A stretch of 64,000 nt of DNA. It comes from Burkholderia ubonensis (lineage in GTDB: Bacteria > Pseudomonadota > Gammaproteobacteria > Burkholderiales > Burkholderiaceae). Where the stretch lies: the NCBI RefSeq assembly GCF_001718695.1, contig NZ_CP013421.1, positions 558,001 through 622,000 on the forward strand. The letters run 5' to 3'. Below are positions 1 through 64,000 of the stretch, piece by piece (the first letter of the stretch is position 1; each line of letters starts with the position of its first letter). The position numbers and the translations under genes are program-made. Under the pieces are notes generated by a model, which did no database searches, was not told the origin of the DNA, and saw only the letters and a list, made by a program, of their open reading frames with translations.

Positions 1-303
1 GACGCCCGCCCACGACAGCGTCGTGGTGGTGGCGATCAGCCTCGACCCGTGGCATCCGCAGGCCACCGACTTCACGCTGGACGCGTCGCTGTGGCGCGGC
101 TTCGGGCTGGTCGACGGCGAGCCGCTCGATGCGCTCGAACAGGACGCCGCCCATGCCGAGACCTGGCGCGGCCATCGTCAATACGTATCGCTCGACCCGC
201 ATGTGCGGCCGTACGCGATCTGGCGGCTCGCGCCGTCGCCCGGCGCCGCGCGAGCGGCGGCGCCCGAGCCGGGCGAGGCCCGGCGCCTTTCGGGAGCACA
301 CGG

Positions 304-307
<4 letters not shown>
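1..307 (+). CDS. glgE: GlgE C-terminus (alpha-1,4-glucan:maltose-1-phosphate maltosyltransferase), 5' truncated by window edge
   Basis: Only the last ~100 residues are present, in the frame opening at base 2. The segment reads as a C-terminal beta-sandwich of a GH13_3 maltosyltransferase: a VVVAISLDPWHPQ strand, then an RGHRQYVSLDPHVRPYAIWRL ending similar to the 'NYV-LDP-PAHIFRL' tail usual for GlgE. The Ala/Pro-rich last 25 residues are non-conserved. GlgE transfers maltose from maltose-1-phosphate to alpha-glucan. The next gene encodes the TreS-maltokinase that makes this substrate and overlaps by 4 bp, which supports the call. The catalytic domain lies upstream of the window. Confidence 0.8.
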
Positions 308-3711
<3,404 letters not shown>

Positions 3712-3715
<4 letters not shown>

Positions 3716-5913
3716 CCGACACGCTGTTCGACCGCCGCGATATCGACGCCCTGCTCGGCGGCCGCCATCCCGATCCGTTCGCGTGCCTCGGCCCGCACGG
3801 CGAGGCCGGGCGCACGGTGGTGCGCGCGCTGCTGCCCGGCGCGCTGCGCGTGCGCGCCGTGACGCCCGGCGGCGACGAGCTCGGCGCGCTCGCGTGCGTC
3901 GACGAGGCCGGCTGCTTCGCCGGCACGATCACGCACGACGGCCGCTACCGGCTCGCGATCGACTGGCCCGACGCGCAGCAGGTGACCGACGACGCCTATG
4001 CGTTCGGCACGCTGCTGGACGACGCCGCGCTCGCACGCTTCGCGGCCGGCGACCCGGCCGCCGTGCTCGACTGCCTCGGCGCGACGCCCATTCGCGTGGA
4101 CGGCGTCGACGGCGTGCGCTTCGCGGTATGGGCGCCGAACGCGCGGCGCGTGTCGGTGGTGGGCGACTTCAACAGCTGGGACGGCCGGCGTCATCCGATG
4201 CGATTGCGGCGCCCGTGGGGCGTGTGGGAGCTGTTCGTGCCCGGCATCGGCCCGGGCGAGCACTACAAGTACGAGCTGTGCGCAGCCGATGGCAGCCTGC
4301 TGCCGCACAAGGCCGACCCGTGCGCGCGCGCGACCGAGGCGCCGCCACGCACCGCGTCGGTGGTCGCCGATACGGCCGCGCTCGACGGCTTCGGATGGCA
4401 CGACGCGGGCTGGATCGACGCGCGGCCCGACGCCGGGCGGCGGTTCCGGGTGCCGTGGTCGATCTACGAGGTGCATGCCGAGTCGTGGCAGCGCGTGCCC
4501 GAGGAGATGGACCGCAGCGCGACGTGGGACGAGCTCGCGGAGCGGCTGATTCCGTACGTGAAGGGCATGGGGTTCACGCACGTCGAATTCCTGCCGGTCA
4601 CCGAGCATCCGTTCGCCGGTTCGTGGGGCTACCAGCCGCTCGCGCAGTTCGCGCCTTCCGCGCGCTTCGGGCCGGTCGACGGCTTCGCGCGCTTCGTCGA
4701 CCGCGCGCATGCGGCCGGCATCGGCGTGATTCTCGACTGGGTGCCGGCGCACTTCCCGACCGATCCGCACGGCCTGATGCAGTTCGACGGCACCGCGCTC
4801 TACGAGCACGCCGATCCGCGCGAAGGCATGCATCCGGACTGGAACACCTGCGTGTTCAACCTCGGGCGCAACGAGGTCAGCGCGTTCCTGATCGCGTCGG
4901 CGCTCGCGTGGGCGCGCCGCTATCACGTCGACGGCCTGCGCGTGGACGCCGTCGCGTCATTGCTGTACCGCGACTATTCGCGCAAGGAAGGCGAATGGGT
5001 GCCGAACGTGTACGGCGGGCGCGAGAACCTCGAATCGGTCGCGTTCCTGCGCACGCTCAACGACGCGCTGCACGGCGCGGCCGCGCCGGCGGGCGTCGTC
5101 ACGATCGCCGAGGAATCGACCGCGTGGCCCGGCGTGAGCGCGCCGGTCGCCGCCGGCGGGCTCGGTTTCAGCTACAAATGGAACATGGGCTGGATGCACG
5201 ACACGCTGCAGTACATGTCGCGCGACCCGATCTACCGGCGCTATCACCATGACGAGATGACCTTCGGCCTCATCTACGCGTTTTCCGAGCGCTTCGTGCT
5301 GCCGCTGTCGCATGACGAGGTCGTGCACGGCAAGCGCTCGCTGCTCCGCCGCATGCCCGGCGACCGCTGGCAGCGCTTCGCCGGCCTGCGCGCCTACCTG
5401 GGCTTCATGTGGGCGCATCCGGGCAAGAAGCTGCTGTTCATGGGCGGCGAGTTCGCGCAGTGGTCGGAGTTCGCGCACGACGGGACGCCGCACTGGGATC
5501 TGCTCGACGCGCCCGCGCACCGGGGCGTGCAGCGCTTCGTGCGCGACCTGAACCGCGCGTACGCGTCCGAGCCGGCGCTGCATGCGCTCGACTGCGATGC
5601 GGCCGGCTTCACGTGGCTGATCGGCGACGATCGCGACAACAGCGTGCTCGCGTTCGCGCGCCGCGACGACAGCGGCCGCGTAGTGGTTGCGATCTGCAAC
5701 TTCACGCCGGTGCCGCGCGTCGGCTATCGCGTCGGCTTGCCCGCGCCCGGACAGTGGCGCGAACTGATGAACACCGACGCGGCCGTGTACGGCGGCACCA
5801 ACGCCGGCAACGACGGCGCTGCGTGGGCGCAGGACGTGCCCGCGCACGGCCAGCCGTGGTCAGCGACGTTGCGCCTGCCGCCGCTCGCGACGCTGTGGCT
5901 GACCCCCGCATGA
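3712..5913 (+). CDS. glgB: 1,4-alpha-glucan branching enzyme
   Basis: 733 residues, normal length for GlgB. It introduces alpha-1,6 branches into glycogen-like glucan. Order: N-terminal CBM48-like domains (~1-220, including [22 protein letters not shown]), GH13_9 barrel, C-terminal beta domain. Visible catalytic elements are [10 protein letters not shown] (nucleophile Asp near residue 410), TIAEEST (Glu near 465) and [10 protein letters not shown] (Asp near 533). ATG 3712 lies in an ATGA overlap with the treS stop, so translation is probably coupled. In the GlgE pathway GlgB branches the polymer that GlgE extends. Confidence 0.95.
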
Positions 5914-5945
5914 CCCATCACGCTTTCAACACGGAGACGCTCCCC

Positions 5946-8072
5946 ATGCCGTCTGCACTGCCTGCCCGCCTCGAACCCGGCCGCTGCTATCCGCTCGGCG
6001 CGACCTGGGACGGGCTCGGCACCAACTTCGCGGTGTTTTCCGCGCATGCGCATCGCATCCAGCTGTGCGTGTTCGATCCGACCGGCCGCAAGGAACTCGC
6101 GCGGCTCGACCTGCCCGAGTGCACCGACGAGATCTGGCACGGCTACCTGCCGAACGCGCATCCGGGCACCGTGTACGGCTTTCGCGCGGACGGGCCGTAT
6201 CAGCCGCAGCAGGGCCATCGCTTCAATCCGACCAAGCTGCTGCTGGACCCGTACGCGCGCAAGCTGGTCGGTCATTTCCGCTGGTCCGACGCGCTGTTCG
6301 GCTACCGCGTGCATTCGAACCGCTCCGACCTGTCGATGGACCGCCGCGACTCGGCGCCCGCGATGCCGAAGGCCGTGGTGGTCGACGAGGCGTTCGACTG
6401 GAGCACCGACCGGCGCCCGGACGTGCCGTGGCGCAATACCGTGATCTACGAAACCCACGTGCGCGGCGCGTCGATGCGGCGCGCCGGCCTGCGCGCGCCG
6501 GAGCGCGGCACGTTCGCCTCGCTCGCGCATCCGGCGTTCATCGATCATCTGCTGTCGATCGGCGTGACGACCGTCGAGCTGCTGCCCGTGCATGCGTTCC
6601 TCCAGCAGCGCGCGCTCGTGAACCGCGGCCTGCGCAACTACTGGGGCTACAACACGATGGCCTTCTTCGCGCCCGAGCCGGCGTACCTCGCCAGCGGCAG
6701 GCTCGACGAAATGCGCCACGCGGTGCGCAGCCTCCATGCGGCCGGCATCGAGGTGATCTTCGACGTCGTGTACAACCACACCTGCGAAGGCAACGAGCTC
6801 GGGCCGACCATCTCGTGGCGCGGCCTCGACAATGCGAGCTACTACCGGCTGCGGCAGGACGATCCGCGTTATCACGTCGACGAGACCGGCTGCGGCAACA
6901 CGCTCAACCTGTCGCATCCGCGCGTGCTGCAAATGGTGATGGATTCGATGCGCTACTGGGTCGAAGCGCTCCACCTCGACGGATTCCGCTTCGATCTCGG
7001 CGTCACGCTCGGTCGCGAGGATCACGGCTTCGAGCCCGGCTCGGGATTTTTCGACGCGTTGCGGCAGGACCCGATCCTCGCGCAGCGCAAGCTGATCTCC
7101 GAACCGTGGGACGTCGGACCGGGCGGCTACCAGCTCGGCAACCATCCGCCCGGCTTCGCCGAATGGAACGGGCGCTTTCGCGACACGGTGCGGCGCTTCT
7201 GGCGCGGCGACGCCGGCCAGCGCCCGGAGCTGGCGGCGCGGCTCGCCGGGTCGGCCGATCTGTTCAATCATCAGCGCCGCCGGACCTGGGCGTCGATCAA
7301 TTTCGTCACCGCGCATGACGGTTTCACGCTGGCGGACCTGGTGGCTTACGAGCACAAGCACAACGAAGCAAACGGCGAGAACAACCGCGACGGCCGCGAC
7401 GACAACTGCAGCGCGAACTGGGGCGCCGAAGGGCCGACGGACGATCCGGCGATCCGCGACCTGCGCGCGCGCGTCGCGCGCTCGATGCTCGCGACGCTAT
7501 TCACCGCGCTCGGCACGCCGATGCTGTTGTCCGGAGACGAGTTCGGCCGCACGCAGGCCGGCAACAACAACGCGTACTGCCAGGACAATCCGCTGTCGTG
7601 GCTGGACTGGGAGCTCGCGCACGGCGACGAAGGCACGCAGATGATCCGCTTCGTGTCGCGGCTCGCGGCGATGCGGCGCATGTATCCGGTGATGTCCGCG
7701 CCGCACTACCCGTCGGGCGACCGCGACGGCGCGCCCGGCATGCGCGAGATCGAATGGTTCGACGAGCGCGGCGAGGTGCTGAGCGTGCCCGCGTGGGAAG
7801 ACGGCGAGCGCCGCGCGCTGACGATGCGGCGCGTCGGCACCGGCCGCACCGGCCGCACCGAGGCGCTGCTCGTGATGCTCAATGCGTCGGCCGACACGAT
7901 CACGTTCCAGCAGCCCGCGCCCGCGCTCGAGTACCGCGTGCTGCTCGATACCGCGACGCCCGACGCCGGCCCGCGCTCGTGGCCCGACAGCGGCGTCGAG
8001 GTCGCCGCGCACGCCGCCGTGATCGCGGTGGCGGCCGTGCCGCCCGACCTGTCCACCAAGGAGCCGTCATGA
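5946..8072 (+). CDS. glgX: Glycogen debranching enzyme GlgX
   Basis: About 708 residues, GH13_11 isoamylase-type debranching enzyme that cleaves alpha-1,6 branches. It begins with a CBM48 domain (YPLGATWDGLGTNFAVFS), followed by the barrel with DGFRFDLGVTLG (nucleophile Asp near 348), ISEPWDVGPGGYQ (Glu near 385) and TAHDGFTLADLV. The characteristic NGENNRDG segment is present. I chose ATG 5946 because a GGAG lies nine bases upstream; an in-frame ATG at 5910 overlaps the glgB stop (ATGA) and adds 12 residues. End overlaps treZ by 4 bp. Confidence 0.93.
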   Translation: MPSALPARLEPGRCYPLGATWDGLGTNFAVFSAHAHRIQLCVFDPTGRKELARLDLPECTDEIWHGYLPNAHPGTVYGFRADGPYQPQQGHRFNPTKLLLDPYARKLVGHFRWSDALFGYRVHSNRSDLSMDRRDSAPAMPKAVVVDEAFDWSTDRRPDVPWRNTVIYETHVRGASMRRAGLRAPERGTFASLAHPAFIDHLLSIGVTTVELLPVHAFLQQRALVNRGLRNYWGYNTMAFFAPEPAYLASGRLDEMRHAVRSLHAAGIEVIFDVVYNHTCEGNELGPTISWRGLDNASYYRLRQDDPRYHVDETGCGNTLNLSHPRVLQMVMDSMRYWVEALHLDGFRFDLGVTLGREDHGFEPGSGFFDALRQDPILAQRKLISEPWDVGPGGYQLGNHPPGFAEWNGRFRDTVRRFWRGDAGQRPELAARLAGSADLFNHQRRRTWASINFVTAHDGFTLADLVAYEHKHNEANGENNRDGRDDNCSANWGAEGPTDDPAIRDLRARVARSMLATLFTALGTPMLLSGDEFGRTQAGNNNAYCQDNPLSWLDWELAHGDEGTQMIRFVSRLAAMRRMYPVMSAPHYPSGDRDGAPGMREIEWFDERGEVLSVPAWEDGERRALTMRRVGTGRTGRTEALLVMLNASADTITFQQPAPALEYRVLLDTATPDAGPRSWPDSGVEVAAHAAVIAVAAVPPDLSTKEPS

Positions 8073-10222
8073 CGTCACGTTCCGACCTTCCGCCCGGCAC
8101 GCACGCGTATGCGTCGTCGTTCGGCGCGACCTGCGTCGACGCCGGACACACGCGCTTCCGGCTATGGGCGCCGGCAAGCCGCAGCGCCGCGCTCGAGCTG
8201 CAGGGCGATTTCGAGGGCAAGCGCCCGGGCGAACAACGCATCGACATGCAGCCCGCCGGCGACGGCTGGTTCGAGGTGGTCGCCGCGTGCGGCGCCGGTG
8301 TGCTGTACCGCTACGTGCTCGACGACGGCTTCGCGGTGCCGGACCCGGCGTCGCGCTTCCAGCCGTACGACGTGCACGGCCCGAGCCAGGTCGTCGATCC
8401 GGCCGCGTACCGCTGGCGCAACGACGCATGGCGGGGCCGGCCCTGGCACGAAACGGTCCTGTACGAGCTGCACGCCGGCGCGTGCGGCGGCTACGCGAAC
8501 GTCGAGCGGCGGCTGCCGGCGCTGGCCGCGCTTGGCGTCACGGCGATCGAGCTGATGCCCATCAACGCGTTCCCCGGCGCGCGCAACTGGGGTTACGACG
8601 GCGTGCTGCCGTTCGCGCCCGATGCGTCGTACGGCCGGCCCGAAGAACTGAAGGCGCTGATCGACGACGCGCATGGTCTCGGCCTGATGGTGTTCCTCGA
8701 CGTCGTCTACAACCATTTCGGCCCGGACGGGAATTTCCTGCCGCGCTACGCACCGGAATTCTTCCGCGCGGACCGCAAGACCGCGTGGGGGCCGGCCATC
8801 GACTTCTCGCGCGCGCAGCCGAGCACGTTCTTCATCGAGAACGCGTTGTACTGGCTCGACGAGTATCGCTTCGACGGGCTGCGGATCGACGCCGCGCATG
8901 CCATCGACGACGACGCGTGGCTGCGCGAGCTGGCGCGCCGCGTGCGCGCCCATGTCGGCGACGCGCGCCACGTGCATCTGGTGCTGGAGAACGAGCGCAA
9001 TACCGCGAGCCTGCTGGGGCCGGACGGCTTCGACGCGCAGTGGAACGACGATTTCCACAACAGCGCGCACGTGCTGCTGACGGGCGAGCATGACGGCTAT
9101 TACCGCGCGTACGCCGACGCGCCGCTGCGCCGGCTCGCGCGCACGCTCGGCGAAGGCTTTGCGTATCAGGGCGAGCCGTCGCCGCTGCACGACGGCGCGC
9201 CGCGCGGCGAATCGAGCGCGCATCTCGCGCCGACGAGCTTCGTCGCGTTTTTGCAGAACCACGATCAGGTGGGCAACCGCGCGTTCGGCGAACGGCTGCG
9301 CGCGCTCGCGAACGACGACGCGGTGCGCGCGGCGACCGCGCTGCTGCTCCTGTCGCCGCAGATCCCGTTGCTGTTCATGGGCGAGGAAGACGGCAGCACG
9401 CAGCCGTTCCAGTTCTTCACCGACTATCGCGGCGAGCTCGCCGATGCGGTGCGCGACGGCCGCCGCCGCGAGTTCGCCGCGTTCCCGGCTTTTGCAGACC
9501 CCGCGCATCGCGACGCGATTCCCGATCCGAACGACCTCGGGACGTTCGTGCGGTCGTCGCCGGCGCACGCGCACGAGAACGCGCATCAGGATGCCGATAC
9601 GTGGCGGCGGTTCTACCGCAGCGCGCTGACGGTGCGGGCAGCGCTGGTGACGCCGCATTTGCCGGGAGCGCGGGCGTTGGGGGTCGAGTTGTTGGGGGCG
9701 CATGTGGAGGGCGTGGGTAACGGCGGTGCTGGTGGTGCTGGTGCTGGTGCCGGTGCTGGTGCTGCTGGTGCTGCTGGTGCTGCTGGTGCTGCTGGTGCTG
9801 CTGGTGCTGCTGGTGCTGCTGGTGCTGCTGGTGCTGCTGCCGGTGCTGCTGGGAGCGGCGCTGGTGAAGCTGGCGGTACCGGCGACGCCGGCGCTGACGG
9901 CGCTAGTGCTGCTAGAGACGACAGTGGCGACGCCGGTGACAGCCACGGCAACGGCAACCCCAACGACACCCCCATCGCCCTCGCCGCCCGCTGGCGGCTC
10001 GGCGACGGCAGCACGCTGACGATCGCCTTCAATCCCGGCTCGCACGATGCGGTGCTCGACACGCTGCCGGTCGGCAAGGTCGTGTTCGAGACGCCACCGC
10101 GCGCGCGCGACCGGCTCGCTGACCGGCGCCTGCCGGCGCGCAGCTGCATCGTCTGGCGCGATGGCGCGGTCAACCACGACGCGCTGATGCATCGCGCGAA
10201 CGCACCGACGGCCAACACATGA
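8069..10222 (+). CDS. treZ: Malto-oligosyltrehalose trehalohydrolase
   Basis: 717 residues. It releases trehalose from the maltooligosyl-trehalose made by TreY. CBM48-like N-terminus (HTRFRLWAPASR), GH13_10 barrel with DGLRIDAAHAI (Asp near 273), HLVLENERN (Glu near 306) and LQNHDQVGNRAFGER (Asp near 398). It is longer than usual because of a ~90-residue Gly/Ala/Asp-rich insertion (about residues 550-640) before the C-terminal beta domain; the core of this insertion is a tandem nucleotide repeat listed separately. ATGA overlap with glgX. Confidence 0.92.
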   Translation: MTSRSDLPPGTHAYASSFGATCVDAGHTRFRLWAPASRSAALELQGDFEGKRPGEQRIDMQPAGDGWFEVVAACGAGVLYRYVLDDGFAVPDPASRFQPYDVHGPSQVVDPAAYRWRNDAWRGRPWHETVLYELHAGACGGYANVERRLPALAALGVTAIELMPINAFPGARNWGYDGVLPFAPDASYGRPEELKALIDDAHGLGLMVFLDVVYNHFGPDGNFLPRYAPEFFRADRKTAWGPAIDFSRAQPSTFFIENALYWLDEYRFDGLRIDAAHAIDDDAWLRELARRVRAHVGDARHVHLVLENERNTASLLGPDGFDAQWNDDFHNSAHVLLTGEHDGYYRAYADAPLRRLARTLGEGFAYQGEPSPLHDGAPRGESSAHLAPTSFVAFLQNHDQVGNRAFGERLRALANDDAVRAATALLLLSPQIPLLFMGEEDGSTQPFQFFTDYRGELADAVRDGRRREFAAFPAFADPAHRDAIPDPNDLGTFVRSSPAHAHENAHQDADTWRRFYRSALTVRAALVTPHLPGARALGVELLGAHVEGVGNGGAGGAGAGAGAGAAGAAGAAGAAGAAGAAGAAGAAGAAAGAAGSGAGEAGGTGDAGADGASAARDDSGDAGDSHGNGNPNDTPIALAARWRLGDGSTLTIAFNPGSHDAVLDTLPVGKVVFETPPRARDRLADRRLPARSCIVWRDGAVNHDALMHRANAPTANT
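9758..9838 (+). repeat. In-frame 9-bp microsatellite (GGTGCTGCT) inside treZ
   Basis: About nine consecutive GGTGCTGCT units, flanked by imperfect GGTGCT and GCTGCT units over roughly 9725-9850. In the treZ frame each unit encodes Gly-Ala-Ala. Because the unit is a multiple of three, slippage would change linker length without changing the frame. It lies between the GH13 barrel and the C-terminal domain. Confidence 0.9.
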
Positions 10223-10232
10223 CGGCTAACAC

Positions 10233-12470
10233 ATGACGACCGACGTATCGATCGCCGAGCTCGCGCGCGCCGCGGGGCTCGAACCGGACTGGACCGACGC
10301 GGGCGGTGTCGCGCGTCGGGTGGACGACGACGCGCTCGTCGCGCTGGTCGACGCACTCGGCTGGCCCTGCGGCACGCCGATCGAGCGCGTCGACAGCGCG
10401 GCCGCGCTTGCCGATGCGCGCAACGCGCCGCCGCAGCTCGTCACCGGCGACGCCGGTGCGCCGCTCGCGCTGCCACACGCCGTCGCGCCGGCCGGCACGC
10501 GCTACCGGATCACGCTCGAATCGGGCGCGCACGTCGACGGGCGCGTCACCGCCGGCGGCGAATCCGGCACGCTGGCGCCGATCGACGAGCCCGGTTATCA
10601 CACGCTCGACCTCGGCGCACGACGCGTTGCGCTCGCGATCGCGCCGCCGCGCGCGCGCCCGTTCGCCGGCGAGCGCATGCCGCAGATTGACGGCCGCTGG
10701 GGAATCGCGGCGCAACTGTACGGGCTGCGCCGCACCAACGACGACGGCGCCGGCGACTACTCGGCGCTCGCCGAACTCGCCGCGCACGCGGCAAGGCATG
10801 GCGCGCACGCGGTCGCGATCAGCCCGACGCACGCCGGCTATCCGGCGCTGCCCGAGCACGACAGCCCGTATTCGCCGTCGTCGCGGCGCTGGCACAACGT
10901 CGCCTATCTCGACTGCGAGGCGGTGCCGGGCGCGGACTTCGTGCGATGCACGCGCGAGCCGGCCCACGACGACGGCCGCGCGCCCGACACGCCGCTGATC
11001 GACTGGCCGCACGTGCTGCCGCTGCGACTGCGGCGCCTGCGTGCGTGCTTCGACGCCTGGCGCGAAAACGGCGAGCCGGCGCGCGACGCATTCGAACGAT
11101 TCCGCGCGGCCGGCGGCGCGGCGCTCGACGCGCATGCGCGCTTCGACGCGCTGCAGGCGTTCTGCATCGAGAACGGGATCGGCGCGGACTGGCGGCAATG
11201 GCCCGCGCAGTGGCGAGACCCGACGTCGCCCGAGGTCGACGCGTTCGCGCAGGCCCACGCGGACACGATCGCCTTCCACACGTTCCTGCAATGGTGCGCG
11301 TCCGACGCGCTCGGCCGCGCGCAGGCGACGGCGCGCGATGCAGGGATGGCGCTCGGGTTGATCGCCGATCTGGCGGTCGGCTCCGATTGCGCGGGCAGCG
11401 ATGCATGGGCGCACGGCACGACGCTGTTGCGCGGCGTGTCGGTCGGCGCGCCGCCGGACCTGTTCAACACCGACGGCCAGGCGTGGGGCGTGACGACCTG
11501 GACGCCGGACGCGCTGCGCGCGACCGGCTTCGCGCCGTTCATCGAGCTGCTGCGCGCGGCGTTCGCGCATGCGGGCGGCGTGCGCATCGATCACGTGCTC
11601 GGCTTCGCGCGCCTGTGGATCGTGCCGCACGGCCGCTCGCCGCGCGACGGCGCGTACCTGCGCTATCCGCTCGACGATCTGCTGCGCATCGTCGCGCTGG
11701 AGGCGGCCCGGCATCGCGCGATTGCGATCGGCGAGGATCTCGGCACGGTGCCGGCCGGCTTTCGCGAGCGGATCGCCGCGCAGGGCATCGCCGGCATGCG
11801 CGTGCTGTGGTTCGAGCGCGACGCCGACGGCGCATTCCGGCCGCCGTCGGACTGGGATCGCGACACGGTCGCGATGACGTCGACGCACGATCTGCCGACC
11901 GTTGCCGGCTGGTGGCGCGGCGTCGATCTCGAATGGCGGCGCGGCGCGCACGCGCAGCGGGACGACGGGCCCGCACACGGCGCGGGCGACGACGTCGGGC
12001 TGGCCGCGGCCGCACATGGGGCGGATGGCGCGGATGGCGATGAACGCAACGCGCCGTGCTTGCGCGACGACGCCGATGACGCCGGCCGCGATCCATCGCC
12101 GCCCGATCCCGACCTCGCGGCGGCTGCCGCCAGCGCGGAAACCGAGCGCGCGGCCGAACGCACGGCGCTGTGGCGTGCGCTGCAGCGCGCCGGCTGTGCG
12201 CCGGCCGATCAGGCCATGCCGCCGCCCGATGCGCCGCCGGTCGACGCAGTCGTCGCCTACGTCGCGCGCAGCCCGTCGCCGCTCGCGATCGTGCCGCTCG
12301 AAGACCTGCTCGGCCTCGACGCACAGCCGAACCTTCCCGGCCCGCCGTGCGGCCATCCGAACTGGCTGCGGCGGCTGCCGCGCGCGATCGACGCGCTGTT
12401 CGACGCACCGGTGCGCGAGCGCATCGCCGCGATCGAACGCGCACGCACTGCGCGCCGGGAGGACGCATGA
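10233..12470 (+). CDS. malQ: 4-alpha-glucanotransferase (amylomaltase)
   Basis: 745 residues, GH77. It transfers alpha-1,4-glucan segments between maltodextrins. Visible motifs: GVRIDHVLGFARLW (Asp near 451), AIGEDLGTVP (Glu near 500) and TSTHDLPTVAGWWRG (Asp near 552). An N-terminal region of ~140 residues precedes the barrel, as in bacterial GH77. An Ala/Asp/Gly-rich stretch (about residues 570-635) between the last motif and the C-terminal helices looks like a low-complexity insertion. A short direct repeat of AACACATGAC surrounds the treZ stop and the malQ start. The end overlaps treY by 4 bp. Confidence 0.92.
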   Translation: MTTDVSIAELARAAGLEPDWTDAGGVARRVDDDALVALVDALGWPCGTPIERVDSAAALADARNAPPQLVTGDAGAPLALPHAVAPAGTRYRITLESGAHVDGRVTAGGESGTLAPIDEPGYHTLDLGARRVALAIAPPRARPFAGERMPQIDGRWGIAAQLYGLRRTNDDGAGDYSALAELAAHAARHGAHAVAISPTHAGYPALPEHDSPYSPSSRRWHNVAYLDCEAVPGADFVRCTREPAHDDGRAPDTPLIDWPHVLPLRLRRLRACFDAWRENGEPARDAFERFRAAGGAALDAHARFDALQAFCIENGIGADWRQWPAQWRDPTSPEVDAFAQAHADTIAFHTFLQWCASDALGRAQATARDAGMALGLIADLAVGSDCAGSDAWAHGTTLLRGVSVGAPPDLFNTDGQAWGVTTWTPDALRATGFAPFIELLRAAFAHAGGVRIDHVLGFARLWIVPHGRSPRDGAYLRYPLDDLLRIVALEAARHRAIAIGEDLGTVPAGFRERIAAQGIAGMRVLWFERDADGAFRPPSDWDRDTVAMTSTHDLPTVAGWWRGVDLEWRRGAHAQRDDGPAHGAGDDVGLAAAAHGADGADGDERNAPCLRDDADDAGRDPSPPDPDLAAAAASAETERAAERTALWRALQRAGCAPADQAMPPPDAPPVDAVVAYVARSPSPLAIVPLEDLLGLDAQPNLPGPPCGHPNWLRRLPRAIDALFDAPVRERIAAIERARTARREDA

Positions 12471-15232
12471 CGCCGCGCGCGACCCTGCGCGTGCAACTGC
12501 ACGCGGGCTTCACGTTCGGCGATGCGGCCGCGCACGCGGACTATTTCGCGCGGCTCGGCGTGAGCCATCTGTACCTGTCGCCGATCACGACGGCCGAGCC
12601 CGGCTCGCTGCACGGCTACGACACCGTCGACCATCGCGCGATCAGCGCGGAGCTCGGCGGCGAAGCCGGCTTCAAGCGACTGGTCGAGGCGCTGCGCGCG
12701 CGCGGCCTCGGCGTCATCGTCGACATCGTGCCGAACCATATGGGCATCGGCGGCGCATCGAACCACTGGTGGCGCGACGTGCTCGAATGGGGGCCGGCAA
12801 GCCCCTACGCGCACTACTTCGACATCGACTGGCATCCGCCCGATGCGGCGCTCGACGGCAAGGTGCTGCTGCCCTGCCTCGGCGCGCCGTACGGCGACGC
12901 GCTCGCGGCCGGCGACATCACGCTCGACGTCGATCCGCAGACGGGGCGCTTCTTCTTCGCATGCCCGGGCCGCACGCTGCCGGTCGCGGCCGCGACCTAT
13001 GCGGAGATCCTGCGCATCGCGAACCGCGCGGACCTGAACGCGCTGGCCGAACGCTTCGCCGCCGCGCCGCTGCGCGGCAGCGCGCGGCTCGCGCAGGCGC
13101 ACGCGGCATTGCGCGACTACGCGGCCGAGCACGGCGCGCACGCGTTCGACGCGGTGCTGCGCGGCGTCGATCCGCGGCGCGCGCGCTCGCGCGCCTGCCT
13201 GCACCATCTGCTCGAAGGCCAGCACTATCGGCTCGCGTGGTGGCGCACCGCCGCCGACGAACTGAACTGGCGGCGGTTCTTCGACATCACCACGCTCGCG
13301 GCCGTGCGCGTCGAGGACGAAGCGGTGTTCGATGCAGTGCATGCGCTGCCGCTGGCGCTCCATGCGGCGGGCCTCGTCGACGGCGTGCGCATCGATCACG
13401 TCGACGGCCTGGCCGATCCGGGCGCGTATTGCCGGCGTCTGCATGCGCGGCTCGCCGCGCAGCGCGACGAGCGGCCGTTCCTCGTCGTCGAGAAGATTCT
13501 CGCGCCGGGCGAGACGCTGCCCGACGACTGGCACGCCGACGGCACGACCGGCTACGATTTCATGAACGACGTCGCCGCGTTGCTGCACGACCCGGCCGGC
13601 GCCGCGCCGCTCGCCGCGCACTGGGCCGCCGTGTCGGGCTCGACGCGCACCTTCGCCGACGAGGCGACCGCCGGCAAGCGGCGCGTGCTCGCGCGCCAGC
13701 TCGCGGGCGAGCATGCGCGGCTCGCGCGGGCGCTGCACCGCATCGCGCGCGCCGCGCCGGCGACCCGCGACATCAGCCGCAACGCGCTGCACCGCGTGCT
13801 GGGCGAACTCGCCGTGCACCTGCCCGTGTACCGCATGTATCCGGCGCTCGGCGACGAACCGGGCGACGCCGATCGCCGCGTGCTCGAACGCGCGTACGAC
13901 GCGGCCCGCGCGGCGATCGATCCGTCCGACCGCTATGCGCTCGAGCGCGCCGCCGCCTGGCTCGGGCTGCCCGGCATCCGCGTGCCGCGCGCCGATCCGG
14001 CCGCGCTGCTCGCGGTGCGCGTCGCGTTCGCACAGCTGAGCGCGCCGCTTGCCGCGAAGGGCGTCGAGGATACGGCGAACTACCGCTACGGCCGGCTGCT
14101 GTCGCGCAACGAGGTCGGCGCCGACGCGGGCGACTTCAGCCTGTCGCGCGGCGCGTTCCACGCGCGCAACCGGCGTCGCGCGCGCAGCGTGCCGCGCACG
14201 CTCGTCGCCACCGCGACGCACGATCACAAGCGCGGCGAAGACGTGCGTGCGCGCCTGGCCGTGCTGAGCGAAGTGCCGGACGCGTGGCGCGCGGTGTCGC
14301 TCGACTGGTCGGCGCTGAACCAGCCGCATCGCGGCGCCGCGCATCGCGATCTGGCGTGGACGCCGGGGCCGGCGGCCGAGGCCATGCTGTATCAGACGCT
14401 GGTGGGCTGCTGGCCGCCGACGCTCGCGCCCGACGACGCGGCGGGCGTCGCCGCGCTGGCCGAGCGTGTGGTGGGCTGGCAGACCAAGGCGTTGCGCGAA
14501 GCGAAGCAGCACACCGACTGGCTCGCGCCCGATGCGGACTACGAACGCGCGAGCGAGCAGTTCGTGCGCGCGATCCTCACGCCGCGCGGTGCGGGCGATT
14601 TTCTGCATCGGCTGCATGCGTTCGTCGCGCGGATCGCCCCGGCCGGCGTCGTCAACAGTCTCGCGCAGGTGGCACTGCGCATCGCGTCGCCAGGCGTGCC
14701 CGATCTGTATCAAGGTACCGAGTTATGGGATCACTCGCTCGTCGATCCCGACAACCGGCGCGAGGTGCCGTTCGCGCAGCTCGCGGCCGAGCCGGTCGAT
14801 CGGCCGGTCGCCGCGTATCTACGCGACTGGCCGGACGCGCGCGTGAAGCGCGCACTGATCGAGCGGATGCTCGCGCTGCGCGCGCACCGGCGGACGACGT
14901 TCGCGGACGGCGCGTACGTGCCGCTGCGCGTGCGCGGTCCGCTCGGGCGGCATGCGGTGGCGTTCGCCCGCCGCGACGACACGGCGACCGTCGTGGTCGT
15001 CGTGATGCGGCTCGCGTGCCGCCTGCTCGGCGACATGCCGGGCTTGCCGCGCATCGAGCCTCGGGAATGGGGCGATACGGCGGTCGTGCTGCCGCCGGTG
15101 GCGGGCGGGCCGTGGCTCGACTGCCTGAACGGCGGCGGCGCGGTCGAGACGCATGACGGCATGCTGCGGCTCGACCGGTGTTTGTCGGCGCTGCCGGTGG
15201 CCGTGGTCGTCGCGACGCGCGGTCGGGGCTGA
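12467..15232 (+). CDS. treY: Malto-oligosyltrehalose synthase
   Basis: 921 residues, GH13_26. It isomerises the reducing-end alpha-1,4 bond of maltodextrins to alpha,alpha-1,1, feeding TreZ. N-terminus TLRVQLHAGFTFGDAAAHADYFARLG is typical, followed by GYDTVDHRAISAELGG, IVDIVPNHMG, DGVRIDHVDGLADP (Asp near 307), VVEKILAPGE (Glu near 342) and GVPDLYQGTELWD. ATG 12467 is preceded by a GGGAGGA ribosome site and overlaps the malQ stop. This is the last gene of the operon. Confidence 0.94.
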   Translation: MTPRATLRVQLHAGFTFGDAAAHADYFARLGVSHLYLSPITTAEPGSLHGYDTVDHRAISAELGGEAGFKRLVEALRARGLGVIVDIVPNHMGIGGASNHWWRDVLEWGPASPYAHYFDIDWHPPDAALDGKVLLPCLGAPYGDALAAGDITLDVDPQTGRFFFACPGRTLPVAAATYAEILRIANRADLNALAERFAAAPLRGSARLAQAHAALRDYAAEHGAHAFDAVLRGVDPRRARSRACLHHLLEGQHYRLAWWRTAADELNWRRFFDITTLAAVRVEDEAVFDAVHALPLALHAAGLVDGVRIDHVDGLADPGAYCRRLHARLAAQRDERPFLVVEKILAPGETLPDDWHADGTTGYDFMNDVAALLHDPAGAAPLAAHWAAVSGSTRTFADEATAGKRRVLARQLAGEHARLARALHRIARAAPATRDISRNALHRVLGELAVHLPVYRMYPALGDEPGDADRRVLERAYDAARAAIDPSDRYALERAAAWLGLPGIRVPRADPAALLAVRVAFAQLSAPLAAKGVEDTANYRYGRLLSRNEVGADAGDFSLSRGAFHARNRRRARSVPRTLVATATHDHKRGEDVRARLAVLSEVPDAWRAVSLDWSALNQPHRGAAHRDLAWTPGPAAEAMLYQTLVGCWPPTLAPDDAAGVAALAERVVGWQTKALREAKQHTDWLAPDADYERASEQFVRAILTPRGAGDFLHRLHAFVARIAPAGVVNSLAQVALRIASPGVPDLYQGTELWDHSLVDPDNRREVPFAQLAAEPVDRPVAAYLRDWPDARVKRALIERMLALRAHRRTTFADGAYVPLRVRGPLGRHAVAFARRDDTATVVVVVMRLACRLLGDMPGLPRIEPREWGDTAVVLPPVAGGPWLDCLNGGGAVETHDGMLRLDRCLSALPVAVVVATRGRG

Positions 15233-15462
15233 AGCGGGGGGCGGCCCGCACTCCCCCGGCGACGGCAACCGCCGACCGGTCGACTACCCTCGCGCCCGAC
15301 CCACCGCTCGCGATCGAACCGCCCCCGCCGTGCGCGATCCCGGGCGCCCGGGGAGCCGCTCGCTCCCGCGCCAGCCCGCGGATCATCCCGTTTCCCGGCA
15401 TTGACGTGATATCGTGCGCATCGACAGAAGCGTCCACCATTCATTCCGTCATGAGGGGCGAC

Positions 15463-16584
15463 ATGCGTCTAGCCGAATTCATCACGCGCAACATGGAACC
15501 GATCCTCGTGCAGTGGGAGGCGTTCGCTGCAACGCTGCTCCCGGCCGCGAGAACCATCGACTCCCACGGGCTGCGCGATCATGCTCGCCAGATCCTGGAG
15601 GCGATTGCCAAGGACATCGCAACCCCACAAACGCGGGAAGAACAGCGGGAAAAATCGCTCGGCCGCGCACCCAAGCCGACGAATGCCTCGGAAACGGCCG
15701 CCCAGACGCATGCCGTGCTGCGCGCGCGGCGCGGCTTCGACATCAACCAGCTGGCGGCCGAGTATCGCGCGCTGCGCGCCAGCGTGCTGGGGATGTGGAT
15801 CGACGAGTGTCGGCCGAGCCCGCCCGATCTCGACGACATGATCCGCTTCAACGAAGCGATCGATCAGGCGCTCGCCGAATCGGTCGCGTTCTTTACCGAG
15901 CAGGTCGAGCAGGCGCGCAACCTGTTGCTCGGCATGCTCGGGCACGACATGCGCACGCCGTTGCAAACGATACGCCTGACGGCAAGCTATCTGTCGGCGC
16001 TCAATGCGGGCGAAAAGGTGTCGGAAGCCGCCGCCAGGCTGATCAGAAGCGGCGGTCGCATGCAGTCGCTGCTCGACGACCTGTGTGATTTCAGCCGGAC
16101 GCAGCTCGGGCTCGGCATCAACGTGATTCGCCGCGACGCGGATCTCGCCCATGTCGTGGCCAATGTGGTCGATGAGTTGCGGGCCGCGCATCCGGACCGC
16201 GAAATCAATGTCGACGTGCGCGGCGACCTCCGCGGCAACTGGGACGATCAGCGGATGCAGCAGTTGCTCAGCAATCTGTTGACCAACGCGCTGAAGTACG
16301 GAACGGCCAATACGCCGGTTCGCGCCAGCGCGATCGCGAGCGACGACGAAGTGACGATCGAGATCGGCAACAGCGGTCCGCCCGTCGCGCCGGATCTGCT
16401 GGAGCGCATCTTCGATCCGCTGCAACGCGGCACCAGTCCATCAGAGAAAAGCGGCGAGGACGTCGGACTGGGCCTCGGCCTGTACATCGCTAGCGAAATC
16501 GCCCACGCGCATCGCGGGCGGATCGACGCGCGCTCCGACGCGTCGGAAACGGTATTCGCGGTGCGGCTGCCGCGACGCGCGTGA
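15463..16584 (+). CDS. Sensor histidine kinase with RsbRD-like N-terminal domain
   Basis: 373 residues, no membrane segment. Residues ~1-135 form an all-helical segment resembling the RsbRD_N sensory domain (MRLAEFITRNMEPILVQWEAFA). HisKA follows with the phospho-acceptor box LLGMLGHDMRTPLQTI (His near 161), then HATPase_c with the N box LLTNALKYG, the DLLERIFDPLQRG segment and the G2 box GLGLGLYIA. No receiver domain and no adjacent response regulator are present, so its partner is elsewhere. ATG 15463 follows AGGGG; an in-frame ATG at 15451 lacks one. The 230 bases before it contain no gene. Confidence 0.85.
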   Translation: MRLAEFITRNMEPILVQWEAFAATLLPAARTIDSHGLRDHARQILEAIAKDIATPQTREEQREKSLGRAPKPTNASETAAQTHAVLRARRGFDINQLAAEYRALRASVLGMWIDECRPSPPDLDDMIRFNEAIDQALAESVAFFTEQVEQARNLLLGMLGHDMRTPLQTIRLTASYLSALNAGEKVSEAAARLIRSGGRMQSLLDDLCDFSRTQLGLGINVIRRDADLAHVVANVVDELRAAHPDREINVDVRGDLRGNWDDQRMQQLLSNLLTNALKYGTANTPVRASAIASDDEVTIEIGNSGPPVAPDLLERIFDPLQRGTSPSEKSGEDVGLGLGLYIASEIAHAHRGRIDARSDASETVFAVRLPRRA

Positions 16585-17166
16585 CATGCCGCGGCGTGGC
16601 GGTGCCGCACATCGCACCGCGCGCCGCACGTGAATCGTCCTGAAAAACGATTTCAGACCTTCGGCCAAGCCCGCTGACAACGCGTTGCCGTTGTAGCCTG
16701 CGCGCGCCATACCACCTAGGCCAACGTCGGATGCCTGCCGCCGCTCACGCGTCGTGACCAGGCTTTCGTGCTGCGAGTCGAGCCCAGTTCCGCGTGTCGC
16801 CCCTAACGGGGATCAATCCCTGGCATAGCAGTCAACCCGCTCATCCGCCAGCCTTTCAGCCTCGACCCTGTCCGGTCAACTCGAGGCACGTGCTGCACGT
16901 GGCACCCAGGTTCCCGCCCTCGACCCGCGACAGTAGCCGATAGCGCGCGGGCATCAAGGGGCGAGGGACCGTGTTACCCGCCCCCCTCCCTCGCCTTTTT
17001 CCTTGACGCCCGCGCGCTATCGGCTCCATCAGTCGCACGGGCGGAAACCCGGGCGCCTCGCGGCAGCGAGGCCGACCCCGAGTTCCACCGGAAGGTGTCC
17101 AGCCTCAACGGTACAGCGCATTCCTCCGCCCCATCTCAGCCCTCAACCTTGACTGTGGAGACTGCC
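16585..17166. other. Non-coding junction between core genome and conjugative element
   Basis: About 580 bases without a supportable gene. Codon usage and GC bias change from the GC-rich trehalose locus to the plasmid-like genes across this stretch, so an element boundary probably lies here. It contains the long inverted repeat listed separately and smaller palindromes such as a CACGTG pair near 16890. I find no tRNA, integrase or obvious duplicated attachment core. Confidence 0.5.
16935..17025. repeat. Long imperfect inverted repeat upstream of DUF932 gene
   Basis: Arms 16935-16952 and 17008-17025 are perfect 18-bp reverse complements (AGCCGATAGCGCGCGGGC and its complement). Pairing extends inward over one mismatch (TCAAGG/CCTTGA), then loosely through a purine/pyrimidine-rich GGGCGAGGG/CCCTCGCC stretch. 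The transcript or single strand could form a very stable hairpin. It lies ~140 bases before the first plasmid-type gene and is followed by no T-run, so a replication/transfer or regulatory structure is as likely as a terminator. Confidence 0.75.
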
Positions 17167-18000
17167 ATGCAACTCGCTTCCTCATTCCGTTACGGCTCGC
17201 CGATACTGCGCGCCGACTCGCCCCTCTCGGACGACCAGATCCGTAGCGTCGCGCCGTCAATCTTCGCGGACGGCAAGCACGCAAGCCGCTCCGAACGCTA
17301 CACCTACATTCCCACCATCGATGTGCTGCGCGGTCTGCGCAATGAAGGCTTCCAGCCGTTCATGGTCTGCCAGAGCCGCGTGCGTGATCCAGGCAAGCGC
17401 GAGTACACGAAACACATGCTCCGGCTTCGTCACGCCACCCAGATCGTCGGGGAAGAAGCCAACGAGGTCGTGCTGCTGAACTCGCACGACGGCACGAGCA
17501 GCTACCAGATGCTGGCTGGTGTGCTGCGTTTCGTCTGCCAGAACGGCATGGTCGCTGGCGACAGCGTGCGCGATATCCGCATACCACACAAAGGCAACAT
17601 CGCACGGAACGTCATCGATGGCGCGTTCGACGTGCTCGACACCTTCGACCTGATCCGCGAGCAGACCGACAGCATGCGCGGCGTCGAACTGGACCGCGCT
17701 GAACAGCACGCGTTCGCCCGTTCCGCCCTTGCACTGCGCTACGACCCGACTGACACGGAGGCCCCCTCCCCTGTCACCGAGAGCCAATTGCTTGCCCCGC
17801 GCCGTTTCGAGGATCGCCGCGACGATCTCTGGACGGTGTTCAACCGGGTGCAGGAGAACCTCACCAAAGGCGGGCTGCACGGGCGCTCGCGAACCGGCCG
17901 GGCAATGTCCACCCGCCCCGTCACAGGCATCGATCAGAACGTGAAGCTCAATCGCGCCCTCTGGATGCTGGCCGACGCCATGCGCCAAATGAAGGCGTAA
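17167..18000 (+). CDS. DUF932 plasmid/phage-type protein
   Basis: 277 residues, DUF932 family, found widely on plasmids and integrative elements; molecular function unknown. Diagnostic stretches are YTYIPTIDVLRGLRNEGFQPF, the RVRDPGKREYTKHMLRLR segment and LRFVCQNGMVAGD. ATG 17167 is preceded by TGTGGAGA at normal spacing; an in-frame codon at 17095 adds 24 residues without a ribosome site. It is transcribed opposite to the transfer genes and followed by a hairpin and a parB relic, suggesting a former maintenance module. Confidence 0.85.
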   Translation: MQLASSFRYGSPILRADSPLSDDQIRSVAPSIFADGKHASRSERYTYIPTIDVLRGLRNEGFQPFMVCQSRVRDPGKREYTKHMLRLRHATQIVGEEANEVVLLNSHDGTSSYQMLAGVLRFVCQNGMVAGDSVRDIRIPHKGNIARNVIDGAFDVLDTFDLIREQTDSMRGVELDRAEQHAFARSALALRYDPTDTEAPSPVTESQLLAPRRFEDRRDDLWTVFNRVQENLTKGGLHGRSRTGRAMSTRPVTGIDQNVKLNRALWMLADAMRQMKA

Positions 18001-18001
18001 G

Positions 18002-18032
18002 CGCTTGGGGCGACGCCATGTCGCCTCAAGCG
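18002..18032 (+). terminator. Hairpin after DUF932 gene
   Basis: A 13-bp stem with one G-U pair (CGCTTGGGGCGAC paired with GTCGCCTCAAGCG) and loop GCCAT begins immediately after the TAA of the DUF932 gene. There is no U-tract, so intrinsic termination would be weak; position is the main argument. Confidence 0.45.
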
Positions 18033-18249
18033 TCCCAATCTGTCAGACGTCCTATCCGGGCCATGTCCTAACAGGTTCAGGAAGAAGCGCGACCCGGAAC
18101 GTTTCTTTCCATTTTCTAGAGTCAGCCGCATAAACCCAAACCGAAACCCCCGATCCTGGCGCTGCCCAATCGACCGCCATGCTCGAAACCTACTTCGGCA
18201 ACGAACAAGCCATCGTGACCGTACCGTATTCCAGCCTCCGACGCTCACC

Positions 18250-18825
18250 ACTCAATACGCGCACGCAGCCGCTGCCGCCTACCAGACTGTGGACGGCCTT
18301 GTCCGGCGGGACCTGTTCAGCGACGCTGAAAACACCGGATTCATCGTTGACACAGCACTTGCAACGTCTTCGGGGCGAAAAACTCGAAACGGTAGCAGGG
18401 GACATTCGTGCCGAGCGTGGAACTGGACCGAAATGCGCATCGAGCGTGACGTACTCGAACTGAACCACTACGACAGGCTCGCTCCGACTGCGCCCCCGTG
18501 TACCGGAGACGAGCAATGCGAAATGAATGTCCTGACCGCCCCGCAGGACAAGCTTGCGGGACCAGTACGACGCGCTGTCGGAGGACGACGAAATGCCCGG
18601 GAGGAATGCGAACGGATCGAAACCGAACTGGACATCGTCACCGCTGCGATTCGGGTGGCCGAAATGCACACACCAGCATGGAGCACGCAGCAAATGGGCG
18701 AAGCCGGTGCGTTCATCATCGTCGACTCGCAAGCCGACCTCGCTATCGAGTGCGGGCTGGCGCGCCATGACAGGAAGGCCGCGCGCGACACGGGTGCCGC
18801 GACGATCGGGCAAACTCCCACCCAA
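18250..18825 (+). pseudogene. Decayed ParB-family gene (C-terminal half)
   Basis: No single frame is open, but adjacent frames join into a recognisable plasmid ParB C-terminus: LVRRDLFSDAENTGF (18295 on), then EKLETVAGDIRAE in another frame (to ~18415), WNWTEMRIERD back in the first (18421 on), RDQYDALSEDDEMPG (~18557-18601), and EECERIETELD to QMGEAGAFIIVDSQADL (18604-18760). At least four frame changes are needed (near 18357, 18416, 18550 and 18600). The N-terminal ParB nuclease-like/HTH core is not seen. The element has therefore lost this ParB. Confidence 0.65.
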
Positions 18826-18844
18826 GAGCCGAACCCGATACTGT

Positions 18845-19519
18845 TCATCGGACATGCTCACCTAGCCAGAATGCGACAGCGAGAAACGTCACAAAAAGGC
18901 TGGCCGCGGCGAACAGCAGGCGAGCCAGCGCGCGGGTCAAACGCCGTTCAGTCAACTCGATACCCGTCTGTATCCGTTTCAGGGCATCGGCCATCGCGCT
19001 CCCCAACACGCCCACCGCCTCATCCATTCGCGCCCGCTGATCCCGCGCCGCCACAGCGACTGCGCCGACCATTCGGTTGCCTGCGATCTTCGCAGCCCGG
19101 TTGGCCAGCCGGTCGGCGAACGCGACTATTGATGCCTCATTGAGCGAGGCGAGCGCAGCCCGATACCCCGCTTCGTGCTCACGCGTCATGTCCTCCGCCA
19201 GCTGGATCGTCGCCTTGCAGCGCGCGAGCGCGTCGCGGTGCTGGCGCATCAAGGCCCCGGTCGCCTCATCGACTTCTCGACGCACAGCGTCGAAACCTCC
19301 TTCCCCGGCCCTGCGGATACGATCAGGCATCGCCTCGTACAGCCGTGCGTAGTATTCAAGCGCCACGATCATTGACCACAGAGCATCGTTGTCCCGCAGG
19401 TTCAACGCACCGGAAACCCGGCGCATCCGCAGCAGACTACCGTCATCGGGCAATTCGCCCGTGGCCTCGAGAAACAGGCGGGCAAGCGCGTCAGGCGACC
19501 CAGCCCGCCTCTTACGCAT
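18845..19519 (-). CDS. TraM-like conjugal transfer protein with C-terminal membrane anchor
   Basis: 224 residues, mostly helical (Ala/Arg/Glu-rich, coiled-coil-like over ~60-180), ending in one hydrophobic segment (LARLLFAAASLFVTFLAVAF). Family assignment rests on position: last of a TraK-TraL-TraM-like trio as in IncP-type transfer regions. ATG 19519 overlaps the upstream TraL-like gene by 8 bp, so the two are probably translationally coupled. Function in IncP is accessory to relaxosome/transfer; here it is inferred only. Confidence 0.6.
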   Translation of the reverse strand: MRKRRAGSPDALARLFLEATGELPDDGSLLRMRRVSGALNLRDNDALWSMIVALEYYARLYEAMPDRIRRAGEGGFDAVRREVDEATGALMRQHRDALARCKATIQLAEDMTREHEAGYRAALASLNEASIVAFADRLANRAAKIAGNRMVGAVAVAARDQRARMDEAVGVLGSAMADALKRIQTGIELTERRLTRALARLLFAAASLFVTFLAVAFWLGEHVR

Positions 19520-20204
19520 GAGTCGTCACCCTGGCGAACATCGTGCTGCACACTGCGCGCCAGCGCAGCAGTTCCGCCCGCTCGCCAATATGCATCGTTT
19601 CCGCCGCCTTGTGTACCGACAGACGCTGGCTGCGCAGTTCGTCCGCGACGCGATCGGCAAGATCGGGAAAATCCAGTGACTGGCCCTGAGCCTCGACCGC
19701 CTTTCTCAATTGCGAATCCCGGTACAGAGTGAATTTCTCGGGCGGCCCAAAATAGCCGTTGCGTACGACGTGCGTGAGCGCATTCGGAAACGTCGCACCG
19801 AACCTGAGAAGCAATTCAAGGCTGTCGCGCTGCCGGTTGATGACCCACAACACAACGAGACGCCGGGCCAGTTCATCAAGTGTGCTGGCGAGCGTCCCGC
19901 CGTACTGCGCAACGCCCGCCTGGCTCCGAGCCGCCGTGTTGACGACAACCGTCGCATCCCGGTGCGCATCGCAAAAATTGACGAAGTCAATCCAGCCGCT
20001 AACGTCGTCCAGATCACACGACCCGCATACGATCTCGTCGTGGACCGCCTTCATGACATCGGGGTTGGACGTGTCCGTTTCTACCAGCACGACATTGACC
20101 TCCGTGCGTCGAAGATAATCGACCAGCGCCAGCGTCACGAAACTCTTACCAACACCGCCCTTGCTGCCGCCGACCATATAGATAGGGGGATTTTCCGTCG
20201 CCAT
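19512..20204 (-). CDS. TraL/StbB-like P-loop ATPase
   Basis: 230 residues. A deviant Walker A motif GGSKGGVGKS (about residues 11-20) and VVLVETDTSNPDV place it with ParA/MinD-like ATPases. Length and neighbourhood match TraL of IncP plasmids and StbB of R388-type plasmids, which act with the transfer-origin or segregation complex. GAGG six bases before ATG 20204 supports the start. It lies between traK-like and traM-like genes. Confidence 0.75.
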   Translation of the reverse strand: MATENPPIYMVGGSKGGVGKSFVTLALVDYLRRTEVNVVLVETDTSNPDVMKAVHDEIVCGSCDLDDVSGWIDFVNFCDAHRDATVVVNTAARSQAGVAQYGGTLASTLDELARRLVVLWVINRQRDSLELLLRFGATFPNALTHVVRNGYFGPPEKFTLYRDSQLRKAVEAQGQSLDFPDLADRVADELRSQRLSVHKAAETMHIGERAELLRWRAVCSTMFARVTTHA

Positions 20205-20213
20205 GCGTAACCT

Positions 20214-20675
20214 CTACAAGTTCTCGGTATCGGAGCTGATCGGGAACCCGAGAAAGCCCTGTACCTGTTGCTCCGGTTTGGTCACCTCCTTGTCTCCCTT
20301 TGGGTGTATTCCGGCGCGTAGCGGCTCCTCAAGTGGCGCTTCGGCTTGGGCGGACTTCCTGCCCCTCGGTGGCGGTGTCACCGGCTCCCGCGACGCGTCC
20401 CGACTACCCCGCCGCATTCGCCCCCTTCCGTCAGCGCAACGCATCGCATATCTCAAGGAATTGAGACTCACGTCAATGCCCTCCTGCGCGGCCTGCTCGA
20501 TCAGCTCAGGCATCGTGTATCCCTTCTCCCGCGCCGCAACGATCTGTGTCCATATGGATTTCACGCCATCGCCCACCTTGACCGGCTGGTCGTGTTTCGC
20601 CTTTTCCGGCAGCGCATTCAGTCTGCGTCCAAACGCTTCCCACTGCCCTCGCGTGAAGTTCCTGACGTCTGACAT
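20214..20675 (-). CDS. TraK-like oriT-binding protein
   Basis: 153 residues. The N-terminal 70 residues are a small helical DNA-binding-like domain (WTQIVAAREKGYTMPELIEQAAQEGIDVSLNSLRYAMR resembles a helix-turn-helix); the rest is a Pro/Arg/Glu-rich tail. In IncP, TraK binds the transfer origin and starts the traKLM operon; here it is first of the trio and lies ~650 bp from the candidate nic site, consistent with that role. GGAGTGAG precedes ATG 20675. Confidence 0.65.
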   Translation of the reverse strand: MSDVRNFTRGQWEAFGRRLNALPEKAKHDQPVKVGDGVKSIWTQIVAAREKGYTMPELIEQAAQEGIDVSLNSLRYAMRCADGRGRMRRGSRDASREPVTPPPRGRKSAQAEAPLEEPLRAGIHPKGDKEVTKPEQQVQGFLGFPISSDTENL

Positions 20676-21675
20676 GACTCACTCCGATACACAAGCTTCG
20701 CTCCATATTGCGCACACACTCACTCGCCGTCAACACCTGCTTCGTGCGTGCTTCGACGACGACGGAATACATCGGAATGCAGATGACATTGACGGAACGA
20801 GAAATATTTTTTGCCGATTGCCAAAGCGGTCCTCGATTTTCACGGGCCTTTCACCTGCTCTCCCACTCGTGCACACCAGCGTAATCGCGGTGAACATAAT
20901 GCGCTCGCGGATTCGCACCGAAGATACGCCACGACGCAACTCATGTCTCAGGTACACGAACGCGACGCTCACCCGTCTCGACCCGCCATTGCCACGCATA
21001 TGCCATACACGCGAGTGCGCTTCGCGATAATTTTCATCGCGGCGGGACTGCGGATCAAACAAAAGTATCACCCGCACGACATGCGCGATACGCCGAGCGC
21101 ACCATCCACTCACTGGGCACTGCAGGACGTCCTCGGCACCTCTGCGTCTATCTCGACAGGGATTGATCGGGCGCTCGTGTGCCGATTGCTTCTTCGCATC
21201 ACTACGTCAAACGCGGCGCGCACTGCAATTACATGGATGCGAATTCGCGTTGTACATGGCTTACACATTGAGCGCCAGAAAGTCACACGCGGTATAGAAA
21301 ACAACACGGGAATCGAGGCATGGCAGGATAGGCTTGCGCCGGTTTTTGACGCCATTGCGACGCTCCTCGAAAACCAAGGCTGGTCCGATGTTGCGCGTGC
21401 CATCTAGATCAACGCCTGCAGCGCGCGCTACCAAGAGCTCCAATGTTCTTCGCATTCGTCCACAGTTTCGCTCATAGCAAGACCTGTTCTCTTCCACATA
21501 CGGAGATTCGCAGAAATATGACTCGCTGATATTTCAGATGTCCAAACTTTCTGCTCTCGGTCTGTCCGTCTATATTGGAAGGCAGGGCAACCGACTCGTC
21601 ACATTTCGCTGAGGAGCCGTTCATGTCGCCAAAGGAGGCGCCCCGATCAGGCGCCACACTCTGGAGGAACGTTCC
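20676..21675. other. oriT-bearing intergenic region
   Basis: A 1-kb region without a convincing gene between the TraK-like gene and a small membrane-protein gene. Several open frames exist but none shows family features, ribosome site and codon bias together. It is noticeably more AT-rich than its surroundings, and it holds the RP4-type nic core listed separately. Gene-free, AT-richer DNA beside traK is where IncP-like systems place oriT. Confidence 0.6.
21322..21332 (-). other. Candidate oriT nic core (RP4-like)
   Basis: The bottom strand reads CCTATCCTGCC. As I recall it, the RP4 nic region contains the same CCTATCCTG/CC core, cleaved after the G, which here would be between 21324 and 21323 on the minus strand. 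It sits in the gene-poor DNA upstream of the TraK-like gene and the element encodes a MOB-P-type relaxase. The inverted repeat for a TraJ-like accessory protein that usually accompanies the core is not obvious. Confidence 0.6.
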
Positions 21676-22107
21676 GTGGAATATCTCAAACTCGCGATCA
21701 TCCTTGGTACCGTCATCGCGATTGCAAAAAGCATTCAGCTTTTTGATCGTCACTCGCGACACCGGTACGGTTACAGTTTCTTCACGGCGCGTGGGTTTTG
21801 GCTTGCCGCAGTCGGTATCAATCTCATATGGTGGGGATATGTCGGATGGGGATTCGCACTACTGCATCACGAACCAACAAGGGCGGGTCTCGTGCTCATA
21901 GCAATGGGGCTTGCGGCAGTCATCCGATTGATGTACGAAAACATCAGAAACACAGCGCTGATGTACGGTGTTCCCGGATCGGTCCTGCAGCTCGTGCTGT
22001 TTTTCCCGGTGGCGATCTACGGCATCCCGCTTCTCGCGATCACATTCCTGTTTCTGCTCGTCGCGACATTCAAGGCCGGGCCAGCATGGCTTTCCGATCG
22101 GGAATGA
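21676..22107 (+). CDS. Small four-helix membrane protein
   Basis: 143 residues from a GTG start with GGAGGA seven bases upstream. About four hydrophobic segments: residues 4-15, ~40-62 (WLAAVGINLIWWGYVGWGFALL), ~70-85, ~100-130. No family recognised. It is the only + strand gene inside the transfer region, lies between oriT and the relaxase genes, and has its own strong ribosome site. Small inner-membrane proteins in this setting are sometimes entry-exclusion factors, but that is a guess from position. Confidence 0.6.
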   Translation: MEYLKLAIILGTVIAIAKSIQLFDRHSRHRYGYSFFTARGFWLAAVGINLIWWGYVGWGFALLHHEPTRAGLVLIAMGLAAVIRLMYENIRNTALMYGVPGSVLQLVLFFPVAIYGIPLLAITFLFLLVATFKAGPAWLSDRE

Positions 22108-22356
22108 GCCTAGCGGCTCGAAACTGTGGGCTCAAGTCGCAACACAACGGGCAAGACTGGGCACTGTTCGAGATTACCGGCAACCAAGGGCCGACGGATC
22201 ATCCGCAGGCCAGCGTAGAAGACCGCTTCGCATGTGGGGACAACGGGCCGCGTACCCAACCAGGCACCAAGTTTCCAAACATCCGGGACTCGGCTTGTAA
22301 ATATGATTGCTGCCGAGTCGCACCATGATAACGACAGCCATCATGCGCTCTGGCCA

Positions 22357-23361
22357 TTAGCGTTCCACATCGTGCCTGGCGCCACCGGAACGCTCGACAG
22401 TATCTGGCATCTGTCGATCCGGCATCTCGCGCCTCGCACGCCCTGCCATTGTTCGATCTCGTTGCACCGGCATGGACCCGACGAAGTACGCCATCTCAAC
22501 GGCCATTGCCCGATCCTCACGGACACCCGACCTCGCCATTGCATAGGCCATTGATCGCCAGGCGGTAAATGCGCCACCTTGCGCGACCCATACTGCATCG
22601 CGCTGAGCATCGGTCGGCATCGATCTCCAGTACCTCGGCATTTCTCCACGCTCGACCATATGGACGACGGGCTGCTTCGGGTAGCGCTGCGTCACGCCGC
22701 GCACACGTCGAGGCGTCGCATTCGCCTCGACACCGTGCTGACGCAGTTTCTCCGCAAAACGCTCCCGCCATCGCTGAAGATCCTTATGGCGTGGATTCAG
22801 ACGATGCCCATTCGGACCACGTACCTGTACGCTCAGATGCACGTGCGGATGAGCTTCGTCATTGTGCGCAGCGAAAACGTACGCCCGGCCATCACCGAAC
22901 TCAAGCGCCGCGAAATCCCGAGCCGCATCGCGAACTGCCTTCCGATCCGTTCCGGGTGGCATCGACAGCAGGATGTTGAAAGTCTCGCGGCGCGTGCTGG
23001 CCTCGGGGATACCCCAACCGCCGAATTGCCAGGTCTTCGCGAGATCGCTTAGCGCATCCTTGCCTTCAATACAGGCACCGTTTTGATCCTCCAGTTCGAT
23101 CCGGCCGTTGCGAGAGATATAGCGCAGATGTCGACGTACAGCTCCCATGCCCTGTGCACTCGCCGCCTGGTTGGTAATCTTGACCATGACTTCCGGAGCG
23201 CGTCTGAGCGTGCGGGCGATCTGCGCACGCATGCGAGCGGCAGCGTCGCGAATGCCCACATGTGAGAGTCGCGATGCCTGCGCATGTCGCAGCGGATCAT
23301 GAAACAGGCGGTCGCCCCAGTTCACGAGCATCGCATCGATGTAGATTTTCGGATATGACAT
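22357..23361 (-). CDS. MOB-P-type conjugative relaxase
   Basis: 334 residues. Nicks oriT and leads the transferred strand. Motif III is clear: HNDEAHPHVH (His166, His171, His173, His175), the metal-binding histidines. The segment RRHLRYISRNG (Tyr81) matches the position of the catalytic Tyr22 neighbourhood of RP4 TraI (LVKYITD), so Tyr81 is the likely nucleophile. The protein ends shortly after the nicking domain; the LPD7 and primase modules often fused to such relaxases are separate genes upstream. ATG 23361 has a GGAG at good spacing, one base after the MobC-like stop. Confidence 0.88.
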   Translation of the reverse strand: MSYPKIYIDAMLVNWGDRLFHDPLRHAQASRLSHVGIRDAAARMRAQIARTLRRAPEVMVKITNQAASAQGMGAVRRHLRYISRNGRIELEDQNGACIEGKDALSDLAKTWQFGGWGIPEASTRRETFNILLSMPPGTDRKAVRDAARDFAALEFGDGRAYVFAAHNDEAHPHVHLSVQVRGPNGHRLNPRHKDLQRWRERFAEKLRQHGVEANATPRRVRGVTQRYPKQPVVHMVERGEMPRYWRSMPTDAQRDAVWVAQGGAFTAWRSMAYAMARSGVREDRAMAVEMAYFVGSMPVQRDRTMAGRARREMPDRQMPDTVERSGGARHDVER

Positions 23362-23362
23362 G

Positions 23363-23899
23363 TCAGCGGCTCCATCGATCGAGGTTCGCGCGCATGATCG
23401 CAGCTGCCGTACGCAGGTGTTCGTCAATACGCTTTTGCAATTCTGCCGATTCGGACACCAGATCTCGACGCACAAGTTCGTTTTCGTCGGCACGTGCAAG
23501 TTCGCCCAACAAACGGCTGATCTCAGCAAGTCGTTGGTTCGATATGGAGAGCGCATTCAATTCGGACACGCCCAATTGCGGTTCCCGGGTCAATTGCGCC
23601 CGAACCAACGACACGATCCAGCGATTACTGCGCAGACCTATTGCTGCGGCGCACCGCTCGACCGCATTCAGCTCCGCATTGGTCAGTCGGATTTCGATGC
23701 GATGACGCGGCTCTCCAACCACCGGTCGAGGCAAGCGCCATATGGTCGTGCCGGATCCGTCTGCCGCATTGTCACGTACAGCCGTTGCGATCAACTGACG
23801 CACGCCCTCGCCCGCCGTCACACCTCGGCGAGCACACCAGTATTCCCAGCGCACCCTGATTTCCCCGAGTTCGACGCACAAGCGCTCGCGCACGACCAC
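23363..23899 (-). CDS. MobC-like relaxosome accessory protein
   Basis: 178 residues. The segment RIEIRLTNAELNAVERCAAAIGLRSNRWIVSLVRAQL (about 85-120) has the character of a ribbon-helix-helix/MobC DNA-binding unit; the C-terminal third is helical and may form a coiled coil (RLAEISRLLGELARADENEL). Directly upstream of and nearly touching the relaxase gene. MobC-type proteins help open DNA at nic. Recognised by pattern and location, not by a unique motif. Confidence 0.65.
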   Translation of the reverse strand: MVVRERLCVELGEIRVRWEYWCARRGVTAGEGVRQLIATAVRDNAADGSGTTIWRLPRPVVGEPRHRIEIRLTNAELNAVERCAAAIGLRSNRWIVSLVRAQLTREPQLGVSELNALSISNQRLAEISRLLGELARADENELVRRDLVSESAELQKRIDEHLRTAAAIMRANLDRWSR

Positions 23900-23907
23900 G
23901 ACTAGCC

Positions 23908-25431
23908 TCAGCGAGACGGTGCTGATTGCGGCGGCTCGGCTGGTGTGCGCTCGAGCTCGCTGGCAGGCATGCGCTCCGGCACCTGATGCTTACGCCGATC
24001 CCGGCCCGACGGCGCGTTCGGATCGAATACTTTCGGCGTAGGCACCGGAATGCCCTCGCGCCGGAATGCCTCGAGCATGCGTTCAGCGTGCTGCCGAACT
24101 CGGGTAACGGAGCGCTCGCTAAAACCCTGTTCTCGCATGGCCGCCGTGAGCACGGCTACATGCAATGCCCGTTGCCTGGACCAATAGCGCGCATCGCGGA
24201 TATTGTGCGGTGCTGTCTCGTCGACTGGAACACCGAGTGAATCTGTAGATCCAGCTTGCTCAACCTGCGGATAGTCCGGCTTGTTCGAGACTGCAACGTC
24301 ATGGTCCCGCTGCACGCTCTCTACCTGCCAAGTATTTCGATGAACGAGCTTCTCCTCTTCACCTATCACGCTCCCTTCGTCATTCAAAATCGGCAATCGC
24401 ACGGTGACGAGGCGTTTGCCGAGATTTTCGAGTGTCACCTGCTGCCCGATCTGGGCATTCGCCTCCCGCACCGCACGCTCGAGATCGACACCCCACACGA
24501 CCTGATCGACGGCCGCCTCGTCGCGAAATACCACGTAGTACGAGCCGCTGCGCGCGGGATTGTGCTGATATGGGGCCGCGCCATGCTCGAGCAGCTCTCC
24601 GACGTATTTCCGAGGGATATCGGCCTCGTCGTTTTCAGCGGTACGGCCGCCATCGCGAATAGGCAGTTCAGACATCGACGCAAGGACCGATGTGGATGGA
24701 GATTTTCGGTCGCTATTCGTGCCTACGCCGGCTCGGGGTACAGTTGAAATCACAGGCGGATTATCTGTACGAGCCGCCGCGCTCGCGGCCGTCGGCGCGT
24801 CGATTTGCTCGACCACCTCGATGCGGTTGTCCAACCGCGCTTGCCGCGCCTCCGTCAGGCGCGCCAGATCTGCCGCTTTGGGCGCGTAGCCGTTCACGTC
24901 AATGCCGAGCAGCGTGCCCTGGAACCACGCCTCGCTACGAAACATTTCGTGGCCCGACACACGAATGCGCCGCCACGATTTTGCATGCGCCATGTCAATC
25001 ATCGACTCGACCACATCCGGCCGGTTGTGCTCAGTTACGAGGTATGACCCTAAATCTTCAAATGCAAGCTGATACGGCGCCTCCTTTAGGAAATACTGGT
25101 TGCCCGCGCGCAGGTAACGCTTGCGCACACGTTCGGGCAACTGGTCAAGCGGCGCACTCGTCAAACTCATGTCGGCCTGAGTCCCGCTCGGCGGGCGAGT
25201 CTGAGCCCTCGACCGTGTGGTCGCATCGTCGCGGATCGCTTGCTCCCGCAATCTCGCCCGGGCGGCATCAAACTCACGTCTGCGCCGGGCCGATACGGCT
25301 GCTAGCGCAGCTGATTCCAGCCTGCCCTGGCGTTCGTCCAACGCAGCCGGTCCTCCACCGCTGGCCGTCAAATCCTGTTCGATCACGTTGATAACTGGAT
25401 CGGCGTCGTTCGCGAAAGTCCTCAGAGCCAT
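23908..25431 (-). CDS. LPD7-domain protein of the mobilization operon
   Basis: 507 residues. Residues ~100-195 match the large polyvalent-protein-associated domain LPD7: RYLRAGNQYFLKEAPYQLAFEDLGSYL..., then SMIDMAHAKSWRRIRVSGHEMFR, ending GIDVNGYAPKAADLARL. A second partial copy-like region near 275-370 (YYVVFRDEAAVDQVVWGVDLERAVREA) has different character. LPD7 normally sits C-terminal in MOB-P relaxases; here it is encoded separately. No catalytic residues recognised. GAGGTG precedes ATG 25431. Confidence 0.75.
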   Translation of the reverse strand: MALRTFANDADPVINVIEQDLTASGGGPAALDERQGRLESAALAAVSARRRREFDAARARLREQAIRDDATTRSRAQTRPPSGTQADMSLTSAPLDQLPERVRKRYLRAGNQYFLKEAPYQLAFEDLGSYLVTEHNRPDVVESMIDMAHAKSWRRIRVSGHEMFRSEAWFQGTLLGIDVNGYAPKAADLARLTEARQARLDNRIEVVEQIDAPTAASAAARTDNPPVISTVPRAGVGTNSDRKSPSTSVLASMSELPIRDGGRTAENDEADIPRKYVGELLEHGAAPYQHNPARSGSYYVVFRDEAAVDQVVWGVDLERAVREANAQIGQQVTLENLGKRLVTVRLPILNDEGSVIGEEEKLVHRNTWQVESVQRDHDVAVSNKPDYPQVEQAGSTDSLGVPVDETAPHNIRDARYWSRQRALHVAVLTAAMREQGFSERSVTRVRQHAERMLEAFRREGIPVPTPKVFDPNAPSGRDRRKHQVPERMPASELERTPAEPPQSAPSR

Positions 25432-25487
25432 GTGGCACCTCGCATTCTAAAGATCGACGTTGAATGTCGGCTCGATGCTGGTATGCC

Positions 25488-27350
25488 TTATCGGTCAGGC
25501 ATTGAACCGGCTTTGCGAGACACATCATGTTCCCGCGACTTCTCGAGTGCGGCCGCACGCGCTTCACGGATGCGCGTCCAGGATCTCGCCTGCAACTGAT
25601 CGAGCATCGCCTCAAGATTGGGGCTGTAGTTCAACTCACGGACCGACTTCTTCAGTGAACCGACCATACGTTCCAGCAGATCGCGCGCCCGGTCCCACGG
25701 ATAAACCTTCGCCTGATCGCCGTCATAGCCCACTTGCAACTCGGATCCATTCAAACGGGAGTTTTCATCCATCCATTTCAGACGGTCAGACACAAATGTC
25801 ATTCGATCTTTGCGGTGGAACACGACACTGCGTGTCGCGACCTGCTGGATTAGATAGCGCTCCGTGTTGAAGACCTCACCCCGATAGGGGCCACCGTTTT
25901 CGCGCGGCGTGCCCAGCCTCAGCGGTGAGCCAAACCGATGCTCCGCGAGCGCCTTGACCTCGTTCGGAACGTCAGCAAGGCCAAACAGCGCCTCGCCGAT
26001 TGGTGGACGCGTCGACGCAAGTCGAGTCGGATCGGTAGCCGATGGCGCCGCAACAGGCAGAGTGTCAGATGGAGCATCCACCGAGGGTGACGCGGAGCCG
26101 GATGCACGCTCCGTTGCCGGCACATCCGGCGTAGCCTGCTTCGGTGCACCGCGCTTTGAGGACCGGAGACGCGACGTACCGTCATCTCCTGTCAACAGCG
26201 TTTCCTTGACGTTGCTCACTTTTCCGTCCTCCTCATGCTCATTGACATCAACCACGGTCACACCGGATTCGGCGAAGATTTCCGATTGGCCATCTGCCCT
26301 GACAACAGTACGGACCACAGCGCGCAGGTATTCGCCGACCGCTTCATATCCGCTCAGCACCACCATGTCACTGAAGTCATTCGGTACCATGTCGCGGATA
26401 CGCGCATCTGCGGCGAATCGTGGCCAAACCAGATGCGCACTCGCATCTTCCGCCGCACGCCGCGCCCGTGCCTGCGGCTCGCCACGACCCAGTTCACCTA
26501 GCACGATCAGCTCCGCGGCGGGATACTGTTCACGCAAACTCTTCGCTACCAGCCCCAGGTTCCCGCTGGACAGCGCCGCCGTCGCGAACCAACCTGTGGC
26601 TCTGGAGGCCGCCAGGGCAGTCGCCATACCCTCTGCGACCAAAACCCGCGACGGAGCACTGGCCGGAATCCATCTCGGCTCCGTCGTCCAGTAGCCGCCT
26701 CTTTTCGCGCCGCCAGCCAGAGATGATTTGCGCCCGTGTTCGTCGATCAGTTCGAGCGTCGAGATCAACCCATTCCCAACAGGCACGATCAAAACACGTC
26801 CATGCAGCGGTACTTCCTCGCTGGCCGGCAGGTAGCCAAGCAGCGCACGCAGTTCAAGTGCATCGAGCTCGCGCAGCGTGTATGGCGGCTCAAGGTGTTT
26901 ACGTACAAGATAGGGATGCGCTGGGCCGACTGGCCTCGCCCACTGCCAGATCGATGCGGCCTCTTGAGCAACAGCTGCGTGACGTGCTTGAAGTTGCACC
27001 TCCTCCCGTGCGCGCTGAGCCAATACCTCGGGTGACGCCGCCAATACGGTGGTCATGCGATTCGGATAATTCGCCCGCTTCAGATCGAAGCCGTGCTGAC
27101 GCGCCTGCCAGAAAAGCGTAGCGAGCGTCTTGCCACCGGATGCGCTGGCCGAGCGCCATGTAGTCCGAGCTGCACGCTCGTTATAGTTGGGTGCCGTCCG
27201 ACTCCACGCGTCCCAGATTTCAAAACCTTCGTCGCCGAAGCCCTGCTTGAGCGCGAACGCCATATCGACCCAGGTCCCATAGTCGTCGGCCGGAATGACG
27301 GCAAGCGCTGCACGTGCACGATCCACATCGTGTACATAGGGCGTCGTCAT
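25488..27350 (-). CDS. PriCT-2/Toprim plasmid-type primase
   Basis: 620 residues. N-terminal PriCT-2-like module (RARAALAVIPADDYGTWVDMAFALKQGFG ... GGKTLATLFWQARQHGFD) and a central Toprim-like domain with VLVAEGMATALAASRA. The acidic DxD step of Toprim, usually near 'ADND', reads VLGELGRGE here, so metal binding may be impaired. The C-terminal ~180 residues contain another LPD7-like stretch (FHRKDRMTFVSDRLKWMDENS). ATG 27350 overlaps virD4 by 4 bp. Likely role: priming the complementary strand after transfer. Confidence 0.75.
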   Translation of the reverse strand: MTTPYVHDVDRARAALAVIPADDYGTWVDMAFALKQGFGDEGFEIWDAWSRTAPNYNERAARTTWRSASASGGKTLATLFWQARQHGFDLKRANYPNRMTTVLAASPEVLAQRAREEVQLQARHAAVAQEAASIWQWARPVGPAHPYLVRKHLEPPYTLRELDALELRALLGYLPASEEVPLHGRVLIVPVGNGLISTLELIDEHGRKSSLAGGAKRGGYWTTEPRWIPASAPSRVLVAEGMATALAASRATGWFATAALSSGNLGLVAKSLREQYPAAELIVLGELGRGEPQARARRAAEDASAHLVWPRFAADARIRDMVPNDFSDMVVLSGYEAVGEYLRAVVRTVVRADGQSEIFAESGVTVVDVNEHEEDGKVSNVKETLLTGDDGTSRLRSSKRGAPKQATPDVPATERASGSASPSVDAPSDTLPVAAPSATDPTRLASTRPPIGEALFGLADVPNEVKALAEHRFGSPLRLGTPRENGGPYRGEVFNTERYLIQQVATRSVVFHRKDRMTFVSDRLKWMDENSRLNGSELQVGYDGDQAKVYPWDRARDLLERMVGSLKKSVRELNYSPNLEAMLDQLQARSWTRIREARAAALEKSREHDVSRKAGSMPDR

Positions 27351-29065
27351 TGCCGGACTTCCCCGACTGGCGCACCGCTCACGGCTGCCTGGCGCGCCGG
27401 TTCAACAAAATCGAGCTCAGCCACATCAAGATCGCTTGCGCTCAGGCAACGTCTCACCTGCTCAACCTTACCGGCCGGCATACCCAGCAGCACGAAATGC
27501 CGCTCGACATAAGCCACAGCCTCCTCCTCGCTGAGGTCTGCGAGGTTCGGCGGCAGATCGCGCGGATTCCATGCCTGCAGTACTTCAAGGTACTCGTGCG
27601 GCACATGAACGAGCCCCGCGTCCTGCGGGTCGAGCTCATCGGGATGCAAGTCGCGCAAGCGACGCTGGACCACCGCGGAGAAATGCTCCATGTTCAGGGT
27701 GGGCACGGACGGTGCCGGCATGACGCGGGCCGCAAACTCGGGATCGCGCCAATAGCAGATCTTGTCGGCCAAAATCGGCTTGGTGTTTTCGAGCAAGATG
27801 ATTTCCTTGTCGCGCTCCAGTTCCTTCAATTCCTGCGGCAACAGCAACGGCCGGCGCTGTTCAGATACGCTTTCGCTTGAACCACCCCGGCCGCCAAAAA
27901 ATGCGTTGGGGCGGCTCACACTGCGCGATTGGTCGGTAAACGTACCGAGCATTTCCGAGTATTCGTTCGCGTCCTTCTGCTCGCGCGGTGCATAGAGGAT
28001 CTGCATCGCGTGGTTCGTGATGATGGTACGGGCATCGGATCGCCCGTAAACGGATTCGAATTGCGCGATCGACTGCACGATCGACAGCACACGCAGGTTG
28101 AAACCCGGCATATAGGCAATCGCGCGCGGAAGAATGTGGATCTTTCCGATTGCCGTCATCTCATCGAACACAAGCAGGCATTGGAACTTGAGTGTAGGAT
28201 CGGCTTCGGGCAGTTGCTTCGTGTTCAAGTTGATAATCTGCGAAAAGAGCAGGTTCACGATCAAGGCTGCTTCCGCCAGATGATCTGGCGTGACACCGAT
28301 ATAGATGGAAATACGTCGGCGCCGCAGATCGCGCAGATCGAAATCGTCCGCGCTCGTTGCTGCGTCGACAATCGGGTTGGCCCAGATCGTCAGCGGCGCA
28401 TTGAAGGTCGCCAACACGCTCGCCAGCACCTTGTCGTCATTAGACAGGAAGCGATTCAGTGCATCCACGCATTGTTGCGAGAGCAAGCCACGATGCCGGA
28501 CCAGCGCTCGCTGCAAATAGGTTTTGACTGGCATGCCATTGCCCGACGACTGCCGCAGCACTTCGCCCATCGTGACGGGAAAATCGGGACTCGACGCGTC
28601 CTTGCCAGCCCGGTGCGCATCGCGCCATTCGCACAGCAGGAGCACGATGCCGAGGAACAGATTTCGCGCCTGATCTTTCCAGAAATCGTCGTGACCTCCG
28701 GGTGGATACAGTGCATAGCCGATCGTGAGAATGTCGCCCACCCGGAACAAGCCATCTGAGATCGCCGACAGTGGGTTGTAGCGGTGTGTCCGGCCATCTT
28801 CGGCAAACGGATTGAACAGATACACATCTTGTCCATGTGCGCGGCGAAAGCCGGATGTGGTCGCATAGTTTTCCTGCTTGATGTCGAGCACCACGACCGA
28901 ATCGGGAAAGGTGAGCAGATTCGGGATCACTACGCCAACTCCCTTGCCGGAGCGGGCAGGTGCGGCAAGTAGCACGAACTGCTGACCTCCAAATCGCAGG
29001 TAGCGGCCGCGCCATATTCCAACGACAATCGCAGGTGGCGTATCAAGGCGGCCATGCGTCGTCAT
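27347..29065 (-). CDS. virD4: VirD4/TraG coupling protein, ATPase part
   Basis: 572 residues. Walker A APARSGKGVGVVIPNLL (near 35-50) and Walker B-type CLLVFDEMTAIGK (near 310) identify the type IV coupling ATPase that hands the relaxase-DNA complex to the VirB channel. The usual N-terminal membrane part is missing from this polypeptide and is encoded by the preceding gene, overlapping by 4 bp (ATGA). The first residues (IVVGIWRGRYLRFGGQQFVLL) are the normal continuation of a full-length VirD4. Confidence 0.9.
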   Translation of the reverse strand: MTTHGRLDTPPAIVVGIWRGRYLRFGGQQFVLLAAPARSGKGVGVVIPNLLTFPDSVVVLDIKQENYATTSGFRRAHGQDVYLFNPFAEDGRTHRYNPLSAISDGLFRVGDILTIGYALYPPGGHDDFWKDQARNLFLGIVLLLCEWRDAHRAGKDASSPDFPVTMGEVLRQSSGNGMPVKTYLQRALVRHRGLLSQQCVDALNRFLSNDDKVLASVLATFNAPLTIWANPIVDAATSADDFDLRDLRRRRISIYIGVTPDHLAEAALIVNLLFSQIINLNTKQLPEADPTLKFQCLLVFDEMTAIGKIHILPRAIAYMPGFNLRVLSIVQSIAQFESVYGRSDARTIITNHAMQILYAPREQKDANEYSEMLGTFTDQSRSVSRPNAFFGGRGGSSESVSEQRRPLLLPQELKELERDKEIILLENTKPILADKICYWRDPEFAARVMPAPSVPTLNMEHFSAVVQRRLRDLHPDELDPQDAGLVHVPHEYLEVLQAWNPRDLPPNLADLSEEEAVAYVERHFVLLGMPAGKVEQVRRCLSASDLDVAELDFVEPARQAAVSGAPVGEVRQ

Positions 29066-29436
29066 AGCAACCCCGCCTGCCGGATTTCCGATTCATTCGC
29101 AAAGCGCGCACTGCCATAGAGACGACGCCGATGCGAGCTCGCCCATAGCGCATGAAAGCCCACTACCGGACCACCCGCGGACACGAGTACAGCAAACAAC
29201 GCCGCCCCCACGAGCTTACGCCCGACGTTCGGCATCATTCCGTCTCGCCACATCAGTACTGCGTCGAACCAGCCCCACACTCCCGCATGCAGCGGATTCA
29301 TGCGCAGGCTGGCATAGAAGATGAACGATGCGAGCCAGAGCGATACGGCTAGTCCAGCCATCAGGCAAGCTAGTGCGGCCAACGTCACGACAGCCGTCCG
29401 AATATGTTGGCGCAAAGGCAAAGACGGATGATCCAC
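29062..29436 (-). CDS. VirD4 N-terminal membrane segment encoded separately
   Basis: 124 residues with two hydrophobic segments (about 13-45 and 75-97) followed by LYGSARFANESEIRQAGLL. That last motif is the conserved stretch (G-S-A-R-[FW]-A...EI..AGL) immediately after the membrane anchor of VirD4/TraG. The next gene begins at the ATGA overlap with the following part of VirD4. This is either a stable split with translational coupling or a one-base frameshift within a single virD4. Confidence 0.8.
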   Translation of the reverse strand: MDHPSLPLRQHIRTAVVTLAALACLMAGLAVSLWLASFIFYASLRMNPLHAGVWGWFDAVLMWRDGMMPNVGRKLVGAALFAVLVSAGGPVVGFHALWASSHRRRLYGSARFANESEIRQAGLL

Positions 29437-29445
29437 GCGCGCCCC

Positions 29446-30564
29446 CTATACAAACGCGGTGCGCGCCTTGCGCACCGGATCGAACCAAACTTCGGTCATG
29501 CCCCAACGCCTGCCGGTCTGTTTGTCCTCTGCGTCGAACACCGCGCGTGACTCCATGTGCGCGACGAGATCGACTGTCAGGAACAGCAACCGCTTGAGTG
29601 CGGCATCATCCCAAGCTGCGGCCTCCGGATGTTCCTTTGCCATCAGCGCGAATCGCTCAATCGCGACGGTCACATTGGGCGCGTGATAGCTCGTGATCGA
29701 CCCCGCGTGTCCGGTCGTCAGCAGCTTCAGGAAGTCGTAGGCTTCGGCACCACGCAGTTCGGCCAACAGCACGCGATCCGGTCGCATGCGCATCGCGCTT
29801 GCAATCAGGTCTGCTGGCGTCACCTGCGCGTGACCATGCCCGCCCTTGCTGTAGAGAAGATGCACGCAGTTCTCGACGTGCCGAATGACTAGCTCCCGCA
29901 CGTCCTCGATCGTCACGATCCGCTCGGTCGCAGGAATCGAGCGGCACAAGGTCTTCATGAAACTGGTCTTGCCGGACCCCGTATTACCGACCACCGCGAT
30001 GTTGCGTCGTCCCCTGACAGCATGCTCGAATAAGGTAACCCAATCATGCTCTTCCAGGCATTGGACGAGATCGCGGTCTTCTGCGGACAAGTCCGCCCAA
30101 GCTGAGTCGAGCCCGTCTGGCCTGCGCCATACCGTCGCGTCGAACAATCCCTCGTCCCGACACGCGTTGAGCGTCTTCTCGTCCGGGGACGGACGGCGAA
30201 TCGTGACCGACACCGTGCGCGCCGGTACGACCGGCGGAACCACAATCTGGATCCGTGCGTCGTCCGGCAACAGCGCCGACAGAATCGGATACCGCGACGA
30301 TACTTCCTGGTTAGTCAGGGTGGCGACCGACACCGCGAATGACATCAGCCGGTCGAAATCGAGATCGGCGTAGTCGTGGCCGTGCCAACCGACCGAGTTC
30401 TCGGTCAACACACGCTGCGGCCGATTGATCACCAATTCAGTCACCTCGGGATCGTCGAGCAGCCGCGCAAACGGTCGCATCAGTTCGCGCACGGAGGCGT
30501 CGTCGGGTAACCGAGCCAGCACGGCGTTGCGTGTTGCATCCAACGGGGGCGAGTGAGTCATCAT
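29446..30564 (-). CDS. virB11: VirB11 secretion ATPase
   Basis: 372 residues. Hexameric traffic ATPase of the T4SS. Walker A GNTGSGKTS (about 193-201), Asp box IVTIEDVREL, and the LLAELRGAEAYDFLKLLTTGH segment with its His box are all present. ATG 30564 (or 30561) overlaps the virB10 stop. Normal length for the family. Confidence 0.95.
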   Translation of the reverse strand: MMTHSPPLDATRNAVLARLPDDASVRELMRPFARLLDDPEVTELVINRPQRVLTENSVGWHGHDYADLDFDRLMSFAVSVATLTNQEVSSRYPILSALLPDDARIQIVVPPVVPARTVSVTIRRPSPDEKTLNACRDEGLFDATVWRRPDGLDSAWADLSAEDRDLVQCLEEHDWVTLFEHAVRGRRNIAVVGNTGSGKTSFMKTLCRSIPATERIVTIEDVRELVIRHVENCVHLLYSKGGHGHAQVTPADLIASAMRMRPDRVLLAELRGAEAYDFLKLLTTGHAGSITSYHAPNVTVAIERFALMAKEHPEAAAWDDAALKRLLFLTVDLVAHMESRAVFDAEDKQTGRRWGMTEVWFDPVRKARTAFV

Positions 30565-31787
30565 CGCGTGCCCTCTGGCTGCAGGGCATACACCGATCCG
30601 AAATCCAAATCGCGCGCAATCACGATTGTGAACTCCGCGCCCTGGTTCTGGGTGAGCGTTGGCGGGATACCGATCGTGCTGTCGAGCACGCGCGTGGCCA
30701 TGTCGTTGCCCTGCTGTTGTGTGCTTTGAAACATCACCGATCCGTTGGCGCTGCCGCCGCGCGTCGACAGATAGCCGATCGCGTCCTGGGTAACGCCAAG
30801 CAGCATTGCGGCACCGATGCGTTGACTCCAATGGTTGTCCACGTAGCCGTCAATGCCCATGCGGCCGAGTGCGTCGGCCGCCGGCGAGTCGACCTCGACC
30901 GTGACACCGTTGGGTGTCTTGATACGGGCCGACAGCACGAATACCCGCTTCTGTCCCGGCGACATGTTCGCGCGATACTGGCTGTTAATCTGCGAACCCC
31001 GTTCAATCAGCACGACGTTGCCATCGTCGGAATACACGTTCTTGGTCACCGTGCAGGTCGACAAGCCGGCCTCGGTCGAATCAAATGCCGTATCGCCGGC
31101 ACAGTCGATCTTGGCGCCCTGCGCAAGCACCAGGCTCCGATTGCCGAGCATCCCGGCCTGAACACGCGGTGTCACGGTCGGTATCAGCGCCTGGCCGAGC
31201 CCGCCCCCCATCTGCCCTGGATCTCGAGCTGACACGCCTGCACCGCCGCTAACGCCCGCGGTAAGCGGGAAAGGTACACTACCCGCCCGCCCAACGCGGG
31301 GCGCTACGCCCGCGAGTTCCTGCCCACCGCCCGTTTCCAGCAGCGGCGCATCGTAGTAGCTGCGGGGTGTCGCAGCATGTGCAATACGAGCAGGCGTGGC
31401 CACGCCCGCACTCGATGCCAGGCGCACGGCGACTGCGCTTGCTGGTACCGGTTCGGAGGCTGCGCTACCAACCGACGACGCGGGCAGATCGTTGAACATG
31501 CGCCCCTGGGAAGACGTACCTGTCATCGAATCGCGCCGCGCCTTCGCCGCGGCATCGTGCCGCGCGAGAAATCCGTGCACGGTCCAAACGGCGCCGACAC
31601 CGACGATCAGTACGATTGCGACAGGTGTGAGCCACCAGGCGCGTGGACGCGCGCCTCGGTATTGCCCCAACGCTGGCATACCTCGATCAGCGGAAACATT
31701 TGATGCTCCCGCGTTCAGGCTGCCTTCATGCCTATGCTCCGAACTATCGTCGGGTCCGATCACGTTGCGCGGGCTATCGTCATTCAT
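30561..31787 (-). CDS. virB10: VirB10 channel protein (TrbI/VirB10 family)
   Basis: 408 residues. Short cytoplasmic N-terminus, one membrane helix (WWLTPVAIVLIVGVGAVWTV, ~50-70), a Pro/Ala/Gly-rich periplasmic linker, then the TrbI-like beta domain with LAQGAKIDCAGDTAFDS and RGSQINSQYRANM. It spans both membranes and links the inner-membrane complex to the outer core. Overlaps virB9 by 8 bp and virB11 by 4 bp. Confidence 0.93.
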   Translation of the reverse strand: MNDDSPRNVIGPDDSSEHRHEGSLNAGASNVSADRGMPALGQYRGARPRAWWLTPVAIVLIVGVGAVWTVHGFLARHDAAAKARRDSMTGTSSQGRMFNDLPASSVGSAASEPVPASAVAVRLASSAGVATPARIAHAATPRSYYDAPLLETGGGQELAGVAPRVGRAGSVPFPLTAGVSGGAGVSARDPGQMGGGLGQALIPTVTPRVQAGMLGNRSLVLAQGAKIDCAGDTAFDSTEAGLSTCTVTKNVYSDDGNVVLIERGSQINSQYRANMSPGQKRVFVLSARIKTPNGVTVEVDSPAADALGRMGIDGYVDNHWSQRIGAAMLLGVTQDAIGYLSTRGGSANGSVMFQSTQQQGNDMATRVLDSTIGIPPTLTQNQGAEFTIVIARDLDFGSVYALQPEGTR

Positions 31788-32604
31788 CGCGATGGCTCCG
31801 CAGAATGCGCTTCACCCCGTTGACCGTCGTGCCGTCATGCGCCGGCACGCCGTCGATGTCGTAAGCGTCATTCCAAATTCCAACGACCTCTCGTGCGAGC
31901 CGCAACACAAATCGCTTCGCCACCTCGTGCACGACGATCGTGTCACCGTGGATGTGCTTGTCGACCACGCTTTCCGTACCGTCGTCGGCCACGCGGAAAA
32001 TCGCCGGCATGCGCCGGTTGTTCGGAACACGCAGATACGTAAAACGTCCGTCGTCCCATGCCGCAGTCGGCGCGATGTCGTCGGAGTTCGGCATCACCTG
32101 CATCGAATAGTGTGCATTACGCACGGCCGCCGGCCGCGCCAGGCGCTTCGCAACCAACTCGCCGTCCGATTCCCCCGACGCCCGCTTCGCCAACTCGTCC
32201 GGATAAACGAAAGTCACGCGATACATCACGCGGTCATTGCCGAACTTCGACTTCAGCGGAAGCACCACGAGATCAAAACTGTAGCTATGCCGGTCGGTGC
32301 GAATTTCAAGATTCGAATCGTGGGCGGCAAGCTGCGGCTTCAGGTACACATCGTGATCGCCCTTGTTCGCTACCACCTGCCAGCCGTCTCGATCTCCTGG
32401 CGCGACTACCTGAATGTGCTCGTGGGAACCCAGCGCGATGTGCGTCGCGAAGCCGCGTTGCGCCTGCACGCGCACCACCTCGTCGGCTCGATAGATTACC
32501 TGGCGAACGCGCGAGTCGCCGTTCCAGCCGGGCAGGTCAACCGCTCGCGCCCCCCCTGCGAATAGCAGGCTTGCCAGCGCGATGCCGATCGGAAGCACTC
32601 TCAT
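31780..32604 (-). CDS. virB9: VirB9 outer-membrane core component
   Basis: 274 residues with a Sec signal peptide (MRVLPIGIALASLLFAGGARA, cleavage about 21). N-terminal VIYRADEVVRVQAQRGFATHIALG and C-terminal YLRVPNNRRMPAIFRV match VirB9/CagX. Forms the outer-membrane core ring with VirB7 and VirB10. GGAGG six bases before ATG 32604. Confidence 0.93.
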   Translation of the reverse strand: MRVLPIGIALASLLFAGGARAVDLPGWNGDSRVRQVIYRADEVVRVQAQRGFATHIALGSHEHIQVVAPGDRDGWQVVANKGDHDVYLKPQLAAHDSNLEIRTDRHSYSFDLVVLPLKSKFGNDRVMYRVTFVYPDELAKRASGESDGELVAKRLARPAAVRNAHYSMQVMPNSDDIAPTAAWDDGRFTYLRVPNNRRMPAIFRVADDGTESVVDKHIHGDTIVVHEVAKRFVLRLAREVVGIWNDAYDIDGVPAHDGTTVNGVKRILRSHRDE

Positions 32605-33296
32605 GGTGTGCCTCCGGCTGCCGACGCCGACGGCGTATATTCCGTATCCCGGCTATAGGCGGTGACCTTGAAGCCGAATGGATTGGCGATCGCCACGCTC
32701 TCACGTGTGAATACGGGCGGCCGGTAGGTATAAGCCAGCGTGATCACGAAGCGCTGGGTTGGCTCGGCATGCGCTTCGCCATTCTTGAACGACGTCCGTT
32801 CGACGTGCACAACCGCATGGCCGGGTTCGTCAGGCGGCAGCGTGACCGAGAGAATCCGGATCCGCCGCTCAACACCCGCACCCAGCTGCCGATCCAGTGG
32901 CTCGGGACCGCTGTAGAGGCCACGGTAATCGCGAGCGACCACGTCGTCACTCATCGAAAGTACGCTGTCGTAGTCCATCTGCAGCAGTCCCCAGTCGTAG
33001 CGCTCGCGTGCGCGCACATATGTCTCGACCCAGTGCTTGTCCTGGATTTCCTTCGTGTGCACGTGGCGGGCGTCGAGCACGTCGATCACCTGGGATTCCC
33101 CTGTCAGGCGATCGACCTCGATGGGCAGAGGCACGACGCGATAGAACGGCACCATCACAGCGAGCGCTCCCGTGCTCAGCACGGCAATGCCAACTGCCGC
33201 GTAAGCAACGTGCCACGCGCGCCGTTCCGAGCGCTCCTGCAGGTGAGTCAACGACGCCTCGATGTCAAGTACGCGGCCATAACCGTGCGAGCTCAT
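32601..33296 (-). CDS. virB8: VirB8 inner-membrane component
   Basis: 231 residues. Cytoplasmic N-terminus, a single membrane helix at ~30-52 (AYAAVGIAVLSTGALAVMV), then a periplasmic NTF2-like domain (EIQDKHWVETYVRARERYDW, RIRILSVTLPPDEPGHAVVHVE). Nucleates the periplasmic part of the channel. ATGA overlap with virB7 and, at its end, with virB9. Confidence 0.92.
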   Translation of the reverse strand: MSSHGYGRVLDIEASLTHLQERSERRAWHVAYAAVGIAVLSTGALAVMVPFYRVVPLPIEVDRLTGESQVIDVLDARHVHTKEIQDKHWVETYVRARERYDWGLLQMDYDSVLSMSDDVVARDYRGLYSGPEPLDRQLGAGVERRIRILSVTLPPDEPGHAVVHVERTSFKNGEAHAEPTQRFVITLAYTYRPPVFTRESVAIANPFGFKVTAYSRDTEYTPSASAAGGTP

Positions 33297-33496
33297 GAGT
33301 GGTCTCCAGCATCCTGCAACGCGGGCTGGTCGGGAGCAGCCGGCACTGTCGTTGGCACGTCAGGCACTGGCGGGACACGATTGACCGGCACGCGGTGCAG
33401 GCCGTCCGGCAGTACGGGCTTGGGTGGTCCACTGCTGCAGGCAGCAAGACTCCACGCGAGGCACCCGGCGAACGTCAACGAACTCAGGATGGACAT
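33293..33496 (-). CDS. virB7: VirB7-type lipoprotein
   Basis: 67 residues with a signal peptide ending in the lipobox LAAC (Cys20), then a short Pro-rich mature part. Size, lipobox and position just before virB8 identify it as the VirB7 partner of VirB9. GAGGCG precedes ATG 33496; end overlaps virB8. Confidence 0.82.
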   Translation of the reverse strand: MSILSSLTFAGCLAWSLAACSSGPPKPVLPDGLHRVPVNRVPPVPDVPTTVPAAPDQPALQDAGDHS

Positions 33497-33505
33497 GGTG
33501 TCGCC

Positions 33506-34201
33506 TCAGTTGCCGAATGACGCGGGCACCATCTGGTCCTGGAGCCGGTTGGTCTTAGCCGCTCGGCTCAGCACCAGTTCACTTTGCTGCTCGGCGACGA
33601 GCTTGTCCTCCGTCTCGGCCAGCATGCGAAAGAGCTGCAGTTTGGTCATCTCGTTGCCGACCGCGGTAGATTCGGTCTGAATACGCGCTTGCAACTCCGC
33701 GACGCCCTTCGGGTCCTGCGTCGCGTTGATTTGTTGTCCGAGACTTTGTATCTGGTCCAATTCCTGCAGCTCGGTCTGATATGCCTGCAGCCCGAACGCC
33801 TTATCCTGGTACGGCTTGTTGAGCGTGCGCCTGCACACCTGCTGGTCCACCCCAGTCTGGTCCTCGCAGTCGTAGATGCGGCTGGCCAGGCGCAATGCCT
33901 GCGCACTGCCCGTCAGGCCCGCGTAGCCGCCATTCTGAATCGCGGTATAGACGCTCTGCCAGTTCGACGGCAACGAGTTGGCGACGACCCGATTGTTCAG
34001 AAGCGCGCCGAAACCGCGTGTGCCGATCGTCGACTGATAGATCTGCATTTCTTGCTGCACTTGCTGCTTGAGCTGGCCCACGGTGGCAATGGCCTGCGCA
34101 ACGCTCTGCGCGTCGTAAACCGGGATCCCTTGCGCGTGAGTGCCGGTGGAATGCGCCGCACACACGAACGCGACAGTGATCCATTTGCTTCGTCCGATCA
34201 T
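33506..34201 (-). CDS. virB5: VirB5-like minor pilus protein
   Basis: 231 residues, signal peptide ending near THAQG (about residue 22), then largely helical (QSVAQAIATVGQLKQQVQQEMQIYQ ... GYAGLTGSAQALRLA), typical of VirB5/TraC pilus-tip proteins. ATG 34201 has AGGAGG eight bases upstream; an in-frame ATG at 34207 is too close to that site. It follows virB6 here, the reverse of the Agrobacterium order. Confidence 0.85.
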   Translation of the reverse strand: MIGRSKWITVAFVCAAHSTGTHAQGIPVYDAQSVAQAIATVGQLKQQVQQEMQIYQSTIGTRGFGALLNNRVVANSLPSNWQSVYTAIQNGGYAGLTGSAQALRLASRIYDCEDQTGVDQQVCRRTLNKPYQDKAFGLQAYQTELQELDQIQSLGQQINATQDPKGVAELQARIQTESTAVGNEMTKLQLFRMLAETEDKLVAEQQSELVLSRAAKTNRLQDQMVPASFGN

Positions 34202-34217
34202 GGTCATTGCCTCCTGG

Positions 34218-35381
34218 TCAGCCGTCGTGCTGGCCCAAATTCGCGCGTGCAGCGCGCTGGTAAGCGGGGGGCCCGCCACCGCCCGACCGAGATCGCCCGG
34301 CCGAACCCGTCCGGTCACGAATTTCGCCACCGGAGGTCGGGCCTCGCCCGTTACGGTTGAATGCCCGCCCGATCGCCGCGACGAGGCTTCGCGACGCGAT
34401 GCCGGCCACAAACGCGCCGAACCCTGACAGCGTGGCGCCGCCAGACAGGCCCGCTGCAACCGCAGGCAGTTGCCAACCGATCATCGCGAGGAACACCCCG
34501 GTCGCAAAGAGCCCAAGCGCGGCAGCCGCTGCGGCGGCGTCGTCGAGTGCGGCGGAAACGGCTTGCATCAGGGCTGACGAATCGGCACCGGGGGCGCGGC
34601 CCGTCGCGTGGAACGCAGTGAGATCGGTCGAGAACGCCGTGAGCGCCATGCCAAGGAAGGCAGCCACCAGCACCTGTAGCAACGCGTAATTGGCAACCTT
34701 CGCGGTCCACGCTTCGAAAAATCGCGCCGTCGGCGCAAACGCGGCGCACGCGATGAAGATCGGGCCCAGTCCGAGCACGAGATCGAGCAGCGTCCTCGCC
34801 ATCACGACCTCGAAGACCAGCACGATCAAAAAGATGGACCCGCCGAGCGCCGCGACGAGGCCGCAGAGGAAATCTCCAATCGCGGCGGCCAGACCGCTCG
34901 GACTGATTCCCTCATGCGTCGCCTTGTTGAAGTAGGCGTCCATCACGAGGTCGACCTGCTGGTCGTAGCAGTCGAGCGTCTGATAAATGCTGCTCGCAGC
35001 GCTCTGTCCCGTCACGCTGCCACCGTTGGCAGAGCCGCATCCCGGATTGCCCCCGCCCGTCGTGTTCGCCGCGTTCTGGATGGTCTGGGCCAGCCCGGCC
35101 GTCGCGCCGTTGACGGCGGTGACGACCTGCTGCTGGTAGATCCCGGCGCTCAGCGCAAACGCCAGCGTGATCGACACTTTCAGCCCGCGCCAGGCAAACG
35201 CCGGCACCGCCTCGTGGGCTTCGCCGCGTACCACCGCGAGACCAAAGGCCAGCACCCAGATCGTGATGCCCGTAGTCACGACCGGCACGAGTGCTCCGGA
35301 AAGCGCCGACGATACGGTCGTCACGTAGGTCGACATGCCGTCGTCGAGGGTGCCCCCCAAGGCAGCAAAGAGACCGCTCAT
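34218..35381 (-). CDS. virB6: VirB6/TrbL polytopic membrane protein
   Basis: 387 residues with at least six hydrophobic segments, including ALVPVVTTGITIWVLAFGLAVV, FLCGLVAALGGSIFLIVLVFEVV and LLQVLVAAFLGMAL, and a polar Gly/Arg-rich C-terminal tail. Matches the VirB6/TrbL inner-membrane channel component. ATG 35381 is preceded by GGGAGG and overlaps the virB4 stop by 4 bp. Confidence 0.9.
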   Translation of the reverse strand: MSGLFAALGGTLDDGMSTYVTTVSSALSGALVPVVTTGITIWVLAFGLAVVRGEAHEAVPAFAWRGLKVSITLAFALSAGIYQQQVVTAVNGATAGLAQTIQNAANTTGGGNPGCGSANGGSVTGQSAASSIYQTLDCYDQQVDLVMDAYFNKATHEGISPSGLAAAIGDFLCGLVAALGGSIFLIVLVFEVVMARTLLDLVLGLGPIFIACAAFAPTARFFEAWTAKVANYALLQVLVAAFLGMALTAFSTDLTAFHATGRAPGADSSALMQAVSAALDDAAAAAAALGLFATGVFLAMIGWQLPAVAAGLSGGATLSGFGAFVAGIASRSLVAAIGRAFNRNGRGPTSGGEIRDRTGSAGRSRSGGGGPPAYQRAARANLGQHDG

Positions 35382-37846
35382 CGAGCACCTCCCGACGCGG
35401 GAGCTGGCGACAAGCGCGAGCTCGCCTGAGCCGCTCGGCGCTTCGCTAGTCGCTCATGAAAAACAGGCAACCAGTCTTTAGGCATATCCCCGACTTCGGC
35501 ACGAATCGCATCGAGCAACTCGACGTTATCGGTCGTACCGGACAGGACATCGAGCACATCGCCAAGCCCGGCGAGATCGAGTCGGCCGATCGCGGAGCGA
35601 TGGCCCTGCTTGACGAGGAACAAGCGGCTGCTCTCGCCCAGGTTGCGCACGATATTGAATTCGGCTTCGGTCAGCTTGAAACCATGCACGTAATCGTCGT
35701 AGTCGGCACGCGGATTCGGCAGGAAGAAAAACGTCGCACACTGCTCGATCAGCGCACTGGCTATTTCGCTTCGCAATACGTCGGCCGGTGACTGGGTATC
35801 AAAAATCCCCAGCCCGTTCTGCTTGCGGATTGTTTTCTGCTTGTTCCTCGCAAAATCCGTGAAGACCTGGTCCCCGAGCCGCTTCCAGAACTCGGTCATC
35901 ACATAGATGAAGCGTCGCCCATCGATCAGGTTTTCGGTCCGATGCAGCAGGTACATCGTCACGGGCGTCGACACCTCGGGATCGTCCAGCAGTTCTGTGT
36001 CATCGAAGCCGAACAGTTTCGCGTGCGCCAGGTCGATCCGATCTGTCGGATTATCGAGTACCCACCCCAGACGTCCACCCACACACCATTTGGCCAGTCG
36101 CGCATGCAAGCTGTTTTCGCCAACGTTCGGGAGAAGTTGCCACACCATCGACAAACGCCGCAGGGGCTTATCCATACGTGCCACCTCTCGCACGGCACGT
36201 GAAAGGTCAAGTTCGTCCTTTGCGGACAACGGCTCGCCGACGTTGACGAGCTTGCGCACGAGGCGCTCCCAAAAATCGATCATCGGCTCATCCGGCGCCA
36301 TCTGGAACGGGTTCAGGCCGGTGGGCTCTCCGTGGCGGAACACGGTATAGGTGCCGCCCATCGCACGAATCGCGATTTCCGTGCCGCGATCCTTGTCGAA
36401 CAGCACCGCCGTCAGGTCATACTTGGTCGCCATCGCGAGCAAGAACAGCTCGAGCACCGTCTTGCCCGCTCCCGCCCGGCCGATGATCTGCGTATTGGCC
36501 AGTGCCTTCTCGTCGAGTGAGTCGTGCTTATCCGGTGTCGCGTGGAAGTTCAGATAAAGCGGCTGACCACTGGGTGTCTTGACGATCGTGATCGCCTCGC
36601 CCCACGGATTGCCGTCGCGCTTGCCGGCCGCGAAGTTGTGCAGGCTTGCCAGACCGCAAAAATTGCGCGATGTGAGCTTCGCTTCGCGGGGTCGGTAGCG
36701 CCAGTTGGCCGGTAGTTGCGCAAACCAGGCTGCATCAGCCACGAGATCGATCAATGCCGTCTGGAATCCGGCATCGGCCAGCTGCGTTCGTGCCTTCGCG
36801 ACGCTGGACGACACTTCATTGAGTGAATCGCCGAGCACCGCCAGCGAGTAGTGATACTCACCAAGAACGAAATTCCCGTTGATCAGGTCGTCGAGCGCAT
36901 GGTCGATTGCGTCGACCTGGGACAGGGAGACGTCCTCTCCGGCGATAAGCTGATTGCGCTGCCGCTCCAATGTCTCCTTCGCCGTGGGTTTATCCAGAAT
37001 CGTGAAGCTTTGCGTCTCGATATATTCACAGTCGCCGTACAGCAGACCATTGAGCATGCCCGGTTCGGTGTCTTCCGGATAATCCTTGATGTCGAGCATC
37101 GCCGCGAACCGCGTTGCCGTCGGCATGCGAATCTCGATTTTCTCGGCACCCACAAAGAGTCTCGAAACTGGCAGCGCCTCGCGGATCGCGCCAGCTGGCA
37201 CGGGCACAGGTTCCCAGACGCCATTGACCAGATAGCCGAGCAGTTCCAACGCTGACGAATAGCGGAACGAAGCGGCCACGGCGGGACTCGGCCGGCGATA
37301 GACACCGAGCGCGACCGGCTCATAGGGTTTCAGGCTCGATTCGAGCTGGGCAGCAAGCTCCGACATCATCTTCAGTGCGTCAAGCTGATCGCGCCGGATA
37401 TCGTCGCGCGTACGGCGCGCCGCACGGCTGAAGACACCGCCGAGGCGGGTGCGGTTTGGCCGGTAGACCACCGTCAGATACAACTCGTTGGCCATCATCC
37501 GGTAGCCCGAGAAACTCGCGTAGTAGCGCGTCGCCAGTTCCTCGCAGAAGTGGTCGTCGTACTGCGTCGAGAATCGGTCCGATACCCGTCGGCGCAGACG
37601 ATGCGACCACAGCGCCACATGGCCTCCCGCCAGTCCGCGCACAAATTGGCTGAATCCCTCGTGTCGCACGAGGATGTCGGTGGGATCGGCTGCCTCAAAC
37701 GCGATGCCGGCGATCTTCCAGATTTGCAGGTAGTCGCCTTCGCGGGTCTTGATGACGTGGTCGGTCACATGCGTCGAGTACGGGATACAGCTGGCAAGCG
37801 GCACTTCCCGGCTCGCGACGGCTCCGACGTACGATAGGCGCGCCAT
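35378..37846 (-). CDS. virB4: VirB4 ATPase
   Basis: 822 residues, normal for VirB4/TrbE. CagE/VirB4 N-terminal domain, then an ATPase domain with Walker A GRAGAGKTVLELFLLAM (near 457) and FIYVMTEFWKRLGD in the Walker B region, followed by KQGHRSAIGRLDLAGL. Powers pilus biogenesis and substrate transfer. Start ATG 37846, two bases after the virB3 stop. Confidence 0.95.
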   Translation of the reverse strand: MARLSYVGAVASREVPLASCIPYSTHVTDHVIKTREGDYLQIWKIAGIAFEAADPTDILVRHEGFSQFVRGLAGGHVALWSHRLRRRVSDRFSTQYDDHFCEELATRYYASFSGYRMMANELYLTVVYRPNRTRLGGVFSRAARRTRDDIRRDQLDALKMMSELAAQLESSLKPYEPVALGVYRRPSPAVAASFRYSSALELLGYLVNGVWEPVPVPAGAIREALPVSRLFVGAEKIEIRMPTATRFAAMLDIKDYPEDTEPGMLNGLLYGDCEYIETQSFTILDKPTAKETLERQRNQLIAGEDVSLSQVDAIDHALDDLINGNFVLGEYHYSLAVLGDSLNEVSSSVAKARTQLADAGFQTALIDLVADAAWFAQLPANWRYRPREAKLTSRNFCGLASLHNFAAGKRDGNPWGEAITIVKTPSGQPLYLNFHATPDKHDSLDEKALANTQIIGRAGAGKTVLELFLLAMATKYDLTAVLFDKDRGTEIAIRAMGGTYTVFRHGEPTGLNPFQMAPDEPMIDFWERLVRKLVNVGEPLSAKDELDLSRAVREVARMDKPLRRLSMVWQLLPNVGENSLHARLAKWCVGGRLGWVLDNPTDRIDLAHAKLFGFDDTELLDDPEVSTPVTMYLLHRTENLIDGRRFIYVMTEFWKRLGDQVFTDFARNKQKTIRKQNGLGIFDTQSPADVLRSEIASALIEQCATFFFLPNPRADYDDYVHGFKLTEAEFNIVRNLGESSRLFLVKQGHRSAIGRLDLAGLGDVLDVLSGTTDNVELLDAIRAEVGDMPKDWLPVFHERLAKRRAAQASSRLSPAPASGGAR

Positions 37847-37847
37847 C

Positions 37848-38168
37848 TCATGCCCTCCTCTTCAGGCGCACCGGCACATAGGCGTGTGCGCCCCAGAAGC
37901 GGCGGTTGCCCTGACGCAACGCCATGCGAGCGCGCCGCGCATGCTGCGCAAGCCGTTGATCGTCGTGGCGCGTCGTCATCCGCATCGCGACGAACACCGG
38001 AATCATCAAAAGGAGGATCCCGACACCCAGCGCAGGGCTGGCCAGCAATGCCCAGATCGCGGGAATCAGCATGCTGCCGCCGATCATCAGCAAGGGCACC
38101 AGCGGCACACCCCAGAGCATCGCGGGCCGCGTGCAGCCTTTGAAGACAGGATCCTTGAGCGAATGCAT
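37848..38168 (-). CDS. virB3: VirB3 inner-membrane protein
   Basis: 106 residues beginning LKDPVFKGCTRPAMLWGVPLVPLL, the conserved VirB3/TrbD start (a short polar N-terminus, a 'P-x-F-x-G-x-T-R-P' motif) followed by two closely spaced membrane helices (~18-60). Sits between the pilin and VirB4 genes as usual. Confidence 0.92.
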   Translation of the reverse strand: MHSLKDPVFKGCTRPAMLWGVPLVPLLMIGGSMLIPAIWALLASPALGVGILLLMIPVFVAMRMTTRHDDQRLAQHARRARMALRQGNRRFWGAHAYVPVRLKRRA

Positions 38169-38184
38169 GGTTCGGCGCCCCGGA

Positions 38185-38526
38185 TCAGCTCGAAGGAATC
38201 AGCATGCCAGCGATAACGGTCGCGCAACCGACGAACAAGCCGCCGATAAACACGTTCGCGATATCACCGAACCGGGCATGCTGGAACATCATCCGAAAAC
38301 CCGCCCAAATGATGGAAATTGAACAAATCACGCCCCCGACGCTCAACAACGTCGCCTGGATCGTATCGAGCAGCGTATTGACCTGCGATAGCTGCGCGCG
38401 CGCCGGTGCAGTGAACATCAAGGACGAAGCGCCAAGAATGATTTCCAGCGCCGTCTTTCGATCGGATAGAAATCGCATCATCCGCTTGGCGCGCATCGAC
38501 GATTTATATCGCATTCCTAAATGCAT
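38185..38526 (-). CDS. virB2: VirB2 pilin
   Basis: 113 residues. Long signal region ending at PARAQLS (about residue 45), then two hydrophobic helices (LLSVGGVICSISIIWAGFRMMF and IANVFIGGLFVGCATVIAGML) typical of TrbC/VirB2 pilins. AAAGGAG seven bases before ATG 38526. Confidence 0.9.
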   Translation of the reverse strand: MHLGMRYKSSMRAKRMMRFLSDRKTALEIILGASSLMFTAPARAQLSQVNTLLDTIQATLLSVGGVICSISIIWAGFRMMFQHARFGDIANVFIGGLFVGCATVIAGMLIPSS

Positions 38527-38573
38527 GATCGACTCCTTTCCGATATATCTATATCTGATTCGTCAATGTGGAC

Positions 38574-39251
38574 TTAGAACACCACTGCACTACCGTCCGG
38601 TTTGAAACGCTGCTCGGTAACAGGTGAAGCCGTGTTCATCCCATCGCGATCGCTGCGCGATAGCTGCCGAACCGCAGGTTCAGAGCGGGCGGCACGAACC
38701 GGCACTGCAGAACCAATCGGTACCACCGCAATGGGCGCAATGGCCGGAACGTGCGAATCTGAGGAAGCTTGTGCCGCTGCGCTCTCCTCGACTCGCTGGA
38801 CGTAGCCCGTTCGGTAGCCGGTCGAGAAATTGCCGCTCGCATAGCAAGACAGACTCGCGCGTAGTGCGGCCTGTACATCCGCCTGATAATCGGTCCTCGC
38901 TTGGGACTTTTGGATCGTCACCGCCGCTGTATAACAGCGATGGAGAATGGCAGCACCGACAGCTAGGTTGCGACAAGGCTCAAGCGCGTTCTCGGCGGAC
39001 AGGCCATAGGCCAGCCAGTTCGCTCGATTCACCTGCGCGAGCCCGACACTGAAATTCCAGCCGCCGGCCTCCAGCGCGCGTACCGTCGCGACCGCTTCGG
39101 CCATATTCGACGGCTGTCGACGCAGCCGCCCGCGAACGACGCCGATCGCGTAGGGATTGAATCCTGATTCGGTACGCACGATCGCCGCCATCGTGGCCGG
39201 GGCGATCTGCGGCGCGCAGTCGTGCACGAGCGACAAGAAATCGAGCGGCAT
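38574..39251 (-). CDS. virB1: VirB1 lytic transglycosylase
   Basis: 225 residues. SLT-type transglycosylase: CAPQIAPATMAAIVRTESGFNPYAIGV contains the catalytic Glu (near 28), and FSVGLAQVNRANW and the NLAVGAAILHRCY segment complete the fold (~5-140). The C-terminal ~80 residues are Ser/Pro/Ala-rich. No obvious Sec signal. Opens the cell wall for T4SS assembly. Overlaps kikA by one base (TAATG). Confidence 0.92.
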   Translation of the reverse strand: MPLDFLSLVHDCAPQIAPATMAAIVRTESGFNPYAIGVVRGRLRRQPSNMAEAVATVRALEAGGWNFSVGLAQVNRANWLAYGLSAENALEPCRNLAVGAAILHRCYTAAVTIQKSQARTDYQADVQAALRASLSCYASGNFSTGYRTGYVQRVEESAAAQASSDSHVPAIAPIAVVPIGSAVPVRAARSEPAVRQLSRSDRDGMNTASPVTEQRFKPDGSAVVF

Positions 39252-39616
39252 TAGCGATTCCCCTCTCCTAGGCGAACGATCTGCTGCAGGGGGTACCCTA
39301 CCGACGTCGCGGGATATTGGGCGGACCGTGCATTGTTGTGCGCTGCTCGGTTCAGCGTGCCAACCGTAGCGAGATCACAGGTTGGAAAGGGATCGCCGTC
39401 TCGCAGCGCGGCCCATAGCCTTTCGATGGGCGACACGCATTCGGCATACTGCTCCGGGCCACCGAGGTTAGACAGACACAACATCACCTGACAGCCCCAA
39501 TCGTCCGCTCGTGCAACATCGGGCCACGCCATCGACGTTCCAAACACGACCGCAAGCGACACCACACCGCGCCACACGTTTTGCCGCACATCAGGAGTAG
39601 ACGCTGAATTATGCAT
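39251..39616 (-). CDS. TrbM/KikA-like periplasmic transfer protein
   Basis: 121 residues, with a signal-like hydrophobic segment ending near ARA (about 37). The mature start DDWGCQVMLCLSNLGGPEQYAECVSPIERLW with paired Cys and FPTC downstream matches the TrbM/KikA/MpfK family. In other MPF-T systems this gene also neighbours virB1. It overlaps the ParA gene by 8 bp. Confidence 0.82.
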   Translation of the reverse strand: MHNSASTPDVRQNVWRGVVSLAVVFGTSMAWPDVARADDWGCQVMLCLSNLGGPEQYAECVSPIERLWAALRDGDPFPTCDLATVGTLNRAAHNNARSAQYPATSVGYPLQQIVRLGEGNR

Positions 39617-40454
39617 GGCATGCCTCGACCGTTTCAGAAGGCAAAGCCACCTCTTTTGCAGAGTCGAGTCGCCGCGCGAGCACGTCGAAACACGCGCTCA
39701 TGGCCTGCCATTCGCGATTGGCCGCCCGATCGGCTGGAGTGAGATCCATGACCGAGGTCCCAATCGCCTGCGCCTGCGAGATGGCGTCAATCCGGGGAAG
39801 CAATAAATAGCCGCTTGGGCTTTGATCATCCGGAACCAGCCAGGTGGCCATGCACACCTCGAACGGCTTGAATCGGGCCTGCTGCCGCGGAGTCATCTCG
39901 ACGCAGTTGGGGACGATACCGATAAAGCACAGCGACGGATTGAGCCGAGCTCGGACATTGCGCACCCCATTGCCGCCATTGACGAAATCGGCGACCTGCT
40001 CAAGCATGTCCGGCGACAACAGAACGGGGCTGATCAGCGCGTCGGCGAGCGCCGCCGCACAAATCGCACGCGAGTCAGGCCACGGCGGGCTATCGATCAA
40101 ACAAACGTCAAACAAGGGAGCGACCTGGGTCAACAGGTGTCGCACGTTGGCGTAGCAACGCACGCCAGCCGGATCGGATCGATATGCACTGCCGGCAGTG
40201 GTGTTCGCCGCAAGCACGCAAATGCATGGTCCAGTCACATCAGGTCGCTGGTCGCACCGAATATCGAGCGTCGTGTGCGTCACCGAGCGTGCACGGACAC
40301 CACGTGTAAGCGAAATGGCACTACACGCCGGCTCGGCCAGATCAAGCACCAACACCCGATATCCACGTACGCGACGAAGATAATGGGCGAACTGACACAC
40401 CAATGTCGTTCTGCCTGTTCCACCACGGGCCGAAGCCATCAGCAGCGATTTCAT
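39609..40454 (-). CDS. ParA-like ATPase with Arg-substituted Walker A
   Basis: 281 residues from ATG 40454 (an ATG at 40463 lies too near the GAGG). MinD/ParA fold with ASARGGTGRTTL at the N-terminus, LVLDLAEPAC and VCLIDSPPWPDS. Both lysines of the deviant Walker A (KGGxGKT) are Arg. First gene of the long - strand transfer operon. May be a degenerate partition or transfer-localising ATPase. Confidence 0.75.
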   Translation of the reverse strand: MKSLLMASARGGTGRTTLVCQFAHYLRRVRGYRVLVLDLAEPACSAISLTRGVRARSVTHTTLDIRCDQRPDVTGPCICVLAANTTAGSAYRSDPAGVRCYANVRHLLTQVAPLFDVCLIDSPPWPDSRAICAAALADALISPVLLSPDMLEQVADFVNGGNGVRNVRARLNPSLCFIGIVPNCVEMTPRQQARFKPFEVCMATWLVPDDQSPSGYLLLPRIDAISQAQAIGTSVMDLTPADRAANREWQAMSACFDVLARRLDSAKEVALPSETVEACHA

Positions 40455-40463
40455 GGTCGTCAT

Positions 40464-40926
40464 TCCTCGGCTGGGGCTCCGAGCAGTGACGTCTTTTCAT
40501 GGAAGTGAGACAGTCTCGGTGCGAGGGAAAGGCGCGACGAGTTCAACGTGCATTCTCGAGAGCACGTCACAAAACAGAAAAGCCTGCGATTGCAGGCTTT
40601 CTCACGCGCGTTAAGGCCCACTACGCCATCACACAGACGTCAATGCTGCGGGGCCGCTAACGCGTACTCGGTCGTGCTACGCACGTTGACCGGATCAGAT
40701 TGTTGGCTTCACTGTAGGTCAGCCGCCACGCCGATTCAAGAGCCGACATGCGTCGACGAAATGAGACGAGCGCCTTATCGCGCCGTGAAGCTCCTCGTTA
40801 TTCCTATATTTATTTTGTGCTCGGAGTGAACGGGATACTTCCACAACACACCAACGCCAAGCAACTGCGATTGCCGCCGCGCGAGCAGCGCATTATTGAC
40901 GTCGTCCAACATTCATCCCGCGAATG
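40464..40926. other. Intergenic region upstream of the transfer operon
   Basis: About 460 bases with no convincing gene. It must contain the promoter for the parA-kikA-virB operon reading leftwards. It also holds the terminator listed separately, which isolates that operon from the alpA pair. No confident -35/-10 pair could be picked by eye. Confidence 0.5.
40579..40600 (-). terminator. Rho-independent terminator
   Basis: Perfect 9-bp stem AAAGCCTGC/GCAGGCTTT with a 4-base loop. On the minus strand it is followed by a T-rich tract (TTTTCTGTTTT), as expected for a terminator of the leftward alpA/sigma-like transcript. The stem itself is symmetric, so weak bidirectional action is possible. Confidence 0.8.
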
Positions 40927-41229
40927 TCACTGCTGGTTCTCGCCTTCTACAAGCGCGCGGACAAGGGCGGATCGTGCCGCATGGAGTTCCAGATCGAAAT
41001 GTTGACGTGGATGGCGAGCAATCTTCAGCCGTCGACACACGACTTCTCGACTCGCATGCCAAAGATAGACCATGCGCAGAAGCTCCCGATTTCGGGGCGG
41101 TAGTGTTCGCCATGCTCGGGTCACATATTCGGCATCCACGGGATCGTGGGCACCACGATTCGACTGCCCCCAGTTGCGAAGACGCTCCTCGAGCGAGGGC
41201 AGCGACTTATCGTTTTTCACCGCGACCAC
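40927..41229 (-). CDS. Small sigma-70 region 4-like regulator
   Basis: 100 residues from GTG 41229. The segment DAEYVTRAWRTLPPRNRELLRMVYLWHASREVVCRRLKIA resembles the sigma region 4 / phage antiterminator-type helix-turn-helix ('LP...R.lL...Y......a...gi'). Overlaps the AlpA gene by 23 bp and is probably co-transcribed with it. Function as a regulator of the element is inferred. Confidence 0.5.
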   Translation of the reverse strand: MVAVKNDKSLPSLEERLRNWGQSNRGAHDPVDAEYVTRAWRTLPPRNRELLRMVYLWHASREVVCRRLKIARHPRQHFDLELHAARSALVRALVEGENQQ

Positions 41230-41458
41230 CCTGCTCTTCTCGCGCGCGCGCCAGCGACGCTCGATATCGCGCGGGATCTGCCAAGAACTGTTCGATATCG
41301 GCCGCCCGCCACCCTACCATTCGGCCACCAAGCGCAATGGCGGGGGGAAACGTCCCCTCTTGCATGCGCTTGTAGATCGTCGACCTCGATAGACCGGTGC
41401 ACTGCTCGACCTGTCGTCGGCGCAAGATTGTCCGCGCTCCGTCATCATTCCAAGACAT
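41207..41458 (-). CDS. AlpA-family excision/transcription regulator
   Basis: 83 residues. TILRRRQVEQCTGLSRSTIYKRMQEGTFPPAIALGGRMVGWRAADIEQFLA is a clear AlpA/MerR-like winged helix-turn-helix. ATG 41458 has GGAGG at good spacing. AlpA proteins often control integrase or excision in mobile islands; no integrase is next to it here. Confidence 0.88.
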   Translation of the reverse strand: MSWNDDGARTILRRRQVEQCTGLSRSTIYKRMQEGTFPPAIALGGRMVGWRAADIEQFLADPARYRASLARAREEQGGRGEKR

Positions 41459-41739
41459 GATTCGCCCTCCGCACCCGGCACGAACGTGGCCGGAACTGAA
41501 AGGCATTCAAGCAGCGAACACGACGAACAGCCAAACCCGTCTGATCGACGGGACATTCCGTCAGTTCAAAACGGCACCTCCTCGGAAGTCACATATGGCG
41601 TGGCCGCAGCCCGGCTGCACGAGGCGCGGTAGCAGGCCATCCCGCGTTGATGCAACGTTCCCGCAGCAGCTGACGTCGCACCTTCCCCGACAAACCCGGA
41701 CGATGGTCGCACGGTGCTTTTATGGGAGCCTTGCCGGTT

Positions 41740-42246
41740 TCACGACACCACGCTCAGCCTCTCGATGGGTGACGCGAGCCGTCCGGTCATCAATTGTTGG
41801 AGGTTTTCCCAGGCTGCGCAGTACCGGTGCATCGGCACGACCGCCAACTGATCGTCATGAACGACCAGTATCTGCTCGATCATGCACGGCTCGCAATTGA
41901 GCAACAGCCCCGCCGCGCCCTGCTCCGCGCATGCAACGCACGCGTCCAGCGCAGCTTCGGCTTGCCGATACATACTCAAATCCGCACCTGCGCCGGTCTC
42001 GTTGCGCATATAAGACGTGAGGCAGACCACTCGTAGCAGAGCACTGATTTGCTCTTCTCGCCCATGACCAGCCCGCACAGTGCCCAGCGCCATATAATGT
42101 TCAACGGACAGCGCACGGACCTTCGCGCTCGGCAATGTCACGAACTCGCCTTTCGTAAGCGGCTTGCGACCCGAGCGTCGGACTTTGGGCGAAACTATGA
42201 GACATGAAGTCGTGATGATGTTGGGACATAATACCGCGCGCCGCAT
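41740..42246 (-). CDS. Fis-like/unclassified Burkholderia regulator-type protein
   Basis: About 168 residues from ATG 42246 (start uncertain; no good ribosome site). The core KPLTKGEFVTLPSAKVRALSVEHYMALGTVR ... ISALLRVVCLTSYM ... LSMYRQAEAALDACV resembles a Burkholderia family often labelled 'Fis family transcriptional regulator', although a Fis helix-turn-helix is not evident. It follows a terminator after the porin gene. Function unknown. Confidence 0.5.
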   Translation of the reverse strand: MRRAVLCPNIITTSCLIVSPKVRRSGRKPLTKGEFVTLPSAKVRALSVEHYMALGTVRAGHGREEQISALLRVVCLTSYMRNETGAGADLSMYRQAEAALDACVACAEQGAAGLLLNCEPCMIEQILVVHDDQLAVVPMHRYCAAWENLQQLMTGRLASPIERLSVVS

Positions 42247-42296
42247 ATCCAGCCGAATGCATCCTGGTCTCGAGCCCAAGCAAGCGCGGCACTAAA

Positions 42297-42317
42297 GGCC
42301 GGACACCCGATCCGGCC
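42297..42317 (-). terminator. Terminator after porin gene
   Basis: Stem GGCCGGA/TCCGGCC with a 7-base loop. On the minus strand it is followed by a short TTTAG tract, about 30 bases after the porin stop. Likely end of the amide-utilisation transcript. Confidence 0.55.
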
Positions 42318-42345
42318 GTGTTCTAGCCTACCGAGGTCTGGCTGC

Positions 42346-43383
42346 TCAGAATCTGACCCGCATCCCGGCACCCACGCTATTGCCCGTCGACACACCTGTG
42401 ATCGTGTCATAACGCCAAGCTGCATACACATCGGTTCGCTTCGACAACGGGTAGTCGTAACCCAATGCGACCGTCGACCAACGGATATGATCGCCCACCG
42501 ACGGTCGCCGCCGCGTTCCCGCCCACGACATCAGTACGTTTCCTAACCCTATCCGAACGCTTGCTCCGAGTTGCACCGTGTCGTCCGTGACATGATTGTT
42601 GTTGTCCACGCGTTCGTATTGTGCGAACAGCTTCGCCCCACGCAACCGATACGCGCCACCTGCCATCCAGGCGGTCTGTACGGTTGCGCCGTTAAGAAAC
42701 AGCGATGCCGTGTGCAGACTCTGCACCGCGGCCGTTGCGGAAAACGGGCCGGCGAAGTACAACACGTTCGCGCTATAGTTAGCTTGCCCGGCATGGCCGG
42801 CAACGCCTGCGTTGCTGTAAAGAACGCTTCCCGACAGACCGGCCACCTCGGGCGTCTGATAAAGGAGCGAATTGTCGATCGCCGTATCGCTCTGGAGTGA
42901 CGCAGCCCCCATTGCCGAGCCAAGGAAACTGTGCACGACGATCGGCGAGAAGACGAACGAATTGCCGAACGGATTGAACAGCAGCGTCGACACGAACAGC
43001 GGCGCCGTATTGCGCCCCAGCGTCAACTCCCCGAAATGGCCGCTCAGGCCAACGAAGGCGTTTCGCCCGAAAAATGACTGTCCAGGAAACGAGCCGACCT
43101 GGCCGCCGTTGATGCGATAAAAACTCTCCAGCGTGAAGACAGCTTTCATACCCCCGCCCAGCTCCTCTGTACCGGACATCCCCCAGTACGAAGTCGTCAT
43201 CCCGCCAGAACCGACTTGCCACGCATTGCCGGCAGCACCGGCGGGATGCACTTCGCCAACGAACGCGTCCGCTAGCCCATACAACGAGACCGATGACTGC
43301 GCATGCGCGATCCCGGTACAGGTGCACACGCCCAACACGACAGCCAACTTACCCACGCTTCCCCGAAATCTTCTTGTCTGCAT
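42346..43383 (-). CDS. Gram-negative general porin
   Basis: 345 residues with a signal peptide cleaved near IAHAQSS (about residue 29). Starts SSVSLYGLADAF, has GFxG-like loop and many beta strands (GMSGTEELGGGMKAVFTLES, RNAFVGLSGHFGELTLGRN), and ends in Phe (GAGMRVRF), the outer-membrane assembly signal. AAGGAGAC precedes ATG 43383. Last gene after the ABC-importer/amidase operon, so it may admit the same substrate. Confidence 0.92.
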   Translation of the reverse strand: MQTRRFRGSVGKLAVVLGVCTCTGIAHAQSSVSLYGLADAFVGEVHPAGAAGNAWQVGSGGMTTSYWGMSGTEELGGGMKAVFTLESFYRINGGQVGSFPGQSFFGRNAFVGLSGHFGELTLGRNTAPLFVSTLLFNPFGNSFVFSPIVVHSFLGSAMGAASLQSDTAIDNSLLYQTPEVAGLSGSVLYSNAGVAGHAGQANYSANVLYFAGPFSATAAVQSLHTASLFLNGATVQTAWMAGGAYRLRGAKLFAQYERVDNNNHVTDDTVQLGASVRIGLGNVLMSWAGTRRRPSVGDHIRWSTVALGYDYPLSKRTDVYAAWRYDTITGVSTGNSVGAGMRVRF

Positions 43384-43444
43384 GACGTCTCCTTCCTCTT
43401 TGTGATTGTTTGTTCGTGTCGTGCCGTCTTGGCATCGGCACGGT

Positions 43445-44005
43445 TCAGTCCGGTCGCACACGCGCGAGCGGTCTACCGCTATCGGCCAGCGCGACCGCCA
43501 CCACGATCTCGTTCGGCGCCGGCGCATCGGCGAGCGTCAGCGAGACCGTGTCGAAGTGGTCGAAGCTCCACATGTCGGTGCTGCCGTGCAATGGAATGTC
43601 CATGCACGTCCCCGGCGCGCCGCGCTTGGTCACTGACGGGATCAGCGACGTGGCGCCGGGCAAGCTCTCGCGCATGGCCTTGCCCATGCGGGGATGCAAG
43701 ATCGCCGCCGCGCATTCGAGCGGTACCTCGCTGCCCACGAGCGCGGCCTTGCCGTAGGCCTGAATTGCCGACGGCGGAAGATCCAGCGCCCATCGCGCAC
43801 GGCCTGTGAGCAACGTGCCAAGCTCAGCGCCCAGTTCATAGAGCGGCTCAAGCGCCGCAAGCGACTCATCCGCTCGCCAGCCCTCTAGTCGCAGCACCGC
43901 CGCCACGATGACTTGTCGATGAGGCGGGTCAACCGGTACATCTAGTTCTGCCAGTCGCTCGACCAGTTGAACCAGGATCTTCGCGATAGGCGGACTCATC
44001 TGCAC
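43445..44005 (-). CDS. Amino acid synthesis (AA_synth, DUF1185-like) family protein
   Basis: 186 residues. Matches the 'amino acid synthesis' family (PF06684-like): VDPPHRQVIVAAVLRLEGW, AIQAYGKAALVGSEVPLECAAAILHPRMGKAMRESL, VTKRGAPGTCMDIPLHG, PNEIVVAVALADSGRPLARV. Such genes commonly accompany amidases and amide/amino-acid transporters; the chemical role is not established. Overlaps the amidase gene by 10 bp, indicating coupled translation. Confidence 0.8.
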   Translation of the reverse strand: MQMSPPIAKILVQLVERLAELDVPVDPPHRQVIVAAVLRLEGWRADESLAALEPLYELGAELGTLLTGRARWALDLPPSAIQAYGKAALVGSEVPLECAAAILHPRMGKAMRESLPGATSLIPSVTKRGAPGTCMDIPLHGSTDMWSFDHFDTVSLTLADAPAPNEIVVAVALADSGRPLARVRPD

Positions 44006-45408
44006 ACCTCCGAGTCCTCAGTCCGATCCCGGAGCGCCTCAGGTGGAGCCGGAAACGGACCACGTGCGCACTCGTACGCCCGTGCCGCGCGCAGCACCAG
44101 CGCATCGCTGCCTGACGGGCCGATGATCTGTAGGCCCGTCGGCAACCCACCCGGCAATCCACAGGGCACACTCGCCGCCGGCAAGCCAGTCTGGTTGCAC
44201 CACGACGTCAACGGCGGCGCCATGCGCGAGTGCTCGGGCCGCCCCTGCGCGAGCGGCGGCGCACAATGGAATGTCGGTGTGAGCAGTAGGTCGTAGTCTT
44301 CAAAGAACGCGGCCATCGCCACCGTAAGCGTGTGGCGCGCCTGAAGCGCGTCGACGAAGGTCGAAGTGGGGACGCTATCGCCCGCCTCGGCCAGCGCACA
44401 CACATCCGGATCGAGCTGGCGCCGCGCGGAAGGAGAAAGCTGCCGTGCTCGTTGCGCAAAGAAGACGGCCCACTGGATGGCGTGCATGCCGCTCTCCAGA
44501 TAGCCGTCGAGCGGCTTCACGGCGGTTTCCTCGACCTGTGCCCCAAGCGCCTCGAACAGGCTCACCGCCTGACGGACGCTCAAGGTGATGTCGGGCTCGA
44601 CCTGTACCCCCGCAGGTGCCGGGCAATAGGCAATGCGCAACCCGGCGATGCCATCATCCAGACCGATACGCAGATCGGGACAAACAAAGGCCTGACTTCG
44701 CGCATCGCTCTGGCGAGCCATCACGGTAAGCATCAGCGCCGCGTCGCTAACGCAGCGAGCGATCGGACCAAGCGTCGACAGGTGGGTCCAACTCACCGCC
44801 GCGCCGGCAGGCACTCGGTTGAACGACGGTTTCATTCCGACCACCCCGCTCCAGCAAGCTGGAACGCGGATCGAACCGCCGCCGTCGGTGGCCAGTGACA
44901 ACGGTCCCATGCCGAGCGCAACCGCTACGGCTGATCCACCGCTGCTCCCGCCGGACGTCAGACGCCGATCCCATGGGTTACGGGTAATGCCGGTGAGCAG
45001 GCTGTCCGTGACGATCTTGTTGCCAAACTCCGAGGTCGTAGTCTTGCCGAACAGCAGCGCGCCGGCCTGTCGCAGTCGCGCGACCGCGGGTGCGTCATCG
45101 GCCTCCGGCGCGCTAGGTGACGTAAGCGATCCGTATCGTGTCGGCAGCCCACGCACGGCGACGAGGTCTTTGACCGAGACCGGCACGCCATCCAGTAATC
45201 CACATGGCTCCCCGCGCATCCAGCGCCGCTCGGACTCGCGAGCGGCGGCCAGCGCGCTGTCCTCGTCGAGACTGCACACGCCGTTGACAAGGGGATTGAA
45301 GAGCGCGACCCGGTCCAACACAGCGCAAATAACCTCCACCGGCGAGAACGAGCGGCGTCGGTAGCCAGCCATGAGCTGCTCGGCATTCACTCCCAATACA
45401 TCATTCAT
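43996..45408 (-). CDS. Amidase-signature hydrolase
   Basis: 470 residues. Catalytic triad of the amidase-signature family: Lys80 (VPVSVKDLVAV), cis-Ser155 in GGSSGGS, and nucleophile Ser179 (TDGGGSIRVPA). Complete length. ATG 45408 has AAGG upstream; a GTG two codons earlier is possible. It follows the importer genes after 46-52 bases and precedes the AA_synth gene, so it probably hydrolyses the imported amide. Exact substrate cannot be read from the sequence. Confidence 0.9.
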   Translation of the reverse strand: MNDVLGVNAEQLMAGYRRRSFSPVEVICAVLDRVALFNPLVNGVCSLDEDSALAAARESERRWMRGEPCGLLDGVPVSVKDLVAVRGLPTRYGSLTSPSAPEADDAPAVARLRQAGALLFGKTTTSEFGNKIVTDSLLTGITRNPWDRRLTSGGSSGGSAVAVALGMGPLSLATDGGGSIRVPACWSGVVGMKPSFNRVPAGAAVSWTHLSTLGPIARCVSDAALMLTVMARQSDARSQAFVCPDLRIGLDDGIAGLRIAYCPAPAGVQVEPDITLSVRQAVSLFEALGAQVEETAVKPLDGYLESGMHAIQWAVFFAQRARQLSPSARRQLDPDVCALAEAGDSVPTSTFVDALQARHTLTVAMAAFFEDYDLLLTPTFHCAPPLAQGRPEHSRMAPPLTSWCNQTGLPAASVPCGLPGGLPTGLQIIGPSGSDALVLRAARAYECARGPFPAPPEALRDRTEDSEVCR

Positions 45409-45460
45409 ATGCACACCTTAATAATTTAAAGAAATTTGGACGTGTTTGAAGACCTCAGGC

Positions 45461-46651
45461 CTATCCCTCGCACTGCGGCGCAATCGGTCCGGCCGAGTCC
45501 AACACGGCGAAGCTGTTGTCCGACAGTGCGCGGCCGATACGGGTTTGACACAACACATGGTCGCCATCCGAGCTCACGCCCGCCTTGCCACGCGGTAGAT
45601 TCAATGAAACACGCGGCAGCGCGGCTTTCACGCGGGCGACGTCGACGCTGCCGACCGCCCGGACAGCCGCTGCAAACAGGCGAAGCCCGGCATACGTGCA
45701 CTCGCCGTGCGGGAGCACCACGGCCGTCTGCCCTAAGCGAGGGTCGTGCGAACCTGCTTCATGCGCCGTATAGCGGGCGAGAAAATCTCGGTTCTCCGGG
45801 TTGTCGACGCTCATGAAATACGAGGACACGCCGATGACCCCGGTCGACGCGCCGGTGGTCGCGATCGACAGCGACTCATGTGCGATGTCGGTCACGAGCT
45901 GCGGCTTCATGCCGAACGAGCGGTACTGCTTGACGAAGGTCACCGGATCGTCGCCGATGCTGTGCCAGACGATCTGAGGGTGCGCGCTGGCGATCTGCTG
46001 CAACACCGCCCCATAGTCGCGCGTGCCGAACGGCAGCCAATACACGTTGAGAAACTGTCCACCGTGGCGCTTCACCGCCGCCTGCAGTGCAGGCACCAGC
46101 ACCTTGCGGTTGCTGCCGATGTCCGAGATCACCGCACACATGGTGCGCCCCCCCTTGCGCATCAGCCAATCGATCAGCGGGTCGACGCGCTGGTTGACAG
46201 TCAGACCCGTAGTGAACAGATTCGGATCGCAGCGCCCTTCGTCGAAGTTCGGGTAGATCACGAGCCGCCCAGCGGACTTGGCGGCCTGCAACGCGGCTTC
46301 GCGCTCGGACGGTAGCACCATGCCGGTCAGGACCGAGACTTCATCGCGCATCAGCAGTTGCCGGGCCTTCTGCAGCGTCACGGCGGTGGACATCTGGGTA
46401 TCCTCGACGCTCAGTTGCAACGGGCGTCCCAGCAATCCGCCGGCGGCGTTGATTTCGTCGACGACCAACTGCGCGCAGTTGCGATTGGTCTCGCCCACGC
46501 GGGTGAGCGGACCACTCAGCGGTGCAAGCAAGCCAATCTTGAGCGGCGTGGTGGCCCGTACCAACGATGGCATAGCGGACGTGGTGAGTGCGCCGAGGGC
46601 ACTGAATAAGGTGGTTCGGGTAAAGGCACGGCGGTTCATCATGTTCTTCAT
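45461..46651 (-). CDS. Amide/urea-type ABC substrate-binding protein
   Basis: 396 residues. N-terminus NRRAFTRTTLFSALGAL has a twin-arginine-like pattern and signal sequence ending near VRATT. The body is a type I periplasmic binding fold of the AmiC/UrtA group (KIGLLAPLSGPLTRVGETNRNCAQLVVDEINAAGG, YPNFDEGRCDPNLF, GVIGVSSYF). Captures the substrate of the adjacent permeases. Start overlaps the ATPase gene by 4 bp. Confidence 0.87.
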   Translation of the reverse strand: MKNMMNRRAFTRTTLFSALGALTTSAMPSLVRATTPLKIGLLAPLSGPLTRVGETNRNCAQLVVDEINAAGGLLGRPLQLSVEDTQMSTAVTLQKARQLLMRDEVSVLTGMVLPSEREAALQAAKSAGRLVIYPNFDEGRCDPNLFTTGLTVNQRVDPLIDWLMRKGGRTMCAVISDIGSNRKVLVPALQAAVKRHGGQFLNVYWLPFGTRDYGAVLQQIASAHPQIVWHSIGDDPVTFVKQYRSFGMKPQLVTDIAHESLSIATTGASTGVIGVSSYFMSVDNPENRDFLARYTAHEAGSHDPRLGQTAVVLPHGECTYAGLRLFAAAVRAVGSVDVARVKAALPRVSLNLPRGKAGVSSDGDHVLCQTRIGRALSDNSFAVLDSAGPIAPQCEG

Positions 46652-47418
46652 TGGGTGGAAGTCCGGTTGGAATGCGTTGAATGTGGTGACGAGACTGAAG
46701 ACGTGGCAGACTCGGCGGCCGGCGACAGGTATTGCGCCAACGGATGAGCCCCCGCGGCACCGCTTCGCGGCTCGACGTGGCCGGTATGGGCAAGTCGCCC
46801 GTTCTTGAGCACGATGCAGCGCTGTGCGCTGCGCAGCACGAGATCGAGGTTCTGCTCGACCAGGAGCACGGCGAGCTGCGAGCGGCGGCACAGGGTGGGA
46901 ATAACCTCGCCGATCAGTTCGACCATATTCGGCTGCACACCGTCGGACGGTTCGTCCAGCAACAGCAGCTTCGGCCGGCCGCACAGCGCACGGGCGATCG
47001 CCAACACCTGCTGTTCGCCACCCGAAAGCGTGCCGCCGTTCTGCGAGAGTCTGGACTTGAGAATAGGGAAATACTCGAACACCTCATCAAGGATCGCCCC
47101 CCCGCCCGCGGCCTGCGTGCCCATGATGAGGTTCTCGCGCACAGTCAGTTTCGGAAAAATCCAGCGCCCCTGCGGTACCAGTCCAATGCCGCGCCGGGCA
47201 ATCGCATGGGTACGCAGGCCGGTGATGGACTGCCCCTGAAACACGACGTTGCCACTTACGCACGGCAGCAGTCCCATGATCGCCTTGACCAGCGTCGTCT
47301 TGCCCGCGCCATTGCAGCCAAGCACGCCGACCACTTCGTTGGGTCCAACCTCGAGGTCGATCCGGTGCAGCACCGCGGAGTCGCCGTAGCCCGCAGATAG
47401 CTTTTCAATGTGCAACAT
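46648..47418 (-). CDS. ABC transporter ATPase (LivF/UrtE type)
   Basis: 256 residues. Walker A GCNGAGKT (near 35-42), signature LSGGEQQ, Walker B KLLLLDEPSDGVQP, and the LivF-like HAIARRGIGLVPQGRWIFPKLTVRENL. The 'SDGVQP' after Walker B is the UrtE/LivF variant. Energises branched-chain/urea/amide uptake with the LivG-type partner. C-terminal ~25 residues are Ser/Thr-rich. Start ATG 47418 overlaps the next ATPase gene by 14 bp. Confidence 0.92.
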   Translation of the reverse strand: MLHIEKLSAGYGDSAVLHRIDLEVGPNEVVGVLGCNGAGKTTLVKAIMGLLPCVSGNVVFQGQSITGLRTHAIARRGIGLVPQGRWIFPKLTVRENLIMGTQAAGGGAILDEVFEYFPILKSRLSQNGGTLSGGEQQVLAIARALCGRPKLLLLDEPSDGVQPNMVELIGEVIPTLCRRSQLAVLLVEQNLDLVLRSAQRCIVLKNGRLAHTGHVEPRSGAAGAHPLAQYLSPAAESATSSVSSPHSTHSNRTSTQ

Positions 47419-48139
47419 GCCCCGCCCCCTGACCGAGATAGATGCGTCGGATTTCGTCATCACGTGCGATGTCGGCATAGCTGCCCTGGCGGACGATCTG
47501 CCCGCGATGCATGACCCATGTCTCACACCGCAGCGCCTCGACAAAGCTCAAATCGTGCTCGATCGCGAGCACCGCGCAGCGCTCGCGCAAACGGTGGATC
47601 AGGCGTACGAGCCGCTGCGCATCTGGAGCTGACAGGCCGGCGGCGGGTTCGTCGAGCAGCAGCAGTGCTGGTTGGCACATCATCGCCATACCGATCTCCA
47701 ACCACTGGCGTTCCCCATGCGGCAGGATCATCGCCCGCAAGTTGGCCTGCTCCGACAGCCCTATCTCGTCCAGAACAGCGTCTGGGTCCGGCATCGGCGT
47801 GTTCCGGTACGCCGCAACGCCGAGGCCCGCGACGACGAGGTTCTCGCGCACGCTCATCGAGAGAAACGTGTTGGTACCCTGAAACTTGCGCACCACGCCC
47901 CGTCGGCAAAACTGGTGCATCGGCCGGCCCGTCACGCGCTCGCCAGCGAGATACAACTCTCCGGCGCCGGGGGGGATTGCTCCGGACAACAGCCCGACCA
48001 GCGTGCTCTTGCCCGCACCATTCGGGCCAATTACGCACAGAAGATCGCGTGGGCCAATCGTCACGTTGACGTTCTCGACGGCGTGAATGCCACCGAATGC
48101 CCGCTGCAGCCCCTCGCCCTTCATCAACGGAGCGCTCAT
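47405..48139 (-). CDS. ABC transporter ATPase (LivG/UrtD type)
   Basis: 244 residues. Walker A GPNGAGKST (near 39-47), Q loop RKFQGTNTFLSMSVRENL, and Walker B ALLLLDEPAAGLS, with the LivG/UrtD-type stretch FGGIHAVENVNVTI. The signature is unusual: LPHGERQWLEIGMAM in place of LSxGxQ, as seen in UrtD proteins. ATG 48139 overlaps the permease stop by one base. Confidence 0.92.
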   Translation of the reverse strand: MSAPLMKGEGLQRAFGGIHAVENVNVTIGPRDLLCVIGPNGAGKSTLVGLLSGAIPPGAGELYLAGERVTGRPMHQFCRRGVVRKFQGTNTFLSMSVRENLVVAGLGVAAYRNTPMPDPDAVLDEIGLSEQANLRAMILPHGERQWLEIGMAMMCQPALLLLDEPAAGLSAPDAQRLVRLIHRLRERCAVLAIEHDLSFVEALRCETWVMHRGQIVRQGSYADIARDDEIRRIYLGQGAGHVAH

Positions 48140-49212
48140 CACCGCCCTCCTTCGACGCGTTCGGTGCCGCGCACGGCGGTTCTCCAAAGGCGGATCCGGC
48201 CGATTCGACGCACCCCGGTGATCAAACCGCTCGGCTGGACCCCGTTCGGCAGGAACAGCACGCAACCGAGGAACAACCCCCCGAGCAGCAGCGGCCATCC
48301 GTCGGTACTGACGCTCGACACGGCCTGTTTGAGCAGCGTGAGCGCGACCGCCGCGAGCACCGGACCGCCGAGCGTGCCGCGGCCACCAATCGCGACCCAG
48401 AGAATGACTTCGGTGGCCAGCACCGGTGAGAACACGTCCGGCGCCACGACACCCGAGCAGGCGGCCATCAGCACACCAGCGACCGCGGCAAGCCCCGCGG
48501 ACGCGGTAAACACGAGCAGCAGATGCGCCGACGTGTGATAACCGCACGCTTTCGCGCGCCATTCGTTGGTCGCAATCGCCGACAGAACCTTGCCGTATCG
48601 GCTGCGGCACACGAGCCAGGTCGTCAGGAGCAACATGGCAAGCACGGCCGCTACCATGTACCAGGCCCCACTCGCTCCGCTCAAATCGACCGTGTGCCCG
48701 ATCAGTGAAAAGGACAGTCCCGGTATGCCCAGAAGGCCCGTGTCGCCACCCGTGACCGATTGCCAACTCGTCGCCAGTTGCTGAACGACGATCAGCACGG
48801 CCATGCTGATAATGGCGAAGAAGTGCAGCCGGACCCCTGCGAACAGCAAGAAGTAACCCAGTACGACCGCCACCGCCATCGCACCGAACAGTCCAACGAT
48901 GAATCCGATGACAGGCGTCTGCCCGAACTGCACGGTGGCGACCGCAAAGCCGTACGCGCCCAGTCCGAAAAACGTGGTGTGCCCAAGCGTGAGCACACCC
49001 GCTCTGCCCCACAGCAGGTCATAACTCAGTGCGAGCAATCCCATGATCAGCGCGTCGCGCACGGTCGAGAGCAGGTATGGTCCCAGGCAAAACGGCAGGA
49101 TCAACGCAGCAGCAACGATAGCGACGCCGACTGCCATCGGGGAAATGTCTTCGATGTTCATTGCCGGCTGCCACAACCAGCGGCGCACGTGTGCAATAGG
49201 TGGTTGGAGCAT
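48139..49212 (-). CDS. ABC permease (LivM/UrtC type)
   Basis: 357 residues, about nine to ten membrane helices. Diagnostic LivM stretches: LIMGLLALSYDLLWGRAGVLTLGHTTFFGLGAYG and GDTGLLGIPGL, and ATNEWRAKACGYHTSAHLLLVFTASAGLAAVAGVL. Cytoplasmic loop 'EWRAKACG' is the ATPase contact. Three bases after the LivH-type permease stop; AAGG precedes ATG 49212. Confidence 0.92.
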   Translation of the reverse strand: MLQPPIAHVRRWLWQPAMNIEDISPMAVGVAIVAAALILPFCLGPYLLSTVRDALIMGLLALSYDLLWGRAGVLTLGHTTFFGLGAYGFAVATVQFGQTPVIGFIVGLFGAMAVAVVLGYFLLFAGVRLHFFAIISMAVLIVVQQLATSWQSVTGGDTGLLGIPGLSFSLIGHTVDLSGASGAWYMVAAVLAMLLLTTWLVCRSRYGKVLSAIATNEWRAKACGYHTSAHLLLVFTASAGLAAVAGVLMAACSGVVAPDVFSPVLATEVILWVAIGGRGTLGGPVLAAVALTLLKQAVSSVSTDGWPLLLGGLFLGCVLFLPNGVQPSGLITGVRRIGRIRLWRTAVRGTERVEGGR

Positions 49213-49215
49213 GAC

Positions 49216-50091
49216 TTAACCTTTACCGTGAAGCTGATGCGCGGCGCTAAAGCCGGGCAACAGACCTTGTGGGCGGAAACGAATCAGAACGATGGAAAGG
49301 ACCAGCACAATCGCCGAGGCGAGCGACGGATCCACCCGATAGCTGAGCAGCGTCTCGGCAGTGCCGACAAAGGCGCTACCGAACAGGCTCCCGGCGATCG
49401 AGCCAATCCCGCCCAGCACGATCACAAAAAACGCCTTGGCGAGATAGGCGACACCGAGATGGGACTCCACCGAGACCATCGGTGCCACGAGCACACCGGC
49501 GAGCGATGCGAGCGCAGCGCCGCCGCAGAAAGCGAGCCGGTTCAGGCGCCGCGTATCGATACCCACCGCCTCGGCCATCGCCGGATGCTGGATCACCGCG
49601 CGCAGCTGTGTGCCAAAGCGCGTGCGAGCAAACACCAGCCAGCATCCTCCCGTCACTGCGAGCGCTACGCCGATCACCACGAGCCGGTACGCTGGATAAC
49701 TACCGCCCGGCACGGGAATCGCGCCGTCTACAGGCGCATACACCAGCATCGGATGTGTGCCGAAAACGAGTTCGAGGGCTTTCTGGACGATCAGGCTGAC
49801 CGCGTAGGTCGCGAGCAGCGTATCAAGCGGCCGTTCATACAGGAGCCGGATCACAAGTCGCTCTAGGCACCAACCGAGCACCGCTCCCACTGCAGGCGCC
49901 GCGAACAATGCGAACCAGAACGCATGCGCCCCGCCCAATGATTGCGCTACGGCCAGCGTGTAGGCGCCGATCGTGACCCACTCGGCATGCGCGAGGTTCA
50001 CGATGTCCATCAGCCCGAAGATGATCGCGAGGCCTAACGCGACTAGCGTCAGAATGCTGACGTAACTCACGATATTGAGGAATACCATCAT
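49216..50091 (-). CDS. ABC permease (LivH/UrtB type)
   Basis: 291 residues, eight or so membrane helices. Starts FLNIVSYVSILTLVALGLAIIFGLMDIVNLAHAEWVTIGAYT, the LivH/UrtB hallmark, with ERLVIRLLYERPLDTLLATYAVSLI and AEAVGIDTRRLNRLAFCGGAALASLAGVL. First gene of the importer-amidase operon; its promoter must lie in the 350-base region to its right. Confidence 0.92.
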   Translation of the reverse strand: MMVFLNIVSYVSILTLVALGLAIIFGLMDIVNLAHAEWVTIGAYTLAVAQSLGGAHAFWFALFAAPAVGAVLGWCLERLVIRLLYERPLDTLLATYAVSLIVQKALELVFGTHPMLVYAPVDGAIPVPGGSYPAYRLVVIGVALAVTGGCWLVFARTRFGTQLRAVIQHPAMAEAVGIDTRRLNRLAFCGGAALASLAGVLVAPMVSVESHLGVAYLAKAFFVIVLGGIGSIAGSLFGSAFVGTAETLLSYRVDPSLASAIVLVLSIVLIRFRPQGLLPGFSAAHQLHGKG

Positions 50092-50447
50092 TATTCGCAG
50101 TCCTGCCTTATTGAGAAGTTGAAAATACCCGCCTATTTTTCCGGCGAAGCTAGCCTTTCTTCGTCGATTTCAAACCCATCGCGTCGCGCCCAATGCCTAC
50201 TGCTTCGTGCCTTTAAAGGCACGCCCTAAGACAACGATTGAAGTCTTCTCCGTCGCCTGAGCGCTCAAGCGACGCGCGCAGTGATAAGGGTCAGCGCGCG
50301 TGCGCTAACCTCTGTCGGGGTGCCGCCTACGGATCTGGCCCGAATGAGCATCCGTGATAATATGACGTATTACACATATTATAAGGTATAAAGTCCTTCT
50401 GCAAGTATTCGTGAAAAAGCACACTCGCGTCTCTACTTCGTGTGGGG
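50092..50447. promoter_or_regulatory. Divergent regulatory region between importer operon and XRE gene
   Basis: About 350 bases without a gene. Contains a perfect 18-bp palindrome (50206-50223) and a strongly AT-rich stretch at ~50353-50390 (TAATATGACGTATTA, then TTATAAGGTATAAAG) that looks like overlapping promoter and operator DNA. Divergent placement suggests that the XRE protein controls the importer operon. Confidence 0.55.
50206..50223. promoter_or_regulatory. Perfect 18-bp palindrome (putative operator)
   Basis: CGTGCCTTTAAAGGCACG is exactly self-complementary. It lies ~115 bases upstream of the importer operon start and ~225 bases from the XRE gene. It could be an operator for either regulator of the region, or a small hairpin in a leader. 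Confidence 0.5.
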
Positions 50448-50834
50448 ATGTCGGTGGCAGCTGACGATTTTGAAGACGGGGAACTCGCCAGGACCGTCGG
50501 AAAAGCAATTGCAAACAGACGCAAGCGCATGGAGCTCACGCAAGAGCAGCTGTCTGAAGCAGCCGGAATTGCTCAGGCGTCGCTGTCCCATATCGAACGC
50601 GGACAGGTTCTACCGAGCCTTGATCGGCTCGCTCAACTCGCGGCGCTACTACACTGCCGACTCGCTGATCTGCTCGCCGAAGCAGGCACTACGCCTGGGG
50701 ACCGGGCGACGCGCATTCACGAAAAACTGTCTGCACTCGCGCCGGCCCAGCAGGAAGCGCTTGAGCGCCTGCTGGACGAAGCGATCAAGTTGGCGACCAA
50801 TTCACGCACTGAACCCCGCCGCAAAGCAAGATAA
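50448..50834 (+). CDS. XRE-family transcriptional regulator
   Basis: 128 residues. HTH_3 domain at ~15-70: ANRRKRMELTQEQLSEAAGIAQASLSHIERGQVLPSLDRLAQLAALL. The C-terminal ~50 residues are helical (LPxAQQEALERLLDEAIKL) and may dimerise. Divergent from the importer operon. Start taken as ATG 50448; a GTG two codons earlier is possible. Confidence 0.88.
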   Translation: MSVAADDFEDGELARTVGKAIANRRKRMELTQEQLSEAAGIAQASLSHIERGQVLPSLDRLAQLAALLHCRLADLLAEAGTTPGDRATRIHEKLSALAPAQQEALERLLDEAIKLATNSRTEPRRKAR

Positions 50835-51345
50835 TGTAAGCACGCGTCGGTTCGACGCCTTCCATCTTCCTCGGATAACGCTCGCGTGCGCGGCATAAAA
50901 CAGTCGTGTGGCGCTGACCTTCACACGCCGCCTCTCCCGAGAAAAGAGATCGACTCCGCGGCATGCTTGGCAACGCCGCCACGCTTACGCACAAACCCGC
51001 TCCCGTCGGACTTGCCACTGACAACACGGTCGCCACGGATATGATCTACGCGCACAGAGCTCCCCACGCTTTCGTGGGACCGATGCGTCGCCCATCACGC
51101 TGCAAGCACCGTGACAGCGTGAAATGCACAACGCACGGCGAATACTGCGCTTCGGCCCGGGATCAGCCTCGGCGCGCCCAGCACCTATTTATCATCATTA
51201 AATGTACGCTGACCGAGGTACGGCGTCAATGTGTCGCTATCGAGCGTTAACCCGCAATCTTCTTTTTACGCCAGTGCCACGCTAAGCTTGACAGGCACAT
51301 CGATCGCGTCTACCGCTAATTAATAATGATTAATGGGGAGGCACC
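50835..51345. promoter_or_regulatory. Intergenic region with promoter of the broken amidase
   Basis: About 510 bases without a gene. Near the right end there is a plausible TTGACA (about 51287) followed after a spacer by AT-rich DNA (CTAATTAATAATGATTAATG) and a GGGGAGG ribosome site just before ATG 51346. These expression signals survive although the gene they serve is wrecked. Nothing else is recognised. Confidence 0.4.
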
Positions 51346-52363
51346 ATGAGCAGCGATCTTTTGATCTGACGGCGCGCGAACTGAACGCAATCTATGCGAC
51401 TGGGCATGCGTCGCCAGTAGACTTGATGCATGCGAGCCTCGCGCGTCCAGTCGCTCGGTCCGTCGGTGAATGCGTTCTGCCGGATCGCCGATGACGCACT
51501 CGACTTCGCGGGCGCGTCCGAATTACGATGGCGGCGCGATGCGCCGCTTGTCACGTCGGTCCGATGACGCGTCGCGTGGAAGATGCCGCGCAGACGCTGA
51601 CAATCATCAGCCGGCCAGACAGCCGCGACTGGTACACGTTGCGATTCGATGGCGCCGACTACGTGCGCGGACTGCCGTGCCCACCCGTACCGGGTGGCGT
51701 CCGTTTTGCCAGCAGTCCTACGCTCGGATTGTCGGTCACCGTCGACGCAGCGATCCACGATCGCCGACACCCGGGCTGCCGCGATGTTTCGCGAATGGGG
51801 GGGCGCTCGTTCAGGTCACCGATCCCCCGGGCGTCGCGCAATGCAATGCGGTCTACACAATCCTCTGGCATGCCTGCTGCCATCAACTTTCGGACGGCAT
51901 GACCGACCGTTGGGCCGAGCTCGATCCGTCGCTGCAGGCATATGCACAAGCCGGTAACGGCATCTCGCGGGAAGCATTGCTCGGCGCACTAATCGAACGA
52001 GGCGAGCTGGGGGCTGCCGTGAACGCGTTCTTCGAACAACACGACCTCCTCATCTGTCCCGTGTATCCGCACGTGGCACCGTCACTTGCCGAGGTGAATT
52101 CGAGCAACGCGCTGTTTCCGCATTTCACCGCATGGTGCCATCAGTTGAGCCTGCCGGCGGCGAGCCTCTATGCCGGGCTGACTGCCTCACGCCTGCCCAT
52201 CGGGATTCAAATTGCAGGCGGCCGTCATGCCGATGCACTGGTACTGTGGGCGAGCCATATGCTTGAACGCGCGTTTGGGTCCGCCCCGTTTGCCGAACTC
52301 GCACGTGTGCTCTCTATGCCCACCACGGCCGCCGACATGACATCTGCCCGATGTGCGTCCTGA
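51346..52363 (+). pseudogene. Amidase-signature gene, internally deleted and frameshifted
   Basis: ATG 51346 has a good ribosome site but reads only seven codons. A shifted frame continues FDLTARELNAIYATGHASPVDLM (51360 on), then VQSLGPSVNAFCRIADDALDFA, an amidase N-terminus. It then jumps to SVGPMTRRVEDAAQTLTII (about 51555), so the part with the catalytic Lys and Ser residues (GGSSGGS, DGGGS) is missing. Two more frames give SSPTLGLSVTVDAAI and NAVYTILWHACCHQL ... LPIGIQIAGG to the stop. Certainly non-functional. Confidence 0.8.
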
Positions 52364-52395
52364 TCGTGCCCACGCGCAAGCGAGCCGCCATCGAG

Positions 52396-53235
52396 TCATT
52401 CTGAGCGTACGCGGTACGCGCGCAGGTCCAGTTCAGAATCGAGCACCAGCTTCTGCTGCAGCGCTGCGTGAACCTTACGCAGTTGCGCCTCGGCTTCGTC
52501 CATGTGCGCCGTCATCAGTTGCGCGACCGCCTCGGCATCCCGGCGCCTCGCGGCGTCCACTATCGCGCGGTGCGCGTCAACCGTGTGCTGCCCGAATGCC
52601 TGATAGTCCTTCTGCGTCACGTTCCCCGCCACGATCACCAACGTGTGCAACATCTGATTGATAATCTGGCACAGGCTGCGCAGGAACGCATTCGGGTGCG
52701 CGGCAGCGAGCACGTCATGGAAATGAATGTCTTCGTGGCGCTGATCGAGCACCTCGTCGTGACACGCTTCGAACGGCTCGCAAACCGATACGCTGCGCTC
52801 GAGCGCCTCGAAGTCCGCGTCGCTGAGATAGGGAACCGCACCGGCCGCTACCATGGGTTCCAGCGTCCGGCGCACCGCATAGATATCCTCGAGCGTGATG
52901 CTTTCGAAGAACAGATAGTTCTGCAGTGACTGGAACGCGCGGGCAAGCGGCACACGTGTGATCGTCGCTCCGCCGTCCGGACCGGTGCTCAAGCTTACGA
53001 GCCCTTGCACTTCCAAGGCCTTGAGCGCCTCGCGAATTGAGCCTCGGCTGACATTGAACTGCTGCTGAAGCTCCGCTTCCTTGTCAAGTCGTTTCCCCGG
53101 TCGTGCCTGCCCATCATTGATCCGGCGCTTGATCTGCTCGGCCACCTGGTCGCCGCGCTTGATTGCGCGCGAACCTCGGTTATCCCGCAGCATCCGCGGC
53201 AACTTCTTTTCGGTTGTCGGTTTTCGCCCTGCCAT
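52396..53235 (-). CDS. FadR-type GntR transcriptional regulator
   Basis: 279 residues. GntR winged helix (~30-95: KRGDQVAEQIKRRINDGQARPGKRLDKEAELQQQFNVSRGSIREALKALEVQGLVS) and an FCD ligand domain with metal-site residues in HEDIHFHDVLAAAHPN and TVDAHRAIVDAARRRDAEAVAQLMTAHM. Divergent from the acyl-CoA dehydrogenase operon (233 bases between starts) and adjacent to the amidase relic, so it may regulate either. Ligand unknown. Confidence 0.88.
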   Translation of the reverse strand: MAGRKPTTEKKLPRMLRDNRGSRAIKRGDQVAEQIKRRINDGQARPGKRLDKEAELQQQFNVSRGSIREALKALEVQGLVSLSTGPDGGATITRVPLARAFQSLQNYLFFESITLEDIYAVRRTLEPMVAAGAVPYLSDADFEALERSVSVCEPFEACHDEVLDQRHEDIHFHDVLAAAHPNAFLRSLCQIINQMLHTLVIVAGNVTQKDYQAFGQHTVDAHRAIVDAARRRDAEAVAQLMTAHMDEAEAQLRKVHAALQQKLVLDSELDLRAYRVRSE

Positions 53236-53467
53236 ATCGGTCACGTCCGTCGTTGGCCATTCACTGCTGTATCCCGGCGCCATTATCAGGCATCCGCAAC
53301 CGACACGGTCAGATTTCCGACTCGATGCAGGCGTCCCTCCCAACGTTAGGAGTAGCCGGGATCGCGACCAGGACCTACGCTGCAATCCGAACGCCATGCG
53401 CCACGTAACCGTCACTTGCTTGCATGTCGGTCACTCGATGTCGATTGCCATCAGGAGGGAATCCCTC
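53236..53467. promoter_or_regulatory. Divergent promoter region of the biosynthetic operon
   Basis: 232 bases between the GntR gene and the first biosynthetic gene. It ends with a strong ribosome site, AGGAGG, nine bases before ATG 53468. No clear GntR operator or lux-type box could be picked by eye. Confidence 0.5.
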
Positions 53468-54709
53468 ATGTCACAGTGGGTGAAGTCGTCTCAGGCGCAA
53501 TCCACGCTTGCGACCATCCGGGCCAACCTCTTGGCCGACGGGCTGGAACTGGATCAGCTTGCTGCACGCATGCGGTTGCACGGCCCCGAAGCCGACCGGA
53601 CACGGCAGATTCCAGATGCAGTTTGTGCCCCCTCTGACGTAACTGCGCTGAACTTGAATCTCGTTCCGGCCGCATACGGCGGTAGCACGGACGTGCAATC
53701 ACTGATGTCGCGCACCACACTGATGGAATATCTCGGGTACGCCGACGCGGCGCTCGCGCTCGCGCTGCCCGGCCCTGGCCTTGCCATGCCACCCGTCCTC
53801 GCACTCGCCAGCGGCGAGCAACAGACCCGCTTTTTCCAACGATTTCGCAGTGACACACCACGCTGGGGCGCGTTTGCAATTACCGAACCCGACTGCGGCT
53901 CGGATGCGACCGCGATGCGGACCACCGCTCGCAAGACAGCACGCGGCTGGGTGCTGAACGGTACCAAGTGCTTCATCACCAACGGCGCACGCGCGGATGA
54001 CGTGATCACGTTCGCCACCATCAATCGGCACGCTGGTCGTTTCGGCGTTCGAGCGTTCCACGTCGATCGCAATATCCCGGGGTTCTCTGTCGTTCGCATC
54101 GAAAACATGGTCGGCCTGCGCGCCAGTCAGCTTGCGGTTCTCTCTTACACCGATTGCGAAGTACCTGACGACGCGCTTCTCAGACGCGGTGACGAAAAAT
54201 CCCTCAACGACGCGTTTTCGGGCGCACAACACGCATGGAACTACTTCCGCCCCCTGCTTTCCGCAGTCATGGTCGGCGCATGTCGACGAGTACGCGACGA
54301 TCTCGCGACCTACTTCGAAGCAGGCAGACATCCGGTGAATCAACGCCAGTGCACTGCCGATGTGAACGCAGCTCTGCTCGATATCGATCGGCAAATCACT
54401 ACGGCCCAGCTGCTCTGCAGACACGCGGCGTGGAAAACCGATCAAGGCATTGCGACGCCGATGGATTCGTCAATGGCCAAGGCATATGCATCACAAATAG
54501 CCGCCCGCGTCACCCGAACTGCAATCGATTTCGCCGGCCTTGATGGCGTCACTGCCTTTCCATCGCTTGAGCAAAGCTATCGCGATGCAAAGGCCTTCGA
54601 CATCATGGAAGGCACCGGGGACCTGCAGCGGCTCATGATTGCTCGCTTCGCACTCCGCTCGGTATCACTCCCCTGGGAGGCCACCTCTTCCGGGTCGCAC
54701 CGCTCCTGA
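53468..54709 (+). CDS. Acyl-CoA/acyl-ACP dehydrogenase (first of two in cluster)
   Basis: 413 residues. Complete ACAD fold: FAITEPDCGSDATAMRTTA and WVLNGTKCFITNGARADDV bind FAD/substrate; the C-terminal SYRDAKAFDIMEGTGDLQRLMIAR carries the likely catalytic base Glu381. In carrier-protein pathways such enzymes desaturate aminoacyl- or acyl-ACP. ATG 53468 chosen for the AGGAGG upstream. First gene of ten, 49 bases before the acyl carrier protein gene. Substrate inferred only. Confidence 0.87.
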   Translation: MSQWVKSSQAQSTLATIRANLLADGLELDQLAARMRLHGPEADRTRQIPDAVCAPSDVTALNLNLVPAAYGGSTDVQSLMSRTTLMEYLGYADAALALALPGPGLAMPPVLALASGEQQTRFFQRFRSDTPRWGAFAITEPDCGSDATAMRTTARKTARGWVLNGTKCFITNGARADDVITFATINRHAGRFGVRAFHVDRNIPGFSVVRIENMVGLRASQLAVLSYTDCEVPDDALLRRGDEKSLNDAFSGAQHAWNYFRPLLSAVMVGACRRVRDDLATYFEAGRHPVNQRQCTADVNAALLDIDRQITTAQLLCRHAAWKTDQGIATPMDSSMAKAYASQIAARVTRTAIDFAGLDGVTAFPSLEQSYRDAKAFDIMEGTGDLQRLMIARFALRSVSLPWEATSSGSHRS

Positions 54710-54758
54710 GAAGCCCACCCATCCTGAATCCATTCGACATTCGCACTGGAGATCGTTC

Positions 54759-55037
54759 ATGGCAACCCATCCCGTTTCCCCCAACTCCGCCAGCGTGTCC
54801 GAGACAGTAAAAACCTGTTTGCTATCGGTACTCGGCAGCACCCTGAGCGCCGATCTCATCGTAGACGACACCAACCTCTTCGACATCGGTGTGGATTCGA
54901 TGAATATGACGGACTTGCTGCTGCAACTCGAACAGCGCTTCGGCTTCACCCTGGCCCCCGAGGATCTATCCGCCAATCTGTTCCTGCGTTTCGGCAATCT
55001 CGTCTCGTTCGTCGAATCCCATGCGTCCTTCGGCTAA
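54759..55037 (+). CDS. Stand-alone acyl carrier protein
   Basis: 92 residues. LFDIGVDSMNMTDLLLQLEQRFGF contains the phosphopantetheine serine (Ser47) in the expected helix II context. TGGAGA precedes ATG 54759. It presumably carries the substrate activated by the AMP-ligase of this operon. End overlaps the next gene by 17 bp. Confidence 0.92.
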   Translation: MATHPVSPNSASVSETVKTCLLSVLGSTLSADLIVDDTNLFDIGVDSMNMTDLLLQLEQRFGFTLAPEDLSANLFLRFGNLVSFVESHASFG

Positions 55038-56058
55038 CTTCACGGTCGTCGAGCCGCACATTGTCGCCACGGCAAGATATATCCCACAGCGCGATGTCCC
55101 GGCCGATGCACATCTCGAACCATTCATGGATTCGGGTGGGTCCGCACGAGAGGCTGTAATGCAAGCCGTGTATGCCGACACGCTGCGGTGGCGCGACAGC
55201 GGAGCCCCATTCGGCGTGGCCGGTATTCCATTGCCGCACACATCACGAGCGACGAATCACCGGGTCGCTGTGGAGTCTGACCTGACATTATCCGACATGG
55301 CACTTGCCACGGCGCGAATGCTACTCGATTCATCGCATCAGAACGCTGCGTACCCGCTCGATCAGTTCATCGTATGCACAACGAGCTTCGAGCATGATCT
55401 AGCATTATCGTGTGCCTGCCGTCTCCACAGCGAACTCGGATCAAGCCGAGCCCCGCTCGCGGTCGGTCAGCTTCAGGGCGTATCGTTCCTGATGGCATTG
55501 GACATTGCCGTGGCAATGATGGCAACTGATATCCGACTGAATACCGTCGTGATTGTCGCTGCTGAACGCTGGCGTCAGCCGTTCTCACGTCGGATCGGTG
55601 CATTGGTCGACATGGGTGACGGGGCAGCTGCCGTACTGATCGCGCGACACCCCGGCCCGGGATGGCGCGTGAGGGGGCTCACCGTCCGGACGCCCGGAAT
55701 CCCACCTCTCGCAAGTGAACGCGAACCCGTCTACATATCGACGCTCACGGAGGTCATCGGCGAGACGTGCGCAAGCGCAGGTGTGCAACCTGCCAATGTC
55801 GACTGGATCCTTCCGGCGCCAATCGACGCTCATGTGGCTCGCGCAATCCACAGGCGATGTGGATTGCGGCACGAACGTGCCTGCCACCTACGCATGGACG
55901 CGCCCGGCCAATTTTGCGCCGCCGACACGCCGGCACGGCTCGACGCGCTGCTGCGGTCGATCCACCCTAACGAGGGACAACATGCCCTTGCTTGGTCCGC
56001 CGGCTTCCAAGGGCAGGCCGGTTGCGCTCTCCTTGAATTTCGTGGAGGTCGATCATGA
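55021..56058 (+). CDS. FabH-like protein without catalytic Cys/His (PqsB-like partner 1)
   Basis: 345 residues, thiolase/KAS III fold. The site of the nucleophile, normally Cys before S-G-F-L, reads LQGVSFLMALDIAVAM: Gly153 replaces Cys. The His motif (L-P-H-x-A) reads ILPAPIDAHV with no His. VVIVAAERWRQPFSRRIGALVDMGDGAAAVLIARH is the usual 'glycine-rich' KAS III stretch. Overlaps the ACP gene by 17 bp and the next, catalytically intact, FabH-like gene by 4 bp. The pair resembles PqsB (non-catalytic) with PqsC. Confidence 0.8.
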   Translation: MRPSANFTVVEPHIVATARYIPQRDVPADAHLEPFMDSGGSAREAVMQAVYADTLRWRDSGAPFGVAGIPLPHTSRATNHRVAVESDLTLSDMALATARMLLDSSHQNAAYPLDQFIVCTTSFEHDLALSCACRLHSELGSSRAPLAVGQLQGVSFLMALDIAVAMMATDIRLNTVVIVAAERWRQPFSRRIGALVDMGDGAAAVLIARHPGPGWRVRGLTVRTPGIPPLASEREPVYISTLTEVIGETCASAGVQPANVDWILPAPIDAHVARAIHRRCGLRHERACHLRMDAPGQFCAADTPARLDALLRSIHPNEGQHALAWSAGFQGQAGCALLEFRGGRS

Positions 56059-57002
56059 TTGCGTCGCAACAGGCTAGCTCGCTTGCACTCGCTGGCATCG
56101 CATTCAGTCTGCCAGATCGAACTGTGGACGCACATCGCTGGGCGCAGCGCTGTGGTCAGCCGTCGACTCGCGCGCGCGCACTGATCGAAAACGGCGTAAC
56201 GCAGTTCCACGACGCGGCTGGTGAATCACCCGTGGCGCTCGCCGTTGACGCTATCTTGTCCCTGCTACGCGACACCGGAACAGCGCCTGAAACGATCGAT
56301 GCATTGGTGTACACGCACACAATTCAGACCAGCGTGATCGCACCGCCCGCGAGTACTGCGCAACAGATCCAGTCCCAACTGAATCTGAACCGCGCGCTCG
56401 CATTTTCAGTCACGCAGCAGCACTGCGTCTCGCCCATAGCCGCGATCCGCGTGTTGCAGGCGCTCGCTTTGCGACGGCCCGCATTCCGGCGTGCAATTGT
56501 GGTCTGCGCCGATGTGATCGGCTCCCACTGCGACCGACTGCGAGCCATCCAGGATCTTGCGCTCCATAGCGACGGTGCCTGTGCGCTATTGCTCGAACGA
56601 GACGGTCATCGAAACGCCATTGCGGGCCTGCACATGTATACAGACGGACGATCTTACCGTGGCACCGACGAGGATCTGCAGCCGGTTCCAGACGATCGGT
56701 ACTACTGGTCTGCATTCACGACCATGCGGGCCGCCATTCAACAAGCAGGCATCACGACACGCGAGATTACACACGTACTGCCTCATCACGCCAGTCTGCC
56801 GGGCTGGTTCAGACTGATGACAATGCTTGCCATTCCTCACGAGCGACTTTTCACGGCGAACTTCGCACCAATCGGTCACGTCTTTGGCGCGGATCCCTTC
56901 ATTAACTTCCAGACATGTTCGACCCGGGAACCGGGCGGCTGGTCGCTGCTGTTCTCCTGCGGCCTCGCTGGCTGCTTCGGTGCCATGGTGGTCCGTCACT
57001 GA
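56055..57002 (+). CDS. FabH-like condensing enzyme with Cys-His (PqsC-like partner 1)
   Basis: 315 residues, KAS III fold. AFSVTQQHCVSPIAAIRVL gives Cys124 as nucleophile; VLPHHASLPGW gives His244/His245. The Asn of the canonical Cys-His-Asn triad is absent (APIGHVFGADPF), as described for PqsC. Likely loads an acyl chain on Cys124 and condenses it with a carrier-bound or CoA-bound partner. ATGA overlap with its Cys-less partner. Confidence 0.82.
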   Translation: MIASQQASSLALAGIAFSLPDRTVDAHRWAQRCGQPSTRARALIENGVTQFHDAAGESPVALAVDAILSLLRDTGTAPETIDALVYTHTIQTSVIAPPASTAQQIQSQLNLNRALAFSVTQQHCVSPIAAIRVLQALALRRPAFRRAIVVCADVIGSHCDRLRAIQDLALHSDGACALLLERDGHRNAIAGLHMYTDGRSYRGTDEDLQPVPDDRYYWSAFTTMRAAIQQAGITTREITHVLPHHASLPGWFRLMTMLAIPHERLFTANFAPIGHVFGADPFINFQTCSTREPGGWSLLFSCGLAGCFGAMVVRH

Positions 57003-57052
57003 TCGCCTGAACGACCTCCTTTCAACGCTCGACATTCGATCCGGATACTGCC

Positions 57053-58672
57053 ATGAGAAACGTCCTCGACCTCGTACAAGCTGCAGCAAACCGCACGCCC
57101 GACGCGGAAGCGCTCATCTGCGGCGCCGCCCGCGTAACCTATCAGAACTTGGTTCACCGCGCGCGCGGCATGGGCAATGCACTCGACGCACTTGGATTCA
57201 CGGCCGGCGCGCGCATTGCGATCTATTTGGACAAACGTGTCGAAACCGTCGTGTCGATACTGGGTGCCGCTGCCGCGCAATACGTGTTCGTTCCCATCAA
57301 TCCGCTCCTCAAACCCAAGCAGGTCGCTCACATCCTGCTCGACTGCGGGGCCGACTGCCTGATTACCAGCGCGCTGCGCGCGCGGGTCCTTGACGAACAC
57401 GGCCTTACCAGTGTTTCCAACACCATCATCGTGGACGATGCCGGCTCCGCAAGCCGCCAACTCCGAACAACAGCGCGCGTCCAAAGCTGGCCCGAGTCCG
57501 CAAACGGAAATCGCTCGGAACGCGATAGTGAGAATCCACCACAATCGCCGGGGTCGGCCAATGTCGACACCGATCTGGCCGCCATCCTCTATACATCAGG
57601 CTCGACCGGATTGCCGAAAGGCGTGATGCTGAGCCACCGCAACCTGCTCGAAGGTGCCTGGAGCGTTGCTCACTATCTGAACTACGTCTCATCCGATCGA
57701 ATCCTCGCTGCCCTGCCGCTCAGCTTCGATGCCGGCCTGAGTCAGCTTACATCGGCCTGGGCGGCGGGAGCCACCGCCATGCTCATCAACTATCTGGTAC
57801 CGCGAGACATCATTGATGCCTGCGCGAGCGAACGCATTACGGCGATCACGGGCGTCCCCCCCTTGTGGATGCAACTGGCCCGTGCGAATTGGCCCGAAAC
57901 GGCACGCTCGACGCTGCGCTACTTCGCCAACACCGGCGGCAAGCTGCCGGCGCCGGTCTTGCAGCAACTCCGGGCATTATTTCCGCAGGCCAAACCCTAT
58001 CTCATGTATGGCCTGACCGAGGCATTTCGCTCCACGTTTCTCGACCCTTCAGAGGTCGATCGTCGCCCCGACTCCATCGGGAAAGCCGTACCTAACGCCC
58101 GAATTCTGGTCGTTCGCGATGATGGCTCGCCGTGTGGAGCTAACGAAACCGGTGAACTGGTCCATGTTGGAGCTTGCGTCACGCTCGGTTATTGGAATGA
58201 CGCGACGCGCACGGCCCAGCGCTATCGACCTTCGCCCGAGCCGAAGCCCGGCGGCGCGCCGCGAGAGCGCGCTGTGTGGTCAGGCGATCTGGTACGGCGC
58301 GATCCAGAAGGATTCCTGTACTTCGTCGCACGCAACGACGCGCAGATCAAGAGCTCCGGTTATCGCATCAGCCCTGAAGAGGTCGAAGAAGTCGTTCATT
58401 GCAGTGGCCTTGTCACAGAAGCGGTTGCCTTCGGCGTGGCTGACGATGAACTCGGCGAAGCGATCGCCCTGGTGGTCGTGCCGATCGCCAATGGCTTCGA
58501 TGCTCAAGTGCTTCAAGGCTGGTGCGTCGAGCATTTGCCGCGCTACATGGTGCCGCATCGCATCGTGGTCCGTGAGACCGTTCCGCGCAACCCCAACGGG
58601 AAATTCGATCGAGCCGGATTGCGCGCTGCCTTCGCCGCTCCTGACGCCGGCCACGAAGTGAGACCATCATGA
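57053..58672 (+). CDS. AMP-forming acyl/aminoacyl-ACP ligase
   Basis: 539 residues. ANL superfamily: A3 loop LYTSGSTGLPKGVMLSH (near 180), A5 MYGLTEAFRSTF (near 320), A7 WSGDLVRRDPEG (near 408), A8 hinge KSSGYRISPEEVEE and catalytic Lys of A10 PRNPNGKFDR (near 515). It resembles the AMP ligases that sit beside a carrier protein and PLP decarboxylase in exosortase-A loci and in butirosin-type (BtrJ-like) logic. Probably charges Ser47 of the ACP with an amino acid. ATGA overlap with the decarboxylase gene. Confidence 0.88.
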   Translation: MRNVLDLVQAAANRTPDAEALICGAARVTYQNLVHRARGMGNALDALGFTAGARIAIYLDKRVETVVSILGAAAAQYVFVPINPLLKPKQVAHILLDCGADCLITSALRARVLDEHGLTSVSNTIIVDDAGSASRQLRTTARVQSWPESANGNRSERDSENPPQSPGSANVDTDLAAILYTSGSTGLPKGVMLSHRNLLEGAWSVAHYLNYVSSDRILAALPLSFDAGLSQLTSAWAAGATAMLINYLVPRDIIDACASERITAITGVPPLWMQLARANWPETARSTLRYFANTGGKLPAPVLQQLRALFPQAKPYLMYGLTEAFRSTFLDPSEVDRRPDSIGKAVPNARILVVRDDGSPCGANETGELVHVGACVTLGYWNDATRTAQRYRPSPEPKPGGAPRERAVWSGDLVRRDPEGFLYFVARNDAQIKSSGYRISPEEVEEVVHCSGLVTEAVAFGVADDELGEAIALVVVPIANGFDAQVLQGWCVEHLPRYMVPHRIVVRETVPRNPNGKFDRAGLRAAFAAPDAGHEVRPS

Positions 58673-59877
58673 ACGCGCAGTTTAGCGAGCGTGAAGGCAT
58701 CCTCACCGTCGGGGGCGTCGCGATCAATCGCCTGGCCGATCGCGCCGGGCGCACACCCTTCTTCGTCTACGATCGGGCAACGCTCGATGCGCGTGTATGC
58801 ATGTTGCGCGAGACGCTGCCAACCGGTATCGACCTGCATTACTCGGTCAAGGCCAACCCATTGCCTGCGGTCGTCCATCACCTCGCGCCTCAGATGGACG
58901 GGTTCGACGTCGCATCGGCCAACGAGATGGCAGTTGCGCTGAATGCGGGCATGCCCGCAGAACTGATTGGCTTTGCCGGCCCAGGCAAGAGCCGCGACGA
59001 CTTGCGTCGCGCCGTCGCAAGCGGTGTCAACATTCACCTCGAATCGGTCACCCAGCTGCGCCTCGTCACAGCACTCGGCTGGGAGCTCGGTGTGCAGCCG
59101 AAGGTCGCCATTCGAGTCAACCCGGACTTTCACGTCGATCACAGCGGCATGCGCATGGGTGGCGGAGCCAGCCCTTTTGGGCTCGATGCGGAGCAGGTGC
59201 CTGAGCTACTGCGCGAGCTCGATGCTAGAGACGTGACGTTGGCCGGTTTCCACATTTTTTGGGGATCCCAGTGTCTGCACGCCCCGACCGTCATCCACGC
59301 GCAACGGAAAAGCGCGGATCTCGTCGTGCGATTGGCCGGCGGCCTGCCAGTCGCGCCGCAATACGTGAACTTCGGAGGCGGTTTCGGTATCCCCTATTTC
59401 GCGGGGGAAACACCGCTGGACCTCGCTGCGGTCGCCGACGCCATGCACGATTGGCTCGGCGTATTGCGCGGTCGTTTACCGGGCACACGCACGGTCCTGG
59501 AATTTGGACGATATTTGGTCGGGGAAGCCGGCATCTATGTGTGCCGCATTATCGATCGCAAGATATCCCGAGACAGAACGTTCCTGATCACGGATGGCGG
59601 CCTGCACCACCATCTGGCGGCATCGGGGAACTTCGGGCAGATTCTGCGCCGCAATTTTCCAGTCACGATCGGGAATCGCCAGACTCAAGCCCCCACGGAG
59701 CGTTGCCACATCGTCGGATGTCTGTGCACGCCGCTCGACCGGATCGCCGACGACGTGCTGCTTCCCGAAGCTCAGATCGGAGACTTTGTGGTTGTCTTCC
59801 AATCGGGTGCGTATGGACGCTCGGCCAGCCCCAGGGACTTTCTTGGCCACCCTGATGCGATCGAGATGCTCGTCTGA
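58669..59877 (+). CDS. Fold type III PLP-dependent decarboxylase
   Basis: 402 residues, ornithine/diaminopimelate decarboxylase family. PLP Lys61 in HYSVKAN, HIFWGSQ (His196), glycine loop GGGFG (237-241), EFGRYLV (variant of EPGR), and the C-terminal VGCLCTPLDRIADD with Cys, then QSGAYGRSASPRDFLGHP. The C-terminal 'C-TPLD-LA' style matches exosortase-A-associated and BtrK-like enzymes, some of which act on ACP-bound amino acids, rather than LysA. Predicted to decarboxylate the ACP-bound amino acid. Confidence 0.88.
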   Translation: MNAQFSEREGILTVGGVAINRLADRAGRTPFFVYDRATLDARVCMLRETLPTGIDLHYSVKANPLPAVVHHLAPQMDGFDVASANEMAVALNAGMPAELIGFAGPGKSRDDLRRAVASGVNIHLESVTQLRLVTALGWELGVQPKVAIRVNPDFHVDHSGMRMGGGASPFGLDAEQVPELLRELDARDVTLAGFHIFWGSQCLHAPTVIHAQRKSADLVVRLAGGLPVAPQYVNFGGGFGIPYFAGETPLDLAAVADAMHDWLGVLRGRLPGTRTVLEFGRYLVGEAGIYVCRIIDRKISRDRTFLITDGGLHHHLAASGNFGQILRRNFPVTIGNRQTQAPTERCHIVGCLCTPLDRIADDVLLPEAQIGDFVVVFQSGAYGRSASPRDFLGHPDAIEMLV

Positions 59878-59905
59878 TCAAGCTCTTTCTTTGTGGAGGA
59901 TGGTG

Positions 59906-61015
59906 ATGTTCTCCCCTGATTCCTTCCCGCCGGGACTGGCGCTAGCGCCGTGGATACTGACCGACGATCAACGCAACCTCTATATCGCGAGCCAACGCTT
60001 CGCGCGCGACCGACTGGAGCCCTTGCTTGCGGGTTCACCCAGTGCAGCAGCATGGCGAGAAACCGTCAGACTCGCAGCCGCAACACTTGATCTTGGAACA
60101 ATGGTTTTACCCGAAGAACACGGCGGATTGGGAATCGATCGTCACGGTCTGGCAGTGGTTATCGAAGCGCTCGCCGCCGGGCCGCTTGAGCGTGCGGTGG
60201 AGCTAACGCTGACAGCGCCCGCGCTCATGGTGCTCCGGACGCACAAAGCGCTCGGTTCGGTTCTGGCTCGGCCTGTTCAAGCGTACTTCGACGGCACAAC
60301 AGCGATCGCGCTGTCCGTGCCCGGTATCGACAGCGGGGCAATATGGCAACTTGGTCCACTGGGCAGCGAGGTGAGCCTTGCCATGCGCATAGATGACCAG
60401 CAGCGCCTCGTCCTCACCGAGCGCCCACGCGATCGGCGATCTTCAAGATCGACAGGCATCGCCACGCTCGGCGCGCTCGTGTTGGAGCAATTGCATTCAG
60501 ATGAGGTCGCGGCCGAAACGCCGCTCGCCGTGATTGCACGGGCCGACAGCGATAGCGTTCCTCCCGCGCAGACGTACATGACGGAAATCGGCCTCTATCT
60601 CGCTGCGCTCTTGATGGGTGCCATGCAACATAGTATCCGGTTCGCGTTCGATTACGCGACGACTCGGCAAGCGTTCCGAAAGCCGTTGGCAAGCCATCAA
60701 CTCGTCGCGACGCGATTGTCCGACATGATGATCGCCACCATTGGTACCCATCTCTTTCTGCAGGCAGTAGGTACGGCTTGCCCGTCGGCACCGGTCTCGC
60801 TGGTCCGTCAGCTGCTGCGACACGTCGCGGCCGAGTCGGTCAACGTCAGTCGCGAATTCGTGCAGCTTTGCGGCGGCCATGGTTATGTTGAAGGTCTCCC
60901 GCCCGCAGCCCGCTTCCAGACGGGCCACTGGGTTGCCTTCCTACTGCAGCACATCGACACAGCGCTCGGCTGGCTCGCGCCGCCACGGGTGGCAAAAGAG
61001 GAGGTCGACAGATGA
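59906..61015 (+). CDS. Atypical acyl-CoA dehydrogenase (second, partner-like)
   Basis: 369 residues. Recognisable ACAD N-terminus (LDLGTMVLPEEHGGLGIDRHG) and FAFDYATTRQAFRKPLASHQLVATRLSDM. The middle FAD-binding ITEPxxGSD motif is lost and the C-terminus reads EFVQLCGGHGYVEG rather than YEGT. Such divergent ACADs often form heterotetramers with an active partner; the first gene of this operon is the candidate. ATG 59906 has GGAGG seven bases upstream. ATGA overlap with the GNAT gene. Confidence 0.8.
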   Translation: MFSPDSFPPGLALAPWILTDDQRNLYIASQRFARDRLEPLLAGSPSAAAWRETVRLAAATLDLGTMVLPEEHGGLGIDRHGLAVVIEALAAGPLERAVELTLTAPALMVLRTHKALGSVLARPVQAYFDGTTAIALSVPGIDSGAIWQLGPLGSEVSLAMRIDDQQRLVLTERPRDRRSSRSTGIATLGALVLEQLHSDEVAAETPLAVIARADSDSVPPAQTYMTEIGLYLAALLMGAMQHSIRFAFDYATTRQAFRKPLASHQLVATRLSDMMIATIGTHLFLQAVGTACPSAPVSLVRQLLRHVAAESVNVSREFVQLCGGHGYVEGLPPAARFQTGHWVAFLLQHIDTALGWLAPPRVAKEEVDR

Positions 61016-61605
61016 ATGGCTGCGCCCCTACGGATGGCACCCCTCAGCCCTCGATGGACAACGCAGCATCGCCTGCAACGTCCTCCACTGTCTGGCTACG
61101 CGAACCAGGGCTGAATGACATCGACGACATCGTCGCCTGGCTCGCACAGCCGACTATTAGCCGGTGGTTCGACTTCGGGCTTGGCCGCCAAACCCTGCCC
61201 GCATTGGCGGTACAAGCGATGGTCCATAGCAGACAGCATCGAATACGCGTATTCGGTTCGGCTGGCTATACAGTGCCGAGCGGTGTGGTCGCCGTCAGTG
61301 ATGTCGCACATCGCTTCGCGACGGGCTCATTCTGGATCCTTCGCGACCGGTTGCGACCAACCTGCATCAATATGGCTTGCAACGCAGCGACAGCCCTCCT
61401 TCATGAAGCGTTCGTTCGTGATCGGCTGCAGTGCATCGCCGCATGGGCTGTCGACTGCAATGTTCCGTCGCAACGTCTGCTCGCGCGCCTGGGTTTTCGT
61501 CTGATCGGACAGCAACGCGCCTGTCATCTCGTCGATGGCAGGCGCGTCGGGCGACTCCTTTACGACCTGCTGCCCGAGAACCTCCCACTACTACGCGCAC
61601 CATGA
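61012..61605 (+). CDS. GNAT-family N-acetyltransferase
   Basis: 197 residues. Residues ~28-190 read as a GNAT fold: LREPGLNDIDDIVAWLAQPTISRWFDFG, and the C-terminal acceptor motif AWAVDCNVPSQRLLARLGFRLIGQQ (the 'N-x-x-S-xx-LxxxxGF' motif). Could acylate an amine released by decarboxylation. Embedded by ATGA overlaps on both sides, so part of the pathway. Confidence 0.85.
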   Translation: MNGCAPTDGTPQPSMDNAASPATSSTVWLREPGLNDIDDIVAWLAQPTISRWFDFGLGRQTLPALAVQAMVHSRQHRIRVFGSAGYTVPSGVVAVSDVAHRFATGSFWILRDRLRPTCINMACNAATALLHEAFVRDRLQCIAAWAVDCNVPSQRLLARLGFRLIGQQRACHLVDGRRVGRLLYDLLPENLPLLRAP

Positions 61606-62642
61606 ATACAGCCGTGATCACGGCACTGGCCAGCTATGTGCCGCGTACAGTCGCTGTACATCGTGAGCCCGGAATCGAGCCGACGCTCGGTGCTCCGATG
61701 CGCTCCGGTTGGCACGCGTGGGTCGCGTCGTGGCAAGCGGACTACGTCCGCTACTCCACGAAGAAGGCGGCTTCGGCCGGAAGCGCTGCAATCGGCGCAG
61801 CGCCAGACGAATTTCGTTGTGTCCCTGTTGAGGGCGATACCGATCTATCCGGGCTCGCCGCCAAAGTGGCGCAGACAATATGTGCCGCGCGGCCAGCCAA
61901 TGCAGCGCCGATCGATATTGCAATGTTCTGCCACAGTAGTCTCAACGAGCACATGTCCACAACGACCGCTGGACGCCTGCGTACGGTAGTCGGCACTCCA
62001 TGCTTTCCATTCTCGGTCTCGCAACAGCAGGGGGCTTCCACGTTCACAGCACTCCAGTTGGCGGATAATCTGCTGATTGCAGAGCCCGAAATCCACACTA
62101 TCTTGATCGTCGCTGCAGAAAAGTGGTGCCCACCATTCTCACGATGGACGGATCAGGGAATCGTGCAGGGCGACGCAGCCGGTGCCATCTTGGTGGAGCG
62201 CGCCGGACCCGCATCTTACGGACTGCTTGTGATCGACGCATGCGCCAGCCGCCTCGACAGGTTCCGAACACACACCCCGCTGTCAAGCCAAGATATCCCG
62301 ACAGATTGGGTTCCGGCGCTGCGATTGACGATCGACGCGATGCTGCTCCGACACGCGCTTCAACCGAACGACCTCGGTACCGTCGTGGGAGCGGGAATCG
62401 ATCCGCAACTTGAAGAAGCTGTTTGCCGACATCTCAGTCGCCGTGTCGTTGAATTTCCCGAGCGCTGCCGCGCCCATCTAGGCGCAGCCGAACCTATCGT
62501 GCAGCTCGCCGATGCCCTGGAATCTCACGACCTGCCAGTGCGCGAACGAATCCTGACGTGGGGCATCGGCCTGGGCGGTTTCGTTGGTTGCACACTGTTC
62601 GAATCGTATGGCAGGCCGCTCTTATATCGCAATCCTCCATGA
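61602..62642 (+). CDS. FabH-like protein without catalytic Cys/His (PqsB-like partner 2)
   Basis: 346 residues. Same architecture as the gene at 55021. FSVSQQQGASTFTALQLADNL has Gly144 where Cys is expected. The His position reads VVGAGIDPQLE, without His. ILIVAAEKWCPPFSRWTDQGIVQGDAAGAILVERAG parallels the first Cys-less copy, suggesting an ancestral duplication. ATG 61602 overlaps the GNAT stop; the end overlaps the last FabH-like gene by 4 bp. Confidence 0.8.
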   Translation: MNTAVITALASYVPRTVAVHREPGIEPTLGAPMRSGWHAWVASWQADYVRYSTKKAASAGSAAIGAAPDEFRCVPVEGDTDLSGLAAKVAQTICAARPANAAPIDIAMFCHSSLNEHMSTTTAGRLRTVVGTPCFPFSVSQQQGASTFTALQLADNLLIAEPEIHTILIVAAEKWCPPFSRWTDQGIVQGDAAGAILVERAGPASYGLLVIDACASRLDRFRTHTPLSSQDIPTDWVPALRLTIDAMLLRHALQPNDLGTVVGAGIDPQLEEAVCRHLSRRVVEFPERCRAHLGAAEPIVQLADALESHDLPVRERILTWGIGLGGFVGCTLFESYGRPLLYRNPP

Positions 62643-63565
62643 GCGCTTCTATCGGGATCGTCCATACCGCTTACTATCTGCCCGAGCCGGCCGAGGACGT
62701 CCGCGGCTGGGCCCAACGAACCAAGCAGTCCGTCGAGACCGTCAAACGCCTCGAAAAAGCCGGGGTGCGACTGTTCTATAACGCTCGGGGACAGACTGCA
62801 CTTTCGCTCGCCGCAAACGCCATCCAGTCCCTCGTTTGTGCGACCCGGCTTGGGCCGGACACGATCGACTTTCTCGTCTATGTTCATACGCTTCAGGGCA
62901 GCGTCGCCCCTCCGCCACTATCCTTGCCACGTCTGCTATGCGAACACTTTGGCTTCGAGCGGGCAGAGGCATTCTCGTTTGCGCAACAGCATTGCGCCTC
63001 ATCACTGGGGGCGCTGCGGATCATTCGCGCGATGTTTGCGGCCCGTCCAGCGATCAATCGCGGCCTGCTGGTCGGGGCAGACGTCATGCCCCTTGCAAGC
63101 GAACGGTCAATAGCCGGGGCCGGATTGCTCAGCGACGGCGCGTGTGCCGTGCTGGTCGAACGCGACGCCTCGATCAATCGCTTGGTTTCGCTGGCGTTTC
63201 ACGCGAGCGGAGAAGGCTGGCGCGGCACACTGGAACAAGATGAATCGCGTTTCGCGGCGCAGTACTTCTTTGCGGCGCGTCGACTCGCGATGCAAGCGAG
63301 CGCCGAGGCGAATGTGCCCCTCGCCGAGATTCAGCGAATCTTGCCGTGCCATCTTGATCTACCCACCTGGCGCCGAACGGTCGCATCGCTCGGCCTTCCC
63401 GCACGACACCTGTTTGCTGATAACTTTGTCCGCATCGCGCATGTGACGGTCTGCGATCCATTCATCAATCTCGCCGACTGCGGTGACCTGGTTCCCGGTA
63501 AGCCTTTCCTGCTATGCGCCCGCGGAGTGGGAGGATTTTCTGCGGCGGCGCTCTTCGTTCGCTAA
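62639..63565 (+). CDS. FabH-like condensing enzyme with Cys-His (PqsC-like partner 2)
   Basis: 308 residues. AFSFAQQHCASSLGALRII gives nucleophile Cys119; ILPCHLDLPTW gives His238 (matching the second His of the first copy). Canonical Asn is absent (VRIAHVTVCDPF). Shares with the gene at 56055 the ends DPFIN plus a terminal hydrophobic strand, and the WRGT motif. ATGA overlap with its Cys-less partner. Last gene of the operon. Confidence 0.82.
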   Translation: MSASIGIVHTAYYLPEPAEDVRGWAQRTKQSVETVKRLEKAGVRLFYNARGQTALSLAANAIQSLVCATRLGPDTIDFLVYVHTLQGSVAPPPLSLPRLLCEHFGFERAEAFSFAQQHCASSLGALRIIRAMFAARPAINRGLLVGADVMPLASERSIAGAGLLSDGACAVLVERDASINRLVSLAFHASGEGWRGTLEQDESRFAAQYFFAARRLAMQASAEANVPLAEIQRILPCHLDLPTWRRTVASLGLPARHLFADNFVRIAHVTVCDPFINLADCGDLVPGKPFLLCARGVGGFSAAALFVR

Positions 63566-63832
63566 TAGGATGGTTGAATCGAGGCAATTTCACCGCTGGC
63601 GCAGGGACACGATCACTAAATACGCGGCAATCTCGCTCCCATTCCAGCAGTTACACTTAAAAACACAATCAAGTATTATATTATTACAATATAACAAGTG
63701 ACGTTCCGGTTCAAACTATTAGACTCCACGCTAGCTACGCCCGCAATGTTCGTCCGAGTCGCTGCCACATCGCTGGCGCCGTGCCCCAGCATTTCTCCTG
63801 AATACCACTAGGCACCAAGCGAGGCAAAAGTC
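63566..63832. other. AT-rich intergenic region after the biosynthetic operon
   Basis: About 270 bases. No terminator hairpin is obvious. The middle contains a strikingly AT-rich run (about 63655-63695, AAGTATTATATTATTACAATATAAC), likely promoter DNA of the next gene. Confidence 0.4.
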
Positions 63833-64000
63833 ATGAGAACGCGATTTCGGGATCGAACGAGCAGACAAGTGCTCAAGCCATCACCATGGAATGCCACATT
63901 AGCGACTCGAATGGTGAAAATCCTGTCGCTCTTTACCGATGCAAAGGATATTTCTTCGCTTTCAGACTCACTTGGAGATGCGGTACTTCCATTGGGATTT
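63833..64000 (+). CDS. N-terminus of unknown protein, truncated by window edge
   Basis: ATG 63833 with GAGG upstream, open to the window end (56 codons: MRTRFRDRTSRQ..., then LATRMVKILSLFTDAKDISS and AVLPLGF). No family can be assigned from so short a piece. The 'L..L.DAV..LGF' pattern would be compatible with the start of a LuxR-type autoinducer-binding domain, but that is weak. Confidence 0.4.
   Translation, partial: MRTRFRDRTSRQVLKPSPWNATLATRMVKILSLFTDAKDISSLSDSLGDAVLPLGF

Follow-up and report, generated by a model that had tools for sequence, protein, structure and literature searches.

Two candidate heterodimeric KSIII-like acyltransferases in a conserved ten-gene operon of Burkholderia and its relatives

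Four genes with the FabH (KAS III) fold, located near the end of a 64,000-nucleotide stretch of Burkholderia ubonensis DNA (the window), appear to encode two heterodimeric KSIII-like acyltransferases of the ChlB3/CerJ/DpsC group, each consisting of a catalytic C subunit and an inactive B subunit (B1-C1 and B2-C2). Both the heterodimers and the type of reaction are what we infer, and we put the probability of this reading at about 0.58. The operon as a whole probably builds a small molecule of an unfamiliar kind, and the likeliest role of the two pairs in making this predicted product would be two sequential acyl transfers or condensations.

Table 1. Genes of the operon and its downstream neighbour (window positions)
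Feature	Position	Strand	Sequence features
ACD1, acyl-CoA dehydrogenase-fold subunit	53468..54709	+	C-terminal catalytic Glu kept (IMEGTGDLQR)
ACP, stand-alone acyl carrier protein	54759..55037	+	attachment Ser in GVDSM
B1, inactive KSIII-fold subunit	55021..56058	+	Gly153 at Cys place, Gln297 at His place, Asp302 retained
C1, predicted catalytic KSIII-like subunit	56055..57002	+	Cys124-His275-Asp280, plus His244 at FabH His place
LIG, AMP-forming acyl/aminoacyl ligase	57053..58672	+	TIGR03098, 687 bits vs cut-off 592
DEC, PLP-dependent decarboxylase	58669..59877	+	TIGR03099, 569 bits vs cut-off 478
ACD2, degenerate acyl-CoA dehydrogenase-fold subunit	59900..61015	+	TRQAFRKPLASHQ (FAD ADP contact) retained, no EGT
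GNAT, N-acetyltransferase-like protein	61012..61605	+	PF13302
B2, inactive KSIII-fold subunit	61602..62642	+	Gly144 at Cys place; His292..Glu297 relic, His unconserved
C2, predicted catalytic KSIII-like subunit	62639..63565	+	Cys119-His268-Asp273; FabH His place = Cys237, unconserved
luxR, 5' part	63833..64000	+	continues past window end

The reading frames confirmed the arrangement described in the earlier note, two adjoining pairs at 55021-57002 and 61602-63565, with B2 and C2 starting at the ATG codons at 61602 and 62639 within longer frames (61431-62642 and 62558-63565, respectively). In the window, B1 shares a 4-base overlap with C1, and so does B2 with C2. The ten genes occurred in identical order, followed by luxR-luxI, at 17 of 19 cluster loci, the remaining two being interrupted by contig ends, and B1-C1 and B2-C2 co-occurred at every locus where the contig continues. 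The operon is common to Burkholderia and its relatives. Two KAS III Pfam models, PF08545 and PF08541, matched all four proteins weakly (E = 3.3e-4 to 3.5e-7), with the C-terminal KAS III model below its cut-off for B2 and C2; PF08541 matched five places in the same genome, including B1, C1 and C2 and not B2. A chalcone-synthase Pfam model gave a single, sub-threshold match to C1. Our search of open-licence papers found no description of the ten-gene cluster, of its product or of heterodimeric ChlB3/CerJ-type enzymes.

Residues at the catalytic positions were counted over 17 loci, which include the window's own locus and some near duplicates; L005 and L012, where an early contig end had left C1 standing in the C2 row, were dropped from the C2 counts. 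The nucleophile place held Cys in C1 at 17 of 17 loci and in true C2 at 15 of 15. Cys124 and Cys119, which the earlier note had picked out, are correct for the window and do not stand there by chance. Over the C family, Cys (136/137 rows), His (137/137) and Asp (137/137) make up a Cys-His-Asp set. The His sits at the place of the FabH Asn and the Asp follows five residues on; this H-x4-D arrangement is the ChlB3 motif, which C fits and B does not. The absence of the canonical Asn had been noted as a likeness to PqsC. The Asn is indeed absent, but its place is taken by this invariant His, whereas PqsC has Val-299 there. The second members of both pairs had also been credited with Cys and His. 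The Cys holds, but His238 of C2 lies one residue past the FabH/PqsC His place, which in C2 was occupied by Cys at 2, Ser at 5, Pro at 4 and His at 4 of the 15 loci. The canonical His is retained in 108 of the 137 C-family rows, so condensation may still be open to members of the family. Given the invariant Asp and the ChlB3 motif, we set aside the reading that C1 has a KAS I/II-like Cys-His-His triad.

At the Cys place, B1 carried Gly at 13, Ser at 2 and Asp at 2 of the 17 loci, and true B2 carried Gly at 14 and Ser at 2 of 16 loci, the L012 row having been removed because it was B1. Among the 120 B proteins listed of 153 database matches, this residue was Gly in 113, Asp in 5, Ser in 1, Ala in 1 and Cys in none, which agrees with the earlier assignment of Gly153 in B1 and Gly144 in B2 as replacements of the Cys. 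The Asp/Glu place was retained in 118 of the 120 and the His place was variable. B2 had been said to have no His; this is true in the window, but 18 of 42 relatives have a His at that place. A partner with no catalytic Cys and a variable His place is a trait that B shares with PqsBC, and conserved active/inactive KAS III-fold pairs, twice in one operon and analogous in design to PqsBC, were rightly recognized.

The same genes may also be read as encoding four independent proteins: C1 and C2 would be acyltransferases acting as homodimers, and B1 and B2, likewise homodimeric, would have a different function or use a different nucleophile. We regard this as unlikely. B does have invariant residues of its own, namely Cys119 in 78 of 78 B1 relatives, and Ser155 is also invariant there; ChlB3 is described as a homodimer; and three loci (L043, L047 and L101) carry C-type proteins with no B match within 16-18 kb, indicating that C does not always depend on B. 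However, B adjoins C in both pairs, with the genes overlapping or near-touching, and does so again at L038 and L100, and B evolves faster. Ser155 matches a Ser found in nearly all C rows and is probably structural rather than a shifted nucleophile, a role that the invariant Cys119 of the B1 relatives might still have.

In the tree, ChlB3 and DpsC fell with all of the B and C rows used, and FabH, PqsD and the Burkholderia homologues of PqsB, PqsC and PqsD lay across a branch with support of 96/92. In this tree ChlB3 and DpsC were each represented by two fragments placed end to end, with ChlB3 covering 42% of the columns, and CerJ was absent; three of the eight loci, the two longest B rows (L038 and L100), two more third-type B rows and 7 of 14 third-type C rows were omitted. 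In a larger tree of 60 rows, B as one side received only 79/44. Profile scores at such distances do not settle membership. FabH led for both B (82.2, with ChlB3 at 63.5 and DpsC at 59.0) and C (Aquifex FabH 75.8 bits, then PqsD 61.2, PqsC 48.6, DpsC 46.9, ChlB3 41.0 and CerJ 31.3). Searched as a profile of their own, the C-terminal halves matched Aquifex FabH alone, at E = 1e-3, a result that was uninformative either way. In the ranking by Foldseek E-value for C1, FabH was 1st, NatS 4th, DpsC 7th, ChlB3 16th and PqsC 19th; for B1, ChlB3 (30.8), a FabH2 (30.5) and NatS (30.2) were tied.

The resemblance to ChlB3 and CerJ extends to the KSIII fold and the Cys-His-Asp set, with the His and Asp of ChlB3 five residues apart as in C. 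These two enzymes are described as passing an acyl group from one carrier to another or onto a hydroxyl, an activity that is predicted for C. ChlB3 differs in being a homodimer, whereas here a gene for a dead partner adjoins each active gene, with two pairs per operon. DpsC, on the same side of the tree, is described with two histidines (His266 and His297) equivalent to His244 and His275 of C1; its nucleophile is Ser, whereas that of C1 is Cys, and the window C2 has no first His. One passage of the ChlB3 paper has ChlB3 and DpsC performing a Claisen condensation and CerJ alone not doing so. The two histidines of C1 would suit a scheme in which both pairs are decarboxylative condensing enzymes, DpsC-type priming ketosynthases, and carry out two chain-building rounds on one ACP. 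We find this scheme less probable still, as the first His is missing from C2 at 11 of 15 loci and the ten genes encode a single ACP and neither a malonyl transferase nor a ketoreductase.

The earlier note had called the pairs PqsBC-like, a reading for which it asked for a closer tie to PqsB and PqsC than to other FabH-like groups, and in which the pairs would join an acyl-Cys to a beta-keto acid. PqsBC likewise combines an active with a dead subunit of the KAS III fold: PMC4807248 describes a PqsC with no Asn and a Cys129-His269 dyad, and a PqsB with none of the three residues, and the abstract of 2016 called PqsBC unique for its heterodimer. The solved relatives of C1 also include PqsC, which scored slightly above DpsC, ChlB3 and CerJ with the C profile and above CerJ with C1 alone (29.6 vs 25.7). 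PqsC nevertheless scored below FabH and PqsD, and the B profile matched 46 sequences, none of them a chain of a PqsBC entry; the 50 rows listed for B1 in the VIA list named no PqsB chain either, which excludes nothing. HmqB and HmqC, the Burkholderia PqsB/PqsC homologues, clustered with FabH and PqsD, apart from B and C. A p-AU of 0.0425 spoke against one clade of C with HmqC, and one of B with HmqB was not rejected (p-AU 0.124). The site itself, Cys-His with Val at the Asn place, was not found in C, and the window C2 has no PqsC-type His. On the profile scores, the missing PqsBC match for B and the position of HmqB/HmqC, the closer tie that the earlier note asked for was not supported, and we rejected membership in the PqsBC group and consider this reading the least probable of those weighed.

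The two pairs in the window share 37% identity between C1 and C2 and 25% between B1 and B2, which excludes a recent duplication of the pair. On whether B1 and B2 form sister clades, which the earlier note had proposed to examine, B1 joined the third-type B (96/84) before B2 in the tree; a B1+B2 grouping was nonetheless not rejected (p = 0.422).

ACD1 and ACD2 look, from their sequences, like a third complementary pair. The EGT motif was present in ACD1 and absent from ACD2 at 11 of 11 loci, and R..F.KP..HQ was present in ACD2 at all 11; in an alignment of the window protein, ACD1 had no Arg..Phe..Gln stretch for the ADP part of FAD. The catalytic Glu on one subunit and the FAD ADP contact on the other are the division described for ChsE4-ChsE5. 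This enzyme and IpdE1-IpdE2, both alpha2beta2, act on CoA in steroid degradation, whereas the pair here has an ACP neighbour in an apparently biosynthetic operon. LIG and DEC exceeded the curated cut-offs of two exosortase-A-associated models (Table 1); the exosortase model TIGR02602 had no match in the same genome, nor did any control genome reach the cut-off, so that this search had no positive control. The vicenistatin starter system VinN-VinL-VinO is described as combining an adenylating enzyme, a stand-alone ACP and a PLP decarboxylase acting on an ACP-bound amino acid. It differs in that the ten genes here include no polyketide synthase.

By analogy with that system, LIG would load an amino acid, which may be acidic, onto the ACP, and DEC would decarboxylate it there. 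ACD1-ACD2 may jointly desaturate the ACP-bound product, and GNAT may acylate the amine. In the two acyltransferase pairs that we favour, the Cys of C would accept an acyl group from the ACP, with the His-Asp activating both this Cys and the acceptor, and B, a dead paralogue, would complete the dimer and, like the CLF of KS/CLF, probably shape the pocket. B1-C1, with both histidines as in DpsC, could condense or transfer. The missing first His of C2 would limit B2-C2 to transfer, with O, N or S as acceptor, which might be the release step.

The comparison with KS/CLF rests on an obligate pair of active and dead ketosynthases, described with a Cys-His-His site (PMC12664062). KS/CLF belongs to another branch of the fold, and the Pfam matches here are to the KAS III models PF08545/PF08541, not to the KAS I/II type. 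Ketosynthases with a dead partner are known from KS/CLF and, among KAS III enzymes, from PqsBC. More tentatively, and at slightly less than even odds, we propose that this one operon holds three complementary half-enzyme pairs (ACD1-ACD2, B1-C1 and B2-C2), and that the KSIII-type acyltransferase fold evolved its own KS/CLF-like heterodimer by a single old split into active C and dead B lineages that later multiplied into several pairs. In this proposal the dead subunit would determine the acyl group that the enzyme accepts. If such a heterodimer did arise separately in the acyltransferase branch, the addition of a dead subunit would be a recurrent way to tune acyl-transfer enzymes.

The operon is conserved in the Burkholderia family, is linked to quorum-sensing genes, and offers testable assignments, C1 being a candidate for condensation or transfer and C2 for transfer only. 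No lux box of the form CTG-N10-CAG with dyad symmetry was found upstream of ACD1, luxR or luxI. Complete luxR (334-1116) and luxI (1300-2004) genes are carried by L002, and their position adjoining the operon suggests quorum control. In some plant-associated species, the xenR2/xenI2 system is described as making 3-hydroxy-C8-HSL (PMC3742214).

The operon encodes four FabH-fold proteins, B1, C1, B2 and C2. Two pairs of them in one operon (B1-C1 and B2-C2), each with an active and an inactive member, had been proposed in the earlier note; this arrangement was confirmed, and the catalytic-site residues named there for the four proteins were correct. A luxR gene, starting inside the window, and then luxI lie downstream of C2. 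The stretch upstream of the operon may be a mobile element, because it contains conjugation-like frames.

Features of the window. ACD, acyl-CoA dehydrogenase-fold protein; ACP, acyl carrier protein; LIG, AMP-forming ligase; DEC, PLP-dependent decarboxylase; GNAT, N-acetyltransferase-like protein
Feature	Position	Strand	Remarks
Ten-gene run	53468-63565	+	ACD1, ACP, B1, C1, LIG, DEC, ACD2, GNAT, B2, C2
ACD1	53468-54709	+	first gene of the run
ACD2	59900-61015	+	seventh gene of the run
Open frame	51470-52363		resembles amidase C-terminal part (by eye)
Amidase-like gene	43996-45414	opposite	whole gene (by eye)
Conjugation-gene-like frames	35378-39251		VirB4-like, lytic transglycosylase-like (by eye)

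Across 137 C-family rows, which overlap with the cluster loci compared, the nucleophile position held Cys in 136 and Ser in one. The position of FabH Asn274 was occupied by His, with Asp five residues further on, in 137/137 rows. G-H296-x4-D301 of ChlB3 aligned onto G-H275-x4-D280 of C1. ChlB3 is described as a homodimeric acyltransferase with catalytic sites Cys113-His296-Asp301, the same sites being given for CerJ and Ser-His266-His297 for DpsC (PMC9573744). The His common to FabH, PqsD and PqsC was kept in 108/137 C-family rows. At this position C1 of the cluster had His in 17/17 loci, C1-like database proteins had Asn in 7/79, and true C2 genes (n = 15) encoded Cys in two, Ser in five, Pro in four and His in four. 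From this site comparison with ChlB3, DpsC and PqsC, C1 possesses both histidines of DpsC, whereas C2 of the window has the second only. The residues reported for PqsC are Cys129, His269 and Val299 (PMC4807248), the last in contrast to the His-Asp site of ChlB3 and C.

The B subunits look like decayed copies of the catalytic motif of C, because the nucleophile Cys was absent from 120/120 B proteins among the matches listed (of 153), the position of the His in C's H-x4-D was variable (Tyr in 41, His in 31, Cys in three, Phe in two and Gln in one of the B1 relatives; Tyr in 25, His in 13 and Asn in four of the B2 relatives), and the acidic residue was mostly kept (Asp in 76 and Gln in two of the B1 relatives; Glu in 41 and Asp in one of the B2 relatives).

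The label PqsBC-like, which the earlier note had attached to the pairs, did not survive: the tree puts Hmq, the Burkholderia PqsB/C/D homologues, with FabH and PqsD, and PqsC has Val299 versus the invariant His in C. This tree had 41 rows (30 B and C, ChlB3, DpsC, two FabH, PqsD and six Hmq), omitted several rows of the 60-row set, the two longest of B among them, and had long branches and fragment rows; its starred branch (96/92) parted FabH, PqsD and Hmq from ChlB3, DpsC and all 30 B/C, and on the latter side B and C each formed a single clade (97/96 and 100/97, respectively). In the first tree, of 60 rows with neither ChlB3 nor DpsC, a 100/99 branch set B and C apart from Hmq and FabH, but B held together as one group at no more than 79/44. 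AU tests on it gave p = 0.0425 for C+HmqC, 0.124 for B+HmqB and 0.422 for B1+B2. Sequence profiles are less clear on affiliation than tree and residues. The C profile scored FabH highest (75.8 bits), then PqsD (61.2), PqsC (48.6), DpsC (46.9), ChlB3 (41.0) and CerJ (31.3), other FabH entries falling in between; the B profile scored FabH 82.2, ChlB3 63.5, DpsC 59.0 and PqsD 57.3, with no PqsBC chain among the matches listed. ChlB3 was the top match of a single-sequence search with B2. We believe the B-C pairs are best read as a heterodimeric variant of KSIII-like acyltransferases (probability about 0.58).

ACD1 and ACD2, with five genes between them, resemble the two subunits of an alpha2beta2 acyl-CoA dehydrogenase, each supplying what the other lacks. 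The catalytic EGT was present in ACD1 and absent from ACD2 in 11/11 loci; the canonical enzyme's Arg-Phe-Gln stretch was missing from ACD1 (window protein aligned) and retained in ACD2. Of the two ChsE4-ChsE5 subunits, alpha is described as providing the Glu and binding the flavin ring, and beta as contacting ADP-ribose (PMC11153573). The catalytic member was better conserved than its partner in each of the three pairs (means over 7 loci: ACD1 70, C1 70, C2 65%; ACD2 54, B1 53, B2 50%). That the KSIII-type acyltransferase fold evolved its own KS/CLF-like heterodimer amid three half-enzyme pairs is conceivable, at somewhat under even odds. Confidence in this and in the acyltransferase reading is held down by the C profile scores and the B support in the 60-row tree, which favour them less.

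We infer the whole chemistry of the operon. The two heterodimers would carry out acyl transfer along one ACP line, B playing a chain-length-factor-like role. An amino acid might be loaded and then decarboxylated, by analogy with VinN/VinL/VinO, where an ACP thioester is reported to be required for decarboxylation (PMC11284099). The exosortase label of the families that LIG and DEC match fails to explain them, because TIGR02602 found no exosortase in the window's genome (6.68 Mb, three contigs); control genomes likewise had none above the cut-off.

Records sharing the cluster bore the genus names Burkholderia, Trinickia, Paraburkholderia and Caballeronia. Comparison of the ten proteins covered 19 cluster loci, the window's own included and several near-duplicate pairs among them (L044 and the window's genome, L014 and L007, L046 and L008). 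All ten genes occurred in identical order in 17/19, contig ends cutting the other two (L005, L012), and luxR and luxI lay downstream in 17/17 complete loci. At one locus (L040, near 8294-10757) some 2.5 kb divides DEC in two, the other nine genes being in place; in the MAG locus L014 the LIG frame stops early by ORF script, 842 bases before DEC, and the tblastn match still spans LIG. Full C2 and C1 shared a contig in 9/65 genomes of the genus survey, and a tenth had C1 with C2 cut by a contig end. In the family sample (398 genomes, those listed not including the cluster-bearing G014), both C genes were on one contig in 21 among the matches listed (at least 400 bits), and in 2 further genomes, under the same limits, they were cut or split by contig ends. 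Genomes G167 (a single row above 400 bits) and G368 (a partial row) held remnants, and G036 was of a third B/C type. In these remnants (L097, L098), which are decayed clusters, the C2/B2 end and luxR-luxI were all that was detected.

Because C-type proteins occur in other clusters, the two-pair operon is, on sequence grounds, an elaborate form within a broader cluster kind. A C-type protein was accompanied by B, DEC and LIG at five loci (L035, L036, L037, L042, L099) and by an adjoining B at L038 and L100; at L043, L047 and L101 no B match was found in the 16-18 kb covered. The L035-L038, L042 and L099 clusters are from Burkholderia and kin. L100 (7670-16940) looks like a single-pair cousin: besides B and C it has LIG, ACD1 and an ACD2-like piece, together with a MATE-like transporter and a GNAT-like protein, both recognised by eye. 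A luciferase-like monooxygenase is also present there (by eye), and ORF lists of L035 and L038 contain, by eye, additional KSIII-like proteins with the GH-x4-D motif.
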